A stretch of 64,000 bases of DNA. Source: Thioclava nitratireducens (GTDB taxonomy: Bacteria; Pseudomonadota; Alphaproteobacteria; Rhodobacterales; Rhodobacteraceae). The notes beneath the pieces were generated by a model. It had not been told where the DNA came from. It made no database searches and was given only the letters and a program-made list of their open reading frames with translations. Location of the stretch: positions 149,574-213,573 of the forward strand of contig NZ_CP019438.1 in assembly GCF_001940525.2 (NCBI RefSeq), given 5' to 3'. Below, piece by piece: positions 1 through 64,000 of this stretch. A program made the position numbers and the translations under genes. Positions within the stretch are counted from its first letter, which is position 1, and each line of letters begins with the position of its first letter.

Positions 1-2
1 TG

Positions 3-272
3 ATTTCCGGTCTGGTCGGCTTCTTCCTCAATCGCGCCGGGTTCTCCTCTGCGCCGATCATCATGGGGCTCGTGCTGGGGCACCTCGTCGAAAGCTCGCT
101 CGGGCAATCGATGATCCTGTTCGATCAGGACGCGACCGGCTTCCTGACGCGCCCGATCGCGCTGCTGTTCTTCGCGCTCGCGCTTCTGAGCGTGCTGTCG
201 ACGCCGCTGGGGCGGTTCATCTCGGCCAAGCGCCGCGCCAAGGTCGACCGGCTGGCGCACGGGAACGAGTGA
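3..272 (+). CDS. TctA family transporter permease, C-terminal part
   Basis: This is the last 89 codons of a large membrane permease of the tripartite tricarboxylate transporter (TTT) family; the gene begins before the window. The visible part has a family-typical stretch (ATG at position 63, GLVLGHLVESSLGQ), a hydrophobic segment (ALLFFALALLSVLSTPLG) and a short basic tail. TctA forms the transport channel in the inner membrane and works with a TctB membrane subunit and a periplasmic TctC binding protein. The next gene follows after 7 bp on the same strand, so these genes are probably one operon for uptake and breakdown of an organic acid. The substrate cannot be read from this fragment. Confidence 0.85.
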   Translation: MSGLVGFFLNRAGFSSAPIIMGLVLGHLVESSLGQSMILFDQDATGFLTRPIALLFFALALLSVLSTPLGRFISAKRRAKVDRLAHGNE

Positions 273-279
273 GGCGAAT

Positions 280-1332
280 TTGCTGACTGCTCCAAGAATA
301 CCCGACCGCAGCTTTCTGGCGGTGGCGCCCGCGGCTGCGGTCGGCGGCGCCGCGTGGAACCTGTCCCATCTTCCGCTCGGCTGGTTGATGGGGGCTGCTT
401 TGGTCACCGGGGTCGTCGCGATGATGGGCGTCGCGATCACCGTGCCGGCGGGTCTGCACAAGGCCGCGCTGATCGTGATCGGAACCGGGGTCGGGCTGGC
501 GCTTTCACCCGACGTTGCGGTGCAGATCGTGACATGGGCGCCGGTCATGGGCGTGGCGGCGGTTCTGGGGATCGCGATGGCGGCCCTGATGGCGCCGCTG
601 TTGGAGCGGTTCGGCAAGGTGGATCGCGCGACCGCCTATTTCTCGCTGCTGCCCGGCGGTGTCATCGAGATGGCGAATATCGCGGGTCGCTTCGGGGCGG
701 ACCGCACCACCATTGCGGCGCTGCACACGGTGCGCGTGGCCCTTGTCGTGGTCCTGTTGCCGCTGGCGCTGTTTTCGATCTTTGAACATGGCTCGGGCGG
801 TGCGGCCAGCATCGGCGCGGCAAATTCGGGATGGGTGATGATCGCCGCAGCTCTGGCGGTCGGAACCTTCGGCGGCTGGCTGGGCGCGCGCCTTCATTTT
901 CCCGCGGCGTGGCTGCTCGGCGCGGTCATCGCGGTCGGCATCGCGTCGGGCAGCGGCGAGGTCGGTGCCAAGCTGCCGGGCGGATTGCTCGCATTGGCGC
1001 AGATTACCGTCGGCATGACGCTCGGCTCCCGGTTCGACCGTAGACGGCTCGCCACTATCCCTCGCGCCCTCGCCGTCGGCGTCCCAGTGCTGATCACCAT
1101 CATCGTGGTGATGGCGCTTTTCGCGGCGCTCTGCGCGCTCTTCATGCCGGTCGACCTGTCGACCCTGGTGCTGTCCTTCGCGATCGGCGGCATGGCCGAG
1201 ATGGTTCTGACGGCGAAGGCCCTCCACCAAGACGTGGCGCTCGTCGCGGCCTTTCAGGCTGTGCGCGGCATCGCCGCCAATGCTTTGGCCGGTCCGATCT
1301 GGATCTGGCTCACACGAAATCGAACAAAATGA
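280..1332 (+). CDS. AbrB family membrane protein
   Basis: A 350-residue, strongly hydrophobic protein with about ten membrane segments, resembling the AbrB (COG3180) family. These inner-membrane proteins are sometimes annotated as ammonia monooxygenase regulators, but their transport role is not firmly established. Two repeats, each with a Gly-rich helix (VGLALSPDVA near residue 75, ITVGMTLGSRFD near 245), agree with the duplicated AbrB domain. The chosen start is TTG at 280, which follows the tctA stop closely; the preceding GAGGCGAA is a weak ribosome site. The stop overlaps the next reading frame (ATGA at 1329). Its place after tctA suggests a membrane function for the same organic acid pathway. 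Confidence 0.75.
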   Translation: MLTAPRIPDRSFLAVAPAAAVGGAAWNLSHLPLGWLMGAALVTGVVAMMGVAITVPAGLHKAALIVIGTGVGLALSPDVAVQIVTWAPVMGVAAVLGIAMAALMAPLLERFGKVDRATAYFSLLPGGVIEMANIAGRFGADRTTIAALHTVRVALVVVLLPLALFSIFEHGSGGAASIGAANSGWVMIAAALAVGTFGGWLGARLHFPAAWLLGAVIAVGIASGSGEVGAKLPGGLLALAQITVGMTLGSRFDRRRLATIPRALAVGVPVLITIIVVMALFAALCALFMPVDLSTLVLSFAIGGMAEMVLTAKALHQDVALVAAFQAVRGIAANALAGPIWIWLTRNRTK

Positions 1333-1346
1333 ACAGGAGAATGACG

Positions 1347-2771
1347 ATGTCCGTAATGCAGAATGCCTTTGCCGAGATGCCCGAGGGCACGACGATCACC
1401 GAAGAGGCGGCCCGCTTCGTCGAGACCGTGACTTTCGAGGATATCCCCGAAGAGGCCCTCACGATCGGCAAGCGCTGCCTGATAGACGCGCTCGGCCTCT
1501 ATGTCGCGGGCTCGGAAGAGCACTCTGTCCATATTCTCGCGCAAGAGGCCGAATATGTCGGCGGCCGCGAGGAGTCGCGCCTTCTGGGCAGCACTCTGCG
1601 TGTGCCCGCCGCGATGGCGGCGCGCGTTCTGGGCACCGCCGGGCACGCGCATGACTGGGACGACAGTCAGGTCAGCATCGACCCCGCCCATATTTACGGT
1701 CTGCTGACGCACCCGACGATCCCGCCTCTGTCGTCGGCGCTGGTGACGGCGCAATCGCTCGGCGCAGTCTCGGGGCGCGATTTCATGCTCGCTTTCCTGA
1801 CCGGGTTCGAAGTGGAGTGCAAAATCTCGGAATGGATGCTGCCGCGCCATTACATGCAGGGCATGCATTCGAGCGGCACGGTCGGCACCATCGGCGCTTA
1901 TGCCGCCGCCGCGAAGCTGCTGGGCCTCAAGGGCGACGAGCTGCGCTGGGGCTTCGGCATCGCGGCCAGTTTCGCCGCCGGCATCCGCTGCAATTTCGGC
2001 ACGATGACCAAACCGCTCCATGTCGGGCGCGCCTGCGAAAACGGGGTGACGGCCGCGATGCTCGCCAAGCGCGGCTTCACCGCCGATCCGAACGCGTTCG
2101 ACGGGCCTTGGGGGTTCATGGCCGTGCAGGGCGGTGGCGCATCGCCCGAGAAACTGTCGCAAGGTTTCGGCAAGACCTGGACGATCGTGAACCCCGGCGT
2201 GTCGATCAAACCCTATCCCTGCGGCGTGCTGACCCATCCGACGATCGACCTGATGCTCAAGCTGGTTTCCGAGGCCGACGTCCAGCCCGAGGATATCGAC
2301 ACTGTGACCGTTCACGCCGGTAGCAACATCCTGAAACCGATCCGCTACCCGATCGCCCAGAACCACCTGCAGGCGAAGTTCTCGCTGCCTGCGGCGCTGT
2401 CGATGATCGCGCTGGCGCGGCAGGCGGGCAAGGTCGAATTCTCGGACGATTTCGTGGCGAGCGACGCGATGCAGGACATGCAGCGCCGGATGCGCACCGA
2501 GCTGGACCCCGAGATCGAGGCGCAGGGCTTCGACAAGATGCGCTCGCGGATCACGATCCGCCTCAAGGACGGGCGCGAGATCAGCGGCTGGGCCGATGAG
2601 CGCTATCGCGGCGGGCCGGAAAACCCGCTCAGCGATTCCGAGGTGGAAGACAAATTCCGCTCTTGCTGCGCCGGGGTTCTGGAGGCAGATCAGCAGGATG
2701 CGCTGATCGCGCAGGCTTGGGCCGTCCTCGACATGACGGATGCCGGGCAGCTTGCCGACAGCTTGCAATAA
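1347..2771 (+). CDS. MmgE/PrpD family protein
   Basis: A 474-residue protein of the MmgE/PrpD family, which includes 2-methylcitrate dehydratase and cis-aconitate decarboxylase-like enzymes. Family features are the early segment with DALG (CLIDALGLYVAGSEE), HAHDWDD near residue 95, the central HSSGTVGTIGAYAAAAKL and KPYPCGVLTHP. In-frame ATGs lie at 1329, 1341 and 1347; AGGAGA at 1335-1340 is best spaced for 1347. It lies between an AbrB protein and a D-2-hydroxyacid dehydrogenase in one operon, so it probably dehydrates or isomerises a di- or tricarboxylic acid imported by the upstream TTT system. The exact substrate is not inferable: 2-methylcitrate is only one of several possibilities, and prpB/prpC partners are absent here. 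Confidence 0.85.
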   Translation: MSVMQNAFAEMPEGTTITEEAARFVETVTFEDIPEEALTIGKRCLIDALGLYVAGSEEHSVHILAQEAEYVGGREESRLLGSTLRVPAAMAARVLGTAGHAHDWDDSQVSIDPAHIYGLLTHPTIPPLSSALVTAQSLGAVSGRDFMLAFLTGFEVECKISEWMLPRHYMQGMHSSGTVGTIGAYAAAAKLLGLKGDELRWGFGIAASFAAGIRCNFGTMTKPLHVGRACENGVTAAMLAKRGFTADPNAFDGPWGFMAVQGGGASPEKLSQGFGKTWTIVNPGVSIKPYPCGVLTHPTIDLMLKLVSEADVQPEDIDTVTVHAGSNILKPIRYPIAQNHLQAKFSLPAALSMIALARQAGKVEFSDDFVASDAMQDMQRRMRTELDPEIEAQGFDKMRSRITIRLKDGREISGWADERYRGGPENPLSDSEVEDKFRSCCAGVLEADQQDALIAQAWAVLDMTDAGQLADSLQ

Positions 2772-2824
2772 CGCATAGCCTCTGCCGATCCGACATGGGT
2801 CGGCAGGGGATTCCGGAGGGGCGT

Positions 2825-3796
2825 ATGAAAGTTCACATTCTCGACGACTGGTTCGACACGCTGCGCGGCCTGCCCAGCTTCAAGCGGCTGGACGGGCACG
2901 AGGTCACGGTCTGGACCGACCACGAAAGCGATGTGGATCGCTTGGCGGAGCGGCATGCCGATGCGGAGGTGCTGGTGCTGTTTCGCGAGCGCACGCCGAT
3001 CACCGCCGAGCTTCTGGCAAAGTTGCCGAAGGTGCGCCTGATCGCGCAACGCAGCAGCTATCCGCATGTCGACGTCACGGCCTGCACCCGGCATGGCGTG
3101 GTCCTGTGCAGCGATATGGCAGAGGGCAAGCCCTCGGTCGCGGCGGCAGAGCTGACGCTGGCGCTGATGCTTGCCGCCGCGCGCGATCTGCCGCGGCAGA
3201 TGGAGAGCCTGAAAAGCGGCCACTGGCAGGCGGGCGTGGGCCTCAGCCTCACGGGTCGACAGCTCGGACTGATTGGCTATGGCCGGATCGGGCAGCTGGT
3301 CGCAAAATATGGCCGTGCGCTCGACATGAAAGTCTGGTGGTGGGGCTCCGAGCAGGGCCGGGCGAGGGCAGAGGCGGATGGCGAGGTCGTGGCCCCCAGC
3401 CGCGAGGCGTTCTTCGCGCAAAGCGATGTTGTCAGCCTGCATGTCCGGTTGAATGCCCAGACCCGCGGCATGATCACGGCGCAGGATCTGTCCGCGATGC
3501 AGCCACAGAGCATTTTCGTGAACACATCCCGGGCCGGTCTCGTCGCACCCGGTGCGCTCGAAGCGGCGCTCGAGGGAAACAGCCCCGGTCGCATCGCCAT
3601 CGACGTGTTCGACCACGAGCCGTTCCACGATACCGGCTCCGTGCTGCTGACCGATCCGCGGGTCATCGCGACGCCGCATATCGGCTTCGTGACCCAAGAC
3701 GAGCTGGAACATCAATTCGCGGATATCTACGCTCAGGTGAACGCGTTCGACGCAGGCGCGCCGATCAACGTCATAAATCCCGAAGCGGTGAGCTGA
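2825..3796 (+). CDS. D-2-hydroxyacid dehydrogenase
   Basis: A 323-residue NAD(P)-dependent D-isomer-specific 2-hydroxyacid dehydrogenase, probably cytosolic, interconverting a 2-hydroxy acid and its 2-keto acid. The Rossmann motif GYGRIGQLVAKYG lies near residue 150. The catalytic Arg is in VNTSRAGLVAPGAL, and the His of the Glu/His pair is in the C-terminal ATPHIGF. The start is an ATG 6 bp after a good GGAGGGG ribosome site, 53 bp after the mmgE/prpD stop, so it is likely the last gene of the organic acid operon. The glycine-rich motif is GYGRIG instead of the common GLGRIG; this is within family variation. Confidence 0.9.
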   Translation: MKVHILDDWFDTLRGLPSFKRLDGHEVTVWTDHESDVDRLAERHADAEVLVLFRERTPITAELLAKLPKVRLIAQRSSYPHVDVTACTRHGVVLCSDMAEGKPSVAAAELTLALMLAAARDLPRQMESLKSGHWQAGVGLSLTGRQLGLIGYGRIGQLVAKYGRALDMKVWWWGSEQGRARAEADGEVVAPSREAFFAQSDVVSLHVRLNAQTRGMITAQDLSAMQPQSIFVNTSRAGLVAPGALEAALEGNSPGRIAIDVFDHEPFHDTGSVLLTDPRVIATPHIGFVTQDELEHQFADIYAQVNAFDAGAPINVINPEAVS

Positions 3797-4028
3797 AAGC
3801 CGTCCCGAGATGGGTCGGAGGGGTGTGGGGCCGCCGCGGCAATTTAGCCGGCGACGAGACAGAGAGCGAATATGTCTGAGTAAAGCAAAAACGCCGGTAA
3901 TAAATATTATGTAGCATTTATTGCTGTACGTGCAATTACCTCAAAATCAGCAAAGAAGGCGTCCACGATACACGGGGCTATTCAGTCATCAGCCGGCGCG
4001 TGACTGAATGATCTCGCGCTTTTCGTTT

Positions 4029-4230
4029 CTAGGCGGCATCGAGATCAGCCGCGGCCTGGCAAAGGGTCGCGTGGGCCGTAATGAACCCGTCCGCAATGAC
4101 GCGCAGCACCGGGTCTGTTTCGCCCGCCGCGGCGAGCTGATCGCGGAACGCCTGGCGCTGCCGCCCTTGACTGATCCCGGTCATGCGGATGCCAAAGGTT
4201 TTCAGGACGCCGCGAATGTGTCCCTCCAGG
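4029..4230 (-). pseudogene. IS110 family transposase remnant
   Basis: About 67 codons on the minus strand resembling the middle of an IS110/IS1111-type transposase (HIRGVLKTFGIRMTG, followed by RQAFRDQLAAAGETDP). The upstream end is cut exactly at the inverted repeat of the IS6 element starting at 4231, and the DEDD catalytic domain is missing. It is a relic and not expected to be functional. Confidence 0.65.
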
Positions 4231-5039
4231 GGCATTGCCAACTTAGTTATTGGTCGACGAGTTCGGCCGGAAGGGCGAATGTCAGGCGGTCATCTCGAGG
4301 GCGTAGTGGCGCCACAGGTCATGGGCATCGGACCTGACATGGCGATAGGAGTTGGCGGAAAGTTGATAGCGGCGGGGGCGGAAGAGAGTGTTGATCTGGT
4401 CGTGGGCGGCGAGGAACCTCTGCGCTTGCCTGTGCGACTTGAACCTGCCCATGAGTTTCTCACGCTTGCGGGTCGGGCGGTGCGATCCTTCGATGCGGTT
4501 GTTCAAGCCTTTGTGCGCTCGGTGATCTGCCCCCGGCGCCAGCTCGCGGATCGGCCTGACATAACTGCGAAGCTTGTCGGTGACGATGACCCTCGGCGCG
4601 CCGAACCGGCCGACTAACCGTTTGAGAAAACGCCTTGCAGCCTTGGCGTTCCGTCGTGGCTGGACCAGAATATCAAGCACGTCTCCATTCCCGTCGACGG
4701 CGCGCCACAACCAGTGTTTCTTGCCGCGGATCGCTATGACAACTTCATCGAGATGCCACTTGTCGCTGGCGCCTGGCCTGTCGCGCTTGATGCAGGTGGC
4801 GAAGTGGCAGCCAAATCGGTTGACCCATTTTCGGACCGTTTCCCGGCTGACGATCACGCCGCGCTCCGCCAACAGGTCCTCGACATCCGCAGTGCTGAGC
4901 GCGAACCGTTGGTACGCCCAGACCGCGTAGGCAACGATTTCACGGGGAAAGCGGTAGCCTTTCAGGCGCGGCATCTCGGACGGTATCTTCATCCCACACG
5001 CCTATCCAACAGAACCATCCCGAACAAGTTGGCGATGCC
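4231..5039. mobile_element. IS6 family element, type A copy 1 (809 bp)
   Basis: The ends read GGCATTGCCAACTTAGTT inward from the left and GGCATCGCCAACTTGTTC inward from the right, typical IS6-type inverted repeats. One transposase gene fills the element. The flanks (CCTCCAGG and GCTCGCTT) are not an 8-bp duplication, and an IS110 remnant lies on the left and an IS66 remnant on the right. The element therefore marks a deletion or recombination junction and not a simple insertion. A close relative lies at 53602-54411. Confidence 0.9.
4282..4992 (-). CDS. IS6 family transposase (type A copy 1)
   Basis: A 236-residue DDE transposase of the IS6/IS26 family that moves its element by replicative transposition. 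The helix-turn-helix region (VEDLLAERGVIVSRETV) is N-terminal. The catalytic residues lie in KWHLDEVVIAI (D), RVIVTDKLRSY (D) and NNRIEGSHR (E), with the Lys/Arg-rich tail usual for the family. The gene is full length with no disruption, so it may be active. It differs clearly from the 226-residue type B transposases at 33.6, 35.1 and 46.6 kb. Confidence 0.95.
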   Translation of the reverse strand: MKIPSEMPRLKGYRFPREIVAYAVWAYQRFALSTADVEDLLAERGVIVSRETVRKWVNRFGCHFATCIKRDRPGASDKWHLDEVVIAIRGKKHWLWRAVDGNGDVLDILVQPRRNAKAARRFLKRLVGRFGAPRVIVTDKLRSYVRPIRELAPGADHRAHKGLNNRIEGSHRPTRKREKLMGRFKSHRQAQRFLAAHDQINTLFRPRRYQLSANSYRHVRSDAHDLWRHYALEMTA

Positions 5040-5349
5040 GCTCGCTTACATCCACCGGCACTGGGACGGGCGCCAGACCTTCCTGCACGATGGGCGGGTG
5101 GAGATCGACTCCAACAGCGTGGAGAACCTGATCCGGCCCATCGCTCTGAATAGGAAGAACGCATTGTTCGCCGGACATGACGACGGCGAGCGCGCTTGGG
5201 GACGCATCGCATCGCTCATCGAGACCGAAAAGATCAACGGCGTCGAACCCTTCGCCTATCTCAAGGCCACCCTCGAGGCCATCGCCGTCGGCCATCCGCA
5301 AGGCCGCATCGACGAACTTCTCCCGTGGACCTTCAAGCCGTCAAGCTGA
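5040..5349 (+). pseudogene. IS66 family TnpC, C-terminal remnant
   Basis: About 103 codons of the C-terminus of an IS66-type transposase. Recognisable parts are GRVEIDSNSVENLIRPIAL, LFAGHDDGERAW and the end RIDELLPWTFKPS, which match the same region of the complete tnpC at 58404-59999 ([21 protein letters not shown]) without being a close copy. It is cut at its 5' side by the IS6 end at 5039. The downstream CCTGGGGTGGGATGCAGCCG near 5350 is probably the right end of this IS66 element. Bases 5380-5579 hold nothing recognisable. Confidence 0.75.
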
Positions 5350-5579
5350 ACCTGGGGTGGGATGCAGCCGGCGCTTACCGAATGCAAGCCTTCGGGCAAG
5401 GCCATCTCCCGCTGATGGAAGCCACTTCCGTGAGATAATGGCGAGCCACTTGACGAACGTGATGCGCCAGCAAGGAGGAGATAGCCGTCTCCCAATTCTT
5501 GGCGCACTTGCTGGTATGACACGCTCTATCCGCCGCAACGCGACAGATTGGCATTACGACGGAGAACGACGCCGCCGCC

Positions 5580-6520
5580 TCAGGAGCGCGCGCGAAATTC
5601 CTTTTCGTCAGGCCCGTCCTGCACCCTTTCGCGATGGAAGACATAGATTCCGGATGCCAGGATGATCCCGGTGCCGAGGAACGTGAGCGCGTCGGGAATG
5701 TCGCCGAACACCAGAAACCCGAGGACTGTCGCACCAACGATCTCGAGATACTGGAACGGGGCCAGCAGGCTCGCCTCGACGCGAGAGAACGCAAAAGTGA
5801 TCATCAGGAACGTCACTGTCGACAGCGCCCCGGCGGCGAGCACCGCATAGCCCGTCCAACCGGGCAAGAGAGGCAGGTCCGGAGCGAGCCCGCTGAGTTG
5901 GCGGAGTATCTCGATAAACAGCAGGAGGCCCGCGGCGCAGAGCGAGGCGCCCAATTGGAAGCTCAGGGGGGATTGCCCGCCACGCGCCTTGCGAAGGACG
6001 ATCATGTTGAGCGCATAGCACAGGGCGGCCAGCAGCGGCAGCAACGCCACCGGACCGAACACGGCAAAGTTCGGCCGGATCACGATCAGCGCGCCGACGA
6101 GCCCGACCCCGACGGCAGCGAAGCGACGCGGGCCCGGAACCTCCCAAGGAACGGCCCGGCAAGCAAGGTGAGAAGCAGCGGCTCGACGAAGAAGATCGCG
6201 ATCGCCGTGGCGATGGGCATGACCTCGAAAGCGGTGATGAGCGAATAGAGCACGGTCACGATTAGCCCGGCCGAGATGAGGGACGCCCCCGAGAGGATCG
6301 GACCCGCGAGGTGACGACGCATGACCCACGCAACCGGCAGGAAGAACGCGGCCTGTGCCAATGAGCGCAGCAAGGTGACCTCGAAAGGCGCAATGACCGT
6401 GGTGAGTGATTTCGAGATCGCGTCCCCCACCGGCAGGAGCGCCATTGCGAGCGCCATCGACGCCATTCCGATACGCTTGTGCTCGAAGGTGGCGGTGCTG
6501 GGAGTTGCGGATAATGCCAT
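5580..6520 (-). pseudogene. EamA/DMT family transporter, frameshifted
   Basis: A drug/metabolite transporter of the EamA type (ten membrane segments, two EamA repeats) split over two frames. The N-terminal half starts at 6520 behind GAGGAGG and reads to LLAGPFLGRF; the second half continues in another frame from GPRRFAAVGVGLVGALIVI to the stop at 5580. The frame is lost near 6140 in a short G run (TTGGGAGG). One more G would restore LGEVPGPRRF, so this is a one-base deletion or a sequencing error. The rest of both halves is intact. If functional, it would export or import a small metabolite of the neighbouring catabolic genes. Confidence 0.8.
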
Positions 6521-7030
6521 GATGCCTCCTCGGCGCCGTCCGAGGTATCGGTAGGCGCGCGCGACAGGTCCGGGCGTTCAGGACAAAAACGGGATCGGGG
6601 CGAGACGCCATCTCGCCCTCCGATCGTTGGTATTGCCGGGGCCTTGCCCGGTCAACCTTTTCCGGCGTGGAGATGCATCTCCGGGGGCTGGCTTACCCTT
6701 AGGGATGGCATAACTCGACGTAGCGGAAGCAATCGGAGACGTTCGCACGCAAAGCACCGAAGTTCATAAAGAGTACGCCGAAGCCGACAAAACCGACGTG
6801 AGCTTTTGGAAGCGCGACCTTCATCGATTTTCATCTCGCGGTTCCGCGCGAGATGACCGTCTTCGACGCCCCACGAAAACAGAGATCGGATCGAGGGTAG
6901 CTTACGGAACGTGCTGTCTGGCGCAATGATCAATAATTGATACAGACGAAAAGATGCAGCACGTAGCTTCCTTCGGTGGGGCGGTTCTCGGCATGCCTAA
7001 CGTTAGGGCGCAGCTCAATCGGCTGGGTCT
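6521..7030. other. Intergenic region with no recognised gene
   Basis: About 510 bp between the EamA start and the GntR stop. Reading frames here have no recognisable motif. A small GC-rich inverted repeat (CCGGGGCC...GCCCGG) lies near 6635. Part of the right side probably serves as the 3' end of the GntR transcript. Confidence 0.5.
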
Positions 7031-7717
7031 CTACGGATCGGCCTCTCGCATCGCGCTACTGACAACTTCGAGATGATGGGCCATGGCCCGATGCGCCGCG
7101 CGGGGATCCCTGTCCGCGATCGCCGCAACCACCTTTTCGTGGTGACCACAATGAACAAGGGTGAACTCTTCGACTCCGACGCGTCGGTAGGTTCGATCCC
7201 ATTCCCTTTGCCAGACTGCGCGGCAACGTGTGCCTGAAAAATGTCGTAGGAGCGCAATCAGAACCGGGTTTCGCGCCACCCGGGCAACGGTCTGGTGGAA
7301 GGCATCATCTGCCCGTTCACATTCGGCGCGGTTGCGCGCCGCTTTCCCTTCAGCAACACACCGGCGAAGATGAGCAATGTCCTCTGACTCCCGTCGCATC
7401 GCCGCTGCCGCCGCGACCTGCGGTTCGAGCAGTCTGCGCGCGTCCATCAGATCCACAGGCGTAGTCGCTTCCAGCAGAAGGGTATCCTTTACCGGTCGCC
7501 CCAGCGGCGCCCGGCCCCGAAATTTCCCCTGTCCGACATGCCGCCAGACCTCACCTTCCGCCTCGAACGCGCCGAGTGCAGCGCGCAACGTTTCGCGGCT
7601 ACATCCGACAAGGTCCTTTAGCACCCGCTCAGGCGGAAGCCGGTCTCCTGGTGCGGGCGCGCGTTCCTCTATTATGCGCCATAGCCGTCCCCGTGCCGCT
7701 ATTTTATCAGTTCGCAT
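7031..7717 (-). CDS. GntR family regulator, FadR/FCD type
   Basis: A 228-residue transcription factor. The N-terminal winged helix contains PAPGDRLPPERVLKDLVGCS, the usual GntR pattern in a variant form, followed by an all-helical FCD ligand domain with DDAFHQTVARVARNP and HCGHHEKVVAAIADRDP, whose conserved Asp and His residues commonly bind a metal and a carboxylate ligand. It is the downstream partner of the TauE/SafE gene on the same strand (143 bp apart) and near the Rieske oxygenase block. It may respond to an organic acid formed in that catabolism; the target and ligand are not known. Confidence 0.85.
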   Translation of the reverse strand: MRTDKIAARGRLWRIIEERAPAPGDRLPPERVLKDLVGCSRETLRAALGAFEAEGEVWRHVGQGKFRGRAPLGRPVKDTLLLEATTPVDLMDARRLLEPQVAAAAAMRRESEDIAHLRRCVAEGKAARNRAECERADDAFHQTVARVARNPVLIALLRHFSGTRCRAVWQREWDRTYRRVGVEEFTLVHCGHHEKVVAAIADRDPRAAHRAMAHHLEVVSSAMREADP

Positions 7718-7859
7718 ACCGCCCTTCCCTTGATCGCATTGATGTTCGGACCGAACACCACGGAAAGCAAGTCCGGGCGGCCAGCGTTTTCCGGATCTCG
7801 GGCGGACGCCGAATTGCCGGTGAAACGACGGTCCGCGCCCGCCCTGACGGGCGTGCCGG

Positions 7860-8606
7860 TCAGATGACGAAAAAGACCAGCGTCAACACCGCACCGATCG
7901 CTACAATCAGCCCACGAAGATACTCGGTATGCCGGATTCTGCGCGCCTGATGCGCCCCAATATAGCCGCCCAATGTGGTCGAGACGGCCAACACGGCAGC
8001 GGAGTCCCAAGCGATCAGGCCAGCGCTCGCGTAAGCTGTGACGGAAACCAGCGAGAGAACGGCGGACAGAAGATTCTTTAGACCGTTCATGCCGTGGAGA
8101 TTGCGAAAGCCGATGAGACTGAACATCGCGAGAAGCATAATTCCTACCCCGCCGTTGAAGTAGCCGCCATAGCCGGAAACGAGAAAGATCGCGACAGCCG
8201 AAAGCACCGGTCCTACCTTCACGCCGCGGGCCTGCACCATCGCCACGAGACGAGGCCCTGCAGCGAAGAGCAATGTCGCGGCGAAGATGAGCCACGGCAC
8301 GATGCCGACAAAAGCTTCTCCGGAGGTAATCAGCAACAGACCGGCCCCTGTAAGTCCGCGAAGAGCCGCAGTTCCTACCACGCCTGCGAGGCCAAGACTT
8401 CCCTCGGCACGAATGTCGTTCCGGAACGCCCAGGTACTTCCAATATATCCCGGCAGCGCTGTCAGCGTCGCAGTGGCATTTGCCATCACGGGCGGGACAC
8501 CTAGCCAGACCAAAGCTGGAAAGCTGAGAAGCGTGCCGCCACCCGCGATCGCATTAACCATTCCGGCCATGAGACCTGCTAAGACAAGTAAAACGATGGA
8601 GAGCAT
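7860..8606 (-). CDS. TauE/SafE (TSUP) family anion transporter
   Basis: A 248-residue inner-membrane protein with seven to eight predicted helices. The N-terminal signature AGLMAGMVNAIAGGGTLLSFP is the classic glycine-rich start of the TSUP family, and a related motif recurs in the second half (VSGYGGYFNGGVGIMLLA). Members move sulfite, sulfonates or organic anions. It lies between GntR and the Rieske oxygenase, all on one strand, so it may export or import a charged intermediate of that block. No sulfur-metabolism gene is adjacent, so the substrate is open. Confidence 0.9.
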   Translation of the reverse strand: MLSIVLLVLAGLMAGMVNAIAGGGTLLSFPALVWLGVPPVMANATATLTALPGYIGSTWAFRNDIRAEGSLGLAGVVGTAALRGLTGAGLLLITSGEAFVGIVPWLIFAATLLFAAGPRLVAMVQARGVKVGPVLSAVAIFLVSGYGGYFNGGVGIMLLAMFSLIGFRNLHGMNGLKNLLSAVLSLVSVTAYASAGLIAWDSAAVLAVSTTLGGYIGAHQARRIRHTEYLRGLIVAIGAVLTLVFFVI

Positions 8607-8801
8607 GAAACGATCCTTGAAGTGATGGACCTACTACATACACCTCGTGGGATTTGGTCTGCGAATTGGTCTGCTTCGCTAACCCGTCTCGCTGCTCGGC
8701 GTCTGTTCAGAGCGTCGTAAACCTCGCTCACGAACACACCTTCTTGCCTACGACTATCCCCGCTGCGCTGTGCGCGAGAAAGGTTAAGACCTCATTCTTA
8801 C

Positions 8802-9065
8802 TTGATAAAATCAAGAGACATAGATCTGCCGGTCGAAATGCTTTCGAACTCGGTCTTGGGCGACGACACCATCTCAACTGTGCCCGAGCCGTACTTCCGC
8901 GAGAACGCTCCGGGAACGCCGAAGGACGCCTTGACCATGCAGAAGAATTTCGAGGGTGACGAACCCGGCTGTAATCAGGGTCCCATCTACGATTACAAGG
9001 GCGACCTGCACACCGGAGTCTATGAATTAGTGCCGGGCGTTCTTCACGGGAGCCGGCACTGTCCA
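8802..9065 (+). CDS. Unrecognised reading frame opposite the catabolic block
   Basis: A plus-strand frame from an ATG at 8802 that runs convergently into the 3' end of the Rieske oxygenase gene (formally open to 9113). Its codons show the strong third-position GC preference of genuine genes in this window, and it contains acidic, aromatic-rich segments such as TVPEPYFRENAPGTPKDAL and GPIYDYKGDLHTGVYEL. There is no clear ribosome site and I do not recognise the family. It may be the surviving internal part of a damaged gene. The rest of the 8607-9067 gap holds nothing else I can support. Confidence 0.3.
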
Positions 9066-9067
9066 CG

Positions 9068-10219
9068 TCAGCCGGTCGATACCATTCGCGAAAGCCACTG
9101 GGCGAATTCGTAGTTCGGGCGTTCGAGATGCGAGAGGGGCCCGGGCTTGGCAAAGCGGCTTTGCATACCTTTCCAGACTTTTTCGGTGCAGCCCTTGTCT
9201 TCCGCGTTCACCTCGTCGAGCAGTGTCTTGAGAGCGGCGAGATGGGCCTCCGCGTCCGGATCTGCGAGGAAATCGGGCGAGAGACCGCCGCCATATAGAA
9301 TCTTCACGTGATCGGGCCCGTCAGGACGCAGAGAAAGATACCAGAAATAGCCCGGGGTGAGCGTGATCATCAGCGACGGGTAAATCGCCAGCAGCCAGGT
9401 GCGGCGGCGGTCGTCACCTTCCAGGACGGTGTTGGACGGATGCGCCAGTGCCAGCGGCACGGAATCGGCTTTGAGGATGTGGTGAAAGTTGAAATTCGCG
9501 AAACCTTCAGGGCAGACCATGTCGCTGAGCCTGCTCGCGCCGCCGATCGTCCCCACGTGGCAGACCGGCAGGTGGTAGCTCTCCATGAAGTTCTCGGCGA
9601 GAATCTTCCAGTTGGTGTTCCAGCGATGCTCCTCGCGGAACGTCTCGCGATAGCTCGCCATATCAAGGTAGCCGACAAGATCGTCCACCTCGGAATAGAT
9701 CTCCTGGGGCTCCGCCAGATCAGGATCGAGGGTCAGCATGATCCAGCCCTTCCAATCGACGCAGCGGACCGAGGGCAAGCCCGAACTTTCCTTGCAGAAA
9801 GAGTCGTTCATCTCCATTGCCGGAGCGCCGCGGAGAGATCCGTCGAGCGAATAGGTCCAGGCGTGATAGGGGCAAGTGATGACTCGCACGGTGCCGCGAC
9901 CTTGCAGCAGCGTCGACATCCGGTGGCGACAGACATTCGACACCGCTCGCAGCGCTCCCTTGGCGTCGCGCAGCACGATGATCGGCTCGCCGGCAACCTC
10001 GGTCGTCAAGTAGGCGCCCGGTCCGTCGAGCGATTCAGCGCGCCCGACGCAGACCCAGCTCTTCGCGAAGATCCGCTCCTCTTCGACGGCGAGAAACTCC
10101 TTTGAGGTGTAGACGGAGCTTGGCATTGCAAAGGCGCGCTCGAACGGGACCGCCACATTGGCGGCGAGTTCGGCGACAGGATCGATCCGAGGGATGGTGA
10201 CGGGAGTGTTCTCGTTCAT
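9068..10219 (-). CDS. Rieske-type ring-hydroxylating/demethylating oxygenase, alpha subunit
   Basis: A 383-residue Rieske non-haem iron oxygenase. The [2Fe-2S] ligands are C97-x-H99 and C116-x2-H119 (VCRHRMS, CPYHAW). The mononuclear iron site is in ENFMESYHLPVCHVG, with H216 and H221 as ligands. Size and motif spacing resemble the family of glycine betaine, carnitine and stachydrine monooxygenases (GbcA/CntA/Stc2 type) as much as aromatic dioxygenases. The start at 10219 is preferred over the ATG at 10231 because GGAG lies 8 bp upstream. No ferredoxin or reductase gene is adjacent, so electrons must come from a protein encoded elsewhere. Neighbours encode an M20 hydrolase and a flavin monooxygenase, suggesting breakdown of a nitrogen-containing compound. 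Confidence 0.92.
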   Translation of the reverse strand: MNENTPVTIPRIDPVAELAANVAVPFERAFAMPSSVYTSKEFLAVEEERIFAKSWVCVGRAESLDGPGAYLTTEVAGEPIIVLRDAKGALRAVSNVCRHRMSTLLQGRGTVRVITCPYHAWTYSLDGSLRGAPAMEMNDSFCKESSGLPSVRCVDWKGWIMLTLDPDLAEPQEIYSEVDDLVGYLDMASYRETFREEHRWNTNWKILAENFMESYHLPVCHVGTIGGASRLSDMVCPEGFANFNFHHILKADSVPLALAHPSNTVLEGDDRRRTWLLAIYPSLMITLTPGYFWYLSLRPDGPDHVKILYGGGLSPDFLADPDAEAHLAALKTLLDEVNAEDKGCTEKVWKGMQSRFAKPGPLSHLERPNYEFAQWLSRMVSTG

Positions 10220-10421
10220 CGCGGGCTCCATATCTGGCCCGGAGATGTTCGTTCCGGACCTCTTCTGAATGCCGCCGCTCCTGCTTCGTTGAAAGAAATT
10301 TTTCTATTAGTATGGCTTAGGCTCGGACTAACCGACTGACCCAAGGTCAAACCGCGCGACGAGCGGAGTTCACGCGCGCAGCAGCGCCTCCACGTTCCGC
10401 AAGAGGTCTGCAGACACACCT

Positions 10422-11519
10422 TCAATAGGACAGATAAGCGCGCAAAATTCGTATGCAGCTCTCGAGTTCGGAGATCGCAATCGATTCGTCGGGTTGATGA
10501 CCGTCGCGCATGTCGCCTGGCCCCCAGACGATCGTGGCAAGGCCGAGTGTTGCGAAAAATCCCGCTTCCGTGCCGAATGCGACGGTGCCGGCGTCCGGCT
10601 GCGCAAGGCTAGACGCAAAAGCGCGGATTGCCGGGTGCTCTGCGTTGCTGCAAAGACCCGGGTAGCTCCCTGTCTGCGTGATCGTCACATTGCGGGGCAC
10701 ATCGAGGCCCCTCATTATAGAATCGGGCGTCTCGGCCGCGAGGTGGCGGATCTCGAACAGAAGCTCGGCGCGGTCCGGAACGATGTTCAACGCGCTCCCG
10801 CCACGCAAGACCCCGGCATGAATTGTTGAGAACGGAGGGTCATAACGTCCGTCCCGCGCGCCCTCCTCCATAAGTGTGGACTGCCGCTCCCGGATCGCCT
10901 GCAAGAGGTCGGCAGCCGGGTGCAGCGCGTTCCGAAACCGCGGCGCCATCGCCGAGTGCCCGGCCTCGCCAGTCGCGACAGCACGGTAGCTTGCCTTGCC
11001 CTTGTGTCCGGTCACGATCTTCAGCGAAGTCGGCTCTCCAACAAGACAGAGGTCAGGCCGTCCCAGCGTAGGGATTACCGTATCGATCATCTCGGCTATG
11101 CCGCGGCAACCGATCTCCTCATCCCAGCTGAGCGCGAGGCTCAGAGGCATGCTCTGGGCTTCGACCTTCAGTGATTGCGCGACGGCCAGAACGCAGGCAA
11201 GAAAGCCTTTCATGTCGGTTGTGCCGCGCCCAAAATATCGGCCATCGCGCTCGAAGAGGCCAAAGGCATCTCGCGACCACGCCTGCCCAGCGACCGGCAC
11301 GACATCGGAGTGTGCAGAGCAGAGCAAGCCGCCGTCTCCTTCCCCGCGCTTTGCAAGTAGACCCGCCTTCAGGCCATCGGCGGACACGAGCCGCCATGTC
11401 GCGAAACCGTGCAACTGCAGGAAGTCTTCGACCCAATCGACTAATGCGCCGTTGGGCCCGTCCGTGACCGTTGGAAAACCGACGAGCGCTGCGAGGATGT
11501 CTTTGGTGGAGAGTTCCAT
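10422..11519 (-). CDS. M20 family deacylase, acetylornithine deacetylase-like
   Basis: A 365-residue zinc-dependent amidohydrolase of the M20/ArgE family. Metal and catalytic motifs appear in order: SAHSDVVPV (His-x-Asp), the bridging Asp in RGTTDMKGF, the Glu pair in LSWDEEIGCRG, and the C-terminal His in MRDGHQPDE. The central dimerisation domain includes HSAMAPRFRNALH. Family members remove an acyl group from amino acids. It starts 3 bp after the LysR stop and lies inside a minus-strand operon with RidA-like, DUF1028 and FMO genes rather than arginine biosynthesis genes. A catabolic N-acyl amino acid hydrolase is therefore more likely than true ArgE. Confidence 0.88.
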   Translation of the reverse strand: MELSTKDILAALVGFPTVTDGPNGALVDWVEDFLQLHGFATWRLVSADGLKAGLLAKRGEGDGGLLCSAHSDVVPVAGQAWSRDAFGLFERDGRYFGRGTTDMKGFLACVLAVAQSLKVEAQSMPLSLALSWDEEIGCRGIAEMIDTVIPTLGRPDLCLVGEPTSLKIVTGHKGKASYRAVATGEAGHSAMAPRFRNALHPAADLLQAIRERQSTLMEEGARDGRYDPPFSTIHAGVLRGGSALNIVPDRAELLFEIRHLAAETPDSIMRGLDVPRNVTITQTGSYPGLCSNAEHPAIRAFASSLAQPDAGTVAFGTEAGFFATLGLATIVWGPGDMRDGHQPDESIAISELESCIRILRAYLSY

Positions 11520-11522
11520 GGT

Positions 11523-12458
11523 TTACCTCGTTGCAGCCGCAAAACTGAATTCGCTCGCATCGCTCAAATTTTCACGGACATGCTCAATGAAAGCGGCGAC
11601 CGTACGTGAGGTTTCCGCTCCCCGGCTCGTCAGAATGCCCATCTTGAGCAACCGAGGCGCGCCCGAGATCGGCACGAAACGCAGCGTGCCGCCGTCGGGA
11701 GCTTGGTCTGTGATCGGCCGGATATTGGCGATGGAATAACCGAAGTTATTCGCCACCAGTGAGCGCATCACCGCGATATCACGCGTCCGCTCCACGACGC
11801 GCGGGCGCTGTCCCGTGGCACCGAAGAGCGACAGGAAATAGTCGGTGCTCACCGGTAGATCGAGCAGGATCATTGGCAGGTCGACAAGTTCCGAGGGCGC
11901 CACTTCGCGCAGCCCAGCCAGAGGATGATCCTGCGCGAAATGTGCAACGGGCGGCAGGTCGATCAATGGCTGGAAATCGAGATCGGGGGGAATGTCGAGA
12001 TCGTAGGTTATCGCCACATCCAACCTCGCATCCCGCAGCTGCTCAAAAATCTCAGATTGATCGCGTTCGAACTGGTGGAAGACGACCTCGGGATAGGTGT
12101 CGATGAAACTGCGGCGCAGTTTCGGTAGCACGATCTGCGCGAAGGTGATCAGACAGCCCACATGCAGGTCGCCTCGCACTGTGCCGGCCAAGGCGCTCGC
12201 CAGATCGCCGAGCGCCTCCGCCCGTGCGACGGCCTCCCGCGCCCCCTCTAGGAACCGACGCCCCACTTGCGATACGGTCAGGCCATGGGCATGACGCCGA
12301 TTGAAGAGCGTCAAGCCGACCTCTGCCTCGAGCTGGCCAATGGCAGCGGAAATCGTGGGCGAAGAGACGTTCAGCTTCTGGGCCGCGAGCGTAATGGAAC
12401 CACAATCGCAGACAGCGATAAAGTATTCGAGCTGGCGGAGCGTGATCCGCAACGGCAT
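11523..12458 (-). CDS. LysR family regulator inside the catabolic operon
   Basis: A 311-residue LysR-type regulator. The N-terminal helix-turn-helix reads TLRQLEYFIAVCDCGSITLA and continues into QKLNVSSPTISAAIGQLEA; the remainder is a periplasmic-binding-like effector domain. The start at 12458 overlaps the DUF1028 stop (TGATG), so the two are translationally coupled. An upstream-extended frame to 12551 would lie inside DUF1028 and is rejected. LysR genes are usually transcribed divergently from their targets; here the gene is embedded in the operon with the same direction, which allows autoregulated expression with the pathway. Confidence 0.9.
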   Translation of the reverse strand: MPLRITLRQLEYFIAVCDCGSITLAAQKLNVSSPTISAAIGQLEAEVGLTLFNRRHAHGLTVSQVGRRFLEGAREAVARAEALGDLASALAGTVRGDLHVGCLITFAQIVLPKLRRSFIDTYPEVVFHQFERDQSEIFEQLRDARLDVAITYDLDIPPDLDFQPLIDLPPVAHFAQDHPLAGLREVAPSELVDLPMILLDLPVSTDYFLSLFGATGQRPRVVERTRDIAVMRSLVANNFGYSIANIRPITDQAPDGGTLRFVPISGAPRLLKMGILTSRGAETSRTVAAFIEHVRENLSDASEFSFAAATR

Positions 12459-13135
12459 CAGTCGTCGCCCGGAACGCCATAGGACGGTGCTGCGCCTGGG
12501 TTCAACGCGCGGGTCACGTAATCGTCGGCCTGCGGACGGTAGCGCGCCCAAAGATCGGACAACGCGGTGATCGGACAGCCCTCGTCGAGCCAGTCGACCC
12601 GCAGATCGGCATAGGGCCAGCTTTGCCGGTCAACGATCAACAGCCCCGCGGAATGCACTGGCCCGGCTTCGCCGCCGGCTTTGAGACCCGCCTTCATCGC
12701 CGCGATCAGGCGATCCCCGAAAGGACCGTCCGCCGCTTCGAAGGCCGCCACCATCTTCGCCGGGATACCATCCCCCGCCAGCATGTTGCCCCCTGCGGCG
12801 CAGTCGCGGCCCTCGGCGGAGGCCCATATCCCGAGGGCCTTCGGACCCGAATGAACCGATGTCGCGCCGCGCGCGTCAATTGCGAGAAGCTGGCGATAAT
12901 CGGGATGATCGTCGCCGTCGCGTGCCGCGGCCACGGCATCCGCTGCGCCCTCGCCCGCTGCCATCCGGTCCAGCATGATTTTCCCCAGCTCGGGATTGGT
13001 CACGTTTTGCGACGAGACCGCGCCGACGTCGGCCCGCGCCCGCGCGCAGCGCGCTGCGACCGCCGGTGAAGACGAGGATATTGCAACGCCGAGCTGGCCG
13101 CTTTGCGCACATCTGGCTACGATAGAAAAGGTCAT
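12458..13135 (-). CDS. DUF1028 family protein
   Basis: A 225-residue protein matching the DUF1028 family (COG3342, Ntn-hydrolase-like fold). The typical start is MTFSIVARC followed by GQLGVAISSSSPAVAARC; the core contains GAVSSQNVTNP and AGGNMLAGDG. The biochemical role is not established; family members often sit next to amino acid or peptide catabolism genes, which fits here between RidA-like and M20 genes. It is 30 bp downstream of ridA-like and overlaps LysR by one base, so it belongs to the same operon. Confidence 0.88.
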   Translation of the reverse strand: MTFSIVARCAQSGQLGVAISSSSPAVAARCARARADVGAVSSQNVTNPELGKIMLDRMAAGEGAADAVAAARDGDDHPDYRQLLAIDARGATSVHSGPKALGIWASAEGRDCAAGGNMLAGDGIPAKMVAAFEAADGPFGDRLIAAMKAGLKAGGEAGPVHSAGLLIVDRQSWPYADLRVDWLDEGCPITALSDLWARYRPQADDYVTRALNPGAAPSYGVPGDD

Positions 13136-13165
13136 GCGTGCTCCGTTTCGCTGCAGAAATCGGGT

Positions 13166-13579
13166 CTAGTCGGGAATTACGGCTGTTGCGTCAATTTCCA
13201 CCAGCCACTCGGGTCGCGCAAGAGCGACCACGACCAGACCGGTGCAAACAGGATGCACACCGCCGATGTATTCGCCCATTGTCCGGTAGACGGCCTCGCG
13301 GTGGCGCACGTCGGTAAGGTAGACGACAAGTTTGGTCAGATGCGCCATCTCGCCTCCTGCCTCTTCGATGAGCTGGCGGATGTTCTGCATGACCTTGTGG
13401 GTCTGCTCGACCGGGTCGTGGCTATCGATATTCTTCGCGGTGTCGAGGTCTTGCGGACACTGCCCTCGTAGGAAGATCATCTGCCCACGCGCCACGACGG
13501 CCTGCGCGAGATCATTGTCGAGGTTCTGTTCGGGGTAAGTGTCCTTCGTGTTGAAGGCGCGAATTCGGGTATGAGCCAT
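13166..13579 (-). CDS. RidA/YjgF/YER057c family protein
   Basis: A 137-residue protein of the Rid superfamily. Archetypal RidA deaminates reactive enamines and imines formed by PLP enzymes and flavin oxidases. Family signatures are QNIRQLIEEAGGEMAHLTKL and the C-terminal EWLVEIDATAV. The segment that carries the catalytic arginine in RidA (consensus R-S) reads HPVCTGLVV here, with no Arg. The protein therefore belongs to one of the Rid subgroups without proven enamine deaminase activity. It lies 18 bp downstream of the FMO and may act on an unstable product of that oxidation. Confidence 0.88.
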   Translation of the reverse strand: MAHTRIRAFNTKDTYPEQNLDNDLAQAVVARGQMIFLRGQCPQDLDTAKNIDSHDPVEQTHKVMQNIRQLIEEAGGEMAHLTKLVVYLTDVRHREAVYRTMGEYIGGVHPVCTGLVVVALARPEWLVEIDATAVIPD

Positions 13580-13597
13580 GATGTTTCCCTGTTCGGA

Positions 13598-14881
13598 TCA
13601 AGCGGGGCGGGAAGCGGCGCGGGCCGCTGCGGGATCGGGACGATAAGCACGGTAGCTGGCCTGGATCTCGATGTGATCTGCGAGGTATTTCGCATCATGC
13701 CAGACGCCCCAGATGAAGCTGGAGCCGCGCCCTGAAAGCCATGGTAGGCCGAGGAAATAAACCCCCGATGCGCGCGACACGCCGCGCTGATGCGCGGGCC
13801 GTCCCGCCTCGTCAAAGGCATCGACCGCCATCCAGCCGTAGTCGTTAGCGAAGCCGGTCGCCCAGATGATAGTGGAAATGCCAGCTGCGCGAATGTCGAG
13901 CGTCTGCAGCGGATCGGTCACGCAGTCCGGCATCGCGGCAAGCGCCCGGGCCGATGGCTCGGGAGGCAGGTCGAGTCCGTTGCGGGTCACATAGGCGTCT
14001 GCCTCGTCGAGGAGCGCGAGGTAGTTCTCGTCTCCAAGGCGGACGTTGCGTTCGAGGTCAGGGGCAAAGGACAGCACGCCATTGGCACAAGTCTCGGTGC
14101 GTCCGAGAAGGGTGATGCCGTCTTGGGCAAGCCTGCGGAAATCGACCGTCTGGCCCCCGTTCGCCCCGCTGACCGCGATGGTGACGTGCTCGGCACCAGG
14201 GGCGCTCGCTTGCCGGTCCCACTTCCCGAGCACGCCCAGCCACCAGACGAAGTCGCGGCCACGATAGCTGCGCGGCGGCCGGTCATGCGGTCCGACCGAA
14301 AGGAAGACGCGGCGCCCTGCCCGCACCAGCTCATCCGCGATCTGCGCTCCGGAAGATCCCGCGCCAACAACGAGCACCGCTCCCTTCTGCAGAGCATCCG
14401 GATTTCGGTAATCGCTGGAATGTATCTGGTTAAGCCAATCGGCTTCTGGGACAATCGGAGGGATCACTGGTGTCTGGAAGGCACCGGTCGCAACGACGAC
14501 GGTTTGCGCCTCGATCGCTCCTTCCGACGTGTCCGCGCGATACCCCGGACGCCCGTCCAGCGGCGCGAGCGCCGTCACCTCGACGCCGCTCCGTATCTGA
14601 CCCGCAAAGCGTTCAGCATAGGCCTCGAAATAAGCGGCCACATCCTCTTTTCCGACGAATGCGTCAGGAGAGTGGCCCTCGAATTCCATATTCGGAAAGC
14701 GATCATGCCAGGCCGGTCCGTTCGCGACGAGCGAGTCCCAACGGCGCGTGCGCCAGGACTCGGCGATGCGCGCCCGCTCGAGGACGATATGTGCGATCCG
14801 CCGGCGCGTCAGATGCTCACTCATGGCGATCCCGGCCTGCCCCGCACCAATGACGAGCGTATTGATGTTATCAATCTTCAT
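13598..14881 (-). CDS. Flavin-containing monooxygenase (FMO/CzcO-like)
   Basis: A 427-residue flavoprotein monooxygenase. An FAD-binding motif lies at the N-terminus (VIGAGQAGIAMSEHL) and an NADPH motif at about residue 170 (LVVGAGSSGAQIADEL). Between them is TVVVATGAFQTPVIP, and near the C-terminus WATGFANDYGW, the usual ATG-containing hallmark of the family. Such enzymes oxygenate N or S atoms or perform Baeyer-Villiger reactions. It is the first gene of a minus-strand operon (FMO, RidA-like, DUF1028, LysR, M20). The 360-bp upstream region is A+T-rich and probably holds the promoter. Confidence 0.88.
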   Translation of the reverse strand: MKIDNINTLVIGAGQAGIAMSEHLTRRRIAHIVLERARIAESWRTRRWDSLVANGPAWHDRFPNMEFEGHSPDAFVGKEDVAAYFEAYAERFAGQIRSGVEVTALAPLDGRPGYRADTSEGAIEAQTVVVATGAFQTPVIPPIVPEADWLNQIHSSDYRNPDALQKGAVLVVGAGSSGAQIADELVRAGRRVFLSVGPHDRPPRSYRGRDFVWWLGVLGKWDRQASAPGAEHVTIAVSGANGGQTVDFRRLAQDGITLLGRTETCANGVLSFAPDLERNVRLGDENYLALLDEADAYVTRNGLDLPPEPSARALAAMPDCVTDPLQTLDIRAAGISTIIWATGFANDYGWMAVDAFDEAGRPAHQRGVSRASGVYFLGLPWLSGRGSSFIWGVWHDAKYLADHIEIQASYRAYRPDPAAARAASRPA

Positions 14882-15243
14882 CAGCGCAGTCCCCAGCGGT
14901 TTGTTTCGTTGCCCGAAAGTGGCACGAGGGCCCTCGTCCCGTACCTTCTCGGTATAACCGGGGCAGGTTAACTAAAATAAAGATTTTCGGTAGTATTGAT
15001 TAGGGAGCGCCTAAGCTAGGCTACCATTCACCGCGAAGGGAGCATCGCTCTGTGCGAGCCTTATCCTTTCAGCCCAGTATTCTGTGGTCAGCTCGGAAAA
15101 TCTGAGCACCGGCCCAGTTCCTTCAATCCGAGTTGCCTCGATGCTTTAGGTCTCCCAATCCGGCCTGTTGCGGAAAGGCGGATGGCGTCCGGGACGTGAC
15201 TGACTTGACACGAAGATCATTGCGCGATCGCGGCCGAACCTAT
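14882..15243. other. Intergenic region between catabolic operon and nitrosative module 1
   Basis: About 360 bp separating divergent units. The left part (14960-15010) is A+T-rich (TTAACTAAAATAAAG) and is the likely promoter zone of the FMO operon. No gene is recognised. Confidence 0.5.
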
Positions 15244-15266
15244 AACAAGTATTTCTGATGCTTGTT
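15244..15266. promoter_or_regulatory. NsrR-type operator candidate A
   Basis: A 23-bp imperfect palindrome with perfect outer arms AACAAG/CTTGTT and core AAGTATTTCTGATGCTT, located 16 bp before the nsrR-like start codon. Its length and form resemble known NsrR operators, and it resembles sites B-D in the core TATTT. Autoregulation of nsrR-like gene 1 is inferred. Confidence 0.55.
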
Positions 15267-15281
15267 TGTTGGAGGCACCAT

Positions 15282-15701
15282 ATGCGCCTGACCAGTTTCA
15301 CAGATTTCGGACTCCGAGCGCTGATGCGGATGGCCAGCGGGCCGGAGCGTGCCTTCTCGACAGCCGAGATCGCCGATGAATTCGGTATCTCTCGCCACCA
15401 CCTGAATAAAGTCATTCAGCGCCTGGCCCGGCACGGCTTCGTGACCACGCGGCGCGGGACCGGTGGCGGCGCAATGCTCGGCCGTCCCGCCCACGAGATT
15501 GTTCTTGGAGACCTCGTGCGGCTTCTCGAGCAGGACCAGGCCATTGTCGAATGTTTTTTGCCTGACGGCGCGTGCTGCATTACCCCCGTCTGCGGCTTGA
15601 AGGGCAGACTCCGCGCCGCAGAGACCGCGTTTTTGGCAGAACTCGATCGTTCGACGCTGGCAGACATCGCCTTGCCGGCCACTGTTTCATCTGCGGTCTG
15701 A
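15282..15701 (+). CDS. nsrR: Rrf2 family regulator, NsrR-like (copy 1)
   Basis: A 139-residue Rrf2 protein. The N-terminal DNA-binding domain reads MRLTSFTDFGLRALMRMA with helix-turn-helix around residues 25-50. Cysteines are C91, C98, C99 and C104 in ECFLPDGACCITPVCGLK. Three Cys near this spacing ligate the NO-sensitive [4Fe-4S] cluster of NsrR, and C91, C99 and C104 are shared with the paralogue at 40958. NsrR represses NO-defence genes until NO destroys its cluster. GGAGG lies 7 bp before the ATG. A DUF6522 gene follows after 12 bp, and HemN, NorE/NorF and globin genes lie downstream, supporting the NsrR assignment over IscR. Confidence 0.85.
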   Translation: MRLTSFTDFGLRALMRMASGPERAFSTAEIADEFGISRHHLNKVIQRLARHGFVTTRRGTGGGAMLGRPAHEIVLGDLVRLLEQDQAIVECFLPDGACCITPVCGLKGRLRAAETAFLAELDRSTLADIALPATVSSAV

Positions 15702-15713
15702 AAGGAGATAGCG

Positions 15714-16013
15714 ATGCGTAACGTGTCTTTCACCACTGAGGGTTTTACTGTCGACGCAGAACTCGTTGGACGCGCTTTCGGCCTCCCACCAGCCGATGTT
15801 CTCGCGAAACTCCGCGACGGCGAGGTCACAAGCAGATGCGAGGCCGGTGTCGACGACGATGCCGGCCGATGGCGGCTGACCTTCTACTTTGGCGGTCGCG
15901 CTCTACGCCTCGTTGTCGATAAGAACGGCACGATCCTGTCACGCGGCACCTTTCCCTCACACGCACCCGTTGCGGCTCCGCGCGACCTCGCAACGACACA
16001 TTCGAAGTCCTGA
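15714..16013 (+). CDS. DUF6522 family protein (copy 1)
   Basis: A 99-residue soluble protein that resembles the product of 35884-36162 along its length, sharing for example DAGRWRLTF and the pattern RALRL(V/I)VD. It matches what is catalogued as DUF6522; no function is known. It follows the nsrR-like gene by 12 bp behind GAAAGGAG and is probably co-transcribed. Both copies in this window sit beside NO/low-oxygen respiration genes, so a role in that process is an inference from context only. A perfect palindrome TTTCCCGCGGGAAA follows at 16021. Confidence 0.75.
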   Translation: MRNVSFTTEGFTVDAELVGRAFGLPPADVLAKLRDGEVTSRCEAGVDDDAGRWRLTFYFGGRALRLVVDKNGTILSRGTFPSHAPVAAPRDLATTHSKS

Positions 16014-16020
16014 CCAGCAA

Positions 16021-16034
16021 TTTCCCGCGGGAAA
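16021..16034. terminator. Palindrome after nsrR-DUF6522, possible terminator
   Basis: TTTCCCGCGGGAAA is a perfect 14-bp palindrome 7 bp after the DUF6522 stop. It lacks a loop and a clear U run, so a terminator role is weakly supported. A second inverted repeat (AAGGCGCG at 16119 and CGCGCCTT at 16140) lies just after the convergent hemN gene. Confidence 0.35.
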
Positions 16035-16149
16035 GAAGCACGACGATCTGCCCCTCCCTCCCCCGCAAGCTCCGCTTCTTGTTGCCGGCGGCGAGTTGTC
16101 TAGCGTGACACCCTGCTGAAGGCGCGCTCCGCCATCAGACGCGCCTTGT

Positions 16150-17505
16150 TCAGGACGCGCGCGAATAGCGCACCCCCTCGGGCACGTGCTGATCGAAAAC
16201 CGAAGCGATTATCCGTGTTAACGGGCGACCTTCCGGTGCAATGGCGATACGCTTTCCCGTCAGCCTTGCGAATGGCGCGAAGCGCGTGGCCATTTCCGTC
16301 AGGCACGGTAGCAGCTTCTGGGCATCGGTGCCGAACTCCTGGCTCAAATCGTCAAGATCCACTGCGAACCGACACATCAACTCCTCGATCGCCCGAGCGC
16401 GCAACTGGTCTTCGGGGCTTAACTGGTAGCCACGAGCGCCCGGAAAAACACCGGTTGCAATCCGCTGCTGATAAGCCGCGGTTGCGGGCGCATTCTGGAT
16501 ATAACCTTCCGAAAAGCGCGAAATCGACGATGCCCCAAGCCCTATGAGAGTGCTGCATGTGTCGGTCGTGTATCCTTGGAAATTGCGACGCAGCCGTCCG
16601 GCTTCGAGCGCCGCCGTCAGAGTGTCGCCGGGGTGCGCGAAATGGTCGATGCCGATAGCTGTGAGGCCAGCCGCGACAAACAGTTCTCCGGCGCGCGTGG
16701 CGAGGTGGTAGCGCGCCAGATCGTCCGGCAGCGCGTCTTCGTCGATCAGCTTTTGCCGTTTTGAAACCCAAGGCACATGCGCGTAACCAAAGAGCGCAAC
16801 GCGGTCCGGCGTAAAGGTGAGAACCTTTTCGATCGTATCTTCGATGCGTGCGAGGCTCTGGTGCGGGAGGCCATAGACCAGATCGGTGTTGAGAGAGGCG
16901 ATGCCGGCTGCACGCAAGTCTTCGACGCACGCGCGTGTGGTTTCGAACGGTTGCAGGCGACCGATGGCTTTTTGGACTTCGGGATCGAAATCCTGAATGC
17001 CGATCGACGCGCGGTTCATGCCCTCGGAGGCGAGAGCTTCGATCTTCGCGCGATCGACCATGGTCGGGTCAATCTCCACCGAGAACTCGAACTCCTGAGC
17101 TGGTGGAAACACACGGCGTATCGATGCCGAGAGACGATGAATCAATTCCGGCGGCAGGATGGTAGGCGTTCCGCCACCCCAGTGAAGGCGGCCCATTTTC
17201 AGGCCGTTCGGTATGATGGCGCGCACCATTTCGAGCTCTGCCTCAAGCGCCTCGATATAGCTTTCCACCGGGCCAAGGGTTCTCGTGCCTTGTGTGTGAC
17301 AGGCGCAGAACCAGCAAAGACGCTCGCAAAACGGGATGTGCATGTAGACTGACACAGGCTCGCTCGGGTCCAACCGTTCAAGCGCATGGCGTTGAAAGGA
17401 CGCGCCTGTGTCGGGCGCAAAGGCCGCCGCAGTCGGGTAGGACGTGTAACGCGGCACGCGCGCATCGAAGAGGCCAAGGGCCCGAAGTGTTTCTGTGTGT
17501 TCCAT
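16150..17505 (-). CDS. hemN: Oxygen-independent coproporphyrinogen III oxidase (HemN)
   Basis: A 451-residue radical-SAM enzyme that converts coproporphyrinogen III to protoporphyrinogen IX without oxygen, supplying haem under low-oxygen conditions. The N-terminus has PRYTSYPTA, and the cluster motif is C60-x3-C64-x2-C67 (CERLCWFCACH), followed by HWGGGTPTILPP and GLPHQS. Length fits HemN (about 450) rather than the shorter HemW, and the Cys after the CxxxCxxC phenylalanine is also typical of HemN. It is transcribed divergently from norE with operator candidate B between them (142 bp upstream of the start), so it could share NO or low-oxygen control. Confidence 0.93.
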   Translation of the reverse strand: MEHTETLRALGLFDARVPRYTSYPTAAAFAPDTGASFQRHALERLDPSEPVSVYMHIPFCERLCWFCACHTQGTRTLGPVESYIEALEAELEMVRAIIPNGLKMGRLHWGGGTPTILPPELIHRLSASIRRVFPPAQEFEFSVEIDPTMVDRAKIEALASEGMNRASIGIQDFDPEVQKAIGRLQPFETTRACVEDLRAAGIASLNTDLVYGLPHQSLARIEDTIEKVLTFTPDRVALFGYAHVPWVSKRQKLIDEDALPDDLARYHLATRAGELFVAAGLTAIGIDHFAHPGDTLTAALEAGRLRRNFQGYTTDTCSTLIGLGASSISRFSEGYIQNAPATAAYQQRIATGVFPGARGYQLSPEDQLRARAIEELMCRFAVDLDDLSQEFGTDAQKLLPCLTEMATRFAPFARLTGKRIAIAPEGRPLTRIIASVFDQHVPEGVRYSRAS

Positions 17506-17646
17506 GCCCTCTTATCAGACAGACAGAAGCGGGCTTCTTTGCTGTGGCTCAAACTAAATTTGCGACGACGCAGCCGGTGGCCGCACAGGTCCCCTCGTTC
17601 GACCGTGAAATTGACAGAAGGGCATCGAGTCATCTTGTGTGCGGTA

Positions 17647-17670
17647 ATTGGTATTTACAATGCGCATTCA
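17647..17670. promoter_or_regulatory. NsrR-type operator candidate B
   Basis: An A+T-rich site with the core GGTATTTACAATGC, identical over these 14 bases to site C, in the divergent hemN-norE region about 90 bp before norE. The right arm (GCATTC) pairs less well than at sites C and D. Inference: control of norEF and possibly hemN. Confidence 0.55.
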
Positions 17671-17689
17671 AATAGTGCAGGGAGAGATC

Positions 17690-17716
17690 ATGGCGACGAA
17701 GGTTGAAGCCGATTGA
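17690..17716 (+). other. Eight-codon open frame in the norE leader
   Basis: An ATG preceded by GGGAGAGA at normal spacing opens a frame of MATKVEAD followed by a stop. It lies between operator candidate B and norE. It could be a leader peptide or the 5' relic of a lost gene; the sequence does not decide. Confidence 0.25.
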
Positions 17717-17755
17717 GTCGTGACGGGCCGAAGGCTCTTGCAAAGGTCTTGCTGA

Positions 17756-18310
17756 ATGACGGATCAAACCCGAACTGCATTGGACGATTTGCCCGGCGAT
17801 CTTTTGATGTGGGTTCTCATTATCAGCGAATTGCTGGTTTTCGGGGCGGGGTTGATCGTTTTCTTGTCGGTGCGGATCACGGATCCGACGGGCTTTGCCG
17901 AGGCGCAGAATGCGCTGGACCGGACTGCCGCTGCGACCAACACGATTATCTTGCTGACGAGCGGCTTTTTCGCTGCCCTGGCGTTGAATCTAAGGCAATC
18001 GCGCAGGCGTGGCGGCGCACGCGTTTCTCTTGTGTGTGCCGCTTTGCTCGGCGCGGCATTTCTCTGGATCAAGGGCGCCGAATTCGCGTCCAAGGCGGCG
18101 CAAGGCATTGTCTGGGACACGCATCCTTTCTTCAATTTCTACTTCCTGCTGACCGGATTTCACGCCGCGCATGTCGCAGCCGGCGTCATCCTGCTGCTGC
18201 TGGTGGCGTGGCGCGATCATGTGGGAAATATCGAGGATGCGACCGCGTTCTGGCACATGGTCGATCTGATCTGGGTGCTGCTCTTTCCAGTGGTCTATCT
18301 CCTGCAATGA
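17756..18310 (+). CDS. norE: NorE-like cytochrome c oxidase subunit III family protein
   Basis: A 184-residue membrane protein with five predicted helices, matching the short haem-copper oxidase subunit III family known as NorE, an accessory protein of nitric oxide reductase operons. Landmarks are LPGDLLMWVLIISELLVFGA near the N-terminus, TGFHAAHVAAGVILLLL and FWHMVDLIWVLLFPVVYLL at the C-terminus. Its stop overlaps the next start (ATGA), so norE and norF are one unit. The catalytic norCB genes are absent from the window. The pair may act with a NO reductase or oxidase encoded elsewhere. Confidence 0.88.
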   Translation: MTDQTRTALDDLPGDLLMWVLIISELLVFGAGLIVFLSVRITDPTGFAEAQNALDRTAAATNTIILLTSGFFAALALNLRQSRRRGGARVSLVCAALLGAAFLWIKGAEFASKAAQGIVWDTHPFFNFYFLLTGFHAAHVAAGVILLLLVAWRDHVGNIEDATAFWHMVDLIWVLLFPVVYLLQ

Positions 18311-18576
18311 CACGCCGGTCCCTCTATATCGCGCTTGGCACGCTTGTTCTCCTCACCCTTGGCTCGTCCTTGCTTTCATTCTCGGGGGTCTGGGCCAAGT
18401 GGCCAGTGGCGGCAGCGGTGGTCGTGATGGCACTTGCCTGGCAAAAGGCGCGGATCATCCTCGGAAAATATCTGGGATTGGTGCAGGCGCCCGCTTGGCA
18501 GCGCGGCTTCGATGTGGCGCTGACAGGCGTGTGCCTCCTGTTGCTGGCGCTCTATCTCGCGCCACTGGGGCTATAG
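18307..18576 (+). CDS. norF: NorF-like small membrane protein
   Basis: An 89-residue protein with three hydrophobic segments (LYIALGTLVLLTLGSSLL, WPVAAAVVVMALAW, VALTGVCLLLLALYLAPLGL), the size and layout of NorF / subunit IV-like partners of NorE. Start and stop overlap norE by four bases (ATGA), implying translational coupling. Sequence similarity within this family is weak, so the assignment rests on size, topology and position. Confidence 0.7.
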   Translation: MTRRSLYIALGTLVLLTLGSSLLSFSGVWAKWPVAAAVVVMALAWQKARIILGKYLGLVQAPAWQRGFDVALTGVCLLLLALYLAPLGL

Positions 18577-19131
18577 GGAACCCGCTGGTCTGTTCGGTAA
18601 CGACTATCGAGCCTGCATATGCAACGCTCGCTTGATGCGCTCTGCTCCTCGAACAACCTGATGTGAGCCGGTCCGAATGGACAACCCCCGTTGCGCGAAT
18701 TTCGCGACGAGAGGTGCGGGCATCAGGCCGTCGCTGCCATGGCGATCCGACGATACCCAGCTTCGCCGTGATAGAAGCCGTTACTTAATCCTACCTCCCC
18801 GCAAAGGGTGGCTAGGCGCGCAAGTAATTCAAATACCCATTGTAAGCCACGACAATTCGCCCCACCTCTTCCGCCGATGACGGCCTGCGCGTGTTGATGC
18901 GCCTCGCAGGGAGCCCGGACCAGACCGTCGCCAGGGACGAGGTGCTAAAGGGTTTCGTGTCTTCTGGCTACGGTCCGAAAACGTAACCCCTGCACCCTCT
19001 TGGGCATCAAGGATTCAGCCAAAGGCGGGCGGTCGGGAAGACCAGATTCGCGGACGCTTGCCATCCGGATCGAAATGCTCCGCCCGTAATTTGCGAGATT
19101 GCGAAGTTCATGGGCATCCTACACTCACCGC
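18577..19131. other. Gene-free stretch between norF and globin 1
   Basis: About 555 bp without an intact gene. It includes a decayed Rrf2-type fragment (18879-18986, listed separately); the remainder shows no coding pattern. Debris here suggests that a regulator copy was lost from the module. Confidence 0.55.
18879..18986 (+). pseudogene. Rrf2/NsrR N-terminal remnant
   Basis: A 35-codon frame reading DGLRVLMRLAGSPDQTVARD and then ending in a stop at 18984. It matches the N-terminal pattern of both NsrR-like proteins here (DFGLRALMRMASGPERAFST and DYGLRMLMRMASAPDRAFST). The start and everything beyond the DNA-binding region are lost. Confidence 0.6.
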
Positions 19132-19154
19132 AATAGGTATTTACAATGCTTATT
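19132..19154. promoter_or_regulatory. NsrR-type operator candidate C
   Basis: A 23-bp imperfect palindrome (outer arms AATA/TATT, core GGTATTTACAATGC) 13 bp before the first globin start codon, at a position where repressor binding would overlap the promoter and leader. The core equals that of site B and most of it is shared with site D. Confidence 0.6.
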
Positions 19155-19167
19155 TTGCGGAGATAGC

Positions 19168-19643
19168 ATGAGCCTCAAGTTCAAATTCTCGGGGGTTCCC
19201 ATGTCACCTGCTGATCTACAGATCATATCCGCGCGCCCCGAAACGACCGCTGCGATTATGGCGCAAACGGGTTTGGACGAGGATAAACTGACCCGGTTGG
19301 TGCATCGCTTCTACGACAAGGTGCGTGCTGACGCGGTTCCCGGGCCGATCTTCGCCTCCAGGATTTCGGACTGGGGGCCGCATTTGCAGCGGATGGTGGA
19401 GTTCTGGTCCTCGGTCGCACTCATGACCGGTCGTTTTCACGGCGCCCCGATGCAGGCCATGCGTCCTTGCCAGTGGAATGGGATCATTTCGAACGCTGGC
19501 TGATGCTGTTCCGCGAGACCGCGACAGAGACCTGTCCCCGGGAGGGGGCCGCCCATGTCATCGAACGCGCCGAGCGGATAGCGCGCTCGCTGCATATGGC
19601 GGTCGAGAGCGCCACGCCTCGAACCGTCCCCTCTTTGCTCTGA
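19168..19643 (+). pseudogene. Group III truncated haemoglobin, frameshifted (copy 1)
   Basis: Globin-like gene similar to the intact copy at 41462-41905. The first part reads to FWSSVALMTGRFHGAPMQA; after a base lost in GGCCATG near 19460 the frame shifts, and DHFERWLMLFRETATETC through TPRTVPSLL follows in the next frame to the stop at 19643. One more C (GGCCCATG) restores the protein. Group III truncated globins bind NO and oxygen and support NO dioxygenation. The ATG at 19168 follows AGAGATAGC, which is identical in copy 2; an ATG at 19201 corresponds to the start used by copy 2. True inactivation and sequencing error both remain possible. Confidence 0.8.
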
Positions 19644-19658
19644 CCAAAGGATACCAAC

Positions 19659-20145
19659 ATGACGAGACCGCTACCCCCCACAAGATTCTGCCAGCCTCAC
19701 CCGCTACATCGAGGCAGAGTATCACGCCAAGCATCGCTCTCAATTGCCTGAACTGGCGACGCTCTCGGAAAAGGTGGAAACCGTTCATGCCGGGCAGGCA
19801 GATGTCCCTGCCGGGCTGTCCGTGCTACTGCACCGGATGATCGGCGAGCTCGAAGTCCACATGAAGAAGGAGGAGCTGGTTCTGTTTCCCGCCATCCGCA
19901 ACGCGGCACCGAGGCTGGACGGGCCGATCGCTACGATGCGCGCGGATCACGACGACCATGAGGCGGAGGTCGAACAGATCCGGCAATTGACAAACGATCT
20001 GACATTGCCGGACGGTGCATGCCAAAGCTGGACGCGGCTCTATGCCGGGGTCGGTGAATTTCTTGAAGACCTAGCAGCCCATATCCGGCTGGAAAACGAC
20101 GTGTTATTCCCGCAATTCGAAACCCAAGGCGCAGGCCATGTCTGA
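19659..20145 (+). pseudogene. Hemerythrin-domain protein, N-terminal frameshift (copy 1)
   Basis: A hemerythrin HHE-domain protein (about 160 residues) closely similar to 41921-42406. The ATG at 19659 reads MTRPLPP and then loses frame in a run of six C; with five C it would continue QDSASLTRYIEAEYHAKH. From 19744 onward the frame is intact (MPELATLSEKVETVHAGQ to the stop). Iron ligands are present in VHMKKEELVLFP, MRADHDDHEAE and HIRLENDVLFP. The domain corresponds to the C-terminal part of RIC/YtfE di-iron proteins, which repair Fe-S clusters damaged by NO, without the ScdA N-terminal domain. Confidence 0.8.
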
Positions 20146-20482
20146 GATGCATCGTCCCAACCCGACCAAGAATCTCGTGGAGCGGCGTCATGCCTTGGCG
20201 CCGAAGACTGAGGACGCCTTCCGCGCATTTTCGAAAACGGTGTTCACTGAAGGGGCGCTCGATGCGCGCAGCAAGCAGCTTATCGCCGTGGCCGTCGCGC
20301 ACGTAACGCAGTGCCCATGGTGCATCGAGAGCCATGTCAAAGCCGCCCGGCGTGCGGGCGCCTCGGACGAACAGGTCATGGAAGCGATTTGGGTCGCCGC
20401 GGAAATGCGCGCCGGCGCCTCTTGGACCCATGCTCTGAAAGCAGTTGAGATGATCGGCGACACGGACAAGCCGGACAGCTGA
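20138..20482 (+). CDS. AhpD-like carboxymuconolactone decarboxylase family protein (copy 1)
   Basis: A 114-residue alkylhydroperoxidase D-like protein. The redox motif C59-x2-C62 with downstream H66 (TQCPWCIESH) is the AhpD active site used to reduce peroxides or peroxynitrite-related species with a thiol donor. It overlaps the hemerythrin stop by 8 bp, and its own stop overlaps the DUF488 start (TGATG), so translation is coupled. The second copy at 42399 has lost its C-terminal half by a one-base frameshift, making this the only intact version in the window. Confidence 0.88.
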   Translation: MSEMHRPNPTKNLVERRHALAPKTEDAFRAFSKTVFTEGALDARSKQLIAVAVAHVTQCPWCIESHVKAARRAGASDEQVMEAIWVAAEMRAGASWTHALKAVEMIGDTDKPDS

Positions 20483-20871
20483 TGCCGTCAGCAAGCCCCC
20501 CCACCTCCGAAGCTCCTGGCGAGCTTATCCGCGTCAAGCGGATCTATCGCGCGGCACGCGTGTCAGATGGCAAGCGGATATTGGTCGATCGTCTCTGGCC
20601 GCGCGGCATGGCGAAGGACCGCGCCAGACTGTTTCACTGGTGCAAGGAGACCGCGCCGAGCGACGAATTGCGGCGCTGGTTCCACGAGCACCCTGATAGG
20701 TGGCAGGAGTTCACCACGCGTTATGAGGCGGAACTTGCCGCTCATGACGATTTGGTCCGCGAGCTCGCCGGATATGCACGCGAGAACGTCGTTACGCTAC
20801 TTTATGCTTCAAAGGACGAGGCACATAATAACGCCGTCGTGTTACGCGATTACCTGCGCCAATGGTTATAG
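20482..20871 (+). CDS. DUF488 domain protein (copy 1)
   Basis: A 129-residue DUF488 protein. Landmarks are RIYRAARVSDGKRILVDRL followed by WPRGMAKDRARL, and the C-terminal LYASKDEAHNNAVVLRDYL, both typical of the family. The biochemical role is unknown; the conserved Cys of some family members is present as W-C-K near residue 53. The gene is translationally coupled to the AhpD-like gene and lies 16 bp before the nitronate monooxygenase; the same order recurs in module 2. Confidence 0.88.
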   Translation: MPSASPPTSEAPGELIRVKRIYRAARVSDGKRILVDRLWPRGMAKDRARLFHWCKETAPSDELRRWFHEHPDRWQEFTTRYEAELAAHDDLVRELAGYARENVVTLLYASKDEAHNNAVVLRDYLRQWL

Positions 20872-20887
20872 AACGGGAGGAGCAAGC

Positions 20888-21901
20888 ATGACGGACCAGC
20901 CAATAAACCCGCTGCACACACCGCTTTGCGACCTGCTGGGGTGCGCCCAGCCAGTTCTGCTGGCCGGGATGGGCGGCGTTTCCCGCTGGGAACTGGCCGC
21001 CGCCGTGGCCAATGCGGGCGGTTACGGGATTTTGGGCATGGTGCGCGAAGACCCAGCCCTGATCGCCGCAGAGGTTACTGCGCTGCGGGACGCGACTGAC
21101 CGACCTTTTGCCGTCAACTTGATCCCCGCGGCGACCGAACCAGCGCTGCTCGATGCGCAGATCGCCTGCTGTCTCGATCTTGGCGTGCCGGCCTTCAGCT
21201 TTTTCTGGGACGTGATGCCTGACGTGGTGGCCCGCGTGAAACGTGCCGGTTGCCTTGTTCTGCATCAGGTCGGCACGGTCGAGGCCGCGCGGATCGCCGA
21301 AGAGGCCGGAGCGGATGTGATCATCGCGCAGGGCGTCGAGGCGGGCGGTCACGTGCATGGACGACACCCGGCTTTCGGGCTGGCCGAGCAAATCCTTGCG
21401 CAGACCGACCTGCCGGTCGTCGTCTCCGGAGGGATCGCAACGGGCGAGGGCCTCGCCGCCGCGTTGACCATCGGCGCCGATGGCGTGCAATGCGGCACGG
21501 CCTTTCTGGCGACCGAGGAATCCTTCGCTCATCCCTATCACAAATCCCGAATCACGGAGGCCACCGGCGACCACACGGTTCTGACCGATGTTTTCGTTCT
21601 GAATTGGCCCAAGGGCGCTGCGGTGCGGGTGATCGCCAATAGCGTGACCGAGAGCCTGGACGGACATTACCTCGGCCACGACCCTGACAGTCTTCCGCGC
21701 GAGGCCATCGCCCGCGACGGCGAGCAGCCGCGCCTGCGCTTCAGCACGGATTCGCCGCTGCGAACCACGACCGGCGACTTGGAGGCGATGGCACTCTATG
21801 CGGGTCAGGGTGTGGGTGCGCTCAACGATGTCCCCACGGCCGCCGCACGTCTGGACGGCATGGTCGCGCAGGCCCGTCATCTCTTGGAACACCCGTTTTG
21901 A
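20888..21901 (+). CDS. Nitronate monooxygenase (2-nitropropane dioxygenase family, copy 1)
   Basis: A 337-residue FMN-dependent TIM-barrel enzyme of the nitronate monooxygenase family, which oxidises alkyl nitronates or propionate-3-nitronate to carbonyl compounds and nitrite. The phosphate and FMN motifs are PVLLAGMGGVSRWELAAAV and VVSGGIATGEGLAAAL; GVEAGGHVHGR carries the His expected at the active site. It starts behind CGGGAGGA. It is the last gene of module 1, and its near twin is at 43145. The linked NO-defence genes suggest detoxifying nitro compounds formed under nitrosative stress, which is inference. Confidence 0.9.
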   Translation: MTDQPINPLHTPLCDLLGCAQPVLLAGMGGVSRWELAAAVANAGGYGILGMVREDPALIAAEVTALRDATDRPFAVNLIPAATEPALLDAQIACCLDLGVPAFSFFWDVMPDVVARVKRAGCLVLHQVGTVEAARIAEEAGADVIIAQGVEAGGHVHGRHPAFGLAEQILAQTDLPVVVSGGIATGEGLAAALTIGADGVQCGTAFLATEESFAHPYHKSRITEATGDHTVLTDVFVLNWPKGAAVRVIANSVTESLDGHYLGHDPDSLPREAIARDGEQPRLRFSTDSPLRTTTGDLEAMALYAGQGVGALNDVPTAAARLDGMVAQARHLLEHPF

Positions 21902-22259
21902 CGTGCTTTTAAGTCGAAGCCGTGAACGACGAATTTAAGAGCTCAGCTGCCAAGGTTGCTTTTGCTCACCACCTCGCTTTGCGCGCCGGTCAGAGAACTG
22001 GCGCGACTGCTTCCCGCGTGGATGGTCGTCTAACGATCAGTTATGGACCCTCGGTCGCGGCATGAAGCCTCTGACAGACATACTCGGTTCGATCGACCAA
22101 AGGGCGGACGAAACCTTGCCGGAAGGAGTTTTTTCGATCCCGCGAAAGCACTACGCAGCGAGCCCGAACGCGAGGTGACCGATCGGGAATGTTCCAGCAG
22201 GATACCGAACGCGAGCGACAGGCCGCTGGGAAAGGACAAGAGCGGAAATTGATCGCAGA
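21902..22259. other. Intergenic region, no gene recognised
   Basis: About 360 bp between the convergent nitronate monooxygenase and LysR genes. Short frames on both strands lack motifs or ribosome sites. No clear terminator hairpin with a T run is visible. Confidence 0.5.
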
Positions 22260-23102
22260 TCAAGGCGCCACAAGGCCAACCATCAAACTCTGGACCATCG
22301 GATCAACAAGCGCTTTGTTGCGATCCTCGCGGATCACGATCCACGCCGGCAATTCGAACACTGGCGCACCGGGCACCGGGAACAGGGCGCCGCTATCGAT
22401 CTGGTGTTCGACCAGACGCCGGGGAAAATAGCCGCTGCCGCCATTGAGCTTGAGATATTGAAGGCCGAGCCAGGCGATGTTGGCCGAGAGTGCAGGACCG
22501 GGAAACTCCGGAAAGCCAGCGCGGAACTGATTGTCGAATTCCGGGCCCCACTCGACATGGATATAGCCGTCAGGCTGCATGCTAGCGGTCGGTTCGGTAG
22601 AGACGAGCACCAGCTGTTCAGTAAGCAATGGCAGGAGCTCGAGCATCGGACGGCGCTGCGGGGTGAACATGACTCCGATATCCATCCGCCCGTCGACCAG
22701 CGCCTGCATCAGTTCAGGCTCGAAGCCGATTTCGGAATGAAACGAAACCCGGGGATGGGACCGCTGGATATTGGCGAACCACTGCATCATCAGCCCTTCC
22801 CACAGGCCGAAGCGCGCCCCGATGACGACACGCGCGCGGAATTGTCCAGGCAGGCCGACGTCGTGCCGCGCGCGTTCGAGGGCTCGCACCATCTGCGCTG
22901 CATGCTTCAAGAACCGGCCACCGCCCGCAGTCAGTGCCGCGCCGGCCTTGTTGCGAGTGAAAAGCCTGGTGCCTAACTGATCTTCGAGTGCCCGGATACG
23001 GGCGCTCACGGTTGACTGGGTGACGTGAAGCCTTTCGGCGGCCGCTACGAAGCTGCCGGTATCAGCCACGGCAAGGAAAGTTCGGGCATGTTCAATGTTC
23101 AT
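22260..23102 (-). CDS. LysR family transcriptional regulator
   Basis: A 280-residue LysR-type regulator. The DNA-binding domain is MNIEHARTFLAVADTGSFVA followed by AERLHVTQSTVSARIRALE; the effector domain contains DGRMDIGVMFTPQRRP. The start at 23102 matches the usual LysR N-terminus; a longer frame to 23180 adds 26 residues without family similarity. The A+T-rich upstream stretch (23110-23165, containing ATATCATATCGCATTTATAT) is a likely operator zone. The divergent side holds only remnants and small genes, so its regulated gene may have been lost. Confidence 0.88.
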   Translation of the reverse strand: MNIEHARTFLAVADTGSFVAAAERLHVTQSTVSARIRALEDQLGTRLFTRNKAGAALTAGGGRFLKHAAQMVRALERARHDVGLPGQFRARVVIGARFGLWEGLMMQWFANIQRSHPRVSFHSEIGFEPELMQALVDGRMDIGVMFTPQRRPMLELLPLLTEQLVLVSTEPTASMQPDGYIHVEWGPEFDNQFRAGFPEFPGPALSANIAWLGLQYLKLNGGSGYFPRRLVEHQIDSGALFPVPGAPVFELPAWIVIREDRNKALVDPMVQSLMVGLVAP

Positions 23103-23269
23103 AGAGGCCCCATGCATCGTGTTTTCGAATATCATATCGCATTTATATTCGCTTCCCCAATATGATGAATCGCGCGACACTTGAACCCGCGCATCTCGCG
23201 GACAACCGGAAGATCACCGGCATATGAATTAGACGAGCTTACCGGGCCGGAGGGGTTTCCGGCAGTCGA

Positions 23270-23466
23270 CAGCCTCTCGTGGATCGCGTCTGGCCGCAAT
23301 GCGTGGCGTGAGAGAAGTTGCCGGGGCCTGACGAGTCCGAAATCTGCGCCGAGCCTCGAACTCCGCCGCAGGCTCCGACACGCCCCGGACCGGTGGGCAG
23401 CCTTCGAAGCCGCGAATTGGTCAGAATTCGCCGCCCGCCCGACCCGCGTTGTGGATCTATGCGACT
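23270..23466 (+). pseudogene. Possible DUF488 remnant
   Basis: Two short stretches in different frames recall DUF488: LVDRVWPQCVA near 23277 (compare LVDRLWPRGMA) and LRRRLRHAPDRWAAFEAANW near 23360 (compare LRRWFHEHPDRWQEF). The order and spacing match the family but the frame is broken and the C-terminal HNNAVVLRD motif is not found. This looks like a decayed third copy. The surrounding 23103-23510 has no other gene. Confidence 0.4.
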
Positions 23467-23510
23467 GACGTCGCGCTGAAAGAGTGTCTCGAAAGGAGGT
23501 TCGTAAGGCC

Positions 23511-23786
23511 ATGAGAAACAGCGATTTGAACGGAGCGAACAGCGTGACGGGGAGCGAACCCGCCGCGCCGAAGGAGGAGAGCAATGACGGGCGAAGGCCG
23601 TGCCCGACCCCGGGAGAGTGTCGCCTCATGGCTGGGCTCGGGCTTTCGTTGGCCGGAATCACCCTCTTCACCTTCGGCGACACGGGCATTGCGGGGCCAT
23701 GGGCGCACAGCGCTGGGATCAGCGCGCTAACCACTGGCCTGCTGCTGTGGGGAGTGGGTGCCATTCGACGCACGCTCGAACTGTGA
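23511..23786 (+). CDS. Small two-helix membrane protein, unknown function
   Basis: A 91-residue protein. The first 40 residues are polar and include CPTPGEC; then two hydrophobic segments follow (LMAGLGLSLAGITLFTF and SAGISALTTGLLLWGVGAI). The ATG at 23511 follows GAAAGGAGG by 11 bp; an in-frame GTG at 23484 lies before that site and is less likely. I do not recognise the family. Confidence 0.5.
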   Translation: MRNSDLNGANSVTGSEPAAPKEESNDGRRPCPTPGECRLMAGLGLSLAGITLFTFGDTGIAGPWAHSAGISALTTGLLLWGVGAIRRTLEL

Positions 23787-24038
23787 GGCCGGCTCTCACT
23801 CAAGGCACCGCGTATTTCATCCGCTGTGCTGACCGCATCAGCAAACAGCCGTTCGAGAGATCCCAGCGTGATGGAAGACAACGACGGGCGCGGCATCGGG
23901 ATATTCTCGTCTCCGCCCTCATTCGCGGTGGAGTTCGCACCAGATTAGTGCGCCCCGCCGACGTCAGTCCCGAATAGCCGCGTGCGTCCCGGGACGTCGA
24001 CCGACGATCATGAGAACGAAACAGTGGACTCGAGTGAC

Positions 24039-24149
24039 ATGGAAAATGGAATGAGTTTCGAAATGGTGATCGGTTGGCTTTTCGGCCTTCTAATTCTGGT
24101 ATTGGTGGTTTTGACCATAGCAGCGCTGATCAAATGTCTACAGAAATAA
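24039..24149 (+). CDS. Short single-helix membrane protein (36 residues)
   Basis: A 36-codon frame with one strongly hydrophobic helix (VIGWLFGLLILVLVVLTIAA) and a basic end (LIKCLQK). In-frame ATGs are at 24039, 24051 and 24063; no strong ribosome site separates them. Small single-helix proteins of this form are common in Rhodobacterales but have no assigned role. 24150-24486 contains no further gene, only the left inverted repeat of the IS nest. Confidence 0.4.
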   Translation: MENGMSFEMVIGWLFGLLILVLVVLTIAALIKCLQK

Positions 24150-24244
24150 CGAAGAAGCCCCTAGCAAAAGCTCCGTGTTTCATAGCGGTGCTCTTTATAT
24201 CCGTGATGTGGAATAGGTGGCCTGATCGAGAACGAAATATCTTC

Positions 24245-24292
24245 CACGGGACTTAACCTCGACCATCGATTAGACTCCGACCCAACCTTGAT
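24245..24292. repeat. Left arm of a long inverted repeat around the IS5/IS3 nest
   Basis: About 48 bp beginning CCACGGGACTTAACCTC and ending in GACTCCGACCCAACCTTGAT. It matches the reverse complement of 26826-26873 with a handful of differences. The pair encloses 2.6 kb of IS DNA and may be the ends of an older element. Confidence 0.7.
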
Positions 24293-24486
24293 GTCCATCA
24301 GATGCTCATCTCTCCACCTACGCCCGCAATGATAGCAGCAGGTTGGTGGGAAGGCAGTTCATCCCATTAGCCCTTGGCAAACTACGCGTTATGATCGAGC
24401 GTACAATCGAGACGATCGCGAATCCAGCATTTCGCGCAGCTTGTACTTCTCTGGAATATCTAACGTCGAACACTACAGAGTTCCTG

Positions 24487-25535
24487 GGCGTTGTTGCACA
24501 AAGGGGCGAGGGATTCACCTCGCGAATCCAATGTAGTAGCCGGAAGGTATGAGCAGACCTCCGAAGACGACCTACAAGACCACCAACTGGCAAAACTACA
24601 ATCAGGCGCTGAGGCAGCGCGGATCACTGACCGTTTGGTTCGATCCCTCGATGCATTGGGAAGCCATTCCGTCGGGGCGTCGCGGCCGTCAGCAGGCCTA
24701 TAGCGACGCTGCGATCCAGGCCTGCCTCACCCTCAAGACACTCCTCGGGCTGCCGCTCCGCCAAGCGACCGGTTTCGTGGCGAGCCTGCTCGAACTGTCC
24801 GGGCTCGGCTGGTCCGTGCCGGACTTCAGCACTCTGTCACGTCGCCAGAAGACCTTGAACGTGACGATCCCGTATCGCGGTTCCAAGGGGCCGCTGCATC
24901 TGCTCGTGGACAGCACCGGCATCAAGGTGGAAGGCGAAGGCGAGTGGCACACGCGCAAGCATGGCGGCTCGAAACGAAGGGTCTGGCGCAAGCTCCACCT
25001 CGGGATCGATGAGGAAACGCTGGAGATCCGGGCAGTCGAGGTCACCTCCAGCAATGTCGGCGACGCGCCGATGCCGCCGGACCTGCTTGCCCAGCTGCCC
25101 CCGGATCAGGAGATTGCCACCGTTACAGCAGACGGTGCCTACGACACGCGCGCCTGCCACGACGCCATCGCTGACCGCGGTGCGGCAGCAATCATTCCGC
25201 CCCGCCGCAACGCGAGACCCTGGAAGCCGGACACGGCAGGAGCCCGAGCGCGCAACGAGATACTGCGGACGTCAAAGCATCTTGGCCGGGCGCTGTGGCG
25301 GAACTGGAGCGGCTACCACCGACGTAGCAGAGTGGAAACGAAAATGAACTGCGTAAAGCTACTCGGACAGAAGCTGATGTCCCGCGACTTCGACCGCCAG
25401 GTTGCCGAAGTTCAGATCCGTGCGGCGGTAATGAACCGCTTCACTGCCCTCGGCATCCCGGTCACCGTGGCACTGGGATAAGTGTGTCCGGAGAAAGGGG
25501 AACTGCGGTCATCATCTGATTTGTGCAACAGCGCC
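24487..25535. mobile_element. IS5 family element, intact, with 9-bp target duplication
   Basis: A 1049-bp element with ends GGCGTTGTTGCACAAA on the left and GGCGCTGTTGCACAAA inward from the right. It is flanked by the exact direct repeat GAGTTCCTG at 24478-24486 and 25536-25544, the 9-bp duplication expected for this IS5/IS903-like group. A perfect duplication and an uninterrupted transposase gene indicate a recent insertion. Confidence 0.93.
24549..25481 (+). CDS. IS5 family transposase
   Basis: A 310-residue DDE transposase. The N-terminus TTYKTTNWQNYNQALRQRGS is typical of the IS903-like IS5 subgroup. The acidic catalytic residues lie in LLVDSTGIKV (D), TVTADGAYDTR (D) and RSRVETKMNC (E). 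The gene is complete. A truncated relative lies on the minus strand at 47387-47512, cut by an IS6 element. Confidence 0.93.
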   Translation: MSRPPKTTYKTTNWQNYNQALRQRGSLTVWFDPSMHWEAIPSGRRGRQQAYSDAAIQACLTLKTLLGLPLRQATGFVASLLELSGLGWSVPDFSTLSRRQKTLNVTIPYRGSKGPLHLLVDSTGIKVEGEGEWHTRKHGGSKRRVWRKLHLGIDEETLEIRAVEVTSSNVGDAPMPPDLLAQLPPDQEIATVTADGAYDTRACHDAIADRGAAAIIPPRRNARPWKPDTAGARARNEILRTSKHLGRALWRNWSGYHRRSRVETKMNCVKLLGQKLMSRDFDRQVAEVQIRAAVMNRFTALGIPVTVALG

Positions 25536-25672
25536 GAGTTCCTGACCTGCCACTGAACTTTCATCCAGCCGCGACCGGAGCCCGGTTGGTGTGATCTGAT
25601 CCCCGGAAACTGGACCGTTTGAAGCTGGAGTTTTCCGCTACGCTTCCTTGGCTGGAAGAGGAGTGGAGTCGC

Positions 25673-25939
25673 ATGAAGGCGAGCAAATTTTCGGACGCGC
25701 AGAAAGCGTTCATTTTGAAGCAAGGCGAGGAAGGCACGCCGGTCGCGGAGATCTGTCGGAAGGCAGGGATCAGCCAGGCGACCTACTTCAGTTGGAAGAA
25801 GAAATACGCGGGCCTTCTGCCTGACGAGATGCGACGACTGAAGCAGCTCGAGGATGAGAACGCCAGGTTGAAGAAGATCGTCGCGGACCTGACGCTGGAT
25901 CGGGAGATGTTGCAAGACGTCATCCGCCGAAAGCTCTGA
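25673..25939 (+). CDS. IS3 family transposase OrfA (copy 1)
   Basis: An 88-residue OrfA. The helix-turn-helix is in GTPVAEICRKAGISQATYF, followed by a leucine-zipper region (DEMRRLKQLEDENARLKKIV) used to form the OrfAB transposase. The ATG at 25673 is chosen because it matches copy 2 (56160) and the family N-terminus MKASKF; the open frame extends 18 codons further upstream. Confidence 0.85.
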   Translation: MKASKFSDAQKAFILKQGEEGTPVAEICRKAGISQATYFSWKKKYAGLLPDEMRRLKQLEDENARLKKIVADLTLDREMLQDVIRRKL

Positions 25940-25971
25940 AGCCTGATCGCAAGCGCGAACTGGTTCGCGGG

Positions 25972-26776
25972 ATGTGTAGCGATTGGGCGGTCTCGATCCG
26001 AAAGGCCTGTGGGGCTATGGGGTTCGACCGTTCGACGTTCCACTACAAGTCTCGCCGCGCCGATCAGGCTGCTGTCGCCAAGCGGATCCGGGAGATCTGT
26101 GAAACGCGCGTGCGGTATGGCTACCGGCGCGTTCACGTCCTGCTCGAACGTGAGGGCTGAAACATCAACATCAAGAAAGTCTATCGGATTTACAGGGAGT
26201 TGGGATTGCAACTCAGGAACAAGACGCCGAAGCGCCGTGTGAAGGCCAAGCTGCGTGACGACCGCGCCGAGGCGGTCGGCCCGAACGACGTCTGGGCAAT
26301 GGACTTTGTTCACGATCAGCTTGCGACAGGCAAGAAGCTGAGGGTTCTGACAGTCATCGACACCTTCTCACGGCTCAAGTGCCAGTGCTCGATGTCCGGT
26401 TCAGCTACCGCGGCGAGGATGTGGTCGCAACGCTGGACCGGGTGTGCCGACAGACAGGCTATCCGAAGACTATCCGAGTCGATCAGGGCACCGAGTTCGT
26501 GTCTCGCGACATGGACCTCTGGCCTATCAGCGTGGCGTGACCCTCGACTTCTCGCGCCCCGGCAAGCCGACCGACAATGCATTCATCGAAGCGTTCAACG
26601 GCCGGTTCCGGACCGAGTGCTTGAACCAGCATTGGTTCCTCACCCTTGCGGATGCGACCGAAAAGTTGGAGGCTTGGCGTAGATACTACAATGAGGAACG
26701 GCCACACGGCGCGATCGGGAACAAGGCTCCGATCACGCTGACGAAATCAGGGGGCGTCACCAGCCCGTCACCCTGA
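25972..26776 (+). pseudogene. IS3 family transposase OrfB, broken (copy 1)
   Basis: Remains of the OrfB integrase-type catalytic protein. A TGA at 26158 replaces the Trp expected in EGWNI; downstream LQLRNKTPKRRVKAK and NDVWAMDFVHDQL are in frame, then the frame is lost after VIDTFSRL near 26375, and a base is missing in the DLW-AYQRG region near 26523. The C-terminal FSRPGKPTDNAFIEAFNGRF is readable in another frame. Multiple lesions make it non-functional. Confidence 0.85.
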
Positions 26777-26825
26777 GCAAAGCCGGGAAACTCTGCCTAA
26801 GGGCGGTAGAGCTCTGGGGGTGCGG

Positions 26826-26873
26826 ATCAAGTTGGGTCGGACTCTAATCGATGGTGGAGGAAAAATCCCGTGG
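26826..26873. repeat. Right arm of the long inverted repeat
   Basis: Reverse-complement counterpart of 24245-24292, reading outward ATCAAGTTGGGTCGGACTCT and continuing to the CCCGTGG end. The 240 bp between this arm and the next gene (27113) hold nothing recognisable. Confidence 0.7.
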
Positions 26874-27112
26874 CAGGTCATTCCTCATCAAGGCGAACGA
26901 CTGCGGCAATCTTTGTCAACGAACAACTCAGCTAAGCTCAATTCACTTGCATGAAAGCCGGGAATCAACGCTACCGTCGCCCGCTACCGCACGACAATTG
27001 GACCATTAAAAAACGCCGCGCTCCGCAAGTTTGGACCGCTGTTGATCCCGCTGATACCAAGATGGCTCGCTGCGTTCCGTAGGAGGGCCTACCAGAGCGC
27101 TTGCAAGTCTTT

Positions 27113-28393
27113 TTAGCGATGACAACCGGACAACACGCCCGTCAGATCGACGACATATAGCTGACGTTCGCCCTCGTGGACGGAGTCGATGCAGACCGAT
27201 CCTCCGTCAGGATGCCAGCGCGGATGCAGGTCGCAGCGGTTCTCCTTGCCTAGCGTTGGGTCGGTCCGCAGCTTTGCTACGTCGACACGCTGCCGCGTCG
27301 CAAGGTGGTAGAGGAACAGCTTGCGAATGTTAGTGTTTTTGTCCGGGTAGGTGTCCGAGATCATCCAGGCCTGATCGGGAGAATAGGTCATGTGACCGTT
27401 CTCGGTGAGCACCGGCGCCCCCACCACCTCGGCCTCGCCAGTTTCGACATCATAGAGATGGTAGTGGATCTCGCCCGCGTGCGGCCCCCAGACCATGATG
27501 TGCCGGTCATCACGCCAGGTAGGGTGCGAGATTTGATATTCCGACATCTCGTAGTCGAAGGTGTCAAGCGCATGGGGGTCGTGCGCGTTCTCCAAGTGCG
27601 GAATAGGGTGATCGCTGCATTCCAGCAGTTTCAGCCCGGTTCCGTCCGAGTTGACCACCAGCAGTCGGTGCAGCCAGCAGGTCTCGTCCTCGACCCGTCG
27701 GGTCCAGCGATGCAGAAAGAGCACCCGGTCCCCGGCTGGGTTAATTTCGAGATGCGTGGCCCAATGGATCGCGCCTTCCATCGAAGCCACCGGCTGGAAC
27801 GCCTTCAGGTCGGCAAGGCTGAGCAGCAGCCGCGACTCGCCGCCCGGCAACTCCATCCGGCGAATGCCGTCATCGGTCGGCGCAAGCTCGAGCTCCGGTG
27901 CGGGTCCAACGGGCACATAGCCGATCGTGGGATGGGTCGCGGTGAATCGCATGTAATCGACGCAGATGGCATAACTGCTGTCAGGCGCGACCACGTAGAC
28001 GGGATCAGGCAGGTCGATGACGGTGCCATCGTCGATATCGCAAATACGCGCCTGCAGGCCCGGATAGGCCCCGGCGGCGTCACTACTGCGGCGGTTGAAG
28101 ATCACCTTGCGGCCCGGTAGGCCCTCCAGCCATTGCAGCTGGGTGCCCATCTGCCAGTTCCAAGCCGTCGTGGTATCGACCGTGTGAAACTTCTCGCCGT
28201 CGGCAAGGTCGAAATACCCCACCTCAGCAACGTCCTCCGCGGCCAGATCCCAGGCCATGCGCGGCACCTGAAGCGCTAGCATCCGCTGACCTTCACGGTC
28301 CCAGATACTCTTGTTATAGTAGCCGAAGAAATGATGGTCAGAACTCTGACCAACCTTATGCACAGGGCAAGGAATCGTCTTAACAACGCTCAC
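27113..28393 (-). CDS. Beta-propeller protein, possibly oligogalacturonate lyase-related
   Basis: A 426-residue cytosolic protein without signal peptide, rich in W/D repeats of a TolB- or WD40-like propeller (GDRVLFLHRWTRR, MTYSPDQAWMISDTYPD, LHPRWHPDGGSVCIDS). The N-terminal DHHFFGYYNKSIWD is characteristic of a bacterial family often grouped with oligogalacturonate lyases, but lyase activity cannot be shown from sequence. The GTG at 28393 is chosen since GAGGAG lies about 8 bp before it. It follows tctA by 48 bp and ends the TTT operon, so the transported organic acid may be a sugar acid. This link is inference. Confidence 0.6.
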   Translation of the reverse strand: MSVVKTIPCPVHKVGQSSDHHFFGYYNKSIWDREGQRMLALQVPRMAWDLAAEDVAEVGYFDLADGEKFHTVDTTTAWNWQMGTQLQWLEGLPGRKVIFNRRSSDAAGAYPGLQARICDIDDGTVIDLPDPVYVVAPDSSYAICVDYMRFTATHPTIGYVPVGPAPELELAPTDDGIRRMELPGGESRLLLSLADLKAFQPVASMEGAIHWATHLEINPAGDRVLFLHRWTRRVEDETCWLHRLLVVNSDGTGLKLLECSDHPIPHLENAHDPHALDTFDYEMSEYQISHPTWRDDRHIMVWGPHAGEIHYHLYDVETGEAEVVGAPVLTENGHMTYSPDQAWMISDTYPDKNTNIRKLFLYHLATRQRVDVAKLRTDPTLGKENRCDLHPRWHPDGGSVCIDSVHEGERQLYVVDLTGVLSGCHR

Positions 28394-28441
28394 CGGGGAG
28401 CTCCTCTCGGTCGTGTTTCTGGAAGCGAGTGAGGGCAAACC

Positions 28442-29944
28442 CTACTCGAGGAATTTCGAGTTGCGGCGGTGCTGGACGATGCCATGCACGATAGCAAAGG
28501 CACACAACCCGATGAGAACCAAGCAGATTGGCCGGGTGACCAGCTGCAGGGCAAAGGCGCCGACATCGCCGCGCACCAACGCTAGTGATCGGGCGAGCTC
28601 GCCTTCCGCCAATGTGCCAAGCACAAGGCCAAGTACCAGCGGCGCGCGCGGCACCGCCAACGCTGCCATGCCCCAGCCCAGTGCGCCGATGGCCAGCATT
28701 ACCCAGATATCGTCGACCGAACCGCGCATCGCATAGGCGCCGATGATCGCAAGCGCCAAGATGATCGGCGCTAGGATCGCCGGCGGCACCTGAACCACGC
28801 GTAGCCCGTATCGCGCCAGCAGCAGGCCGACCGGGATGAACATCAGGTTCGCAAGGAACAGGCTGAAGATAAAGGAATAGGTTACCTCGGCGTTTGTCGT
28901 GAACAGCTCCGGTCCCGGTCGCAGACCATGGATCATGATGCCACCCAGCAGCACAGCGGTAACCGGGTTGCCCGGGATGCCCAGCGTCAGCAGCGGGATC
29001 AGCGTGCCGCCGGTGACGGCGTTGTTGCCGGTCTCGCTAGCGACGATGCCCTCGGATGCACCCTTGCCGAAGGTCTGAGGTTTCTTCGACGCCCGCTTGG
29101 CCGCGTCATAGGCTAGGAAGCCTCCAACGCTGCAACCGACACCGGGCACGATCCCGACGATGATCCCAATCACGCTCGACCGCAACAGGTTCAGCTTCTG
29201 CGACATTAGCTCCGGCAACACCCGCAGCGGGCTCGACCGGTCGACGCCGCGGGCGTCCCCGTCCGAGGTGCGGGCGCGCCGTATCAGGTCTATGACCTCG
29301 GGGATCGAGTAGAGACCGATCAGCGACACCACTAGCGGGATTCCGTCATAGAGCGTGGGCAGGCCCATCGTGAATCGCATGGTGCCGGTCAGCGGGTGTA
29401 CTCCGACGGTGCTCAGGATAAGGCCGAGCGCGCCAGCGATGAGACCCTTCTCCATCGCACCCGCCGACATCGAGGCGATCACGGTGATGCCGAATATGGC
29501 GAGCAGGAAGTATTCGGGCGACCCGAAGCGCAGCGAGAATTCCGCTAATTGCGGGGCCAGCAGCAACAGCGCCAACACGCTGACGACGCCACCGATAGCC
29601 GAGGCAAAGGTCGCTAGCGAAATGGCGCGTCCGGGCTCGCCGGCCTTGGCCATCGGATGACCGTCCAGCATCGTGGCGACCGAAGCGGAGGTTCCGGGGA
29701 TGTTCAGCAGGATCGCGCTGATTGCGCCGGAATAGGTCGAGGCGCAATAAATTCCGCCCAGCATCGCCAGCCCGACCTGCGGCGGGAGCGAGAATGTCAC
29801 CGGTATCAGCAGCGCCACGCCCATGGTGCTGGTCAGCCCCGGCAGGGCGCCGATGATAACACCGCCTACAACGCCCGCGACAACCGCGAGCAGCATTGCC
29901 GGATCCAGCAGGGACCCGGCTCCCATCAACAGATATTCGAGCAT
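28442..29944 (-). CDS. TctA family large permease of a TTT transporter
   Basis: A 500-residue, 12-helix permease, the usual TctA length. The signature region near the N-terminus reads GVVGGVIIGALPGLTSTMGV, repeated as IVGIVPGVGCSVGGFLAYD in the second half, as expected from the duplicated architecture. It cooperates with TctB (29966) and the periplasmic TctC (30432), forming a complete TTT system in the order C-B-A on the minus strand. These secondary carriers use an ion gradient to import carboxylates. Confidence 0.95.
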   Translation of the reverse strand: MLEYLLMGAGSLLDPAMLLAVVAGVVGGVIIGALPGLTSTMGVALLIPVTFSLPPQVGLAMLGGIYCASTYSGAISAILLNIPGTSASVATMLDGHPMAKAGEPGRAISLATFASAIGGVVSVLALLLLAPQLAEFSLRFGSPEYFLLAIFGITVIASMSAGAMEKGLIAGALGLILSTVGVHPLTGTMRFTMGLPTLYDGIPLVVSLIGLYSIPEVIDLIRRARTSDGDARGVDRSSPLRVLPELMSQKLNLLRSSVIGIIVGIVPGVGCSVGGFLAYDAAKRASKKPQTFGKGASEGIVASETGNNAVTGGTLIPLLTLGIPGNPVTAVLLGGIMIHGLRPGPELFTTNAEVTYSFIFSLFLANLMFIPVGLLLARYGLRVVQVPPAILAPIILALAIIGAYAMRGSVDDIWVMLAIGALGWGMAALAVPRAPLVLGLVLGTLAEGELARSLALVRGDVGAFALQLVTRPICLVLIGLCAFAIVHGIVQHRRNSKFLE

Positions 29945-29965
29945 TGGTGCGCTATCCCGCGATTG

Positions 29966-30403
29966 TTAGAAGAAAAGGCTTTCGGGCCGGGCGACGCCAA
30001 GCAGGACGAAGAAGGTGACGTGGAGCGTGGCGGTGCCTCCAACGGCAACCGCCAGCGCGGCGAGTATCCGCTGTCGGCCGCCCAACGTCATGATCAAGCC
30101 GAAGAGAAACAGGAAGGTCGTCGCGTCGTAGCCGATAATCTTTATGGCCGACGCACAGATCGCGATTGCCGTAAAGGCGATAAAGGCGGCCCACGCCCCG
30201 ACACTCCTCGCGGGCTGAGCGCCCGCCCGGCTGCGCCAGACGCGAAAGCCGTAGATCGCCGACATCACGCCCATGAAGACGACGAGGCTGCGCGGAAAGT
30301 AGGAGGAGCCGACAGGATAGCAAAACGCCGTCACACCGATTACCAGGGCTAAGCCAAGGGCTAGAGCGGCAAAGAGCGCATCACGTGTTGTTGTCGTCAC
30401 CAT
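29966..30403 (-). CDS. TctB family small permease of a TTT transporter
   Basis: A 145-residue protein with four predicted helices (LFAALALGLALVIGVTAF, SLVVFMGVMSAIYGF, AFIAFTAIAICASAIKIIG, LAVAVGGTATLHVTFFVLLG), as in TctB subunits. The second ATG is chosen because GGAGAG precedes it; an ATG four codons earlier overlaps that site. It is separated from tctA by 21 bp and from tctC by 28 bp. Sequence is poorly conserved in this family, so the call relies on topology and position. Confidence 0.88.
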   Translation of the reverse strand: MVTTTTRDALFAALALGLALVIGVTAFCYPVGSSYFPRSLVVFMGVMSAIYGFRVWRSRAGAQPARSVGAWAAFIAFTAIAICASAIKIIGYDATTFLFLFGLIMTLGGRQRILAALAVAVGGTATLHVTFFVLLGVARPESLFF

Positions 30404-30431
30404 AGCTCTCTCCATACTTACCGTTGCGGAC

Positions 30432-31400
30432 CTACTTCAGCAGCTCGACATAACTATCAAGCTCGGCGTCGGCGGTGGACAGGTAGGTGCCGAATTCTTC
30501 GGCGTTCATGTATTTCAGTGGGAGGCCTGCCGATTTGGCATGTGCCAGAAACTCGGGGTCTTCCATCACCGCGGCAAAGGCTTTCTCGAGGACGACCTTC
30601 TGTTCCGGCGCAAGCCCCTTAGGTGCTGCGATCCCGCGCATCGAGGCGCCGACCGAGTTCACGTTCGTGCCTGCTGCCTCGCTCACGGTCGGCACGTCGG
30701 GGAAAAGAGGGCTGCGCTGGTCGGCGAAGACACCGAGCAGCCGCAGCCGGCCACTTTCGACCTGCGAAGTCGCGCCGCTTGCCGACGGCAGCGACGCCGC
30801 GAGTTCACCGCCCAGAGTTGCCTTCACCGCCGGCCCGGTGCCGTCGAACGCGACAAAGTTGAAATCGACGTTGAGCGCCTTTTCTGCCACCACCAGCTGC
30901 AGCTGGTTATTAGACTGCGGACCGTCTGCGCCGATGTTAAGCTCACCCGGATGCTCCTCGGCATCTGCGAGCAGATCGGCAAGGGTCTGGTAGGGGCTTT
31001 CTTCCGCGACCGCGACCACCACCGGGTCGAGTTGGATATTGGCGATCGGGTCGAAGTCGGACAACTCGTAGGGCACGCCTTCGCGCAGCTTTTTCACGAG
31101 TTGGATCGACGGCACGTTAATGAAGCCGATCTCATATCCGTCTGGCTTGGCGGTGGCGAGCGCCGAGAAGCCGATCTGCCCCCCTGCCCCGGCTTTATTT
31201 TCAACGACCAACCGCTGACCGAGATGCTTCTCGACGTATTTCGCAATGGTCCGCGCGGCGGAATCCGTCCCGCCGCCGGGCGAATAGGCAACGATCATGG
31301 TGATGGGCTTTTCCGGATATTCCGCAGCGGCCGGCGCCGTTGCAGCGATCGCGGCCAAGCCGCACGAGACTGCAAGAGTGGACTTCAGATTGGCAATCAT
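30432..31400 (-). CDS. TctC/Bug family periplasmic binding protein of a TTT transporter
   Basis: A 322-residue substrate-binding protein with a signal peptide (LKSTLAVSCGLAAIAATAPA, then EYPEKPITMIVAYSPGGGTD). The last phrase is the characteristic Bug fold start. It captures carboxylates in the periplasm for TctAB. The ATG at 31400 is chosen for the signal peptide and the AAAGGAA in front of it. It is divergent from a GntR gene and its operon continues into tctB, tctA and a beta-propeller gene. Confidence 0.93.
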   Translation of the reverse strand: MIANLKSTLAVSCGLAAIAATAPAAAEYPEKPITMIVAYSPGGGTDSAARTIAKYVEKHLGQRLVVENKAGAGGQIGFSALATAKPDGYEIGFINVPSIQLVKKLREGVPYELSDFDPIANIQLDPVVVAVAEESPYQTLADLLADAEEHPGELNIGADGPQSNNQLQLVVAEKALNVDFNFVAFDGTGPAVKATLGGELAASLPSASGATSQVESGRLRLLGVFADQRSPLFPDVPTVSEAAGTNVNSVGASMRGIAAPKGLAPEQKVVLEKAFAAVMEDPEFLAHAKSAGLPLKYMNAEEFGTYLSTADAELDSYVELLK

Positions 31401-31475
31401 TCGTATTCCTTTCCCTGAATCTTCTAGCGTCATCGATTATGGCCTTAGGCCGCATCGACTTATTTTTGTATTTAT

Positions 31476-31485
31476 TTGTATGCAA
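31476..31485. promoter_or_regulatory. Candidate GntR operator between tctC and gntR
   Basis: TTGTATGCAA, an imperfect palindrome with perfect TTG/CAA arms, lies in the A+T-rich divergent promoter region. FCD-type GntR proteins often bind such T-rich palindromes. This is a weak pattern on its own. Confidence 0.3.
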
Positions 31486-31605
31486 TCTAGAACATTATAA
31501 AGCATTCTTGTCAACCCCACTCGAATTGCGGCACAGTACTGGTGAAAATACGACGTCATCGGACATTCAAGGTTGCCTTCATGGCGTTTGGAAAGGATCC
31601 GCAAA

Positions 31606-32292
31606 GTGCTGAAAAATGGTGATGAATCTGATAGAATCGATAGTGCCCCTTCGCTTGCGGAGCATGTCTATCAAGAGATGTCCCGGTGGATCCGCGAGGG
31701 CACATACAATCCAGGCGACCGTATACGCGAGGCGGTGGTCTCGAAAGAGTTGGGCGTCAGTCGCACGCCGGTCCGTGAAGCGCTGCGCCGACTACAGTCG
31801 GAACGGCGCGTTATTCTTGAGCCGCAACGCGGAGCGGTAGTCGCAGAGCTCGACCGTCATGAAGTCGTGGAACTTTACCAGCTGCGCCAGCGTCTCGAAG
31901 GTGTCGCTGCTCGGTTCGCAGCGCAGCACGCTTCGCTGGCCGAGATCGAGGAGATGGCCTACATACTCGACAAGAGCACCGCAGCAACGGATGACCCGAA
32001 GCTGCTGAACCAGATAAACTGGGAATTTCACAACGCACTTTATTCGGCGGCGCACAACCGCTTCTTGCTCCGCTCAATCGAAGCCATTTCGGATGCGATG
32101 GCGCTCCTGAAGGGCGCGAAATACGTACCACCCGGACGCCCGGCCGAATTGCTGGCCGAACACCAGCGTATTCTCGACGCCATCCGCGCACGCGAACCCG
32201 ATGTTGCCGACGAGGCCGCGCAAGACCACATCCAGAACTCGCTTCGCGTCCACCTGCAGATGGGCTTCCACATAAATCAGCCATGCCCGTAA
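31606..32292 (+). CDS. GntR family regulator, FCD type, of the TTT operon
   Basis: A 228-residue GntR/FCD regulator. The DNA-binding domain contains REGTYNPGDRIREAVVSKEL then GVSRTPVREALRRLQSE, and the ligand domain has NWEFHNALYSAAHNRFL and the HQRILDAIRAREPD segment. The GTG at 31606 follows AAGGATCC; the open frame extends to an ATG at 31573 with no ribosome site. It is divergent from tctCBA and probably controls that operon in response to the transported acid. Confidence 0.88.
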   Translation: MLKNGDESDRIDSAPSLAEHVYQEMSRWIREGTYNPGDRIREAVVSKELGVSRTPVREALRRLQSERRVILEPQRGAVVAELDRHEVVELYQLRQRLEGVAARFAAQHASLAEIEEMAYILDKSTAATDDPKLLNQINWEFHNALYSAAHNRFLLRSIEAISDAMALLKGAKYVPPGRPAELLAEHQRILDAIRAREPDVADEAAQDHIQNSLRVHLQMGFHINQPCP

Positions 32293-32305
32293 CCGAGAGC
32301 ATATT

Positions 32306-32321
32306 TTGAGGATATCCTCAA
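32306..32321. promoter_or_regulatory. Perfect 16-bp palindrome
   Basis: TTGAGGATATCCTCAA is fully self-complementary and lies 14 bp after the gntR stop. The absence of a loop and U run argues against a terminator; a protein-binding site is the alternative. No flanking gene shows it to be used. Confidence 0.4.
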
Positions 32322-32437
32322 TTTGCATCGCGGAACGGGAGCATTCGAACTCTCGGAAATTCCGTCCCTGCTCTGCCGTACTTTGCGCATTTCAGGATCA
32401 TTAGTCGGTTGATTTGGCCTTCGGCTTGACCCTGGCT

Positions 32438-32597
32438 TCACGGCCTTTCGATGGCGTTTGCCACTGCATTGATTTCGCGGTGTAGCGGTCGCGCAGAGCG
32501 CATGATGGGCATTAGGTTGGTGTCGATTACGTCGTCGATCCACGCATCGAGGGGATATACCCGGCGGCCGCGCAGGAAACCATCAACCTCATAATGA
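32438..32597 (-). pseudogene. Unrecognised C-terminal protein fragment
   Basis: A minus-strand frame that reads HYEVDGFLRGRRVYPLDAWI then DDVIDTNLMPIMRSARPL to a TGA at 32438. Codon use fits genuine coding DNA, but there is no start, no ribosome site and no family I recognise. It is probably the tail of a gene cut off by rearrangement. Confidence 0.35.
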
Positions 32598-32984
32598 GTG
32601 CCCTCTTTGTCGCGACGGCAAGGGAAGCCACATTCAACGCATCAACTTTCGGCGCCTGTTTCGGAGAGAGTTTCCCCAGAGGCTTCATGCACAACACGGC
32701 CACTATAGCCGGGGAGATCGCGCAACCCGTTTCTGGATTCCAGAGCGGCTCAAGTGTCGGCTTGATCCCGTCTCGGTCGCAGGGGGCATTTGAGGAAAAA
32801 GCACGCTGAAATCCATCGGGACTCGCGGCGACGACGTGTCGGGCCGCTCAAGGAGGCCGGATATACGTCCGCAATTGCGAACCGCGAGCCGGAGCCAATC
32901 AAGACGCTACGATCAGGCGGAGTCTATATATGCTCACACTTGACAGCACCGTTGCGCTCTGAGGCGGCAACCCTAACAGGTTGG

Positions 32985-33502
32985 TCAAACCGTCAGTACG
33001 ATTTTCCCAATATGAGCTCCAGTATCCATCTGAGTATGCGCATAGTGCACTTGGTGAAGCGGGAAGGTTGAGTCGATCACCGGGATCGCTTTCCTTTCAC
33101 GTAGTAGCGGCAGGACGTGTTGCTCAAGCGCAGAGGCCAGTTCGGCCTTCATGCTGACCGGTCGGGCGCGCAGCGTCGATCCGATGATGGCCAACCTTTT
33201 GAACAAGATGGGGCGCAAGTCAAACGTGCCTTTCGATCCAGTGAGAAAGGCGATCTGCGCGATTCGGCCATCGACCGCCACCGCGTCGAAGTTTCTTTGC
33301 AGGTAATCCGCCCCGACCATGTCCAAAACGACATCGGCGCCTCGGCCTTCCGTCATCTCCAGTGTGGCCGCGACGAAGTCCTCGGCTTTGTAATTGACCA
33401 CGCGGTCGGCTCCCAGTCGGGCCGCCGCCTGCGCTTTTTCCGCAGACCCGACGGTTGTGATGACCTTGGCGGAGAAACACTTGGCTAGCTGTATCGCTGT
33501 CG
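32985..33502 (-). pseudogene. Quinone oxidoreductase-like (MDR family) C-terminal fragment
   Basis: The C-terminal 172 codons of a zinc-free medium-chain dehydrogenase/reductase of the NADPH:quinone oxidoreductase type. Visible landmarks are PTAIQLAKCFSAKVITTVGS (end of the nucleotide-binding loop), AARLGADRVVNYKAEDF and GADVVLDMVGADYLQRNFDA. The N-terminal half and the AxxGxxG part are missing because the gene is cut exactly at the IS6 end (33503). The missing half is not elsewhere in this window. Confidence 0.85.
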
Positions 33503-34324
33503 GGCTTTGTCGCAAACTTCTGCGGTTGACGCGAGGGGGGCCGGAGCCAGACGTTGCGTTCATCCAACAACACCAGATAGAGGTGGAGCGATGATCTCGT
33601 TCAAGGGCGCGCAGTTTCCGAAGGAAGTGATCCTCTTCGCAGTGTTCTTCTATGTCCGCTACACGGTCTCGTATCGTGACCTCGAAGAGATCATGGCCGA
33701 GCGAGGCGTACGAGTTGACCATGCGACGCTGAACCGCTGGGTGACCAAGTACTCGCCGCTGATCGCAGTTTCGGCTCGGCGGCGGAAAGTCCCGGCGGAT
33801 CGATCCTGGCGGATGGATGAGACCTACATCAAGGTAAAGGGTGAGTGGGTCTACCTCTACCGAGCTGTCGACAAGCTGGGCAAAACCCTTGATTTCATGC
33901 TGTCGAAGCGGCGCAACAAGACGGCTGCGACCAAGTTCTTCGCGCGCGCCCTTGAGGTGAACGGCCTGCCTCGCAAGATCGTCATTGACCGCAGCGGAGC
34001 CAATACCGCAGGGATCACCGCGGTAAACCGCATGCTCCGGAACTTTGGATGCCCGATCCCCATCGAGATGGTCCGGATCAAATATCTGAACAACATGGTC
34101 GAACAGGATCACCGTACCATCAAGAAGCGCATTCGTCCGATGCTGGGGTTCAAGTCCTTCGTCTCCGCGTCGGCAACGCTCGAAGGGATTGAAGTCGCGA
34201 ACATGATCCGCAAGGGGCAGTTCACACCCGGACTATGCCCTTTTGCCCAATTCGCCGCTCTGGCCGCATAAGTCAGTATGTCCAGTGGCTTCGCCGGCAC
34301 GACGTCAAAGTTTGCGACAAAACC
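33503..34324. mobile_element. IS6 family element, type B copy 1 (822 bp)
   Basis: Ends read GGCTTTGTCGCAAACTTCTG (left) and GGTTTTGTCGCAAACTTTG inward from the right. Left flank is a broken reductase gene; right flank is the 5' region of a DUF5602-like gene. There is no direct 8-bp duplication, but the 9 bases after its right end reappear inverted after the outer end of copy 2. Where compared, it agrees with copy 2 at the two positions where copy 3 differs. Confidence 0.95.
33591..34271 (+). CDS. IS6 family transposase (type B copy 1)
   Basis: A 226-residue IS6 family DDE transposase. Catalytic residues are in SWRMDETYIKVKG (D), KIVIDRSGAN (D) and NNMVEQDHRTIKKR (E), with an N-terminal helix-turn-helix (YRDLEEIMAERGVRVDHATL). 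The start at 33591 matches the IS6 N-terminus MISFKGAQFPKEV. Complete and presumably active. Confidence 0.95.
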   Translation: MISFKGAQFPKEVILFAVFFYVRYTVSYRDLEEIMAERGVRVDHATLNRWVTKYSPLIAVSARRRKVPADRSWRMDETYIKVKGEWVYLYRAVDKLGKTLDFMLSKRRNKTAATKFFARALEVNGLPRKIVIDRSGANTAGITAVNRMLRNFGCPIPIEMVRIKYLNNMVEQDHRTIKKRIRPMLGFKSFVSASATLEGIEVANMIRKGQFTPGLCPFAQFAALAA

Positions 34325-34333
34325 CTGCGAACC
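34325..34333. repeat. Inverted 9-bp target duplication, inner copy
   Basis: CTGCGAACC directly abuts the right end of IS6-B copy 1. Its reverse complement GGTTCGCAG directly abuts the outer (right) end of copy 2 at 35825-35833. This is the arrangement left by intramolecular replicative transposition with inversion. Confidence 0.85.
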
Positions 34334-34404
34334 TTTCTGACTCTGGCGCATCAAAGAGACAGGTGGCCACGACTGTGGCACCCCAGACATTGAAAGGAAG
34401 CAAA

Positions 34405-34825
34405 ATGAAATCCGCTCTCACTCTCGCCGCGATCGCGCTCACTTTGTCCACGGGCAATGCCCTTGCCCATGACGAGGACGCCGCTGCAGATGTCACCCCC
34501 GGGCGCGCCCTATATCCAGGTCAGCGATGCGCTGCCCCTGCCGGAATTCATCCCGGGTCTCGGCACGCTGTTCGTTGACCCGGATACGCTCCCAGCCGGC
34601 CCGTTCCTGGCCTATGACCATTACGGCAAGCTCTCGGCCACGGTATACATGACGCCGTTGGAAGATCTGTCGAACGGGACCGCCTACGACGGTCTGGGAA
34701 TCGGCAGTCACACGGTGTCCGGCGTCGACGTCTACTTCAACGCCGGGCATCCCGGCGTGGACAGGGCCCATGCCCATGTCGTGCTGTTCCATGACGAGGA
34801 CGCCAAATCGAGGCTCGCCGAATGA
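34405..34825 (+). pseudogene. DUF5602-like secreted protein, frameshifted
   Basis: Starts at 34405 behind GAAAGGAAG with a signal peptide (MKSALTLAAIALTLSTGNAL, AHDEDA). After DVTPG the frame shifts near 34500 in a C/G run; the mature part continues in the second frame as PYIQVSDALPLPEFIPGLGT and DTLPAGPFLAYDHYGKLSA to ...AHAHVVLFHDEDAKSRLAE. Removing one base of GGG restores a single protein of about 140 residues. It resembles proteins catalogued as DUF5602; role unknown. It overlaps the next gene (ATGA) and sits in the segment inverted by IS6, originally downstream of the cbb3 accessory genes. Confidence 0.6.
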
Positions 34826-35002
34826 TACGGGGACGCCGAGAGTTTCTTATGGTCGGGGGTGGCGTGATCGCCACCCTCGGCTTTCCGTGCGTCACATTGG
34901 CGGGCCCTGTTGAAACCATTGAGATGAGGGGAACCGCACGGGGAGAGCATGTCTGGTTCGCACCGGTTGGCCTTGCGGTGGCCCCGGGCACGACCGTACG
35001 TT
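34822..35002 (+). pseudogene. Cupredoxin-like protein, truncated by IS6
   Basis: The first 60 codons of a secreted protein with a twin-arginine-type leader (GRREFLMVGGGVIATLGF) and a start of a copper-protein beta-sandwich (GEHVWFAPVGLAVAPGTTVRW), typical of plastocyanin/pseudoazurin-like electron carriers. The C-terminal copper ligands are absent because IS6-B copy 2 begins at 35003. It may once have supplied electrons to the neighbouring oxidase. Confidence 0.65.
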
Positions 35003-35824
35003 GGTTTTGTCGCAAACTTTGACGTCGTGCCGGCGAAGCCACTGGACATACTGACTTATGCGGCCAGAGCGGCGAATTGGGCAAAAGGGCATAGTCCGGG
35101 TGTGAACTGCCCCTTGCGGATCATGTTCGCGACTTCAATCCCTTCGAGCGTTGCCGACGCGGAGACGAAGGACTTGAACCCCAGCATCGGACGAATGCGC
35201 TTCTTGATGGTACGGTGATCCTGTTCGACCATGTTGTTCAGATATTTGATCCGGACCATCTCGATGGGGATCGGGCATCCAAAGTTCCGGAGCATGCGGT
35301 TTACCGCGGTGATCCCTGCGGTATTGGCTCCGCTGCGGTCAATGACGATCTTGCGAGGCAGGCCGTTCACCTCAAGGGCGCGCGCGAAGAACTTGGTCGC
35401 AGCCGTCTTGTTGCGCCGCTTCGACAGCATGAAATCAAGGGTTTTGCCCAGCTTGTCGACAGCTCGGTAGAGGTAGACCCACTCACCCTTTACCTTGATG
35501 TAGGTCTCATCCATCCGCCAGGATCGATCCGCCGGGACTTTCCGCCGCCGAGCCGAAACTGCGATCAGCGGCGAGTACTTGGTCACCCAGCGGTTCAGCG
35601 TCGCATGGTCAACTCGTACGCCTCGCTCGGCCATGATCTCTTCGAGGTCACGATACGAGACCGTGTAGCGGACATAGAAGAACACTGCGAAGAGGATCAC
35701 TTCCTTCGGAAACTGCGCGCCCTTGAACGAGATCATCGCTCCACCTCTATCTGGTGTTGTTGGATGAACGCAACGTCTGGCTCCGGCCCCCCTCGCGTCA
35801 ACCGCAGAAGTTTGCGACAAAGCC
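35003..35824. mobile_element. IS6 family element, type B copy 2 (822 bp)
   Basis: Same element as copy 1 in the opposite orientation, with left end GGTTTTGTCGCAAAC and right end GGCTTTGTCGCAAAC reading inward. Together with copy 1 it encloses 678 bp that are inverted relative to the rest of the oxidase operon. It is in the same orientation as copy 3 at 46565, so copies 2 and 3 are direct repeats around 10.7 kb. Confidence 0.95.
35056..35736 (-). CDS. IS6 family transposase (type B copy 2)
   Basis: A 226-residue transposase with the same translated sequence as copy 1 (MISFKGAQFPKEV to FAQFAALAA, with ITAVNRMLRNF in the middle). DDE residues and helix-turn-helix as described for copy 1. Complete. 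Confidence 0.95.
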   Translation of the reverse strand: MISFKGAQFPKEVILFAVFFYVRYTVSYRDLEEIMAERGVRVDHATLNRWVTKYSPLIAVSARRRKVPADRSWRMDETYIKVKGEWVYLYRAVDKLGKTLDFMLSKRRNKTAATKFFARALEVNGLPRKIVIDRSGANTAGITAVNRMLRNFGCPIPIEMVRIKYLNNMVEQDHRTIKKRIRPMLGFKSFVSASATLEGIEVANMIRKGQFTPGLCPFAQFAALAA

Positions 35825-35833
35825 GGTTCGCAG
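35825..35833. repeat. Inverted 9-bp target duplication, outer copy
   Basis: GGTTCGCAG, the reverse complement of 34325-34333. Before the inversion the two flanks were continuous: the oxidase accessory operon (36162 downward) ran directly into the DUF5602-like and cupredoxin genes. Confidence 0.85.
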
Positions 35834-35883
35834 AAATGTTTCGCCCTCAGGTTTTGGCGCGCCTGGTTGTGGCAGGTTCCACG

Positions 35884-36162
35884 TTATCTTGCTTGGACAG
35901 CCCTGTTCGGATGACCGACTGGAAACGTGCTCTTGCCCAGAATCTCGCCACGGGCATCCACGATCAACCGCAGGGCGCGGCTCTGGTGACGGAATGTCAA
36001 TCGCCAACGGCCCGCGTCCTCACCCTCTCCCGTTTCGCAAAGAGATGCGATTTGCCCGCCTTGCATCCGGTGACGGGTTTCTTCGACGGACAGGTCAAAC
36101 GCGTCGGCCAGAACCAGCGCATCGACGACGAATTGGTCCCCGCGTCGTTCAACGTCGGTCAT
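35884..36162 (-). CDS. DUF6522 family protein (copy 2)
   Basis: A 92-residue protein related to the product of 15714-16013 (shared DAGRWRLTF and the RALRLIVDARGEILGKSTFP tail pattern). Its ATG overlaps the upstream gene stop (ATGA), so it is the last surviving gene of the minus-strand oxidase operon. Originally the DUF5602-like and cupredoxin genes followed it. Function unknown; it recurs with NO-related and cbb3 genes. Confidence 0.75.
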   Translation of the reverse strand: MTDVERRGDQFVVDALVLADAFDLSVEETRHRMQGGQIASLCETGEGEDAGRWRLTFRHQSRALRLIVDARGEILGKSTFPVGHPNRAVQAR

Positions 36163-36392
36163 GTCCTGTCTTGCCAGTAGTCATTTGCCGACGCGACGGT
36201 GGCGAAATGCGTCGCGACCACCTGGCTGACAGCGATAAGGGCATCGGAGTCTTCGGCGTATTCCGGCCGCAACCGGTCGCGCACCTCGGCGTCTGGTTGG
36301 GTCAGCTTCACAGCGACGCGTGCAAGCTTTACCGCAAGGTCATAACCCTCTTCGGGCGTTGCCGTTTTAAGTGTCGGTAGCCAATCTGCCAT
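36159..36392 (-). CDS. Small hypothetical protein in the cbb3 operon
   Basis: A 77-residue soluble protein, mostly helical (GYDLAVKLARVAVKLTQPDA, SDALIAVSQVVATHFATVAS). The ATG at 36392 follows GAAGGAAAA and overlaps the 3' end of ccoS; its stop overlaps the DUF6522 start. I do not recognise a family. Co-expression with cbb3 assembly genes is evident from the overlaps. Confidence 0.6.
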   Translation of the reverse strand: MADWLPTLKTATPEEGYDLAVKLARVAVKLTQPDAEVRDRLRPEYAEDSDALIAVSQVVATHFATVASANDYWQDRT

Positions 36393-36552
36393 CGGGTTTT
36401 CCTTCCATTTCGAGTGGGTGATGAGGGGGGATGATGCGCCACGCGGCACCATCAGGGTCATCGAACTGTCCGTTTCTGAGCGCCCAGAAAAACGCGCAGA
36501 GACCTAGCAAACCTAGTCCGAGCGAGAGAGGTATGAGCAACAGGAAGCTCAC
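36367..36552 (-). CDS. ccoS: cbb3 oxidase assembly protein CcoS
   Basis: A 61-residue single-helix membrane protein. The helix LLLIPLSLGLGLLGLCAFFW is followed by ALRNGQFDDPDGAAWRI, the near-invariant CcoS motif (GQFDDxxG). CcoS is needed to mature the haem b/copper subunit of cbb3 oxidase. It overlaps the DUF2189 stop by four bases. The usual partners ccoG, ccoH and ccoI are absent here, so this operon relies on copies elsewhere. Confidence 0.92.
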   Translation of the reverse strand: MSFLLLIPLSLGLGLLGLCAFFWALRNGQFDDPDGAAWRIIPPHHPLEMEGKPDGRLATDT

Positions 36553-37346
36553 TGCCGCTCACCTGCGATTGCCTGGTAAGCATGCCAGGTGCCGTGACCA
36601 AGAACCGGGAACAGGACGATCAGCCCAATCAGGCCGGTTACGACTGACAGGCCCAATCCCAGGGCGACAAACAGACCCCAAACCAGCATGGGGCGCAGAT
36701 TTTGCACCGCCATGACAAAACTCAGCCCCATGGCGGTCAGCGCATCGGTCTTGCGCGACACCAGCATGGGAATGGAAAAGACGCTGATCGCGAAGGCGAA
36801 GGCCGCGAACAACCCGCCCACCAGGGTACCGGTGATAACTAGCGCCCATCCCCGTGGCGTCGTCAATGCGTTGGTCAACGCCTCCTCCGCGCCGGGGAAC
36901 GGGCTAAGGCCAAAAAACAGCGCATAGAGCAAGTCCGCAGCCCTGAGCCAGAACAGGACGAGCAGTCCGAGCAGCAATCCCGCATAGGCCAATTGCCCGC
37001 CCGACGCCGGCCGGAACACCAGCATGTCGGAAAGCGAAACCTGTTCACCCTGCGCCTGCCTGTGGCTTTTCTCGTAAAGCCCGATCGCCAGGAACGGACC
37101 GACAATCAGGAAACCGGAGATCGCGGGCAGCGCGAGATACAAGAGATGGCTAGCGTTGAGCGCCCAGAGGACCGCATAGGATACCAGTGTCAGGAACAGC
37201 CCATAGGCAAGGCTGGACCACGGAGCCTTGCGGACATCACGCCAACCTGCTCGCAACCAGTCCGCCGCCGAAGTCGATGGCAGGTTGCGTGCGTGGGGCG
37301 AGGCCGGCCGATCCGGGTTTCGCAAGGTTGGTAGTGGTTCCAGCAT
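36549..37346 (-). CDS. DUF2189 family membrane protein
   Basis: A 265-residue membrane protein with about six helices, resembling the DUF2189 family found beside alphaproteobacterial cbb3 and other oxidase genes. Landmarks are AADWLRAGWRDVRKAPWSSL and the C-terminal GHGTWHAYQAIAG. The ATG at 37346 is preceded by AAAAGGAGA. It overlaps ccoS by ATGA. Function unknown; position suggests assembly or regulation of the oxidase. Confidence 0.8.
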   Translation of the reverse strand: MLEPLPTLRNPDRPASPHARNLPSTSAADWLRAGWRDVRKAPWSSLAYGLFLTLVSYAVLWALNASHLLYLALPAISGFLIVGPFLAIGLYEKSHRQAQGEQVSLSDMLVFRPASGGQLAYAGLLLGLLVLFWLRAADLLYALFFGLSPFPGAEEALTNALTTPRGWALVITGTLVGGLFAAFAFAISVFSIPMLVSRKTDALTAMGLSFVMAVQNLRPMLVWGLFVALGLGLSVVTGLIGLIVLFPVLGHGTWHAYQAIAGERQ

Positions 37347-37359
37347 CCCGTTCTCCTTT

Positions 37360-37518
37360 TCAGCAGGACCGCCTGGCAGGCATCGCCCCGGCCGTTTCGC
37401 GGCAATCCGGCTGCGATCGCAGGGCAACGGTCAGCAGATGCGCATTCGCGGCGAGGAACAGCAGGACGGCGGCCAGCGCCGCGCCGACCGCCAACCGTTT
37501 TTGTACGGCCGGCCTCAT
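37360..37518 (-). CDS. Small single-helix protein after ccoP
   Basis: A 52-residue protein with one helix (LAVGAALAAVLLFLAANAHL) and a basic cytoplasmic start (MRPAVQKR). Its ATG overlaps the ccoP stop (ATGA) and it is followed by the DUF2189 ribosome site. The coupling shows it belongs to the operon. I do not recognise a family; it may be a small accessory subunit. Confidence 0.6.
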   Translation of the reverse strand: MRPAVQKRLAVGAALAAVLLFLAANAHLLTVALRSQPDCRETAGAMPARRSC

Positions 37519-38426
37519 TGTTCGCCTCCTACAGATTGGCCAAGCCGGGCCACATAGAGCGCCAGGAGGTTGATTTCGGCCTCTGACAGGCGACCCGACC
37601 AAGCCGGCATCACCCCATGACGCCCGCGTCGGAGCGTTTGCATCACCGTTCCCGGGTCCTGTCCATAAATCACGGCCTCATCCGTAAGGGACGGTGCGCC
37701 GATTTCGAGACCGCCGTCCCCTGTCGAACCGTGGCACGAACTGCAATTCTCTGCGAAGACCGTGCCCACGGAACTTTCGAAATCGACAGCTCCACCGGGC
37801 ATCTCGGAAACGAAATCGGCCAAGGCTAACCGATCAGACCGCTCCATCCAGTCAAAGGCCGGCATTTCGGCATAGCGGGTGTCGGGATCGTCGGCATTGA
37901 TGCCATGACGGATCGTCGTGGCGATTTCTCCGGCGTCACCGCTCCAGAGCCACGTGTCGTCCGACAGGACCGGAAAGCCCGGCCCTCCCTGCCCGTTCGT
38001 GCCGTGGCAAGCCGCGCAGTTATCGGCGAACAGGCGCGCGGCGACGGGCATTGCGGTCGCCATCAGTGTCGCGTCGGATTGCAGAGCGACGAAATTCTCG
38101 CCCTCGAAACGAGACAGCCAGTCCTGCCGCCTATCGGCAAGGCTGTTGAAGCCCTTGATCGCTTCTTCGCTCTGGTCCAGCCCGAGCAAGCCACGTGTGT
38201 AATCGCGTCCGGTCGGCCAGGCGGGCAAGAGAACCCAGGCAACGACCGAATAAAGAAACGTCAGCACCAGTGCCCAGATCACGACCTTCGGGAACGCGGT
38301 ATTGAGCTCGGTGATGCCGCCCCAGTCGTGCCCCGTGGTGTCGTAGCCGGTGACCGGATCGGTCTTGCGAATGCCCGTATGAGGATCGGCGCCCGGCAGT
38401 TGCCTCGGATCGGTCGGGTTAGTCAT
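37515..38426 (-). CDS. ccoP: cbb3-type cytochrome c oxidase subunit CcoP (dihaem)
   Basis: A 303-residue membrane-anchored dihaem cytochrome c. One helix (VVIWALVLTFLYSVVAWVLL) anchors the periplasmic part, which has two haem motifs, C137AAC-H141 and C228SSC-H232, with Met ligands further on (AEMPAF, GVMPAW). The N-terminal TGHDWGGITELNTAFPK is the standard CcoP start (TxHxWDGIxELNNPLP). The ATG at 38426 overlaps ccoQ by 8 bp. It delivers electrons from cytochrome c to CcoN. Confidence 0.96.
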   Translation of the reverse strand: MTNPTDPRQLPGADPHTGIRKTDPVTGYDTTGHDWGGITELNTAFPKVVIWALVLTFLYSVVAWVLLPAWPTGRDYTRGLLGLDQSEEAIKGFNSLADRRQDWLSRFEGENFVALQSDATLMATAMPVAARLFADNCAACHGTNGQGGPGFPVLSDDTWLWSGDAGEIATTIRHGINADDPDTRYAEMPAFDWMERSDRLALADFVSEMPGGAVDFESSVGTVFAENCSSCHGSTGDGGLEIGAPSLTDEAVIYGQDPGTVMQTLRRGRHGVMPAWSGRLSEAEINLLALYVARLGQSVGGEQ

Positions 38427-38583
38427 CTCCGCCCTCCTTTGAAGGCAGCACGGACCGGGCGGCGGCGTCATAGGCCTTGCGCCGTGACGGGCTGTAGGCG
38501 CGGATGACGACAATCAGGAAGCATCCCATCAGCCAGATCAGGCCAACCGTCTTGGACAGATAGACCAGCATGTCATGGGTCAT
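38419..38583 (-). CDS. ccoQ: cbb3-type oxidase small subunit CcoQ
   Basis: A 54-residue protein between ccoO and ccoP: one helix (TVGLIWLMGCFLIVVIRAY) and a charged C-terminus with RRKAYDAAARSVLPS, as in CcoQ/FixQ subunits that stabilise the complex. Its ATG overlaps the ccoO stop (ATGA) and its end overlaps ccoP by 8 bp. Confidence 0.88.
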   Translation of the reverse strand: MTHDMLVYLSKTVGLIWLMGCFLIVVIRAYSPSRRKAYDAAARSVLPSKEGGDD

Positions 38584-39308
38584 TGGGATCCCTCCGCCAG
38601 TATCCGGTAGGGCGCATCGGTCAAGGAGCCCAGCGACTGGAGATAGGCCAAAAGCGCATCCATCTCTGTCAGGCGAGACGGATTGCCATCGAAGACACGG
38701 GCCGCAGGACGTTCGCCGTAACGCTCCAGAAATCCGTCCACCGCGTCGCTGTCGGGGCGGCTTTGCGCCAGGGCATCGGCTTCCGCCGCCGCGATCATGT
38801 CCTCGTCATAGGGTACGCCAAGCCGGGCCAGCGTGGCCAGCGCGTCAGACAACAGATCGGTATCAAGGGGACGCGTCAGCCAAGGGTAGGACGGCATGAT
38901 CGAGGCCGGCACCACGCTGCGAGGGTCGATCAGGTGCGCCACATGCCAGTCGTCCGAATACTTGCCGCCCAGTCGCGCCAGATCCGGGCCGGTGCGCTTC
39001 GATCCCCAGAGCATCGGGTGATCGTAGGCACTTTCCGAGGCCAGCGAATAGGGACCGTAGCGGTCCAGCTCATCGGCCAGGCTGCGCACCATCTGGCTGT
39101 GGCAGGCATAACAACCCTCGCGGATATAGATCTCGCGGCCCGCCAGTTCCAATGGCGTATGAGGGCGCAGGTCATCGGGAAGCTCAACCGTCTCGTCGAT
39201 GGTGAACAGTGGCGCGATTTCCACGATCCCGCCAATCGAAGCGGCCACGATGATTGCGGCCACCAGCCCCATGGAGATTTTTTCCAGATTATAGTGCAGT
39301 TTCAGCAT
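38580..39308 (-). CDS. ccoO: cbb3-type cytochrome c oxidase subunit CcoO (monohaem)
   Basis: A 242-residue membrane-anchored cytochrome c. The N-terminal helix (ISMGLVAAIIVAASIGGIVE) precedes the haem motif C66YAC-H70 in EGCYACHSQMVR, and GPDLARLGGKY and SIMPSYPWL (Met ligand) follow, all standard for CcoO. The start at 39308 follows GGAG at good spacing and lies 4 bp after the ccoN stop; an upstream ATG at 39353 lies inside ccoN. Confidence 0.96.
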   Translation of the reverse strand: MLKLHYNLEKISMGLVAAIIVAASIGGIVEIAPLFTIDETVELPDDLRPHTPLELAGREIYIREGCYACHSQMVRSLADELDRYGPYSLASESAYDHPMLWGSKRTGPDLARLGGKYSDDWHVAHLIDPRSVVPASIMPSYPWLTRPLDTDLLSDALATLARLGVPYDEDMIAAAEADALAQSRPDSDAVDGFLERYGERPAARVFDGNPSRLTEMDALLAYLQSLGSLTDAPYRILAEGSQ

Positions 39309-39312
39309 GGGC

Positions 39313-40938
39313 TCACTCCGCCGGCTGCGCGACAAGGGGGCGGTCGGTGGCATCCCCCGTCGTTCCGCGCATCGTTGCGCGACAGTTCCAGGCGCAGATC
39401 ACAGCCCCGGTCAGGAACAGCCCGCCGCCGATGGTGCGCAACAGGTAATAGGGGGCCATCGCCTCCACCGACTGGACAAAACTGTAGGATAGCGCGCCGT
39501 TCTCGTTATAGGCCCGCCACATGAGCCCCTGCGTGATGCCGGCATTCCACATCGACACGACGTAGACGAGTGTTCCGGCGACGGCGAGCCAGAAGTGCCA
39601 TTCGACGGCCCGTGGCGACGCCATCTCCGTCTTGCCACTGAGCTGAGGAACGAGCGTATAGATCGCGCCAAAGACGATCATCGCCACCCAGCCAAGTGTG
39701 CCGGAATGGACGTGGCCCACGGTCCAGTCGGTATAGTGCGACAGCGAATTGACCGGGCGAATGGCGAGGAACGATCCTTCGAAGGTCGACAGCCCATAGA
39801 ACACCGCGGCCACGAACATGAAGCGCAGCGTGGCGTCATCGCGCACCTTGTGCCATGCGCCGTTCAGAGTGGCGATGGCGTTGCCCGCCGAGGCCCAGCT
39901 TGGCACCAGCAACATTACCGAGAATGTCATGCCGAGCGTCTGCGCCCAGTAAGGCAGCGCGGTGTAATGCAGGTGGTGCGAGCCCACCCAGATATAGAAG
40001 AAGGTGATGCCCCAGAAGCTGACGATCGACAGGCGGTAGGACCAGATCGGTCGCCCGGAACGCACCGGGAGGAAATAATAGAGCATCCCGAGGAACCCCG
40101 CGGTCAGGAAGAAGGCAACCGCATTGTGGCCATACCACCATTGCACCATGGCATCCTGCACGCCCGACCAGATCGGAAAGCTCTCTGCAGTCGTCCAGCG
40201 CACGGGAAGGGCGATGTTGTTGACGATGTGCAGCATCGCGACGACGAGGATGAAGGCCAGGTAATACCAGTTGGCGACATAGATATGCGGCTCGTTCCGG
40301 CGGGCAAGCGTGCGGATATACAAGACGAAATACGTCACCCAGATCACCACCAGCCAAAGATCCGCATACCATTCGGCCTCGGCATATTCCTTGGATTGGG
40401 TTGACCCCATCAGATAGCCGGTGACGGCCCAGGCGCAAAACAGGTTGTAGCCGATGAGCACGACCCAGGGGCTCAGATTGTCGGCGAGCCGCGCGCGCGA
40501 GGTGCGTTGCAGGACGTGGAAAGACGTGGCGATCAGCGCGTTGCCGCCAAAGCCGAAGATAATCCCGGTGGTGTGCACGGGACGCAGTCGACCGAAGCTG
40601 GTAGCCGGCCAAGGCGGCGTTCCCTCTGGCCAGTACAAGAGCGCTGCAACCCAGACTCCGATTCCCATGCCGATCATCGCCCAGATCAGTGTCATGACGA
40701 GTCCGAAACGGGTCGGCGCGTCGTAGTAGCGCTGCAACCGATTGGCCGGTGGTTCGGGATCATAAAGCGCGCCGCCGAGCAGAAATGCGAACGCGATCCC
40801 GAGCCCGAGCGCCATGAACCCGTGGGTCGACATGACCCCGTGACGCGCCGATGCAGCCATGGCAAGGCCCATCAGGGCCAACAGGACCGACAGGGCCATG
40901 CCAACCCGACGTTCGGAAACCGACAACGATGCTGTCAT
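39313..40938 (-). CDS. ccoN: cbb3-type cytochrome c oxidase catalytic subunit CcoN
   Basis: A 541-residue, 12-helix haem-copper oxidase subunit I of the C family. Haem and CuB ligands are visible in RLRPVHTTGIIFGFGGNAL, WWYGHNAVAFFLTAGFLGML, SHHLHYTALPYWAQTLGM and the C-terminal DWTVGHVHSGTLGWVAM. It reduces oxygen at very low concentration and pumps protons; cbb3 enzymes are also known to reduce NO in vitro. It starts 19 bp after the stop of the NsrR-like gene, so the promoter lies in front of that regulator. This makes ccoNOQP part of the regulator transcript. Confidence 0.95.
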   Translation of the reverse strand: MTASLSVSERRVGMALSVLLALMGLAMAASARHGVMSTHGFMALGLGIAFAFLLGGALYDPEPPANRLQRYYDAPTRFGLVMTLIWAMIGMGIGVWVAALLYWPEGTPPWPATSFGRLRPVHTTGIIFGFGGNALIATSFHVLQRTSRARLADNLSPWVVLIGYNLFCAWAVTGYLMGSTQSKEYAEAEWYADLWLVVIWVTYFVLYIRTLARRNEPHIYVANWYYLAFILVVAMLHIVNNIALPVRWTTAESFPIWSGVQDAMVQWWYGHNAVAFFLTAGFLGMLYYFLPVRSGRPIWSYRLSIVSFWGITFFYIWVGSHHLHYTALPYWAQTLGMTFSVMLLVPSWASAGNAIATLNGAWHKVRDDATLRFMFVAAVFYGLSTFEGSFLAIRPVNSLSHYTDWTVGHVHSGTLGWVAMIVFGAIYTLVPQLSGKTEMASPRAVEWHFWLAVAGTLVYVVSMWNAGITQGLMWRAYNENGALSYSFVQSVEAMAPYYLLRTIGGGLFLTGAVICAWNCRATMRGTTGDATDRPLVAQPAE

Positions 40939-40957
40939 CTTGATCTGCCTTTCTTCG

Positions 40958-41374
40958 TCATGCGGCCGCCCGTTCGGGAAGGGCGATATCGGCGAGCGTG
41001 GATCTGTTCAGATCGGCGATGAACCGACGCTCCGCCTGTCGAAGCCGGGATTTCAGGCGGCAACATCCCTCGATCGAACAGTCTCCGCCATCCGGCCCGA
41101 AACACTCGACGAGCGACTGTCCCTGTTCGAGCAGCCGCACGACGTCGCCAAGCCGGATGTCGGCCGGACTGGATCGCAAGACAGCGCCCCCATTCACCCC
41201 GCGTCGGGTCTCGACGATGTCTGCCTGCGCGAGCCGTTGCATGATCTTCGCCAGGTGGTTGCGCGACAGTTTGAACTCCTCTGCCAAATCTGCCGTTGAG
41301 AACGCCCGGTCGGGCGCGCTCGCCATCCGCATCAGCATTCGAAGTCCGTAGTCGGTGAAGGAGGTAAGGTTCAT
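40958..41374 (-). CDS. nsrR: Rrf2 family regulator, NsrR-like (copy 2)
   Basis: A 138-residue Rrf2 regulator paralogous to 15282-15701. DNA-binding domain MNLTSFTDYGLRMLMRMA with TADLAEEFKLSRNHLAKI; cysteines C91, C99, C104 and C105 in ECFGPDGGDCSIEGCCRLK. C91, C99 and C104 align with copy 1 and with the three cluster ligands of NsrR. The ATG at 41374 lies 19 bp from operator candidate D, which it shares with the divergent globin operon. It is first in an operon with ccoNOQP. NO-responsive repression of both sides is the natural inference; an oxygen or iron signal cannot be excluded. Confidence 0.87.
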   Translation of the reverse strand: MNLTSFTDYGLRMLMRMASAPDRAFSTADLAEEFKLSRNHLAKIMQRLAQADIVETRRGVNGGAVLRSSPADIRLGDVVRLLEQGQSLVECFGPDGGDCSIEGCCRLKSRLRQAERRFIADLNRSTLADIALPERAAA

Positions 41375-41392
41375 GGCATCCCGCAGATCTTC

Positions 41393-41417
41393 AAATTGGT
41401 ATTTACAACACCTATTT
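41393..41417. promoter_or_regulatory. NsrR-type operator candidate D, shared by two divergent operons
   Basis: A 25-bp palindrome with arms AAAT/ATTT and GGT/ACC around TTTACAA; 20 bases pair, five central or offset positions do not. It contains GGTATTTACAA as in sites B and C. Located 18 bp upstream of the nsrR-like start and 44 bp upstream of the globin GTG, it is placed to repress both directions at once. Confidence 0.65.
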
Positions 41418-41461
41418 AGCAGAGATAGCATGAGACTCAAGACCAATTTCCCGAGGGCCCC

Positions 41462-41905
41462 GTGTCGACTGCCGTCTCACAGATCAATTCCGCCCGCCCG
41501 CAAATGACTGCCGAGATCATGGCGCGGACCGGGCTGGACGAAGAAAAGCTGACCGAACTGGTGCATTGCTTCTATGGCAAGGTGCGCGCGGATCCGGCGC
41601 TTGGCCCGATCTTCGCTGAACGGATTTCGGATTGGGGCCCGCACTTGGAGCGCATGGTGGCCTTCTGGTGTTCGGTCGCCTTGATGACGGGCCGGTATCA
41701 CGGAGCCCCGGTCCCGGCGCATGTCGGCCTGCCCGTGGATTGGGATCATTTCGACCGCTGGCTGACGCTGTTCCGCGAAACCGCGGCCGAAACCTGCCCG
41801 CCCGAAGGCGCGGCGCATGTCATCGAACGCGCCGAGCGGATCGCGCGCTCGCTGCATATGGCGGTCGAGGATGCGAAGCCCCGGACAATTCCATCACTGC
41901 TCTGA
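41462..41905 (+). CDS. Group III truncated haemoglobin (copy 2)
   Basis: A 147-residue truncated globin. Group III features are the FYGKVRADPALGPIF helix, HLERMVAFWCSVALMTGRYH and GAPVPAHVGLP with the proximal His near residue 87. Such globins bind NO and oxygen and are thought to detoxify NO. The GTG at 41462 is used because the frame from the ATG at 41430, which follows the conserved AGAGATAGC leader, is out of frame by one base; in copy 1 the two starts are in frame. It begins the plus-strand operon divergent from the NsrR-like gene. Confidence 0.9.
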   Translation: MSTAVSQINSARPQMTAEIMARTGLDEEKLTELVHCFYGKVRADPALGPIFAERISDWGPHLERMVAFWCSVALMTGRYHGAPVPAHVGLPVDWDHFDRWLTLFRETAAETCPPEGAAHVIERAERIARSLHMAVEDAKPRTIPSLL

Positions 41906-41920
41906 CCCGAGGATACGAAC

Positions 41921-42406
41921 ATGACAAAACCAATGCCCCCGCAAGACCCGAGCGACCTGACCAGTTTCATCGAGACCGAGTATCACGCAAAACACCGTGC
42001 CCAGCTTCCTGAACTGGCGACCTTGTCGGAAAAGGTCGAAGCGGTCCATGCCGGGCAAACGGAGGTTCCCGCGGGTTTGGCCGACCTATTGCACCGGATG
42101 ATCGGTGACCTGGAAGTTCACATGAAGAAAGAGGAACTGATCCTGTTCCCCGCCATTCGCAACGCGGCGGCGGGGCTGGATGCGCCGATTGCGGCAATGC
42201 GCGCGGATCATGACAACCACGAAGCCGAAGTCGGCCAAATCCGGCACCTGACCAACAACCTGACATTGCCGGACGGCGCCTGCCGAAGCTGGACGCGGCT
42301 TTATACCGGGGTCGGTGAATTCCTTGACGACCTCGAAGAGCATATCCGGCTGGAAAACGATGTGCTGTTTCCGCAATTCGAAACGCGGGAGACGGGCCAT
42401 GTCTGA
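41921..42406 (+). CDS. Hemerythrin-domain protein (copy 2)
   Basis: A 161-residue HHE-domain protein. Carboxylate and His ligands for a di-iron site are in TEYHAKHRAQLPEL, LEVHMKKEELILFPAI, MRADHDNHEAEV and EEHIRLENDVLFPQF. It equals the C-terminal domain of RIC/YtfE, which repairs iron-sulfur clusters after nitrosative damage, without the N-terminal ScdA domain. It starts 15 bp after the globin stop and overlaps the AhpD-like gene by 8 bp. The intact frame shows what copy 1 has lost. Confidence 0.9.
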   Translation: MTKPMPPQDPSDLTSFIETEYHAKHRAQLPELATLSEKVEAVHAGQTEVPAGLADLLHRMIGDLEVHMKKEELILFPAIRNAAAGLDAPIAAMRADHDNHEAEVGQIRHLTNNLTLPDGACRSWTRLYTGVGEFLDDLEEHIRLENDVLFPQFETRETGHV

Positions 42407-42742
42407 GCTACACCTCCCGAAACCTACCAGGGACCTTGTCGACCGGCGTCATGCCCTGGCACCCGATGCCGAAGACGCATTCCGCGCGTTCTCGAAAGCG
42501 GTGTTCTCCGAAGGGGCGCTCGATACACGCACCAAGCAGCTCATCGCGGTGGCCGTGGCGCATGTGACTCAATGCCCGTGGTGCATCGAAGGCCACGTCA
42601 AGGCGGCCAAGCGTGAGGGGCCTCGGGCGAACAGATCATGGAAGCCATCTGGGTTGCATCCGAAATGCGCGCCGGGGCGGCCTGGGCCCACGCGCTGAAG
42701 GCGGTGGAGATGATCGGCGACACGGGCCAACCGGACAGCTGA
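42399..42742 (+). pseudogene. AhpD-like protein, frameshifted (copy 2)
   Basis: Begins like copy 1 (MSELHLPKPTRDLVDRRHAL) and retains the redox motif TQCPWCIEGHVKAAKREG. After that, a G is missing in GAGGGGCC near 42620 and the frame changes; the expected C-terminus (EQIMEAIWVASEMRAGAAW and on to GDTGQPDS) is readable one frame over, ending in a TGA that overlaps the DUF488 start. Adding one G restores a 114-residue protein. Sequencing error is a plausible alternative. Confidence 0.8.
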
Positions 42743-43161
42743 TGCCCCCTGCAAGGCCCCCCATCCCCGACACCCCCGGCGAGCGTATCCGCGTCAAGCG
42801 GATCTATCGCGCGGCGCGGGTGTCGGACGGCAAGCGGATTCTGGTCGATCGGCTTTGGCCACGCGGCGTGGCGAAGGACCGCGCCCGGCTGTTCGACTGG
42901 TGCAAGGACATCGCGCCTAGCGATACGTTGCGACACTGGTTTCATGCCAATCCTGATCAGTGGCAGGACTTCAGTACGCGCTACCGGGCGGAACTCGCCA
43001 CGCGCGAAGATTTGGTGTGTGAGCTTGCCGGATACGCGCAGGGCGATGTCGTCACGCTGCTCTATGCCTCTAAGGACGAGGAACACAATAACGCCGTCGT
43101 GCTGCGGGACTGCCTGCGCCGATGGTTGGAAAGGGAGGGGAAAAATGACAGACCAACATAG
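42742..43161 (+). CDS. DUF488 domain protein (copy 2)
   Basis: A 139-residue DUF488 protein, very similar to copy 1 (RIYRAARVSDGKRILVDRL, LYASKDEEHNNAVVLRD), with ten more C-terminal residues that overlap the nitronate monooxygenase start by 17 bp. The start overlaps the AhpD-like stop (TGATG). Function unknown; co-occurrence in both modules argues for a role in the same stress response. Confidence 0.88.
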   Translation: MPPARPPIPDTPGERIRVKRIYRAARVSDGKRILVDRLWPRGVAKDRARLFDWCKDIAPSDTLRHWFHANPDQWQDFSTRYRAELATREDLVCELAGYAQGDVVTLLYASKDEEHNNAVVLRDCLRRWLEREGKNDRPT

Positions 43162-44185
43162 TGCGGAACCTCTGCGAACGCCGCTTTGCGATCTGCTTGG
43201 ATGCGAGGCACCCGTCCTGCTGGCGGGCATGGGCGGCGTGTCCCGATGGGAACTGGCGGCGGCGGTGGCCAATGCGGGCGGCTACGGGATGTTGGGGATG
43301 GTGCGCGAACCCATCGACCTGATCACACGGGAGGTCACCGCGATGCGGGCGGCGACGGACCGGCCCTTCGCCGTCAACCTGATCCCGGCGGCGACAGAGC
43401 CGCAGTTGCTTGAGGCACAGATCGCCTGTTGCCTCGATCTTGGTGTGACGGCCTTCTGCTTTTTCTGGGATGTGATGCCGGATGTGGTGGCGCGGGTGAA
43501 AAACGCGGGATGTCTCGTATTGCATCAGGTCGGAACGGAGGCCGCCGCGCGGATGGCCGAAGCTGCCGGAGCGGATGTGATCATCGCACAGGGGATCGAG
43601 GCGGGCGGCCATGTGCACGGACGAAGTCCCGCCTTCGGGCTGGCGGAACGGATACTGGCCGGGACCGACCTGCCGGTCGTCGTCTCGGGCGGGATCGCGA
43701 CGGGCGAAGGGCTTGCCGCCGCATTGGCGATCGGGGCCAGCGGCGTGCAATGCGGCACCGCCTTTCTGGCGACCGAAGAATCCTTTGCGCATTCCTATCA
43801 CAAGTCTCGCATCGTCGAGGCCACGGGCGAGGATACGGTGCTGACCGATGTGTTCGTTCTGAACTGGCCCAAGGGCGCTGCGGTGCGGGTGATCGGCAAC
43901 AGCGTGACGGAGGGTCTCAAGGGCAATTACCTGGGTCAGGACCCGGACAGCCTGCCGCGCGAGACCATCGCCCATGACGACGATCAGCCCCGCCTGCGCT
44001 TCAGCACGGATTCACCCTTGCGCACCACAACCGGCGATCTGGAAGCGATGGCGCTCTATGCCGGTCAGGGCGCGGGAAACATCCCCGATGTCGTCCCTGC
44101 GGCCGCACGTCTGAACGCCATGGTCGCGCAGGCCCGGCATATCCTGAAGGGCCCAATCCGTAACGGTTTCACGGCGATGTCATGA
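43145..44185 (+). CDS. Nitronate monooxygenase (copy 2)
   Basis: A 346-residue FMN enzyme nearly the same as copy 1 (PVLLAGMGGVSRWELAAAV; GIEAGGHVHGRSPAFGLAE; VVSGGIATGEGLAAALAI). It should oxidise alkyl nitronates with release of nitrite. A GGAGGGGAAAA ribosome site precedes the ATG, which overlaps DUF488. Its stop overlaps the following folate gene (ATGA), extending the operon beyond the part conserved in module 1. Confidence 0.9.
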   Translation: MTDQHSAEPLRTPLCDLLGCEAPVLLAGMGGVSRWELAAAVANAGGYGMLGMVREPIDLITREVTAMRAATDRPFAVNLIPAATEPQLLEAQIACCLDLGVTAFCFFWDVMPDVVARVKNAGCLVLHQVGTEAAARMAEAAGADVIIAQGIEAGGHVHGRSPAFGLAERILAGTDLPVVVSGGIATGEGLAAALAIGASGVQCGTAFLATEESFAHSYHKSRIVEATGEDTVLTDVFVLNWPKGAAVRVIGNSVTEGLKGNYLGQDPDSLPRETIAHDDDQPRLRFSTDSPLRTTTGDLEAMALYAGQGAGNIPDVVPAAARLNAMVAQARHILKGPIRNGFTAMS

Positions 44186-44877
44186 GCGACGACTTCAAGA
44201 GCTTCCGCTGCCAAAGCGGCTTTTCCTCACCGCCCTGCTATGCCGCCGAGGTCGCACCGGAGTATTTCGATCCGCTGGCTGTCGATCCCGAGCAGGCACG
44301 TGATGTCGCGCGTTGGCGCAAGGCCGAACGCACCCGTCTGCGCGCCGCCCGTCTGGCACTGTCGGTTGCTGAACGCAAGGAGATCGGCGAGGCGCTGGCC
44401 GGGCATCTGCGACAGGTGTTGAAAGACCGCTTCGGCGGGGCACCGGGCAAAGTCTTTTCCGCCTACTGGCCGATCAAGGGCGAACCCGACCTGCGCCCGC
44501 TGATGGTCGAGCTTCACAAGGCCGGTATAACCGTCGCCCTGCCACTGGTCGAAACCAGGGCGGCCCCGCTCACCTTTCGCCGCTGGACGCCCGAAACCCG
44601 TATGGTGCGCGGCGATTGGAACATACCCGTTCCGCCGCCGGACGCCCCCGTCGTCCGGCCCGATATCGCGCTTGCCCCCCTCGTCGGCTGGACGGCGGAT
44701 GGCTATCGCCTCGGCTATGGCGGGGGCTATTTCGACCGGACATTGGCGGCGCTTGACCCGAAACCTTTTGTCATCGGCATTGGTTTCAAGTCGGCACAGC
44801 TCAAAACCATCTACCCGCAACCCCACGATATCCCCCTCGACCTCATCCTGACCGAGGCCGGATTGCACAGCGGTTGA
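44182..44877 (+). CDS. 5-formyltetrahydrofolate cyclo-ligase family protein
   Basis: A 231-residue member of the 5-formyltetrahydrofolate cyclo-ligase family, which uses ATP to convert 5-formyl- to 5,10-methenyltetrahydrofolate. Key segments are RTRLRAARLALSVAERKEIG, FSAYWPIKGEPDLRPLM and the glycine-rich DGYRLGYGGGYFDRTLAAL. It is about 40 residues longer at its N-terminus than typical bacterial enzymes. Translational coupling to the nitronate monooxygenase (ATGA) places it in the globin operon; why folate repair belongs there is unclear. Confidence 0.88.
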   Translation: MSDDFKSFRCQSGFSSPPCYAAEVAPEYFDPLAVDPEQARDVARWRKAERTRLRAARLALSVAERKEIGEALAGHLRQVLKDRFGGAPGKVFSAYWPIKGEPDLRPLMVELHKAGITVALPLVETRAAPLTFRRWTPETRMVRGDWNIPVPPPDAPVVRPDIALAPLVGWTADGYRLGYGGGYFDRTLAALDPKPFVIGIGFKSAQLKTIYPQPHDIPLDLILTEAGLHSG

Positions 44878-44920
44878 GGATCAAATAGATGGATTAATAA
44901 ATGTGCATTTGCCTTGCTGA

Positions 44921-46327
<1,407 letters not shown>

Positions 46328-46341
46328 GCCAATCCGAAGAA

Positions 46342-46564
46342 CTATCGGAAGACCAGGGCGATCTCTTCTTTGCCAAGCAGCCTCCACTCCCCGGGGTCGA
46401 GGCTGTCTGGCAGGCAAAGATTGCCCAGACGTTCACGTCGAAGGGTCTCGACGAAATTGCCCGCAGCGGCGAAGATACGGCGAACCTGATGGTATCTTCC
46501 TTCGGTCACGGTAATCAGGGCTTCGTTATCCGATATGATTTCCAGCACCGCCGGCGCCAGCGGT
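46342..46564 (-). pseudogene. RsuA/RluB-type pseudouridine synthase, C-terminal fragment
   Basis: About 74 codons matching the end of 16S/23S rRNA pseudouridine synthases: ALITVTEGRYHQVRRIFAAA followed by GNFVETLRRERLGNL and DPGEWRLLGKEE. The catalytic Asp domain and N-terminal S4 region are absent because the gene is cut at the IS6 end (46565). It lies 14 bp from the convergent gdhA stop. Confidence 0.82.
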
Positions 46565-47386
46565 GGTTTTGTCGCAAACTTTGACGTCGTGCCGGCGAAG
46601 CCACTGGACATACTGACTTATGCGGCCAGAGCGGCGAATTGGGCAAAAGGGCATAGTCCGGGTGTGAACTGCCCCTTGCGGATCATGTTCGCGACTTCAA
46701 TCCCTTCGAGCGTTGCCGACGCGGAGACGAAGGACTTGAACCCCAGCATCGGACGAATGCGCTTCTTGATGGTACGGTGATCCTGTTCGACCATGTTGTT
46801 CAGATATTTGATCCGGACCATCTCGATGGGGATCGGGCATCCAAAGTTCCGGAGCATGCGGTTTGCCGCGGTGATCCCTGCGGTATTGGCTCCGCTGCGG
46901 TCAATGACGATCTTGCGAGGCAGGCCGTTCACCTCAAGGGCGCGCGCGAAGAACTTGGTCGCAGCCGTCTTGTTGCGCCGCTTCGACAGCATGAAATCAA
47001 GGGTTTTGCCCAGCTTGTCGACAGCTCGGTAGAGGTAGACCCACTCACCCTTTACCTTGATGTAGGTCTCATCCATCCGCCAGGATCGATCCGCCGGGAC
47101 TTTCCGCCGCCGAGCCGAAACTGCGATCAGCGGCGAGTACTTGGTCACCCAGCGGTTCAGCGTCGCATGGTCAACTCGTACGCCTCGCTCGGCCATGATC
47201 TCTTCGAGGTCACGATACGAGACCGTGTAGCGGACATAGAAGAACACTGCGAAGAGGATCACTTCCTTCGGAAACTGCGCGCCCTTGAACGAGATCATCG
47301 CTCCGCCTCTATCTGGTGTTGTTGGATGAACGCAACGTCTGGCTCCGGCCCCCCTCGCGTCAACCGCAGAAGTTTGCGACAAAGCC
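46565..47386. mobile_element. IS6 family element, type B copy 3 (822 bp)
   Basis: Same ends and length as copies 1 and 2, oriented like copy 2. Two base differences from both other copies are visible (GCTCCGCC for GCTCCACC before the gene, TTTGCC for TTTACC inside it). The flanks CCAGCGGT and TCAGCGCT are not an exact duplication. Left flank is a cut rRNA-modifying gene and right flank a cut IS5, marking another recombination junction. Confidence 0.95.
46618..47298 (-). CDS. IS6 family transposase (type B copy 3)
   Basis: A 226-residue transposase equal to copies 1 and 2 except Ala for Val in ITAANRMLRNF. All catalytic residues are kept, so it is probably functional. Confidence 0.95.
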   Translation of the reverse strand: MISFKGAQFPKEVILFAVFFYVRYTVSYRDLEEIMAERGVRVDHATLNRWVTKYSPLIAVSARRRKVPADRSWRMDETYIKVKGEWVYLYRAVDKLGKTLDFMLSKRRNKTAATKFFARALEVNGLPRKIVIDRSGANTAGITAANRMLRNFGCPIPIEMVRIKYLNNMVEQDHRTIKKRIRPMLGFKSFVSASATLEGIEVANMIRKGQFTPGLCPFAQFAALAA

Positions 47387-47512
47387 TCAGCGCTTGATTG
47401 TAGCTATGCCAGTTGGTGGTCTTGTACGGGGTTTTCGCCGGTCTGCTCATGGCCGCCAGCTATCATGCTGGATTCGCGCAGTGAATCCCCGCCGCATTTG
47501 CATAACAAGGCC
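47387..47512 (-). pseudogene. IS5 family element, 5' end remnant
   Basis: Minus-strand copy of the first 126 bp of an IS5 element: end GGCCTTGTTATGCAAATG, then a start codon and MSRPAKTPYKTTNWHSYNQA, closely similar to the intact transposase at 24549. It is cut by IS6-B copy 3. Bases 47513-47592 hold nothing recognisable. Confidence 0.8.
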
Positions 47513-47592
47513 CTGACGACCAGTTGAAACTGCCGTACGGTCCCCAGCATCTTTGCAAGATGCCGCCGTTTAGTCCGGATTGTCCCAGCCGG

Positions 47593-48867
47593 TCAGGGCT
47601 GACCACCAAAACGGAGGGGGGCGTAAGGCGCGATATTGAGCGCGAGAGGCCGTCGCGCAACGATATCGGCCACGATTTCGGCGGTGCCGGCAGACTGGGT
47701 TAGGCCCAAATGCCCGTGACCGAAGGCATAGGTCACCCGGTCGGCGCGGGGCGAGCGGCCAATTGCGGGCAGGCTGTCGGGCATGGAGGGGCGGAATCCC
47801 ATCCACTGGGTGCCTCCGGTGCCATCGAAGCCCGGCAGGAATTGCACGGCTTTCTGCACGAGAACCTCGGAGCGCCTGTAATTCGGCGGCAGCTCGAGCC
47901 CGCCGAGCTCGACCGAGCCGCCCACGCGCAGCCCGTCGCCGATCTTGGATACGACAAAGCCGTGATTGCTAAAGGTGACATGGGTGCGTAGGTCGAAAGT
48001 GCATGTCGGGAATGTAGTGTTGTAGCCGCGCTCGGTTTCCAGTGGGATGCGATCGCCTAGGGTGCGGGCGAGACGATGCGACCAGGCACCGGCGGCCACC
48101 ACAACCTGATCGGCCCGGAGCAGCCCGGCGGTGGTCTCGAGAACAACCGCATCGCCCTGCTGCACCATCGCCTGCACGTCGTTAGTTTCGATCACGCCAC
48201 CGGCGGCACGAAAGCAGGCTGCGAGGTGCTCGGTCCAAAGCTTGGGGTCGACGGTGTTCATCCAGTCGGGGGTGAAACCCGCGTGGGTGAAGCGCGACGC
48301 AAGGCCGGGCTGGATCTCGGCAATGGCCTCCGGGCTTTCAAGCAAGTCAAAGGCAATGCCATGCTGGCGGCGCAGCTCCCAGGCCGGTAGGCTGGCACGA
48401 TACTCAGCCTCGCCCTCGTAGACTTGAAGTTGCCCTTCGCGGCGCATCAGGGGCTCGCCCTCGACACGGGCGATCAGCCGTTCGAGCGCGGCACGGGAGA
48501 GGGTCATCAGCCGGGCCTGGGCCGAGATCGAGGCCTTATGGCGGCGCGGGCGGCTGGCGGCATAGAAATGCCGCGCCCAGGGCAGCATTTTGTGCGCGTA
48601 GGCAGGACGCAGCGACAGCGGCCCGAGCGGATCGAGCAGCCATTTCGGCGCCTTGAGCAGGATGCCCGGAGAGGCCAACGGCTCGACATCGGTAAAGGCG
48701 AAGGCCCCGGCGTTGCCGCGCGAGGTCTCCTCAGCCACGCCGCGCCGGTCTAGCAGCGTGACGGCATGCCCGCGGTCCTGCAGCGCCAGCGCCGTGCTGA
48801 CGCCGATGATGCCGGCCCCGATGACGATGACGGAGGTGCCCCCGCTCTGGTTGTAACTCTCGGACAT
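47593..48867 (-). CDS. D-amino acid dehydrogenase-like FAD oxidoreductase, probably D-hydroxyproline dehydrogenase
   Basis: A 424-residue FAD-dependent amino acid oxidoreductase of the DadA type. The FAD motif is VIVIGAGIIGVSTALALQDR at the N-terminus; RADQVVVAAGAWSHRLARTL is the second dinucleotide-domain hallmark, and GHGHLGLTQSAGTAEIVADI is the C-terminal FAD contact. GAGGGGG precedes the ATG. Its place beside a 4-hydroxyproline epimerase and a DapA-type deaminase identifies the probable substrate as cis-4-hydroxy-D-proline, oxidised to 1-pyrroline-4-hydroxy-2-carboxylate. The specificity is inferred from context. Confidence 0.85.
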   Translation of the reverse strand: MSESYNQSGGTSVIVIGAGIIGVSTALALQDRGHAVTLLDRRGVAEETSRGNAGAFAFTDVEPLASPGILLKAPKWLLDPLGPLSLRPAYAHKMLPWARHFYAASRPRRHKASISAQARLMTLSRAALERLIARVEGEPLMRREGQLQVYEGEAEYRASLPAWELRRQHGIAFDLLESPEAIAEIQPGLASRFTHAGFTPDWMNTVDPKLWTEHLAACFRAAGGVIETNDVQAMVQQGDAVVLETTAGLLRADQVVVAAGAWSHRLARTLGDRIPLETERGYNTTFPTCTFDLRTHVTFSNHGFVVSKIGDGLRVGGSVELGGLELPPNYRRSEVLVQKAVQFLPGFDGTGGTQWMGFRPSMPDSLPAIGRSPRADRVTYAFGHGHLGLTQSAGTAEIVADIVARRPLALNIAPYAPLRFGGQP

Positions 48868-48956
48868 GTCTGCCCCCTCTTCTGGGCCTGTACCGCGTCA
48901 GTCTTACCGCCGGGCGGGGTTGCCTGTGCTGTTGCGATCGCTCGTCTAGAATGGAA

Positions 48957-48992
48957 GAAAAAATGCCGGACAGACCGGATGGCCCGCCCGGC
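48957..48992 (-). terminator. Candidate rho-independent terminator after the epimerase gene
   Basis: On the minus strand a GCCGG...CCGGC stem directly precedes a run of T (ATTTTTT), 13 bp after the epimerase stop. If it works it would separate the epimerase from the dehydrogenase gene, or only attenuate. Confidence 0.5.
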
Positions 48993-49004
48993 AGTGGGGG
49001 AGTT

Positions 49005-49937
49005 TCAGGGAGCGATGCCGTTGCGGAACGGGTCGTCGGGATCGAAAATCAGCGTGCTCTCGGCCATTACATGGGCCCTGCCGGTGATCGAGGGGATTAC
49101 GCCGCCGGTGGGGCCCGCCGCCCAGGAGAGGCGATAGGCCGAGCCGATGATGGAATGCTGGGTGATCTGCTCACCCTCGGCCAGGCGGCCGGAAGCGGCA
49201 AGACACGCCAGCCGCGCCGAGCTGCCGGTGCCGCAGGGCGAGCGGTCATAGGCATCATCGGGGCAGAGCACGAAGTTGCGGCTGTGCACTGCCGGATCCT
49301 CCGAAGGCCCGTAGAAGATGATGTGGTCGATCAGGCCACCGTTCTCTCCGGCGATACCGGCAGCATGCAGCGCCTCGCGGGTGGCGACGGTGGCATCGGT
49401 GAGCGCGCGGATATTGTCGGGCGCCACGGGCAGCGGGCTGGGATCGACGAGGAAAAACCAGTTGCCACCATAGGCAACATCGCCGGTGACGGCGCCGAGG
49501 CCTGGCACATCGATGGTGACTTCGGTCATGGTGCGGCGGCTCTCGATATTGGTGACGGTGACCGTATGTGCATCGGTGACCAGCACCGTGACGACGCCGG
49601 CAGGCGTCTCGATACGGTGACTGCCGGTGCCAATGCGGCCCATGTGGAAGAGCGTGACGGCCAAGCCGATGGTGCCATGACCGCACATGCCCAGCACAGC
49701 CTCGACATCGAAGTAGATCACCCCGGTGATGCAGGTGGGATCGGTGGGCTGAACGAGCAGCGCGCCCACCATTGCCACCTGGCCCCGCGGCTCGAGCACC
49801 ACAGCGCGATAGGCATCGCGGAATTCGGTAGCAAGGCGGGCGGCCCGCTTAGGCAGCGGCCCGTCGCCGAGATCAGGGAAACCACCAAGAATGACCCGCG
49901 TGGGCTCACCGCCGGTGTGGCTGTCGATCACATGCAT
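49005..49937 (-). CDS. 4-hydroxyproline 2-epimerase (proline racemase family)
   Basis: A 310-residue proline racemase family enzyme. Both catalytic cysteines are present: C85 in VLGMCGHGTIG and C235 in DRSPCGTGSSAR. The Cys/Cys pair is the signature of racemases and epimerases, whereas trans-3-hydroxyproline dehydratases have a Cys/Thr pair. It should convert trans-4-hydroxy-L-proline to cis-4-hydroxy-D-proline. It lies 36 bp after the DapA-type deaminase and before the dehydrogenase, completing three consecutive pathway steps. Confidence 0.9.
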   Translation of the reverse strand: MHVIDSHTGGEPTRVILGGFPDLGDGPLPKRAARLATEFRDAYRAVVLEPRGQVAMVGALLVQPTDPTCITGVIYFDVEAVLGMCGHGTIGLAVTLFHMGRIGTGSHRIETPAGVVTVLVTDAHTVTVTNIESRRTMTEVTIDVPGLGAVTGDVAYGGNWFFLVDPSPLPVAPDNIRALTDATVATREALHAAGIAGENGGLIDHIIFYGPSEDPAVHSRNFVLCPDDAYDRSPCGTGSSARLACLAASGRLAEGEQITQHSIIGSAYRLSWAAGPTGGVIPSITGRAHVMAESTLIFDPDDPFRNGIAP

Positions 49938-49973
49938 GTCGGTCTCCTTGGATTCGACGCTTCAGATGGGAGC

Positions 49974-50906
49974 TCAGGCTGCCCAGGCTGCGTACCAGGC
50001 CTTGAACTGGGCGTACTGCGTTTCAACGAATGCCTGCTGTGCCGGGGTCAGCGCATCGGTTTCGTTGAAGTGCAGCGTGTATTCCGCATCGCCGTTCAGA
50101 ACCATCAGGTACTTGTAGAAGAGTACAAGGTCGACACCTTCGTCGAACTTGGACAGCACGGCCAGCGCCTCTTCGAGCTCCTGCGCCTTAGCACGGGCCG
50201 CGACGTCGCCTTTCGCGGCGGCCTTGCACAGCTCGACCAGGTGCAGCACTTCCTTCGGGATGGCGTTGCCGATGCCGGTGATCGCGCCCGTTGCGCCGCA
50301 TTTCACGAAGCCGTGGAAGACCTGCGTGTCGACACCGACCATCAGGGTAAGGTTTTCGTCGCCGGAGGTGATGGTCTCGGCCGCATAGGACATGTCAGCG
50401 GCGCCACCGAACTCCTTGAACCCGATCAGGTTGGAGTAGCTGGCGCGCAAGTCGAAAAAGAGATCGGCGCGCGTGGCAAAACCGTAATAGGGGCTGTTGT
50501 AGATCACCGCCGGCAGACCGTTGGCGGCCTCGAGGATGGCGGAGAAATGGGCCTTCTGTGCGGAAACCGAGGTGCCGCGGGACAGCACGCGCGGAATGAC
50601 CATCAGGCCTGCGGCGCCGACGCGGGCAGCGTGGGCGGTGATCGCCACGGCGGATTTTGTGTTGATGGCCCCGGTGCCGACGATAACGGGCACGCCAGCC
50701 TCGACCAGCGCATCGACCCCCTTCATGCGCTGCTCATTGGTCAGCAGCGGCCAGTCTCCCATCGATCCGCAGTAAACAACCGCGGACATTCCGGCCTCGA
50801 TCAGTTCCTTGCCCTTGCGCGCCAGGGCTTGGTAGTCGGGTGTACGGTCTTCCTTGCAGGGGGTCATCAGGGCCGGGATGCAGCCGGTGAAAATGGAGTC
50901 GTTCAC
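49974..50906 (-). CDS. DapA family protein, probably 1-pyrroline-4-hydroxy-2-carboxylate deaminase
   Basis: A 310-residue class I aldolase-type TIM barrel of the dihydrodipicolinate synthase family. The Schiff-base Lys is K164 in LIGFKEFGG and the proton-relay Tyr is Y136 in AVIYNSPYYGF. In hydroxyproline catabolism such enzymes deaminate and dehydrate 1-pyrroline-4-hydroxy-2-carboxylate to 2-oxoglutarate semialdehyde. The GTG at 50906 is preferred since AAAGGA lies 6 bp upstream; an in-frame GTG at 50927 precedes that site. Function by context. Confidence 0.85.
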   Translation of the reverse strand: MNDSIFTGCIPALMTPCKEDRTPDYQALARKGKELIEAGMSAVVYCGSMGDWPLLTNEQRMKGVDALVEAGVPVIVGTGAINTKSAVAITAHAARVGAAGLMVIPRVLSRGTSVSAQKAHFSAILEAANGLPAVIYNSPYYGFATRADLFFDLRASYSNLIGFKEFGGAADMSYAAETITSGDENLTLMVGVDTQVFHGFVKCGATGAITGIGNAIPKEVLHLVELCKAAAKGDVAARAKAQELEEALAVLSKFDEGVDLVLFYKYLMVLNGDAEYTLHFNETDALTPAQQAFVETQYAQFKAWYAAWAA

Positions 50907-51021
50907 GAGGTGTCCTTTCGAATTCACGAGGCAATCATTGACAGGGCGAGCCAGTTCTCTCGGGGACCGCAGATCGAAGCGGAGCCCTCCTTGGGAAGAC
51001 TCCTAACGCCCTGCCGCCGAC

Positions 51022-51031
51022 TTGTCGACAA
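51022..51031. promoter_or_regulatory. Candidate operator TTGTCGACAA upstream of the deaminase gene
   Basis: A perfect 10-bp palindrome between the gntR stop and the deaminase gene. A related palindrome with the same GTCGAC centre (TATAGTCGACAATA) lies in the other promoter region at 51873. Two similar palindromes in both promoter regions of the island suggest the binding motif of the adjacent GntR protein. Confidence 0.5.
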
Positions 51032-51085
51032 ACAAAATTCAAAACCATCAGCGCGCGAGAGTTTCAGCGATCAAAGGACACCATT

Positions 51086-51799
51086 TCAGAGTGAGATTGA
51101 GGAGGCGCTGCGCGAATCCGCCGAAATATAGGACCGGATCTGATGGACGATCTGATCGGCATGCTCAGACGCCAGGCGATCCGACTCCTCGACGTCACGG
51201 GCGATCATGGCAGAGATAATGCGTTCGTGTTCGATCACGTACTGACGCGGCAGATTGTCATCGTAGGACCGGTAGTAGAGCCGCAGGATACGCCGCCCGT
51301 CATCCAGGAGCCGCCGGAACAGGTCCGTGTAGTACTTGTTGCGACCCGCCTCGGCGATTGCGACGTGGAAATCCCGATTGGTGGCGATCATGCCCAGCAC
51401 ATCGCCACTCTCCACCGCCGCGGAGAAACTCGCCTGATGCTCTCGGATCGCCGCCAGATCGGCTTCACCATAGTGCTGTGCAGCCAGGCGCGCAGTCACG
51501 CGGTACATCAATGTCAGCGCGTCGAAGAAGGCGCCCAGCTGCACAAAATCGATGTTGGAAACGATCGTCGTGCGATTGGTCAGTGTGGTGATCAGCCCCT
51601 CTGCCGCAAGGCGCACAAGCGCTTCGCGGATTGGTGTGCGCGACATGGAAAAGCGCTCCGAAAGCTCCGTTTCATCAATCGGGCTGCCCGGTGCCAGCTT
51701 AAGATCGATGATCTCGTTCCTCAGCATTTCGTAGACATGGGCAACCCCACTACCTCGCTTGACTTGCGACACCTTGCGCTCTGAAGGCACCCTGCTCAT
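51086..51799 (-). CDS. GntR family regulator, FCD type, of the hydroxyproline island
   Basis: A 237-residue GntR/FCD regulator. Winged-helix motif: DLKLAPGSPIDETELSERF then SMSRTPIREALVRLAAEGL; ligand domain with NRDFHVAIAEAGRNKYYTDL and the HERIISAMIARDVEESD segment (conserved Asp and His residues of the metal site). It lies between the degradation genes (same strand) and a divergent amidohydrolase. It likely controls both sides in response to hydroxyproline or an intermediate. Confidence 0.88.
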   Translation of the reverse strand: MSRVPSERKVSQVKRGSGVAHVYEMLRNEIIDLKLAPGSPIDETELSERFSMSRTPIREALVRLAAEGLITTLTNRTTIVSNIDFVQLGAFFDALTLMYRVTARLAAQHYGEADLAAIREHQASFSAAVESGDVLGMIATNRDFHVAIAEAGRNKYYTDLFRRLLDDGRRILRLYYRSYDDNLPRQYVIEHERIISAMIARDVEESDRLASEHADQIVHQIRSYISADSRSASSISL

Positions 51800-51872
51800 C
51801 CGACACTCCTAACTAACTTCCCGGAGACTTTACGACGTCGTCGCATGCATGAAAACACCTTCGCTATATTTT

Positions 51873-51886
51873 TATAGTCGACAATA
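51873..51886. promoter_or_regulatory. Candidate GntR operator in the divergent promoter region
   Basis: TATAGTCGACAATA, 12 of 14 positions palindromic, in the A+T-rich region between gntR and the amidohydrolase gene. It shares GTCGACAA with the perfect palindrome at 51022. Confidence 0.45.
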
Positions 51887-51995
51887 CCTGCGTGACTAAA
51901 TATATAACTCCTAATCAAGACGCTCTTTTATGTGCCCGCTGCCCCCCCCATCGACTGGCAGCACTGGTTCGCCCAAACAAGCTGGATGCATCAAC

Positions 51996-53228
51996 ATGAC
52001 CCTGACCGCCTATACGAACGCCCGCTTGCTCGACCTGGATGCAGAACGCCTGGGGCAAATCACCACTGTTGTGGTGAAAGGCGACCGGATCGACAGCATC
52101 GGCCACCCCGCACCCGAGAGCGCGAAAGTGGTCGACCTTGGCGGCCGAACCCTGATGCCTGGATTGATCGACAGCCACTTTCATGTCGTCGCCCATTCCC
52201 TGGACCTCTGGGGCAACGTCACGGCCCCCGATTCCCTTGCGGCCCTGCGTGCAGCTAAGATCATGGAGGAGCTGCTAGATCGCGGGTTCACCACCGTACG
52301 CGACCTCGGCGGAGCGGATTTGGGTCTAGTGCGGGCAGTTGAGGACGGGCTGGTCGATGGTCCGGACCTTGTCATCTGCGGCAAAGGCCTTTCGATGACC
52401 GGCGGTCATACCGATTTGCGCGCTCGCACCGACATCCGCCCTGACGCAATGGGCTGGCGACTGGCAAACATGGGCGTGCTAGTGGATGGCGTGGACAACA
52501 TCCGCTTCACCTGCCGTAAGATGCTCAAGGAAGGCGCCAAATTCATCAAGGTCATGGCCAATGGAGGCGTCTCCTCGCCCAACGACCCCATCGACTCCAT
52601 CCAATATTCTCGGGACGAGATCCTCGCAATGGTTGAGGAAGCCGAGAATGCCAACACCTATGTCTCTGCCCACGTCTACCACGACAAGGCGATCCGCCGC
52701 TGTGTCGAGTTGGGTGTGAAGTCCCTTGAGCATTGCAATCTGATCACCGCCGAAACGGCCAAGATGGCCGCCGAAGCAGGCTGTTTCGCCGTGCCCACGC
52801 TGGTTGCCTACGAGGGGCTAAAACTGGAGGGAGCGGCCTTGGGCTTGGGTGCCTCCGAGCAGGCCAAGATCGACATCGTGCGTGACAAGGGGCTGGAGTC
52901 TCTGGCGATCATGCGCGACGCCGGGTTGCCCATGGCCTTCGGCACCGACCTGCTGGGCAAGCTGCGCAAATACGGCGGAATGGAGTTCGACATCCTGGCC
53001 AAGGTTCTCTCGCCCGCAGAAATCTTGCGCTCGGTCACCCAGATCGGCGCAATGGCCTGCATGCGCGACGGCGAAATCGGCGTGATCGCTGAGGGCGCTC
53101 GTGCTGATTTCATCGTGGTGGATGGCGATCCCTTTGCTGATGTCACCCTTCTGGGCCGCCCCGAGGAAACTCTGCGCATGGTCGTGAAATCCGGCCGCGT
53201 AGCCCGTAACTTCATGAAGGCCGCGTGA
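51996..53228 (+). CDS. Metal-dependent amidohydrolase, prolidase/imidazolonepropionase-like
   Basis: A 410-residue amidohydrolase of the COG1228 type. Metal ligands are H61-x-H63 (DSHFHVV), probably carboxylated K185 (FIKVMANGG), H226 (VSAHVYHD), H246 (SLEHCNL) and a Asp in AFGTDLLGK; the family hydrolyses cyclic amides and Xaa-Pro-type dipeptides. The ATG at 51996 is chosen by family N-terminus; the open frame extends to 51930. It is divergent from the GntR gene of the hydroxyproline operon and could release hydroxyproline from peptides or cyclic dipeptides. That role is inference. Confidence 0.85.
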   Translation: MTLTAYTNARLLDLDAERLGQITTVVVKGDRIDSIGHPAPESAKVVDLGGRTLMPGLIDSHFHVVAHSLDLWGNVTAPDSLAALRAAKIMEELLDRGFTTVRDLGGADLGLVRAVEDGLVDGPDLVICGKGLSMTGGHTDLRARTDIRPDAMGWRLANMGVLVDGVDNIRFTCRKMLKEGAKFIKVMANGGVSSPNDPIDSIQYSRDEILAMVEEAENANTYVSAHVYHDKAIRRCVELGVKSLEHCNLITAETAKMAAEAGCFAVPTLVAYEGLKLEGAALGLGASEQAKIDIVRDKGLESLAIMRDAGLPMAFGTDLLGKLRKYGGMEFDILAKVLSPAEILRSVTQIGAMACMRDGEIGVIAEGARADFIVVDGDPFADVTLLGRPEETLRMVVKSGRVARNFMKAA

Positions 53229-53491
53229 TGCCGATGGATACCGCACATCTCTTCAAGCTGGCCGCTGGCGCCGATGCCGCCCGTCAGGTTTTTGCCTACC
53301 TGCTGGATGGGCTCAACGCCGATGTCGGTAAGGGTCTGACCACAGCCTCTGTCTACGACCTGCCCAACATGCGCTCGCGCCGGGTGTTTTCGGAAAACCC
53401 GGAGGCCTATGATCTTGGCGGTTTCAAGCCGCTGGAAAAGAACCGATATTTCGATGTCGTTCTGGCCGGAACTAGGGTCAGGATGCATTGA
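53228..53491 (+). CDS. Unrecognised gene, probably cut by an IS5 end
   Basis: Eighty-seven codons coupled to the amidohydrolase stop (TGATG). It contains HLFKLAAGADAARQVFAYLL and YDLPNMRSRRVFSENPEAYD, then KNRYFDVVLAG. The last residues (TRVRMH) are encoded by the IS5 end that begins near 53474, so the native protein was longer or ended differently. I do not recognise the family. Its position suggests a partner of the amidohydrolase in hydroxyproline or peptide use. Confidence 0.5.
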   Translation: MPMDTAHLFKLAAGADAARQVFAYLLDGLNADVGKGLTTASVYDLPNMRSRRVFSENPEAYDLGGFKPLEKNRYFDVVLAGTRVRMH

Positions 53492-53601
53492 TTTCTGTTG
53501 CGTCGCGTGATTCACGGCTCCGAAAACGGAGCGGTGACGTGAGCGATCTTTTCTGGCTGACCGACGAGCAGATGGCCAAGCTTTCCCCTTTCTTCCCGAA
53601 G
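53474..53601 (+). pseudogene. IS5 family element, 5' remnant
   Basis: Left end GGGTCAGGATGCATTGATTT followed by a GTG start at 53539 and the transposase beginning MSDLFWLTDEQMAKLSPFFP, a different IS5 subgroup from the element at 24487. Only 21 codons remain before the IS6 end at 53602. Confidence 0.75.
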
Positions 53602-54411
53602 GGCATTGCCAAGTTATTTTCACCTGGTGTGTTGCAGTCTGTGTGAAGCCGGTCACGCGGTCATCTCGCGGGCATAGTCGTCCCAGAGGCTGAACGCATC
53701 TGCCCTTGCATGACGATAGGAGTTGGCGGTGAGGCGATAGCGGCGGGGTTTGAAGATAGCGTTGATCTGGTCATGGGCGGCGAGAAACCTCTGCGCCTGT
53801 CGTTGAGATTTGAAGCGCCCCATTATCTTCTCGCGCTTTCGGGTTGGTCGGTGTGAGCCCTCGATGCGGTTGTTCAGGCCCTTGTGCGCCCGATGGTCGG
53901 CGCCGGGAGCCAGGTTCCGGAGCGGCGCAAAATAGCTGCGCAGCTTGTCGGTGATCACAACGCGAGGCCGCCCGAAACGCGCGATGAGCCTTGCCAGAAA
54001 GCGCTTTGCCGCCTTGGCATTCCTGCGGGTTTGCACGAGGATGTCGAGCGTGTCGCCATTGGCGTCAACCGCCCGCCAGAGCCAGTGCTTCGTGCCACGA
54101 ATTGGAATGACGACCTCGTCCAGATGCCACTTGTCCGACGGCGCGGGCCTGTCACGCCGGATACAATTGGCGAAATGCGCGCCAAACCGGTTGACCCACA
54201 GCCGGACGGTTTCGCGGCTGACGATCACGCCGCGCTCTGCCAGAAGGTCCTCGACGTCGGCCGAGCTCAGAGCGAAGCGATGATAGGCCCAGACGGCATA
54301 AGCGATGATCTCGCGGGGAAAGCGGAAGCCCTTCAGGCGCGCCAGGGATGATGGCATTTTCATTCGAAATCCTGTAGCAGGGGCTTCACGACACAACAAC
54401 TTGGCAATGCC
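53602..54411. mobile_element. IS6 family element, type A copy 2 (810 bp)
   Basis: Ends GGCATTGCCAAGTTATTTT (left) and GGCATTGCCAAGTTGTTGT inward from the right, close to those of the element at 4231. Flanks TCCCGAAG and ATGTCCTC show no duplication. A cut IS5 gene lies left and a cut IS3 orfA right, so this is a rearrangement junction. Confidence 0.9.
53653..54363 (-). CDS. IS6 family transposase (type A copy 2)
   Basis: A 236-residue DDE transposase similar along its length to the one at 4282 (RFPREI(I/V)AYAVWAY; KWHLDEVVIPIRG; VVITDKLRSYF; NNRIEGSHRPTRKREK). The start MKMPSSLARLKGFRF at 54363 corresponds to that of copy 1; a longer frame to 54399 runs into the inverted repeat. Complete. 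Confidence 0.94.
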   Translation of the reverse strand: MKMPSSLARLKGFRFPREIIAYAVWAYHRFALSSADVEDLLAERGVIVSRETVRLWVNRFGAHFANCIRRDRPAPSDKWHLDEVVIPIRGTKHWLWRAVDANGDTLDILVQTRRNAKAAKRFLARLIARFGRPRVVITDKLRSYFAPLRNLAPGADHRAHKGLNNRIEGSHRPTRKREKIMGRFKSQRQAQRFLAAHDQINAIFKPRRYRLTANSYRHARADAFSLWDDYAREMTA

Positions 54412-54545
54412 ATGTCCTCGCCGCGCAGCCCTTCCAGGACAATGCGGATCTTCTCTTCGGCGGAATGATGCTTCCGCGTGCGGCGCCGGATGTCCTTCAC
54501 CATCGACTCCGCCGTCGGCTTCGCTGTTCCGGGTCTCTGTCTCAT
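54412..54545 (-). pseudogene. IS3 family OrfA, 5' remnant
   Basis: About 44 codons from an ATG at 54545 (MRQRPGTAKPTAESMVKDIR, RRTRKHHSAEEKIRIVLEGL), cut after RGED by the IS6 end. The ribosome site AAGGAGTGAAG precedes it. The outer end CCAGAAACCCTCCGTT near 54580 resembles that after the C-terminal fragment at 57369, so both belong to one IS type. Confidence 0.75.
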
Positions 54546-54593
54546 CTTCACTCCTTGGTGGTTACGATGAGCCAGAAACCCTCCGTTACAAAA

Positions 54594-55331
54594 TCAACTC
54601 AGATGTCCCAGGGGCGCTGACGGGGGACAGTGCGTAGATCGCTTCAGTTTTGCTGAAACGACGGCAAGAGCGAACTCCACCAAATAATCGTTGAGCGCCC
54701 GCGATGCGGCGCTTGCGCTTCCAACATCGCCGTCACAGACAGCCGAGAGCAGGTTGCGGTGAAACTCCCGCCCTCGGTTGATCTCTCGTCGTGCATCTCG
54801 AATGTGGGTGATCCAGAAACGTCGAGAGAGAGCCTGAAGAGGGAGAATGGAAGTCCCGAGATAAGGGTTGTGCGTGGCTTCAATGATGAGTGCGTGGGTC
54901 TCACGAACGGTTTCTGTGTACTCATGAAGGGCATACTCACCCCTAAGTTCGTTCGACAAGACGATCATCGCCGCACGTTGGCTTTCTGTTTTCCGCTCGC
55001 AGGCAAGCCTCACGGCCAAGAGCTCCAGGTCGCGCCTTACTTCCAGTGCATTCAGCTGATCCTCGACAGTGATTGTCGGGATCTCAAGGCCTTTGCTGGG
55101 GTGAATGCGGATCATGTGGCCAAGGGCAAGGCGATGAATCGCTTCCCGAATTGGAGTTCTGCCAAGCCCGGTCAGTTCGACCAATTTGCTCTCGGAGACC
55201 ATTGTGCCTGCATGGAGGTCACCATGTTCGATCATTCGTTGCAGTACTTCAAATGCCTGTTTGGTTTTGCTCACGTCTGGTCCTTGATCCGAGATCCCTT
55301 GTTGTCGTGATAAAGATATTCTTCTTGACAT
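54594..55331 (-). CDS. GntR family regulator, FCD type
   Basis: A GntR/FCD regulator of about 245 residues. Winged helix: MVSESKLVELTGLGRTPIRE then AIHRLALGHMIRIHPSKGL; ligand domain with RETHALIIEATHNPYLGTSI and REFHRNLLSAVCDGDV. The ATG at 55331 gives a plausible start but has no good ribosome site; starts further downstream cannot be excluded. It is divergent from the flavin reductase-like gene, its probable target. Confidence 0.8.
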   Translation of the reverse strand: MSRRISLSRQQGISDQGPDVSKTKQAFEVLQRMIEHGDLHAGTMVSESKLVELTGLGRTPIREAIHRLALGHMIRIHPSKGLEIPTITVEDQLNALEVRRDLELLAVRLACERKTESQRAAMIVLSNELRGEYALHEYTETVRETHALIIEATHNPYLGTSILPLQALSRRFWITHIRDARREINRGREFHRNLLSAVCDGDVGSASAASRALNDYLVEFALAVVSAKLKRSTHCPPSAPLGHLS

Positions 55332-55387
55332 ACAACCAATATATCGGCCGTATATGCACGGCAAATCTGTATCACGAAGGATGCTCC

Positions 55388-56041
55388 ATGAAGTACTCTC
55401 CCCAGAAAGAAGCCTGCCCCCTGCCCTTCTCGCCATTCAAAAGTTGCACAGTGCCGCGACCGATTGGCTGGCTGTCGAGCGTCAGCGCGGCCGGTATTGA
55501 GAACATCGCTCCCTATAGCCAGTGGCAGAACCTCACATTTGGTCCGCCGATGGTCATGTTCGCCGCCAACCGCTATCCGGACGGTCGCCGCAAGGACACT
55601 GTTCTAAACGCTGAAGAAACCGGCTGGTTTGTTTGGAACATGGCCACTTACGATCTGCGCGATGCCGTCAACATCAGTGCCATGGCACTGGCACCAGAAG
55701 AGAACGAGTTTGATCGACTGGACGTCACCCGCGAGTATGCCGACAACGCGCCCGTGCCGATGGTACGGGAAAGTCCTTGCAAGTTCGAATGCCGTTATCT
55801 CAGTACGCACACGCAGAAAGGCGGATCGACGACCGGTACTGTCGATGTGGTTTTCGCGCAGGTCGAAAAAATCCACATTGATGATCGTTATATCCGGAGC
55901 GATGGCCGACTTGACATCTCGGCCATCCAACCGATCGCTCGCATGGGGTATTTTGATTACACGGTTGTTCGGGAGACCTTCGAAATGCGCGTTCCGGAGT
56001 CAGACTCGGATGCTCAGGCTGGGCTTGAAGGACGTTTCTGA
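55388..56041 (+). CDS. Flavin reductase-like domain protein
   Basis: A 217-residue protein of the flavin reductase-like (FMN-binding split barrel) family: VPRPIGWLSSVSAAGIENIA and PYSQWQNLTFGPPMVMFAAN are the characteristic FMN-binding segments. Such proteins bind FMN and serve as reductases or oxygenase partners. The ATG at 55388 matches the family start. It is divergent from a GntR gene and followed by an IS3 element, so any downstream partner gene has been lost or displaced. Confidence 0.85.
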   Translation: MKYSPQKEACPLPFSPFKSCTVPRPIGWLSSVSAAGIENIAPYSQWQNLTFGPPMVMFAANRYPDGRRKDTVLNAEETGWFVWNMATYDLRDAVNISAMALAPEENEFDRLDVTREYADNAPVPMVRESPCKFECRYLSTHTQKGGSTTGTVDVVFAQVEKIHIDDRYIRSDGRLDISAIQPIARMGYFDYTVVRETFEMRVPESDSDAQAGLEGRF

Positions 56042-56159
56042 CATCAAATCGAAGCGGTCCGACCGTCCACATTCGGGGTGCTCTGCCCCCTGAAAACTGG
56101 ATCGTTTGAAAGTGGAGTTTTCCGCTATGTTTCTCTGGCTGGGAGAGGAGCGGAATCGC

Positions 56160-56426
56160 ATGAAAGCATCGAAGTTCACGGAGGCGCAAAAGACCTTCAT
56201 CCTGAAGCAGGGCGAGCAGGGCACACCGGTCGCGGAGATCTGCCGCAAGGCCGGGATCAGTCAGGCGACGTATTTCCATTGGAAGAAGAAGTATGGCGGG
56301 CTGTTGCCGGACGAGATGCGTCGGTTGAAGGCGCTCGAGGACGAGAACACCCGGCTGAAGAAGATCGTGGCCGATCTGACGCTTGACCGTGAGATGCTTC
56401 AGGACGTCATTCGGCGAAAGCTCTGA
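56160..56426 (+). CDS. IS3 family transposase OrfA (copy 2)
   Basis: An 88-residue OrfA with helix-turn-helix GTPVAEICRKAGISQATYF and leucine zipper DEMRRLKALEDENTRLKKIV. The ATG at 56160 starts MKASKFTEAQ. Intact; normally joined to OrfB by programmed frameshifting near its end. Confidence 0.87.
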   Translation: MKASKFTEAQKTFILKQGEQGTPVAEICRKAGISQATYFHWKKKYGGLLPDEMRRLKALEDENTRLKKIVADLTLDREMLQDVIRRKL

Positions 56427-56437
56427 AGCCTGGTCGT

Positions 56438-57262
56438 TTGCGCGAGATCGTGACCGGGATGTGCGTCGACTGGGGCGTGTCGATCCGCAAGGCCTGTGGG
56501 GCCATCTGCTTCGACACGTCCACCTACCACTACAAATCCCGGCGGACGGACCAGGCTGCCGTTGAAAGGCGGATCAAGGAGATCGCAGAGACGCGTGTGC
56601 GCTATGGCTGTCGGCGTGTTCACGTGCTGCTGCGCCGCCAAGGGTGGGTAATCAACATGAAGAAGACTCGCAGGATTTACAATGAGTTGGGCCTGTAGCT
56701 CCGCAACAAGCATCCGAAACGACGGGTGAAGGCAAAGCTGCGCGAAGACCGTCAGGAAGCCGTCGGGCCGAACGATGTCTGGGCGATGGATTTTGTCCAC
56801 GACCAGCTCGCACTGGGTAAGAAATTGCGTATCCTCACGGTCGTCGACACGCACTCGCGCCTTTGTCCGGCGGCTGATCCGCGCTTTGCCTACCGGGGCG
56901 AAGATGTCGTGCAGACGCTCGAACGGGTCTGCGGGCGGATCGGCTATCCCAAGACGATACGAGTCGATAACGGCAGCGAATTTGTCTCCCGCGACCTCGA
57001 TCTCTGGGCTTATGCCAATGACGTCACGCTGGACTTCTCGCGGCCTGGCAAGCCCACGGACAATGGGTTCATCGAGGCGTTCAACAGCAAGCTGAGAGCG
57101 GAGTGTCTGAACGCGCACTGGTTCATGAGCCTTGCAGATGCCCGCGAAAAGCTGGAGGATTGGCGTAGACACTACAACGAGGACAGACCCCACAGCGCGA
57201 TCGGATACAACGTTCCGATCGATATGCATTATCCCGATGGCGTCACCAGTCCGTCATCGTGA
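56438..57262 (+). pseudogene. IS3 family transposase OrfB with one in-frame stop (copy 2)
   Basis: OrfB catalytic protein readable in one frame except for TAG at 56696 in NELGL-stop-LRNKHPKRR; copy 1 has Gln (CAG) there, so a single C-to-T change made the stop. The rest is complete: NDVWAMDFVHDQLALGKKL, RVDNGSEFVSRDLDLW, FSRPGKPTDNGFIEAFNSKL with D, D and E catalytic residues. Only suppression of the stop would allow activity. Confidence 0.87.
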
Positions 57263-57368
57263 CAGAGCCGGAAAAATCCAGCGTCCGGCGGTCCAAGGTT
57301 GGGGAGCAGCGCACCAACCTGCAGACTCTCGTCATGAATGAGGGACCAGCAGGGGGCAGGTCACCGCA

Positions 57369-57473
57369 GACGTCTATCTCGGCAGGGCCGAAGCCATCCT
57401 GAAAACGCGAAAGGAGATCAAAGCCAAAACCATCGCGAAGCGCCGCTTGCTGCATCGCCAGAACGCGGCATAA
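57369..57473 (+). pseudogene. IS3 family transposase C-terminal remnant
   Basis: A 34-codon tail VTADVYLGRAEAILKTRKE then IKAKTIAKRRLLHRQNAA and stop, typical of the end of certain IS3 OrfB proteins. The end sequence GAGCCAGGCCCTCCGTTCTC follows near 57487 and resembles that beside the orfA remnant at 54545. The remainder up to 57574 is non-coding. Confidence 0.65.
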
Positions 57474-57574
57474 ACTGAAACCACAACGAGCCAGGCCCTC
57501 CGTTCTCGATCAGCCCCTCGTGTCTCAAATGTAACCTCCCGATTGAGGCCGCCTGCCTGACGAAGGCTGGGTGA

Positions 57575-57618
57575 GCTAAGACACGTGCATAAAGACGTAG
57601 TTATGCACGTGTCTTAGC
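57575..57618. repeat. Perfect 18-bp inverted repeat (hairpin) before IS66 tnpA
   Basis: Arms GCTAAGACACGTGCATAA (57575-57592) and its exact complement (57601-57618) around an 8-base loop. The 3' arm ends at the start of GCGGGAGAGG, the ribosome site of tnpA (ATG at 57629). It is a strong hairpin and may be part of the IS end or damp transposase expression. Confidence 0.85.
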
Positions 57619-57628
57619 GGGAGAGGCC

Positions 57629-57997
57629 ATGCTGGGCGAGGTTCTGGGCGTTGAGCGGCGCCGGCGGTGGAGTGATGACGAGAAGCTCGAGATCGTGCTC
57701 GAGGTGGGTGTTGGCGGGGCCTCGGTTACGCAGGTTGCCCAACGGCACGAGCTCACGCGGTCGCAGATCTATGGCTGGCGTCGTGACCTGAAGAAGAGGG
57801 GGCTTTGGTCGCCAGATCGGGGCGCGGTTTTTCTGCCGGTCGATTTCGGGCCGCATTCCGAACCCGCACAATCCCCTGCACCCTCTCGGCCTGTTCTTGT
57901 GGAACTGCGGCTTTCCAACGGTCGTTGCCTTCGTTTCGACAGCAGCATGGATGGCGAGGCGCTGACCCGGCTGATCCGTGCGGTGGAAGCGGCATGA
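57629..57997 (+). CDS. tnpA: IS66 family TnpA
   Basis: A 122-residue IS66 Orf1. Helix-turn-helix: SVTQVAQRHELTRSQIYGW; it helps TnpC bind the ends. Preceded by GGGAGAGG right after a hairpin; its stop overlaps tnpB (ATGA). Confidence 0.9.
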   Translation: MLGEVLGVERRRRWSDDEKLEIVLEVGVGGASVTQVAQRHELTRSQIYGWRRDLKKRGLWSPDRGAVFLPVDFGPHSEPAQSPAPSRPVLVELRLSNGRCLRFDSSMDGEALTRLIRAVEAA

Positions 57998-58341
57998 TCG
58001 GTCCGGGCACCGGCGTTCGCGTCTACTTGGCATGCGGCGCAACGGACATGCGGAAGGGAATTGCCGGCCTTTCGGCCCTGGCTCAGGACGTGTTGCGCCA
58101 GAAGCCAACCAGCGGTGCGGTTTTTGCCTTCCGGGGGCGCAAGGGGGATCGTCTGAAGCTGCTCTACTGGGATGGCCAAGGCTTCTGCCTCTACTACAAG
58201 GTCCTCGAGCGCGGGCGCTTTCCCTGGCCGAACACCGAAGCTGGGGTAGCGCGGTTGACCTCCGCCCAGCTGGCGATGCTGTGGGAGGGGATAGACTGGC
58301 GACGACCGGACTGGGGCGCACCGCCCGCCCGGGTCGGGTAG
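57994..58341 (+). CDS. tnpB: IS66 family TnpB
   Basis: A 115-residue IS66 Orf2 accessory protein: GVRVYLACGATDMRKGIAGL and KLLYWDGQGFCLYYKVLERG are family hallmarks. It is translationally coupled to tnpA. Essential for IS66 transposition in studied elements, though its activity is unknown. Complete. Confidence 0.93.
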   Translation: MIGPGTGVRVYLACGATDMRKGIAGLSALAQDVLRQKPTSGAVFAFRGRKGDRLKLLYWDGQGFCLYYKVLERGRFPWPNTEAGVARLTSAQLAMLWEGIDWRRPDWGAPPARVG

Positions 58342-58403
58342 ATTATCCCTCTGAATCTTCTTGTTTTATTGGCCTCACATGCCTGCGCATGGTATCAGTC
58401 ACC

Positions 58404-59999
58404 ATGTCCGATGATGCCGACATTCTCTCTGACGACCCCGCGGTCCTGAAGGCGATGATCGCTGCGCTTCAGGCAGAGAATGCGCGCATGTCGGCCACGC
58501 TCCAGGCCCACGAGCAACTGGTTCAGGCCTTGCGCCTGCGGATCGTCAAGTTGCAGAAGCAGGCCTTCGGCAAGTCCTCGGAAAAGATCGAGCGCGAGAT
58601 CGCCCAGCTGGAGCTTGCGCTGGAGGATCTGCTGGTCGCAGCCGCCGAACAGCGCGACGGACCGATCGAAGGCGAGGAGCCTGCCGCGGTCGATGCTCCT
58701 GCTGCCGAGGCGAAGCCCCGCCGACGTCCGCGCGTGTCGGACGCAACACCTCGCGAACGCCGGGAGCTCGACCCTGGCGCCTGTTGCCCCGATTGTGGGG
58801 GTGACCTGCGAGTGGTGGGCGAGGACGTCAGCGAGCTTCTCGACCTGGTCGCGGCGCAGATGAAGGTCATTCAGATTGCGCGGGTGAAGAAGTCTTGCCG
58901 CCGCTGTGAGCGGATGGTGCAGCCTGCGGCCCCGAGCCGTCCGATCCCCGGCAGCATGGCCGGGCCGGGGCTGCTGGCTCAAATCCTCGTCTCGAAGTTC
59001 GACGACCATCTTCCATTGTATCGTCAGCACGAGATCTACGCGCGCATGGGCGCCGACATCCCTGACAGCACGCTTCTGGATTGGTGCGGGCGCGCCATGA
59101 AGGTGCTCGCCCCCGTCATCGAGCGGATCGAGGCCGAGGTGATGGCCGCGCCGGTGCTACATGCAGATGACACCCCGATCCGCGTGCTGGACCGGTCACG
59201 TCGGGACCGCGGTCTCGGCAAGGGTGTCAAACAAGGCCGGGTCTGGGCCTATGTCTCTGACCAGCGACCCTGGGCCGGCACGGCGCCACCCGGCGTCGTC
59301 TACCGCTTCTCCCCGGATCGGAAGGGGGAGCATCCTCAGCGCCACCTGCACGGCAGCGGCGGCATCCTCCAGGCGGATGCCTATGCCGGCTTCAACCCGC
59401 TCTACGCAGCGCGTCCGGATGGCAGCAGCCAGTTCCGAGAAGCAGCATGCTGGGCTCACCTGCGGCGCGACTTCCACGATGTGTGGGAAACCACGAAGTC
59501 CGAGATCGCGCGGGAGGCCCTCGACCGGATCGGCAAGATCTACGATGTCGAGCGCGAGATCGCCGGTCAGTCCGCCGAACTGCGACAGGCCGCGCGTCAG
59601 CAGCATTCCCGTCCCATGGTGGATGCCTTCCAGGCCTGGGCCGAGGCCCAGCTGCTGCGCATTCCGGGTAAGAGCGATCTCGCCAAGGCCATCCGTTACG
59701 GCCTCAGCCGCTGGTCCTCCTTCGAGCTCTTCCTCGAAGACGGCCGCGTCGGCATCGACAACAACCCGGCCGAGCGCGCCATGCGCCCGATCGGCATCGG
59801 GCGGAAGAACTGGCTCTTCGCGGGCTCCGATAGCGGTGGCGAAACGTTGGCCAGGGCGATGACCCTCATCGAAACCGCCAAGATGAACGGGCTCGATCCG
59901 CAGGCCTGGCTCGCCGACATCCTCGACCGCATCCATGATCACAAAATCAACCGCCTCGACGAACTGCTGCCGTGGCAGTGGAGCACAGCTCGCCCATGA
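58404..59999 (+). CDS. tnpC: IS66 family transposase TnpC
   Basis: A 531-residue transposase. N-terminal coiled coil ([20 protein letters not shown]), zinc-binding domain ([29 protein letters not shown]), then the DDE core with [24 protein letters not shown] and [19 protein letters not shown]. An ATG at 58389 is also in frame. The end WQWSTARP overlaps the ynfA start. Complete and likely functional as a protein. Confidence 0.93.
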
Positions 60000-60337
60000 T
60001 GAGCGTCTTCGTCTCTATCGGCATATATGCACTGGCTGCTCTCGCCGAGATCGCGGGATGCTTCGCGTTCTGGGCCTGGCTGCGGCTTGACCGCTCTGCC
60101 CTCTGGCTTATCCCGGGCGCCATCTCCCTCGCCCTGTTCGCATACTTTCTGACGCGGGTTGAGGTCGAGTTTGCCGGTCGCGCATATGCAGCCTACGGCG
60201 GCATATACATCGCAGCATCTATCGCCTGGCTCTGGGCCGTAGAGGGGCAAATCCCGACCCGATGGGATATCATCGGCGCAGTTCTTTGTCTGACCGGCAT
60301 GGCGATCATCTTGGTCGCCCAGATGATTCAGAAGTAA
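59996..60337 (+). CDS. ynfA: YnfA family membrane protein (UPF0060)
   Basis: A 113-residue, four-helix membrane protein of the YnfA family, related to small multidrug exporters. Signature [19 protein letters not shown] at the N-terminus and [20 protein letters not shown] near the end. It overlaps the last bases of tnpC, so its own promoter is missing and it would be expressed only by read-through from the IS66 element. Starts at 59996 and 59999 are both possible. Confidence 0.88.
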
Positions 60338-60386
60338 CCTGCGGTCTCAATCGGGCGGTTACTCTCAAATCATCTGACGACGGACA

Positions 60387-60679
60387 CTGAAATTCACCGG
60401 TGATGGACGCACCATCGAGGTCCGGCAGGTCAAATTCCTCAATAACATACTTGAACAGGACCATCGCTTCATCAAGCGGATCACCGGCCCGATGATGGGC
60501 TTCAAGGCTTTCCACTCGGCGACCGCCATTATCGCAGGCATCGAGACCGCCCACATGATCCGCAAAGGTCAAATCGCGACCAACGGCGCAACCGCATTCC
60601 AGACCTTCGCGGAGCTCGTAGCATAATTCTGTCCGCAGATCAGGCCATGCCGACACTCGGCAAAGTTTGCGACAGAACC
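60387..60679 (+). pseudogene. IS6 family transposase C-terminal remnant with right end
   Basis: Eighty codons: LKFTGDGRTIEVRQVKFLNN, ILEQDHRFIKRITGPMMGFK to FAELVA and stop at 60626, including the catalytic Glu region. The right end reads GGTTCTGTCGCAAACTTTG inward, close to the type B ends, but the coding sequence is a different IS6 member. The first two thirds of the element are lost. 60680-60891 has no intact gene; a 14-codon tail FEMAAHNPKLLEA ends at 60723. Confidence 0.8.
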
Positions 60680-60891
60680 CCTTCGAGATGGCCGCACACA
60701 ACCCGAAGCTGCTCGAGGCATGAGATCAAGGGGCGCGCTCAGGCATGCTCATCCAGGGGAGCTTTTGCCCTCAACCCGCCTGCCGAGGGCAAAAGTTCCG
60801 ACAGGCCGACTATTTCAGCGACCTGCCAAGCGGCGTGTGGCGCATGTGCACACAGTTTGACTGAGGGGGGCCCCTTACGGAAGTCCGGAGC

Positions 60892-61686
<795 letters not shown>

Positions 61687-61689
61687 CGG

Positions 61690-62349
61690 TCAGCTCCGCT
61701 CGAGCAGGTAATGGGTGAAGCGCCGCTCGAGGCGGCGGCCAAGATGCGAGATCACCTCGACGAAGCCCCAGAAGAACAGCGCCAGGATCAGGATCGGTTC
61801 GACAAAGGCAAAGGTCTCGCTCATCATGGTCTGGGTCTGGAACATGATCTCGGGCACGGTGATCATCGACAGGATCACGGTTTCCTTGGTCAGGATGATC
61901 GCGAAATTCACCAGCGCGGGCAGCGCCGAAACCATCATCACCGGCACCATGATCCGGCGCACCACGACCCCGTCGGTAAAGCCCATGGCGCGGGCGGCCT
62001 CGATCTGCCCCTTGGGCACGGCATCGAACCCGGCGCGCAGGATCTCGGTGAAATAGGCGCTGCCATAGACGGCAAGGCCCAGCACGCCCGCCGGAAGCGC
62101 GTCGAGGCGCAGCCCGATCAACGGCCCACCGTAATAGAGCACGAAGAGTTGCACGAGGAAGGGCGTGCCGCGGATGAACTCGACATACGCGCGGATCGGC
62201 CAGCCCAGGGATTTGGGGCCGAAGCGGCGCGCGAGTTCGATCGCAAAGCCGAGCGCCAGCCCGAAGAGCGTGCCGAGCGCCCAGGTAAACAAGGTCATGC
62301 CAAAGCCGATCAGCAGTTCATGACCATAGCGGTGCAGCAGGTCAACCAT
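61690..62349 (-). CDS. Amino acid ABC transporter permease (second)
   Basis: A 219-residue His/Glu/Gln-type permease with five helices. Landmarks: YVEFIRGTPFLVQLFVLYYG and the EAA loop around AGFDAVPKGQIEAARAMGFT. Its start overlaps the stop of the first permease by one base. Pairs with it to form a heterodimeric channel. Confidence 0.94.
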   Translation of the reverse strand: MVDLLHRYGHELLIGFGMTLFTWALGTLFGLALGFAIELARRFGPKSLGWPIRAYVEFIRGTPFLVQLFVLYYGGPLIGLRLDALPAGVLGLAVYGSAYFTEILRAGFDAVPKGQIEAARAMGFTDGVVVRRIMVPVMMVSALPALVNFAIILTKETVILSMITVPEIMFQTQTMMSETFAFVEPILILALFFWGFVEVISHLGRRLERRFTHYLLERS

Positions 62350-62996
62350 CAGTAGGCAAGCCTCCGTTCAAGCATCCGGCCCGCCTGGGCGATCACGAGG
62401 TTGATCGCGAGGTAGATGAAGGCGGCGGCGAGGTAGATTTCCAGCGGGCGATAGGTGGCCGACGCGATCGACTGGCTCATCCGGGTGATCTCGACGATGC
62501 CGACGACGGTGACCAGCGAGCTGGCCTTCACCAGCAAGATCAGCTCGTTGACGATCGCAGGCAGACCGATCTTCAGCGCCTGCGGCAGCAGGATCCGCAC
62601 CCACAGATCGCGCGGCGCCATGCCGATCGCGGCGGCGGCCTCGGCCTGTCCCTTCGGGATCGCATTCAGCGCACCGCGCAGCGCCTCGGACAGATAGGCG
62701 GCGGCGCACAGGCCGACGGTCAGCACGGCCGCCACCAGCGCCGGCACGTTGATGCCGATCACTGGCAGCAGATAAAAGGCGACAAGCAGCTGGATCAGCA
62801 GCGGCACGCCGCGAAAGAAACTGACATAGAGCGCAGCGGCCCGGCGCAGCCAGACCCGGCGCGACAGCGCCCCGGCACAGACCACGGCGCCCACCAGCAG
62901 CCCCTGTGCACAGCCAAGCACCGAAATCAGCAGCGTAAAGCGCGCCGCGCCGATCATCACCGGCAGATTGTCGAAGATCGTCTGGAACGAGAACAT
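62349..62996 (-). CDS. Amino acid ABC transporter permease (first)
   Basis: A 215-residue permease of the same type: LYVSFFRGVPLLIQLLVAFY and EAA loop in ALRGALNAIPKGQAEAAAAI GMAP. It is 49 bp downstream of the binding-protein gene. The substrate is probably a polar amino acid; no closer definition is possible from sequence. Confidence 0.94.
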   Translation of the reverse strand: MFSFQTIFDNLPVMIGAARFTLLISVLGCAQGLLVGAVVCAGALSRRVWLRRAAALYVSFFRGVPLLIQLLVAFYLLPVIGINVPALVAAVLTVGLCAAAYLSEALRGALNAIPKGQAEAAAAIGMAPRDLWVRILLPQALKIGLPAIVNELILLVKASSLVTVVGIVEITRMSQSIASATYRPLEIYLAAAFIYLAINLVIAQAGRMLERRLAY

Positions 62997-63045
62997 CGCC
63001 GCCTCTCGAAAGGGGCGGGCCGGTCGAACCGGCCCGCGGGTTGCG

Positions 63046-63858
63046 TCAGAGCTGCGGCATCTCTTGCGGCAACTCGCTCGCCGCGCCGAACCATTTTTCC
63101 TGCAGCGTCTTCATCCGGCCATCGGCCTCGATCTTCTTGATCGCCTCGTTGATCGCGGCCACCAGCGTGTCGCCCTCGCCCTTGCGCGCGACATAGGCGA
63201 AATAGGTGGGCTTGCCGAAGGGCGGATTGACCACGGCAAAATCGTCGGGACGGGTCTTGGCAAGATAGTTCAGCAGCGGCGCCGAGCCCGCCACCGCATC
63301 GAGCCGCCCGGTCATCAGGTCGGCATAGGCCTCGTCCGGCGTGCCATAGCCCTTGATCGTGATGCCGCCGATCTTGTCGCTGAAGGCCTGCAGCTGGGCT
63401 TCCTGCGCGGTGCCCTTCTGGGTGCCCACGGTCTTGCCCTTGGCATCTTCGGGCGAGGTCATCGCGCCGCCCTTTTTCTGCACGAAGGCGACCGTCGCAT
63501 CCGAGATCGGCAGCGTGAAGGCATAGCGTTCAGCGCGCTCGGCGGTCATCGTCACCGGGGCCAGCACGAAGTCGAATTTCTTCACCTCGAGGCCCGGCAG
63601 GATCGAGGTCCAGGGCAGGTCCTGATATTCGGGCGTCACGCCCAGCTCCTTGGCGATCTCGTCGAACAGATCGCGGTCGAAGCCGACATATTCGCCGTTT
63701 TCGAGCATGTCGAACGGCGCATAGTGCATCTCGGTCGCGGCGACGATCTTGCCGGCGGCCTTGATATCGGCAAGCTGATCGGCCAGCGCGCCGGTGGCGG
63801 TCAGGGCAAGCGCCGAGAGGCCGAAGAGGGCCGATTTCAGCGTGGTCTGGAAGGTCAT
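63046..63858 (-). CDS. Periplasmic amino acid-binding protein of an ABC transporter
   Basis: A 270-residue family 3 solute-binding protein. Signal peptide FQTTLKSALFGLSALALTAT followed by GALA-D; then DIKAAGKIVAATEMHYAPFD, the usual start of the mature domain, and GFDRDLFDEIAKELGV (the conserved GFDxDL motif). The ATG at 63858 follows GGAGAG at good spacing; a longer frame to 63912 is less likely. It heads the four-gene operon. Confidence 0.94.
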   Translation of the reverse strand: MTFQTTLKSALFGLSALALTATGALADQLADIKAAGKIVAATEMHYAPFDMLENGEYVGFDRDLFDEIAKELGVTPEYQDLPWTSILPGLEVKKFDFVLAPVTMTAERAERYAFTLPISDATVAFVQKKGGAMTSPEDAKGKTVGTQKGTAQEAQLQAFSDKIGGITIKGYGTPDEAYADLMTGRLDAVAGSAPLLNYLAKTRPDDFAVVNPPFGKPTYFAYVARKGEGDTLVAAINEAIKKIEADGRMKTLQEKWFGAASELPQEMPQL

Positions 63859-63923
63859 ATTTCTCTCCTGTCGTCGGGGCTGATTGGGATCGGTGCCGCG
63901 CCCCTTGGACACCGATTGTGAAA

Positions 63924-63945
63924 CCGGCGCCGGACCCGGCGCCGG
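63924..63945 (-). terminator. Candidate terminator between the last gene and the ABC operon
   Basis: CCGGCGCC (63924-63931) and GGCGCCGG (63938-63945) form a GC-rich hairpin with a 6-base loop, followed on the minus strand by only TTT. It lies 7 bp after the stop of the gene entering from the right edge. Confidence 0.45.
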
Positions 63946-63951
63946 CGGTCT

Positions 63952-64000
63952 TCAACGCGCCTGCAGCCCGACGGCCAGAAGCGCCCCGCTGCCGCGCAGC
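63952..64000 (-). CDS. C-terminal end of an unidentified gene
   Basis: Fifteen codons ending LRGSGALLAVGLQAR and a stop at 63952; the rest lies beyond the window. Too short to assign. Same strand as the ABC operon and 93 bp upstream of it, so it could be its first gene, though a hairpin separates them. Confidence 0.5.
   Translation of the reverse strand, partial: LRGSGALLAVGLQAR

Follow-up and report, generated by a model that had tools for sequence, protein, structure and literature searches.

Organization of the locus

cbb3 oxidases are regarded as oxygen-controlled, NO-sensitive enzymes. In Thioclava nitratireducens, however, a complete cbb3 operon lies directly behind the gene for an NsrR-type regulator and back to back with a globin operon. 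Which signal controls this oxidase, and what could the enzyme be for? We consider it likely that NO inactivates the regulator, a repressor, and so releases both operons, giving the cell an alternative cbb3 oxidase with which to respire in the presence of NO. Positions below are those of the window, that is, the whole stretch of 64,000 nucleotides that was analysed. Gene families were assigned by Pfam/NCBIfam profile matches:

35884–36162, minus strand: DUF6522 (profile match)
36159–36395, minus strand: HTHP, hexameric tyrosine-coordinated heme protein (profile match)
36367–36552, minus strand: ccoS, assembly (profile match)
36549–37346, minus strand: DUF2189 membrane protein, which often accompanies Ser-type cbb3
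37515–38426, minus strand: ccoP (profile match)
38419–38583, minus strand: ccoQ (profile match)
38580–39353, minus strand: ccoO (profile match)
39313–40938, minus strand: ccoN, cbb3 oxidase subunit I, Ser-type subfamily (S307, S320, S389)
40958–41374, minus strand: NsrR-type Rrf2 regulator, 138 aa, with Asp8, Cys91, Cys99 and Cys105 (profile and alignment)
41462–41905, plus strand: truncated globin; homologues with this gene order carry the annotation group III truncated hemoglobin
41921–42406, plus strand: hemerythrin near the YtfE/RIC Fe-S repair family, scoring below the equivalog cut-offs
42399–42698, plus strand: AhpD/CMD-family gene, frameshifted
42742–43161, plus strand: DUF488, inactive N3i subclade by Pfam
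43145–44185, plus strand: nitronate monooxygenase (NMO) family
44182–44877, plus strand: 5-formyltetrahydrofolate cyclo-ligase family

The regulator gene ends 19 bp before the start of ccoN (sequence and ORF reading), and the cco gene run extends via DUF2189, ccoS, HTHP and DUF6522 as far as 35884. A gap of 87 bp is common to the regulator-cco operon and the divergent globin operon. The two divergent units and the 19-bp spacing had been pointed out in a preliminary description, with which the ORF coordinates agree. The gene families named there for the globin operon were recovered by profile. The AhpD-like gene is frameshifted here: it has 347 bases, one short of the 348 in four relatives.

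A conserved operator in the shared promoter region

The gap contains the 25-mer AAATTGGTATTTACAACACCTATTT at 41393–41417, within which the operator core GGTATTNNNAATACC is matched on the minus strand with one mismatch. The putative control elements are:

41393–41417, no strand: candidate operator common to the regulator-cco and globin operons, conserved upstream of the regulator start in relatives
41435–41440, minus strand: putative −35-like hexamer TTGAGT of the regulator-cco promoter; its TTG is moderately conserved in the operator-anchored logo
41413–41418, minus strand: putative −10-like hexamer TAAATA, 16-bp spacer, overlapping the operator (from the same logo)
41402–41431, plus strand: promoter-like TTTACA-18-TAGCAT of the globin operon, its −35 within the operator (consensus match only; 0.1 expected in shuffles)

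The TTGAGT hexamer at 41435–41440 was absent from the output of a promoter consensus scan. The palindrome is symmetric at 9/12 pairs, a value reached by 1.5% of 5000 Markov-shuffled 87-bp gaps and equalled at 51 places in the window; symmetry alone was therefore dropped as evidence. Since it is weak by itself, it is the comparative conservation that makes the operator real: of the 79 best related loci, 74 have the core, with at most two mismatches, in the 110 bp upstream of the regulator gene, compared with 0.34% in letter shuffles. The comparison thus supports one operator for both divergent units, as had been proposed.

Within the genome of T. nitratireducens, the motif occurred at four places, all on the same contig, and the reversed-pattern control gave none. 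Besides the operator at 41393–41417, these are one site at a second globin operon and one at each of two hemN/norE-like copies. The same window holds a second, paralogous regulator-globin module at 15.3–21.9 kb:

15282–15701, plus strand: second NsrR-type regulator, a paralogue of 62% identity, followed by DUF6522
17647–17667, no strand: operator-like site, two mismatches, between hemN (minus) and a norE-like COX3-family gene (plus)
19133–19153, no strand: operator-like site, two mismatches, upstream of the paralogous globin operon

By homology, the genes at the four sites are of the NO-defence type (globin, YtfE/RIC-like hemerythrin operons, hemN, norE-like), which agrees with the NO-defence function earlier assigned to the globin side.

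The regulator is of the NsrR type

The regulator has an Rrf2 domain (PF02082, 117.5 bits; cut-off 30). Asp8 and Cys91, Cys99 and Cys105, which we take to be the cluster ligands from the roles known in Streptomyces coelicolor NsrR, are invariant in 79/79 regulators of the best related loci, and among PDB entries S. coelicolor NsrR itself is the closest match (aligned to 5n07). The NsrR-like assignment of the preliminary description is supported to this extent. The regulator misses the cut-off of the NsrR equivalog PRK11014 (113.1 versus 182 bits), yet this is the top-scoring model listed. The shortfall counts against an NO repressor, and we therefore speak of an NsrR-type regulator rather than of an NsrR equivalog. 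Compared with the NsrR consensus gATGyAT-N5-ATrCATc, the operator has the same N5 spacing, and its half-site TAGGTAT agrees at 5/7 letters.

Rrf2 proteins of the RirA or IscR kind raise the question of whether the regulator might respond to iron, oxygen or the supply of Fe-S clusters instead of NO. It does score 92 bits against the RirA model and a weak 39 bits against that of IscR. Such sensing is nevertheless rather unlikely in view of the Asp8 and three-Cys pattern, of NsrR as the best PDB match and of the spacing and half-site letters of the operator; moreover, no iron-uptake or suf/isc gene, as annotated, lies at the four sites in the genome.

A distinct CcoN subfamily among cbb3 oxidases

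In this CcoN, Pro256 and Pro325 (Pseudomonas stutzeri numbering) are replaced by Ser, which defines a distinct subfamily; the two replacements adjoin a CuB ligand and the active-site glutamate. Positions H60, H207, Y251, H257, H258, H345 and H347 are kept in 42/42 CcoN sequences aligned. We take the six His to be the heme/CuB ligands and Y251 to be the cross-link Tyr. The positions of Tyr251 and Glu323 are retained in Ser-type CcoN. The protein passes the equivalog TIGR00780 low, at 590.9 bits (cut-off 583.15); the other matches above the cut-off in 115 genomes of the class scored 636.6–827.3 bits. The cytochrome c subunits CcoO and CcoP are present (PF02433, PF13442, PF00034, PF14715). The genome has a third CcoN-like gene (C1:2470093), which is nearest to the ccoN model and reaches 262.6 of 583 bits, far below the cut-off.

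Could NO induce the enzyme to reduce NO to N2O, as a functional NO reductase? The induction logic would be the same, and the clade-specific changes adjoin CuB ligands. NO reductase activity is reported for the cbb3 enzymes of P. stutzeri and Rhodobacter sphaeroides in the available parts of two papers (PMC9266656, PMC8780969). The CcoN studied here does not resemble a NorB-like catalytic subunit: its best PDB relatives are cbb3 chains (6.2e-158 or better), and its match to PDB NorB is weak (1.8e-5, 27 bits). The genome encodes nirK and norC/norB of its own, this separate NorB matching PDB NorB at 775 bits. Together with the retained oxidase ligands, cross-link Tyr and Glu323 position, these data make a NO-reducing role improbable, and this option of the preliminary description was dropped for want of specific support.

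Operator and oxidase are linked in related genomes

The linkage of an Rrf2 gene to ccoN had been called unusual, with a search of other genomes suggested as a check. The search showed that it recurs: of the 79 best related loci, 33 have a full ccoN immediately behind the regulator gene. No full ccoN stands behind the regulator in the other 46/79, which counts against joint control by NO as the best explanation. Three gene orders place globin and cco under the operator motif, namely divergent globin and ccoN (23/79 loci), colinear globin-DUF488-NMO-ccoS-ccoNOP (motif checked in loci G017 and L255) and colinear globin-DUF2189-ccoNOQP (motif in loci L257–L260). Among Rhodobacterales laboratory strains, Defluviimonas denitrificans DSM 18921 also has the module.

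The promoters differ from those of canonical cco operons. The operator was present in 34/34 regulator-linked operons, which were found through the regulator, and in 0/37 canonical ones. Conversely, an FNR box (at most one mismatch, 200 bp read, excluding the regulator gene) was found in 0/34 and 25/37, respectively. Among the 34 is L082, which has a 37-residue ccoN remnant, and L144, whose ccoN lies immediately next to the regulator gene, is not included; in the canonical set of 37, the rows L010 and L183 are the same gene. NnrR-type boxes with at most two mismatches occurred in 4/34 linked operons (11.8%) and in 6.8% of shuffles, with no clear excess, and were dropped as a true control.

An order-wide scan by CcoN alone, without the regulator, covered 292 genomes, of which the best 30 loci were read; 22 had a Ser-type CcoN. 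The operator was found upstream of the first gene of the operon in 13/22, and 2 further operons have an Rrf2 gene nearby (38–40% identical). Neither operator nor nearby regulator was found in the other 7/22. Two of these seven carry an FNR box ≈ 2.5 kb upstream of ccoN, at a frame read as ccoI, which leaves 5/22 with none of the three; no further FNR box was found in the 4000 bp upstream of ccoN at the 16 of 22 loci read. The Ser-type enzyme is thus not everywhere tied to NsrR-type control, and the Pro-to-Ser changes were dropped as a marker of NO-controlled enzymes only. On a Sphingobium plasmid, a Ser-type ccoN lies near hmpA, a truncated globin gene, an NO reductase gene and an Rrf2 gene with two matches to the NsrR consensus.

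That the operator controls nothing beyond the globin operon and the regulator's own expression, with ccoN read from an internal oxygen-controlled promoter, is very improbable: two Ser-type operons elsewhere do have an FNR box, but only 19 bp precede ccoN here, the linked operons lack the box in the 200 bp read, and the colinear orders have the operator upstream of globin and cco on one strand.

A model for respiration under NO

In our model, the adjacent NsrR-type repressor uses the palindrome as its operator. With its cluster in place, the repressor would occupy the back-to-back promoters, masking the −10 region on the regulator-cco side and part of the promoter on the globin side, and so keep both operons off. 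NO would attack the cluster, the repressor would leave the DNA and both operons would be expressed. The globin side would then supply the truncated globin, the Fe-S-repair-type hemerythrin and their companions, and the cco side an alternative cbb3 oxidase together with dedicated assembly factors. This dedicated isoform may replace or back up the FNR-controlled cbb3 under NO, so that O2 respiration continues.

The comparisons that follow draw on the available parts of the papers cited. NO strongly inhibits the heme-copper oxidases tested so far, including the cbb3 of Vibrio cholerae and R. sphaeroides, with the exception of one mycobacterial enzyme (PMC9266656); this counts against NO-tolerant respiration. 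In Vibrio fischeri, NsrR controls the alternative oxidase AOX, which is NO-induced and reported to be NO-resistant (PMC5156696). There, as predicted here, a terminal oxidase is under an NsrR-type regulator, but AOX has no direct link to the proton motive force, whereas the present enzyme is a heme-copper cbb3, a type reported to be NO-sensitive. The MpaR-ccoN4 pair of Pseudomonas aeruginosa also has a regulator gene beside a special CcoN, a palindromic motif and, as we propose here, induction by a poison of heme-copper oxidases; in contrast, MpaR is a GntR-family protein required for expression, the signal is cyanide and CcoN4 is an orphan subunit rather than part of a complete operon (PMC10790758). 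The Rrf2 repressor, N5-spaced palindrome and globin/dnrN-type targets recall the NsrR regulons of beta- and gammaproteobacteria, where the half-site is GATGYAT instead of TAGGTAT (Rodionov 2005, PMC1274295). That study, as far as available, places alphaproteobacterial NsrR only in R. capsulatus E1F1, and the term cbb3 is absent from its main text. Among the open PMC papers listed, no title or abstract opening describes an NsrR-controlled cbb3 operon. The canonical, FNR-controlled ccoNOQP of alphaproteobacteria encodes the same enzyme family and subunits; the present operon differs from it in its promoter element, in its companions DUF2189, HTHP and DUF6522 and in having Ser in place of Pro256 and Pro325.

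More tentatively, the Ser-type subfamily (Pro256Ser, Pro325Ser) could have evolved for O2 respiration amid NO, either tolerating NO or oxidising or reducing it at the same centre. Mostly under NsrR-type instead of FNR control and sometimes plasmid-borne, it might, in Rhodobacterales, Rhizobiales and Sphingomonadales alike, form an NO-respiration module with truncated globin and DUF2189. With two residues and one operator identified, the question is open to direct test. If the model is true, a cbb3 isoform that shares an NO-type repressor with NO-defence genes would explain continued O2 respiration by denitrifying and NO-exposed alphaproteobacteria.

Layout of the locus

The genes considered here lie on contig C2 (213.6 kb of the 4.24-Mb genome), of which the window is a part.

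Features of the locus, window positions
40958-41374, minus strand: Rrf2 regulator, by ORF and family reading
Behind the regulator, ending at 35884, minus strand: ccoN, ccoO, ccoQ, ccoP, DUF2189 membrane protein, ccoS, HTHP, DUF6522
41462-44877, plus strand: truncated globin, hemerythrin near the YtfE/RIC family, AhpD-like, DUF488, nitronate monooxygenase (NMO), 5-formyltetrahydrofolate cyclo-ligase
33507-34271, 35056-35820 and 46618-47382: three nearly identical IS6/IS240-type transposases

ORF reading bore out the 19 bp from the regulator stop to the ccoN start that the preliminary description had reported. The 87-bp gap separating regulator and globin contains the palindrome 41393-41417. The AhpD-like gene (42399-42745) is frameshifted, being one base short of four relatives; this could be true decay or a homopolymer error. 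Two transposases of the same orientation flank 10.8 kb of DNA that includes the regulator, cco and globin genes, much like a translocatable unit. The frame between the first two transposases was read as a broken cupredoxin-like gene, and a Pfam search of it returned no match.

The regulator and its operator

The best solved relative of the regulator is NsrR of Streptomyces coelicolor (5n07, E 3.3e-19). A species-genome collection was scanned with an alignment of nine regulators, and Asp8, Cys91, Cys99 and Cys105, the cluster ligands of NsrR, were invariant in all of the best 79 of at least 525 relatives. NsrR was also the top NCBIfam model (113 bits; its cut-off of 182 was not reached). On these sequence grounds, we name the regulator NsrR-type.

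The palindrome had been put forward as the operator of both units. Its symmetry, taken by itself, is unremarkable: of 12 pairs, 9 are symmetric, a level reached in 1.5% of 5000 shuffles of the gap sequence and at 51 positions across the window. Its reality is decided by comparison between relatives, and the proposal stands on conservation across related loci rather than on symmetry. The core GGTATTNNNAATACC was present in the 110 bp upstream of the regulator with 0, 1 or 2 mismatches in 40, 16 and 18 of the 79 loci, respectively, with 3 mismatches in three and with more in two; only 0.34% of letter-shuffled sequences contained it at ≤ 2 mismatches. The operator centre was 24-33 bp upstream of the regulator start in 73 of the 74 loci with ≤ 2 mismatches and 57 bp upstream in the other one. 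The consensus across related loci, TAATAGGTATTGTAAATACCnATTC, has the same spacing as the published NsrR consensus gATGyAT-N5-ATrCATc (PMC1274295), and 5 of 7 half-site letters are alike.

An operator-anchored logo revealed a moderately conserved TTG; a -35 there would set its -10 at the left edge of the operator. In the window, this putative regulator-cco promoter reads TTGAGT-16-TAAATA, which was not among the matches of a consensus promoter scan. The same scan found TTTACA-18-TAGCAT in the globin direction, starting within the operator. An operator-bound protein should block both putative promoters.

Gene order in relatives

The preliminary description had regarded the linkage of an Rrf2 gene to cco as unusual and suggested looking for it in other genomes. 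This rarity was not borne out: a full ccoN lies directly behind the regulator in 33 of the best 79 loci of at least 525 relatives, and ccoN and a divergent globin occur together in 23. Since two loci (L083, L086) have HTHP and DUF6522 immediately behind the regulator without cco, and a Thioclava plasmid has no annotated cco gene there, the oxidase is an optional cassette. HTHP, in some cases with DUF6522, follows the regulator without full cco genes in L083, L086, L077, L098 and L082. In L082, a 37-residue ccoN remnant lies between regulator and HTHP; therefore, cco was lost there.

Two further gene orders run in one direction. The operator is upstream of globin in both checked loci of the order globin-DUF488-NMO-ccoS-ccoNOP-DUF2189 (L156 of genome G017, and L255) and, with 1-2 mismatches, in the four loci of the order globin-DUF2189-ccoNOQP (L257-L260). 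The unit is also found on plasmids of Roseinatronobacter sp. S2 and of Defluviimonas sp. SAOS-178_SWC, where it ends in an NnrS gene. A conjugative Sphingobium amiense plasmid carries a Ser-type ccoN operon (68% identical) near hmpA and genes for a group III truncated hemoglobin, an Rrf2 protein and a nitric-oxide reductase. The hemoglobin-Rrf2 gap there contains two classical NsrR consensus matches (1 and 2 mismatches), and the Rhodobacterales-type operator is absent from this stretch.

The CcoN subfamily and its promoters

CcoN of the regulator operon shares 52% identity with the genome's own canonical CcoN. With four rows repeating the same genome left out, residues 320 and 389 (256 and 325 in P. 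stutzeri) are Ser in 42/42 regulator-linked or colinear CcoN and Pro in 7/7 canonical ones, and residue 307 (P. stutzeri 243) is Ser in 42/42 and His in 7/7. Thirty alphaproteobacterial CcoN (best family matches, including the canonical gene of the own genome once more) all have Pro at 320 and 389; at residue 307, 29 have His and one has Ser. Five lower-scoring class members comprise three with three Ser (L217-L219), which had no close regulator or globin match, and two canonical ones (L220-L221). The heme/CuB His positions, Tyr251 and Glu323 are retained in CcoN. In the CcoN tree, regulator-linked rows (34) and canonical rows (7) each group in a supported clade (100/98 and 100/96, respectively). 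No supported clade unites the 8 colinear rows, which sit between these two, and some branches of the tree are long. The own genome encodes one more subunit of heme-copper oxidase type (L011, C1:2470093-2471358), which is 35% identical to CcoN; the ccoN model is nearest, scoring far under its cut-off.

Independently of the regulator, we searched CcoN in 292 genomes of the order and read the best 30 loci, of which 8 were canonical and 22 Ser-type (Ser-Ser-Ser in 14, Gly-Ser-Ser in 7, Gly-Ala-Ser in 1). The operator (≤ 2 mismatches) lay upstream of the first gene in 13 of the 22 Ser-type operons (7 regulator-led ones, L253, L255 and L257-L260). Two others (L261, L264) had an Rrf2 gene nearby, and 7 had neither. 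Among these 7, an FNR box precedes a frame read as ccoI by 8 bp in L251 and by 54 bp in L254; a 2-mismatch match in L250, ≈ 0.66 kb upstream of ccoN and within an open frame, was left uncounted. An FNR box (≤ 1 mismatch) occurred within 500 bp upstream of ccoN in all 8 canonical loci. In a larger comparison, in which 200 and 600 bp were read, the operator was present in 34/34 regulator-linked operons (found via the regulator, remnant L082 included) and 0/37 canonical ones (one gene counted twice), whereas an FNR box (≤ 1 mismatch) was present in 0/34 and 25/37. Ser is also found at these residues in operons that have an FNR box or in which no motif was found, so the substitutions may reflect ancestry and not tolerance of NO.

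Other operators in the genome

The pattern ATNGGTATTNNNAATACCNAT (≤ 2 mismatches) occurs at four places in the own genome, all on C2; its reversed control gave none.

Matches to the pattern, and the paralogous module (window positions unless C2 is given)
41393-41417: the operator studied here
17647-17667: between hemN and a norE-like COX3-family gene
19133-19153: upstream of a second globin-hemerythrin-AhpD-DUF488-NMO operon
C2:22575: second copy of the hemN/norE-like stretch
15282-21916: paralogous module of NsrR-type regulator, DUF6522, hemN, norE-like, globin, hemerythrin, AhpD, DUF488 and NMO

C2 carries two copies of the hemN/norE-like stretch, one at ≈ 21.1-24.1 kb (L159) and one at window 16150-18576; in each, the same operator-like site separates the two genes. 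In the paralogous module, globin is split over two frames and the AhpD-like gene is intact over 114 residues; the module at 41-44 kb shows the opposite pattern. A third NsrR-type regulator (L053, C2:18516-18920; 59% identical) is preceded by two separate GGTATT/AATACC half-sites, not one palindrome. In other genomes, the search found three sites in G024 and one each in G025 and G017. One further G024 site is upstream of DUF6522 and AhpD-like genes (our reading), adjoining an aa3-type oxidase gene; the other, within an open frame, looks like chance.

Proposed mechanism

Judged from the sequence, NO-released repression is most likely: the repressor, carrying its cluster, would occupy the back-to-back promoter, NO would destroy the cluster, and globin, hemerythrin and the alternative cbb3 would then be made together. 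Genes for a copper nitrite reductase (TIGR02376, 475.7 bits against a cut-off of 296.3) and for NorB and NorC, whose top PDB matches are NorB (775 bits) and a NorC-like entry (217 bits), respectively, are present in the own genome; therefore, NO could come from its own denitrification. According to PMC9266656, heme-copper oxidases tested so far, including cbb3, are strongly inhibited by NO, the exception being a mycobacterial aa3, and PMC6472365 reports that NO lowers ccoNOQPG transcripts in Sphingopyxis granuli. A cbb3 under an NO-type repressor is therefore unexpected. Parallels are the Vibrio fischeri AOX, controlled by NsrR (PMC5156696), and the cyanide-induced CcoN4 of Pseudomonas aeruginosa with MpaR (PMC10790758). 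Placement under an NO-type repressor suggests that the cbb3 of this locus may be an NO-tolerant isoform.
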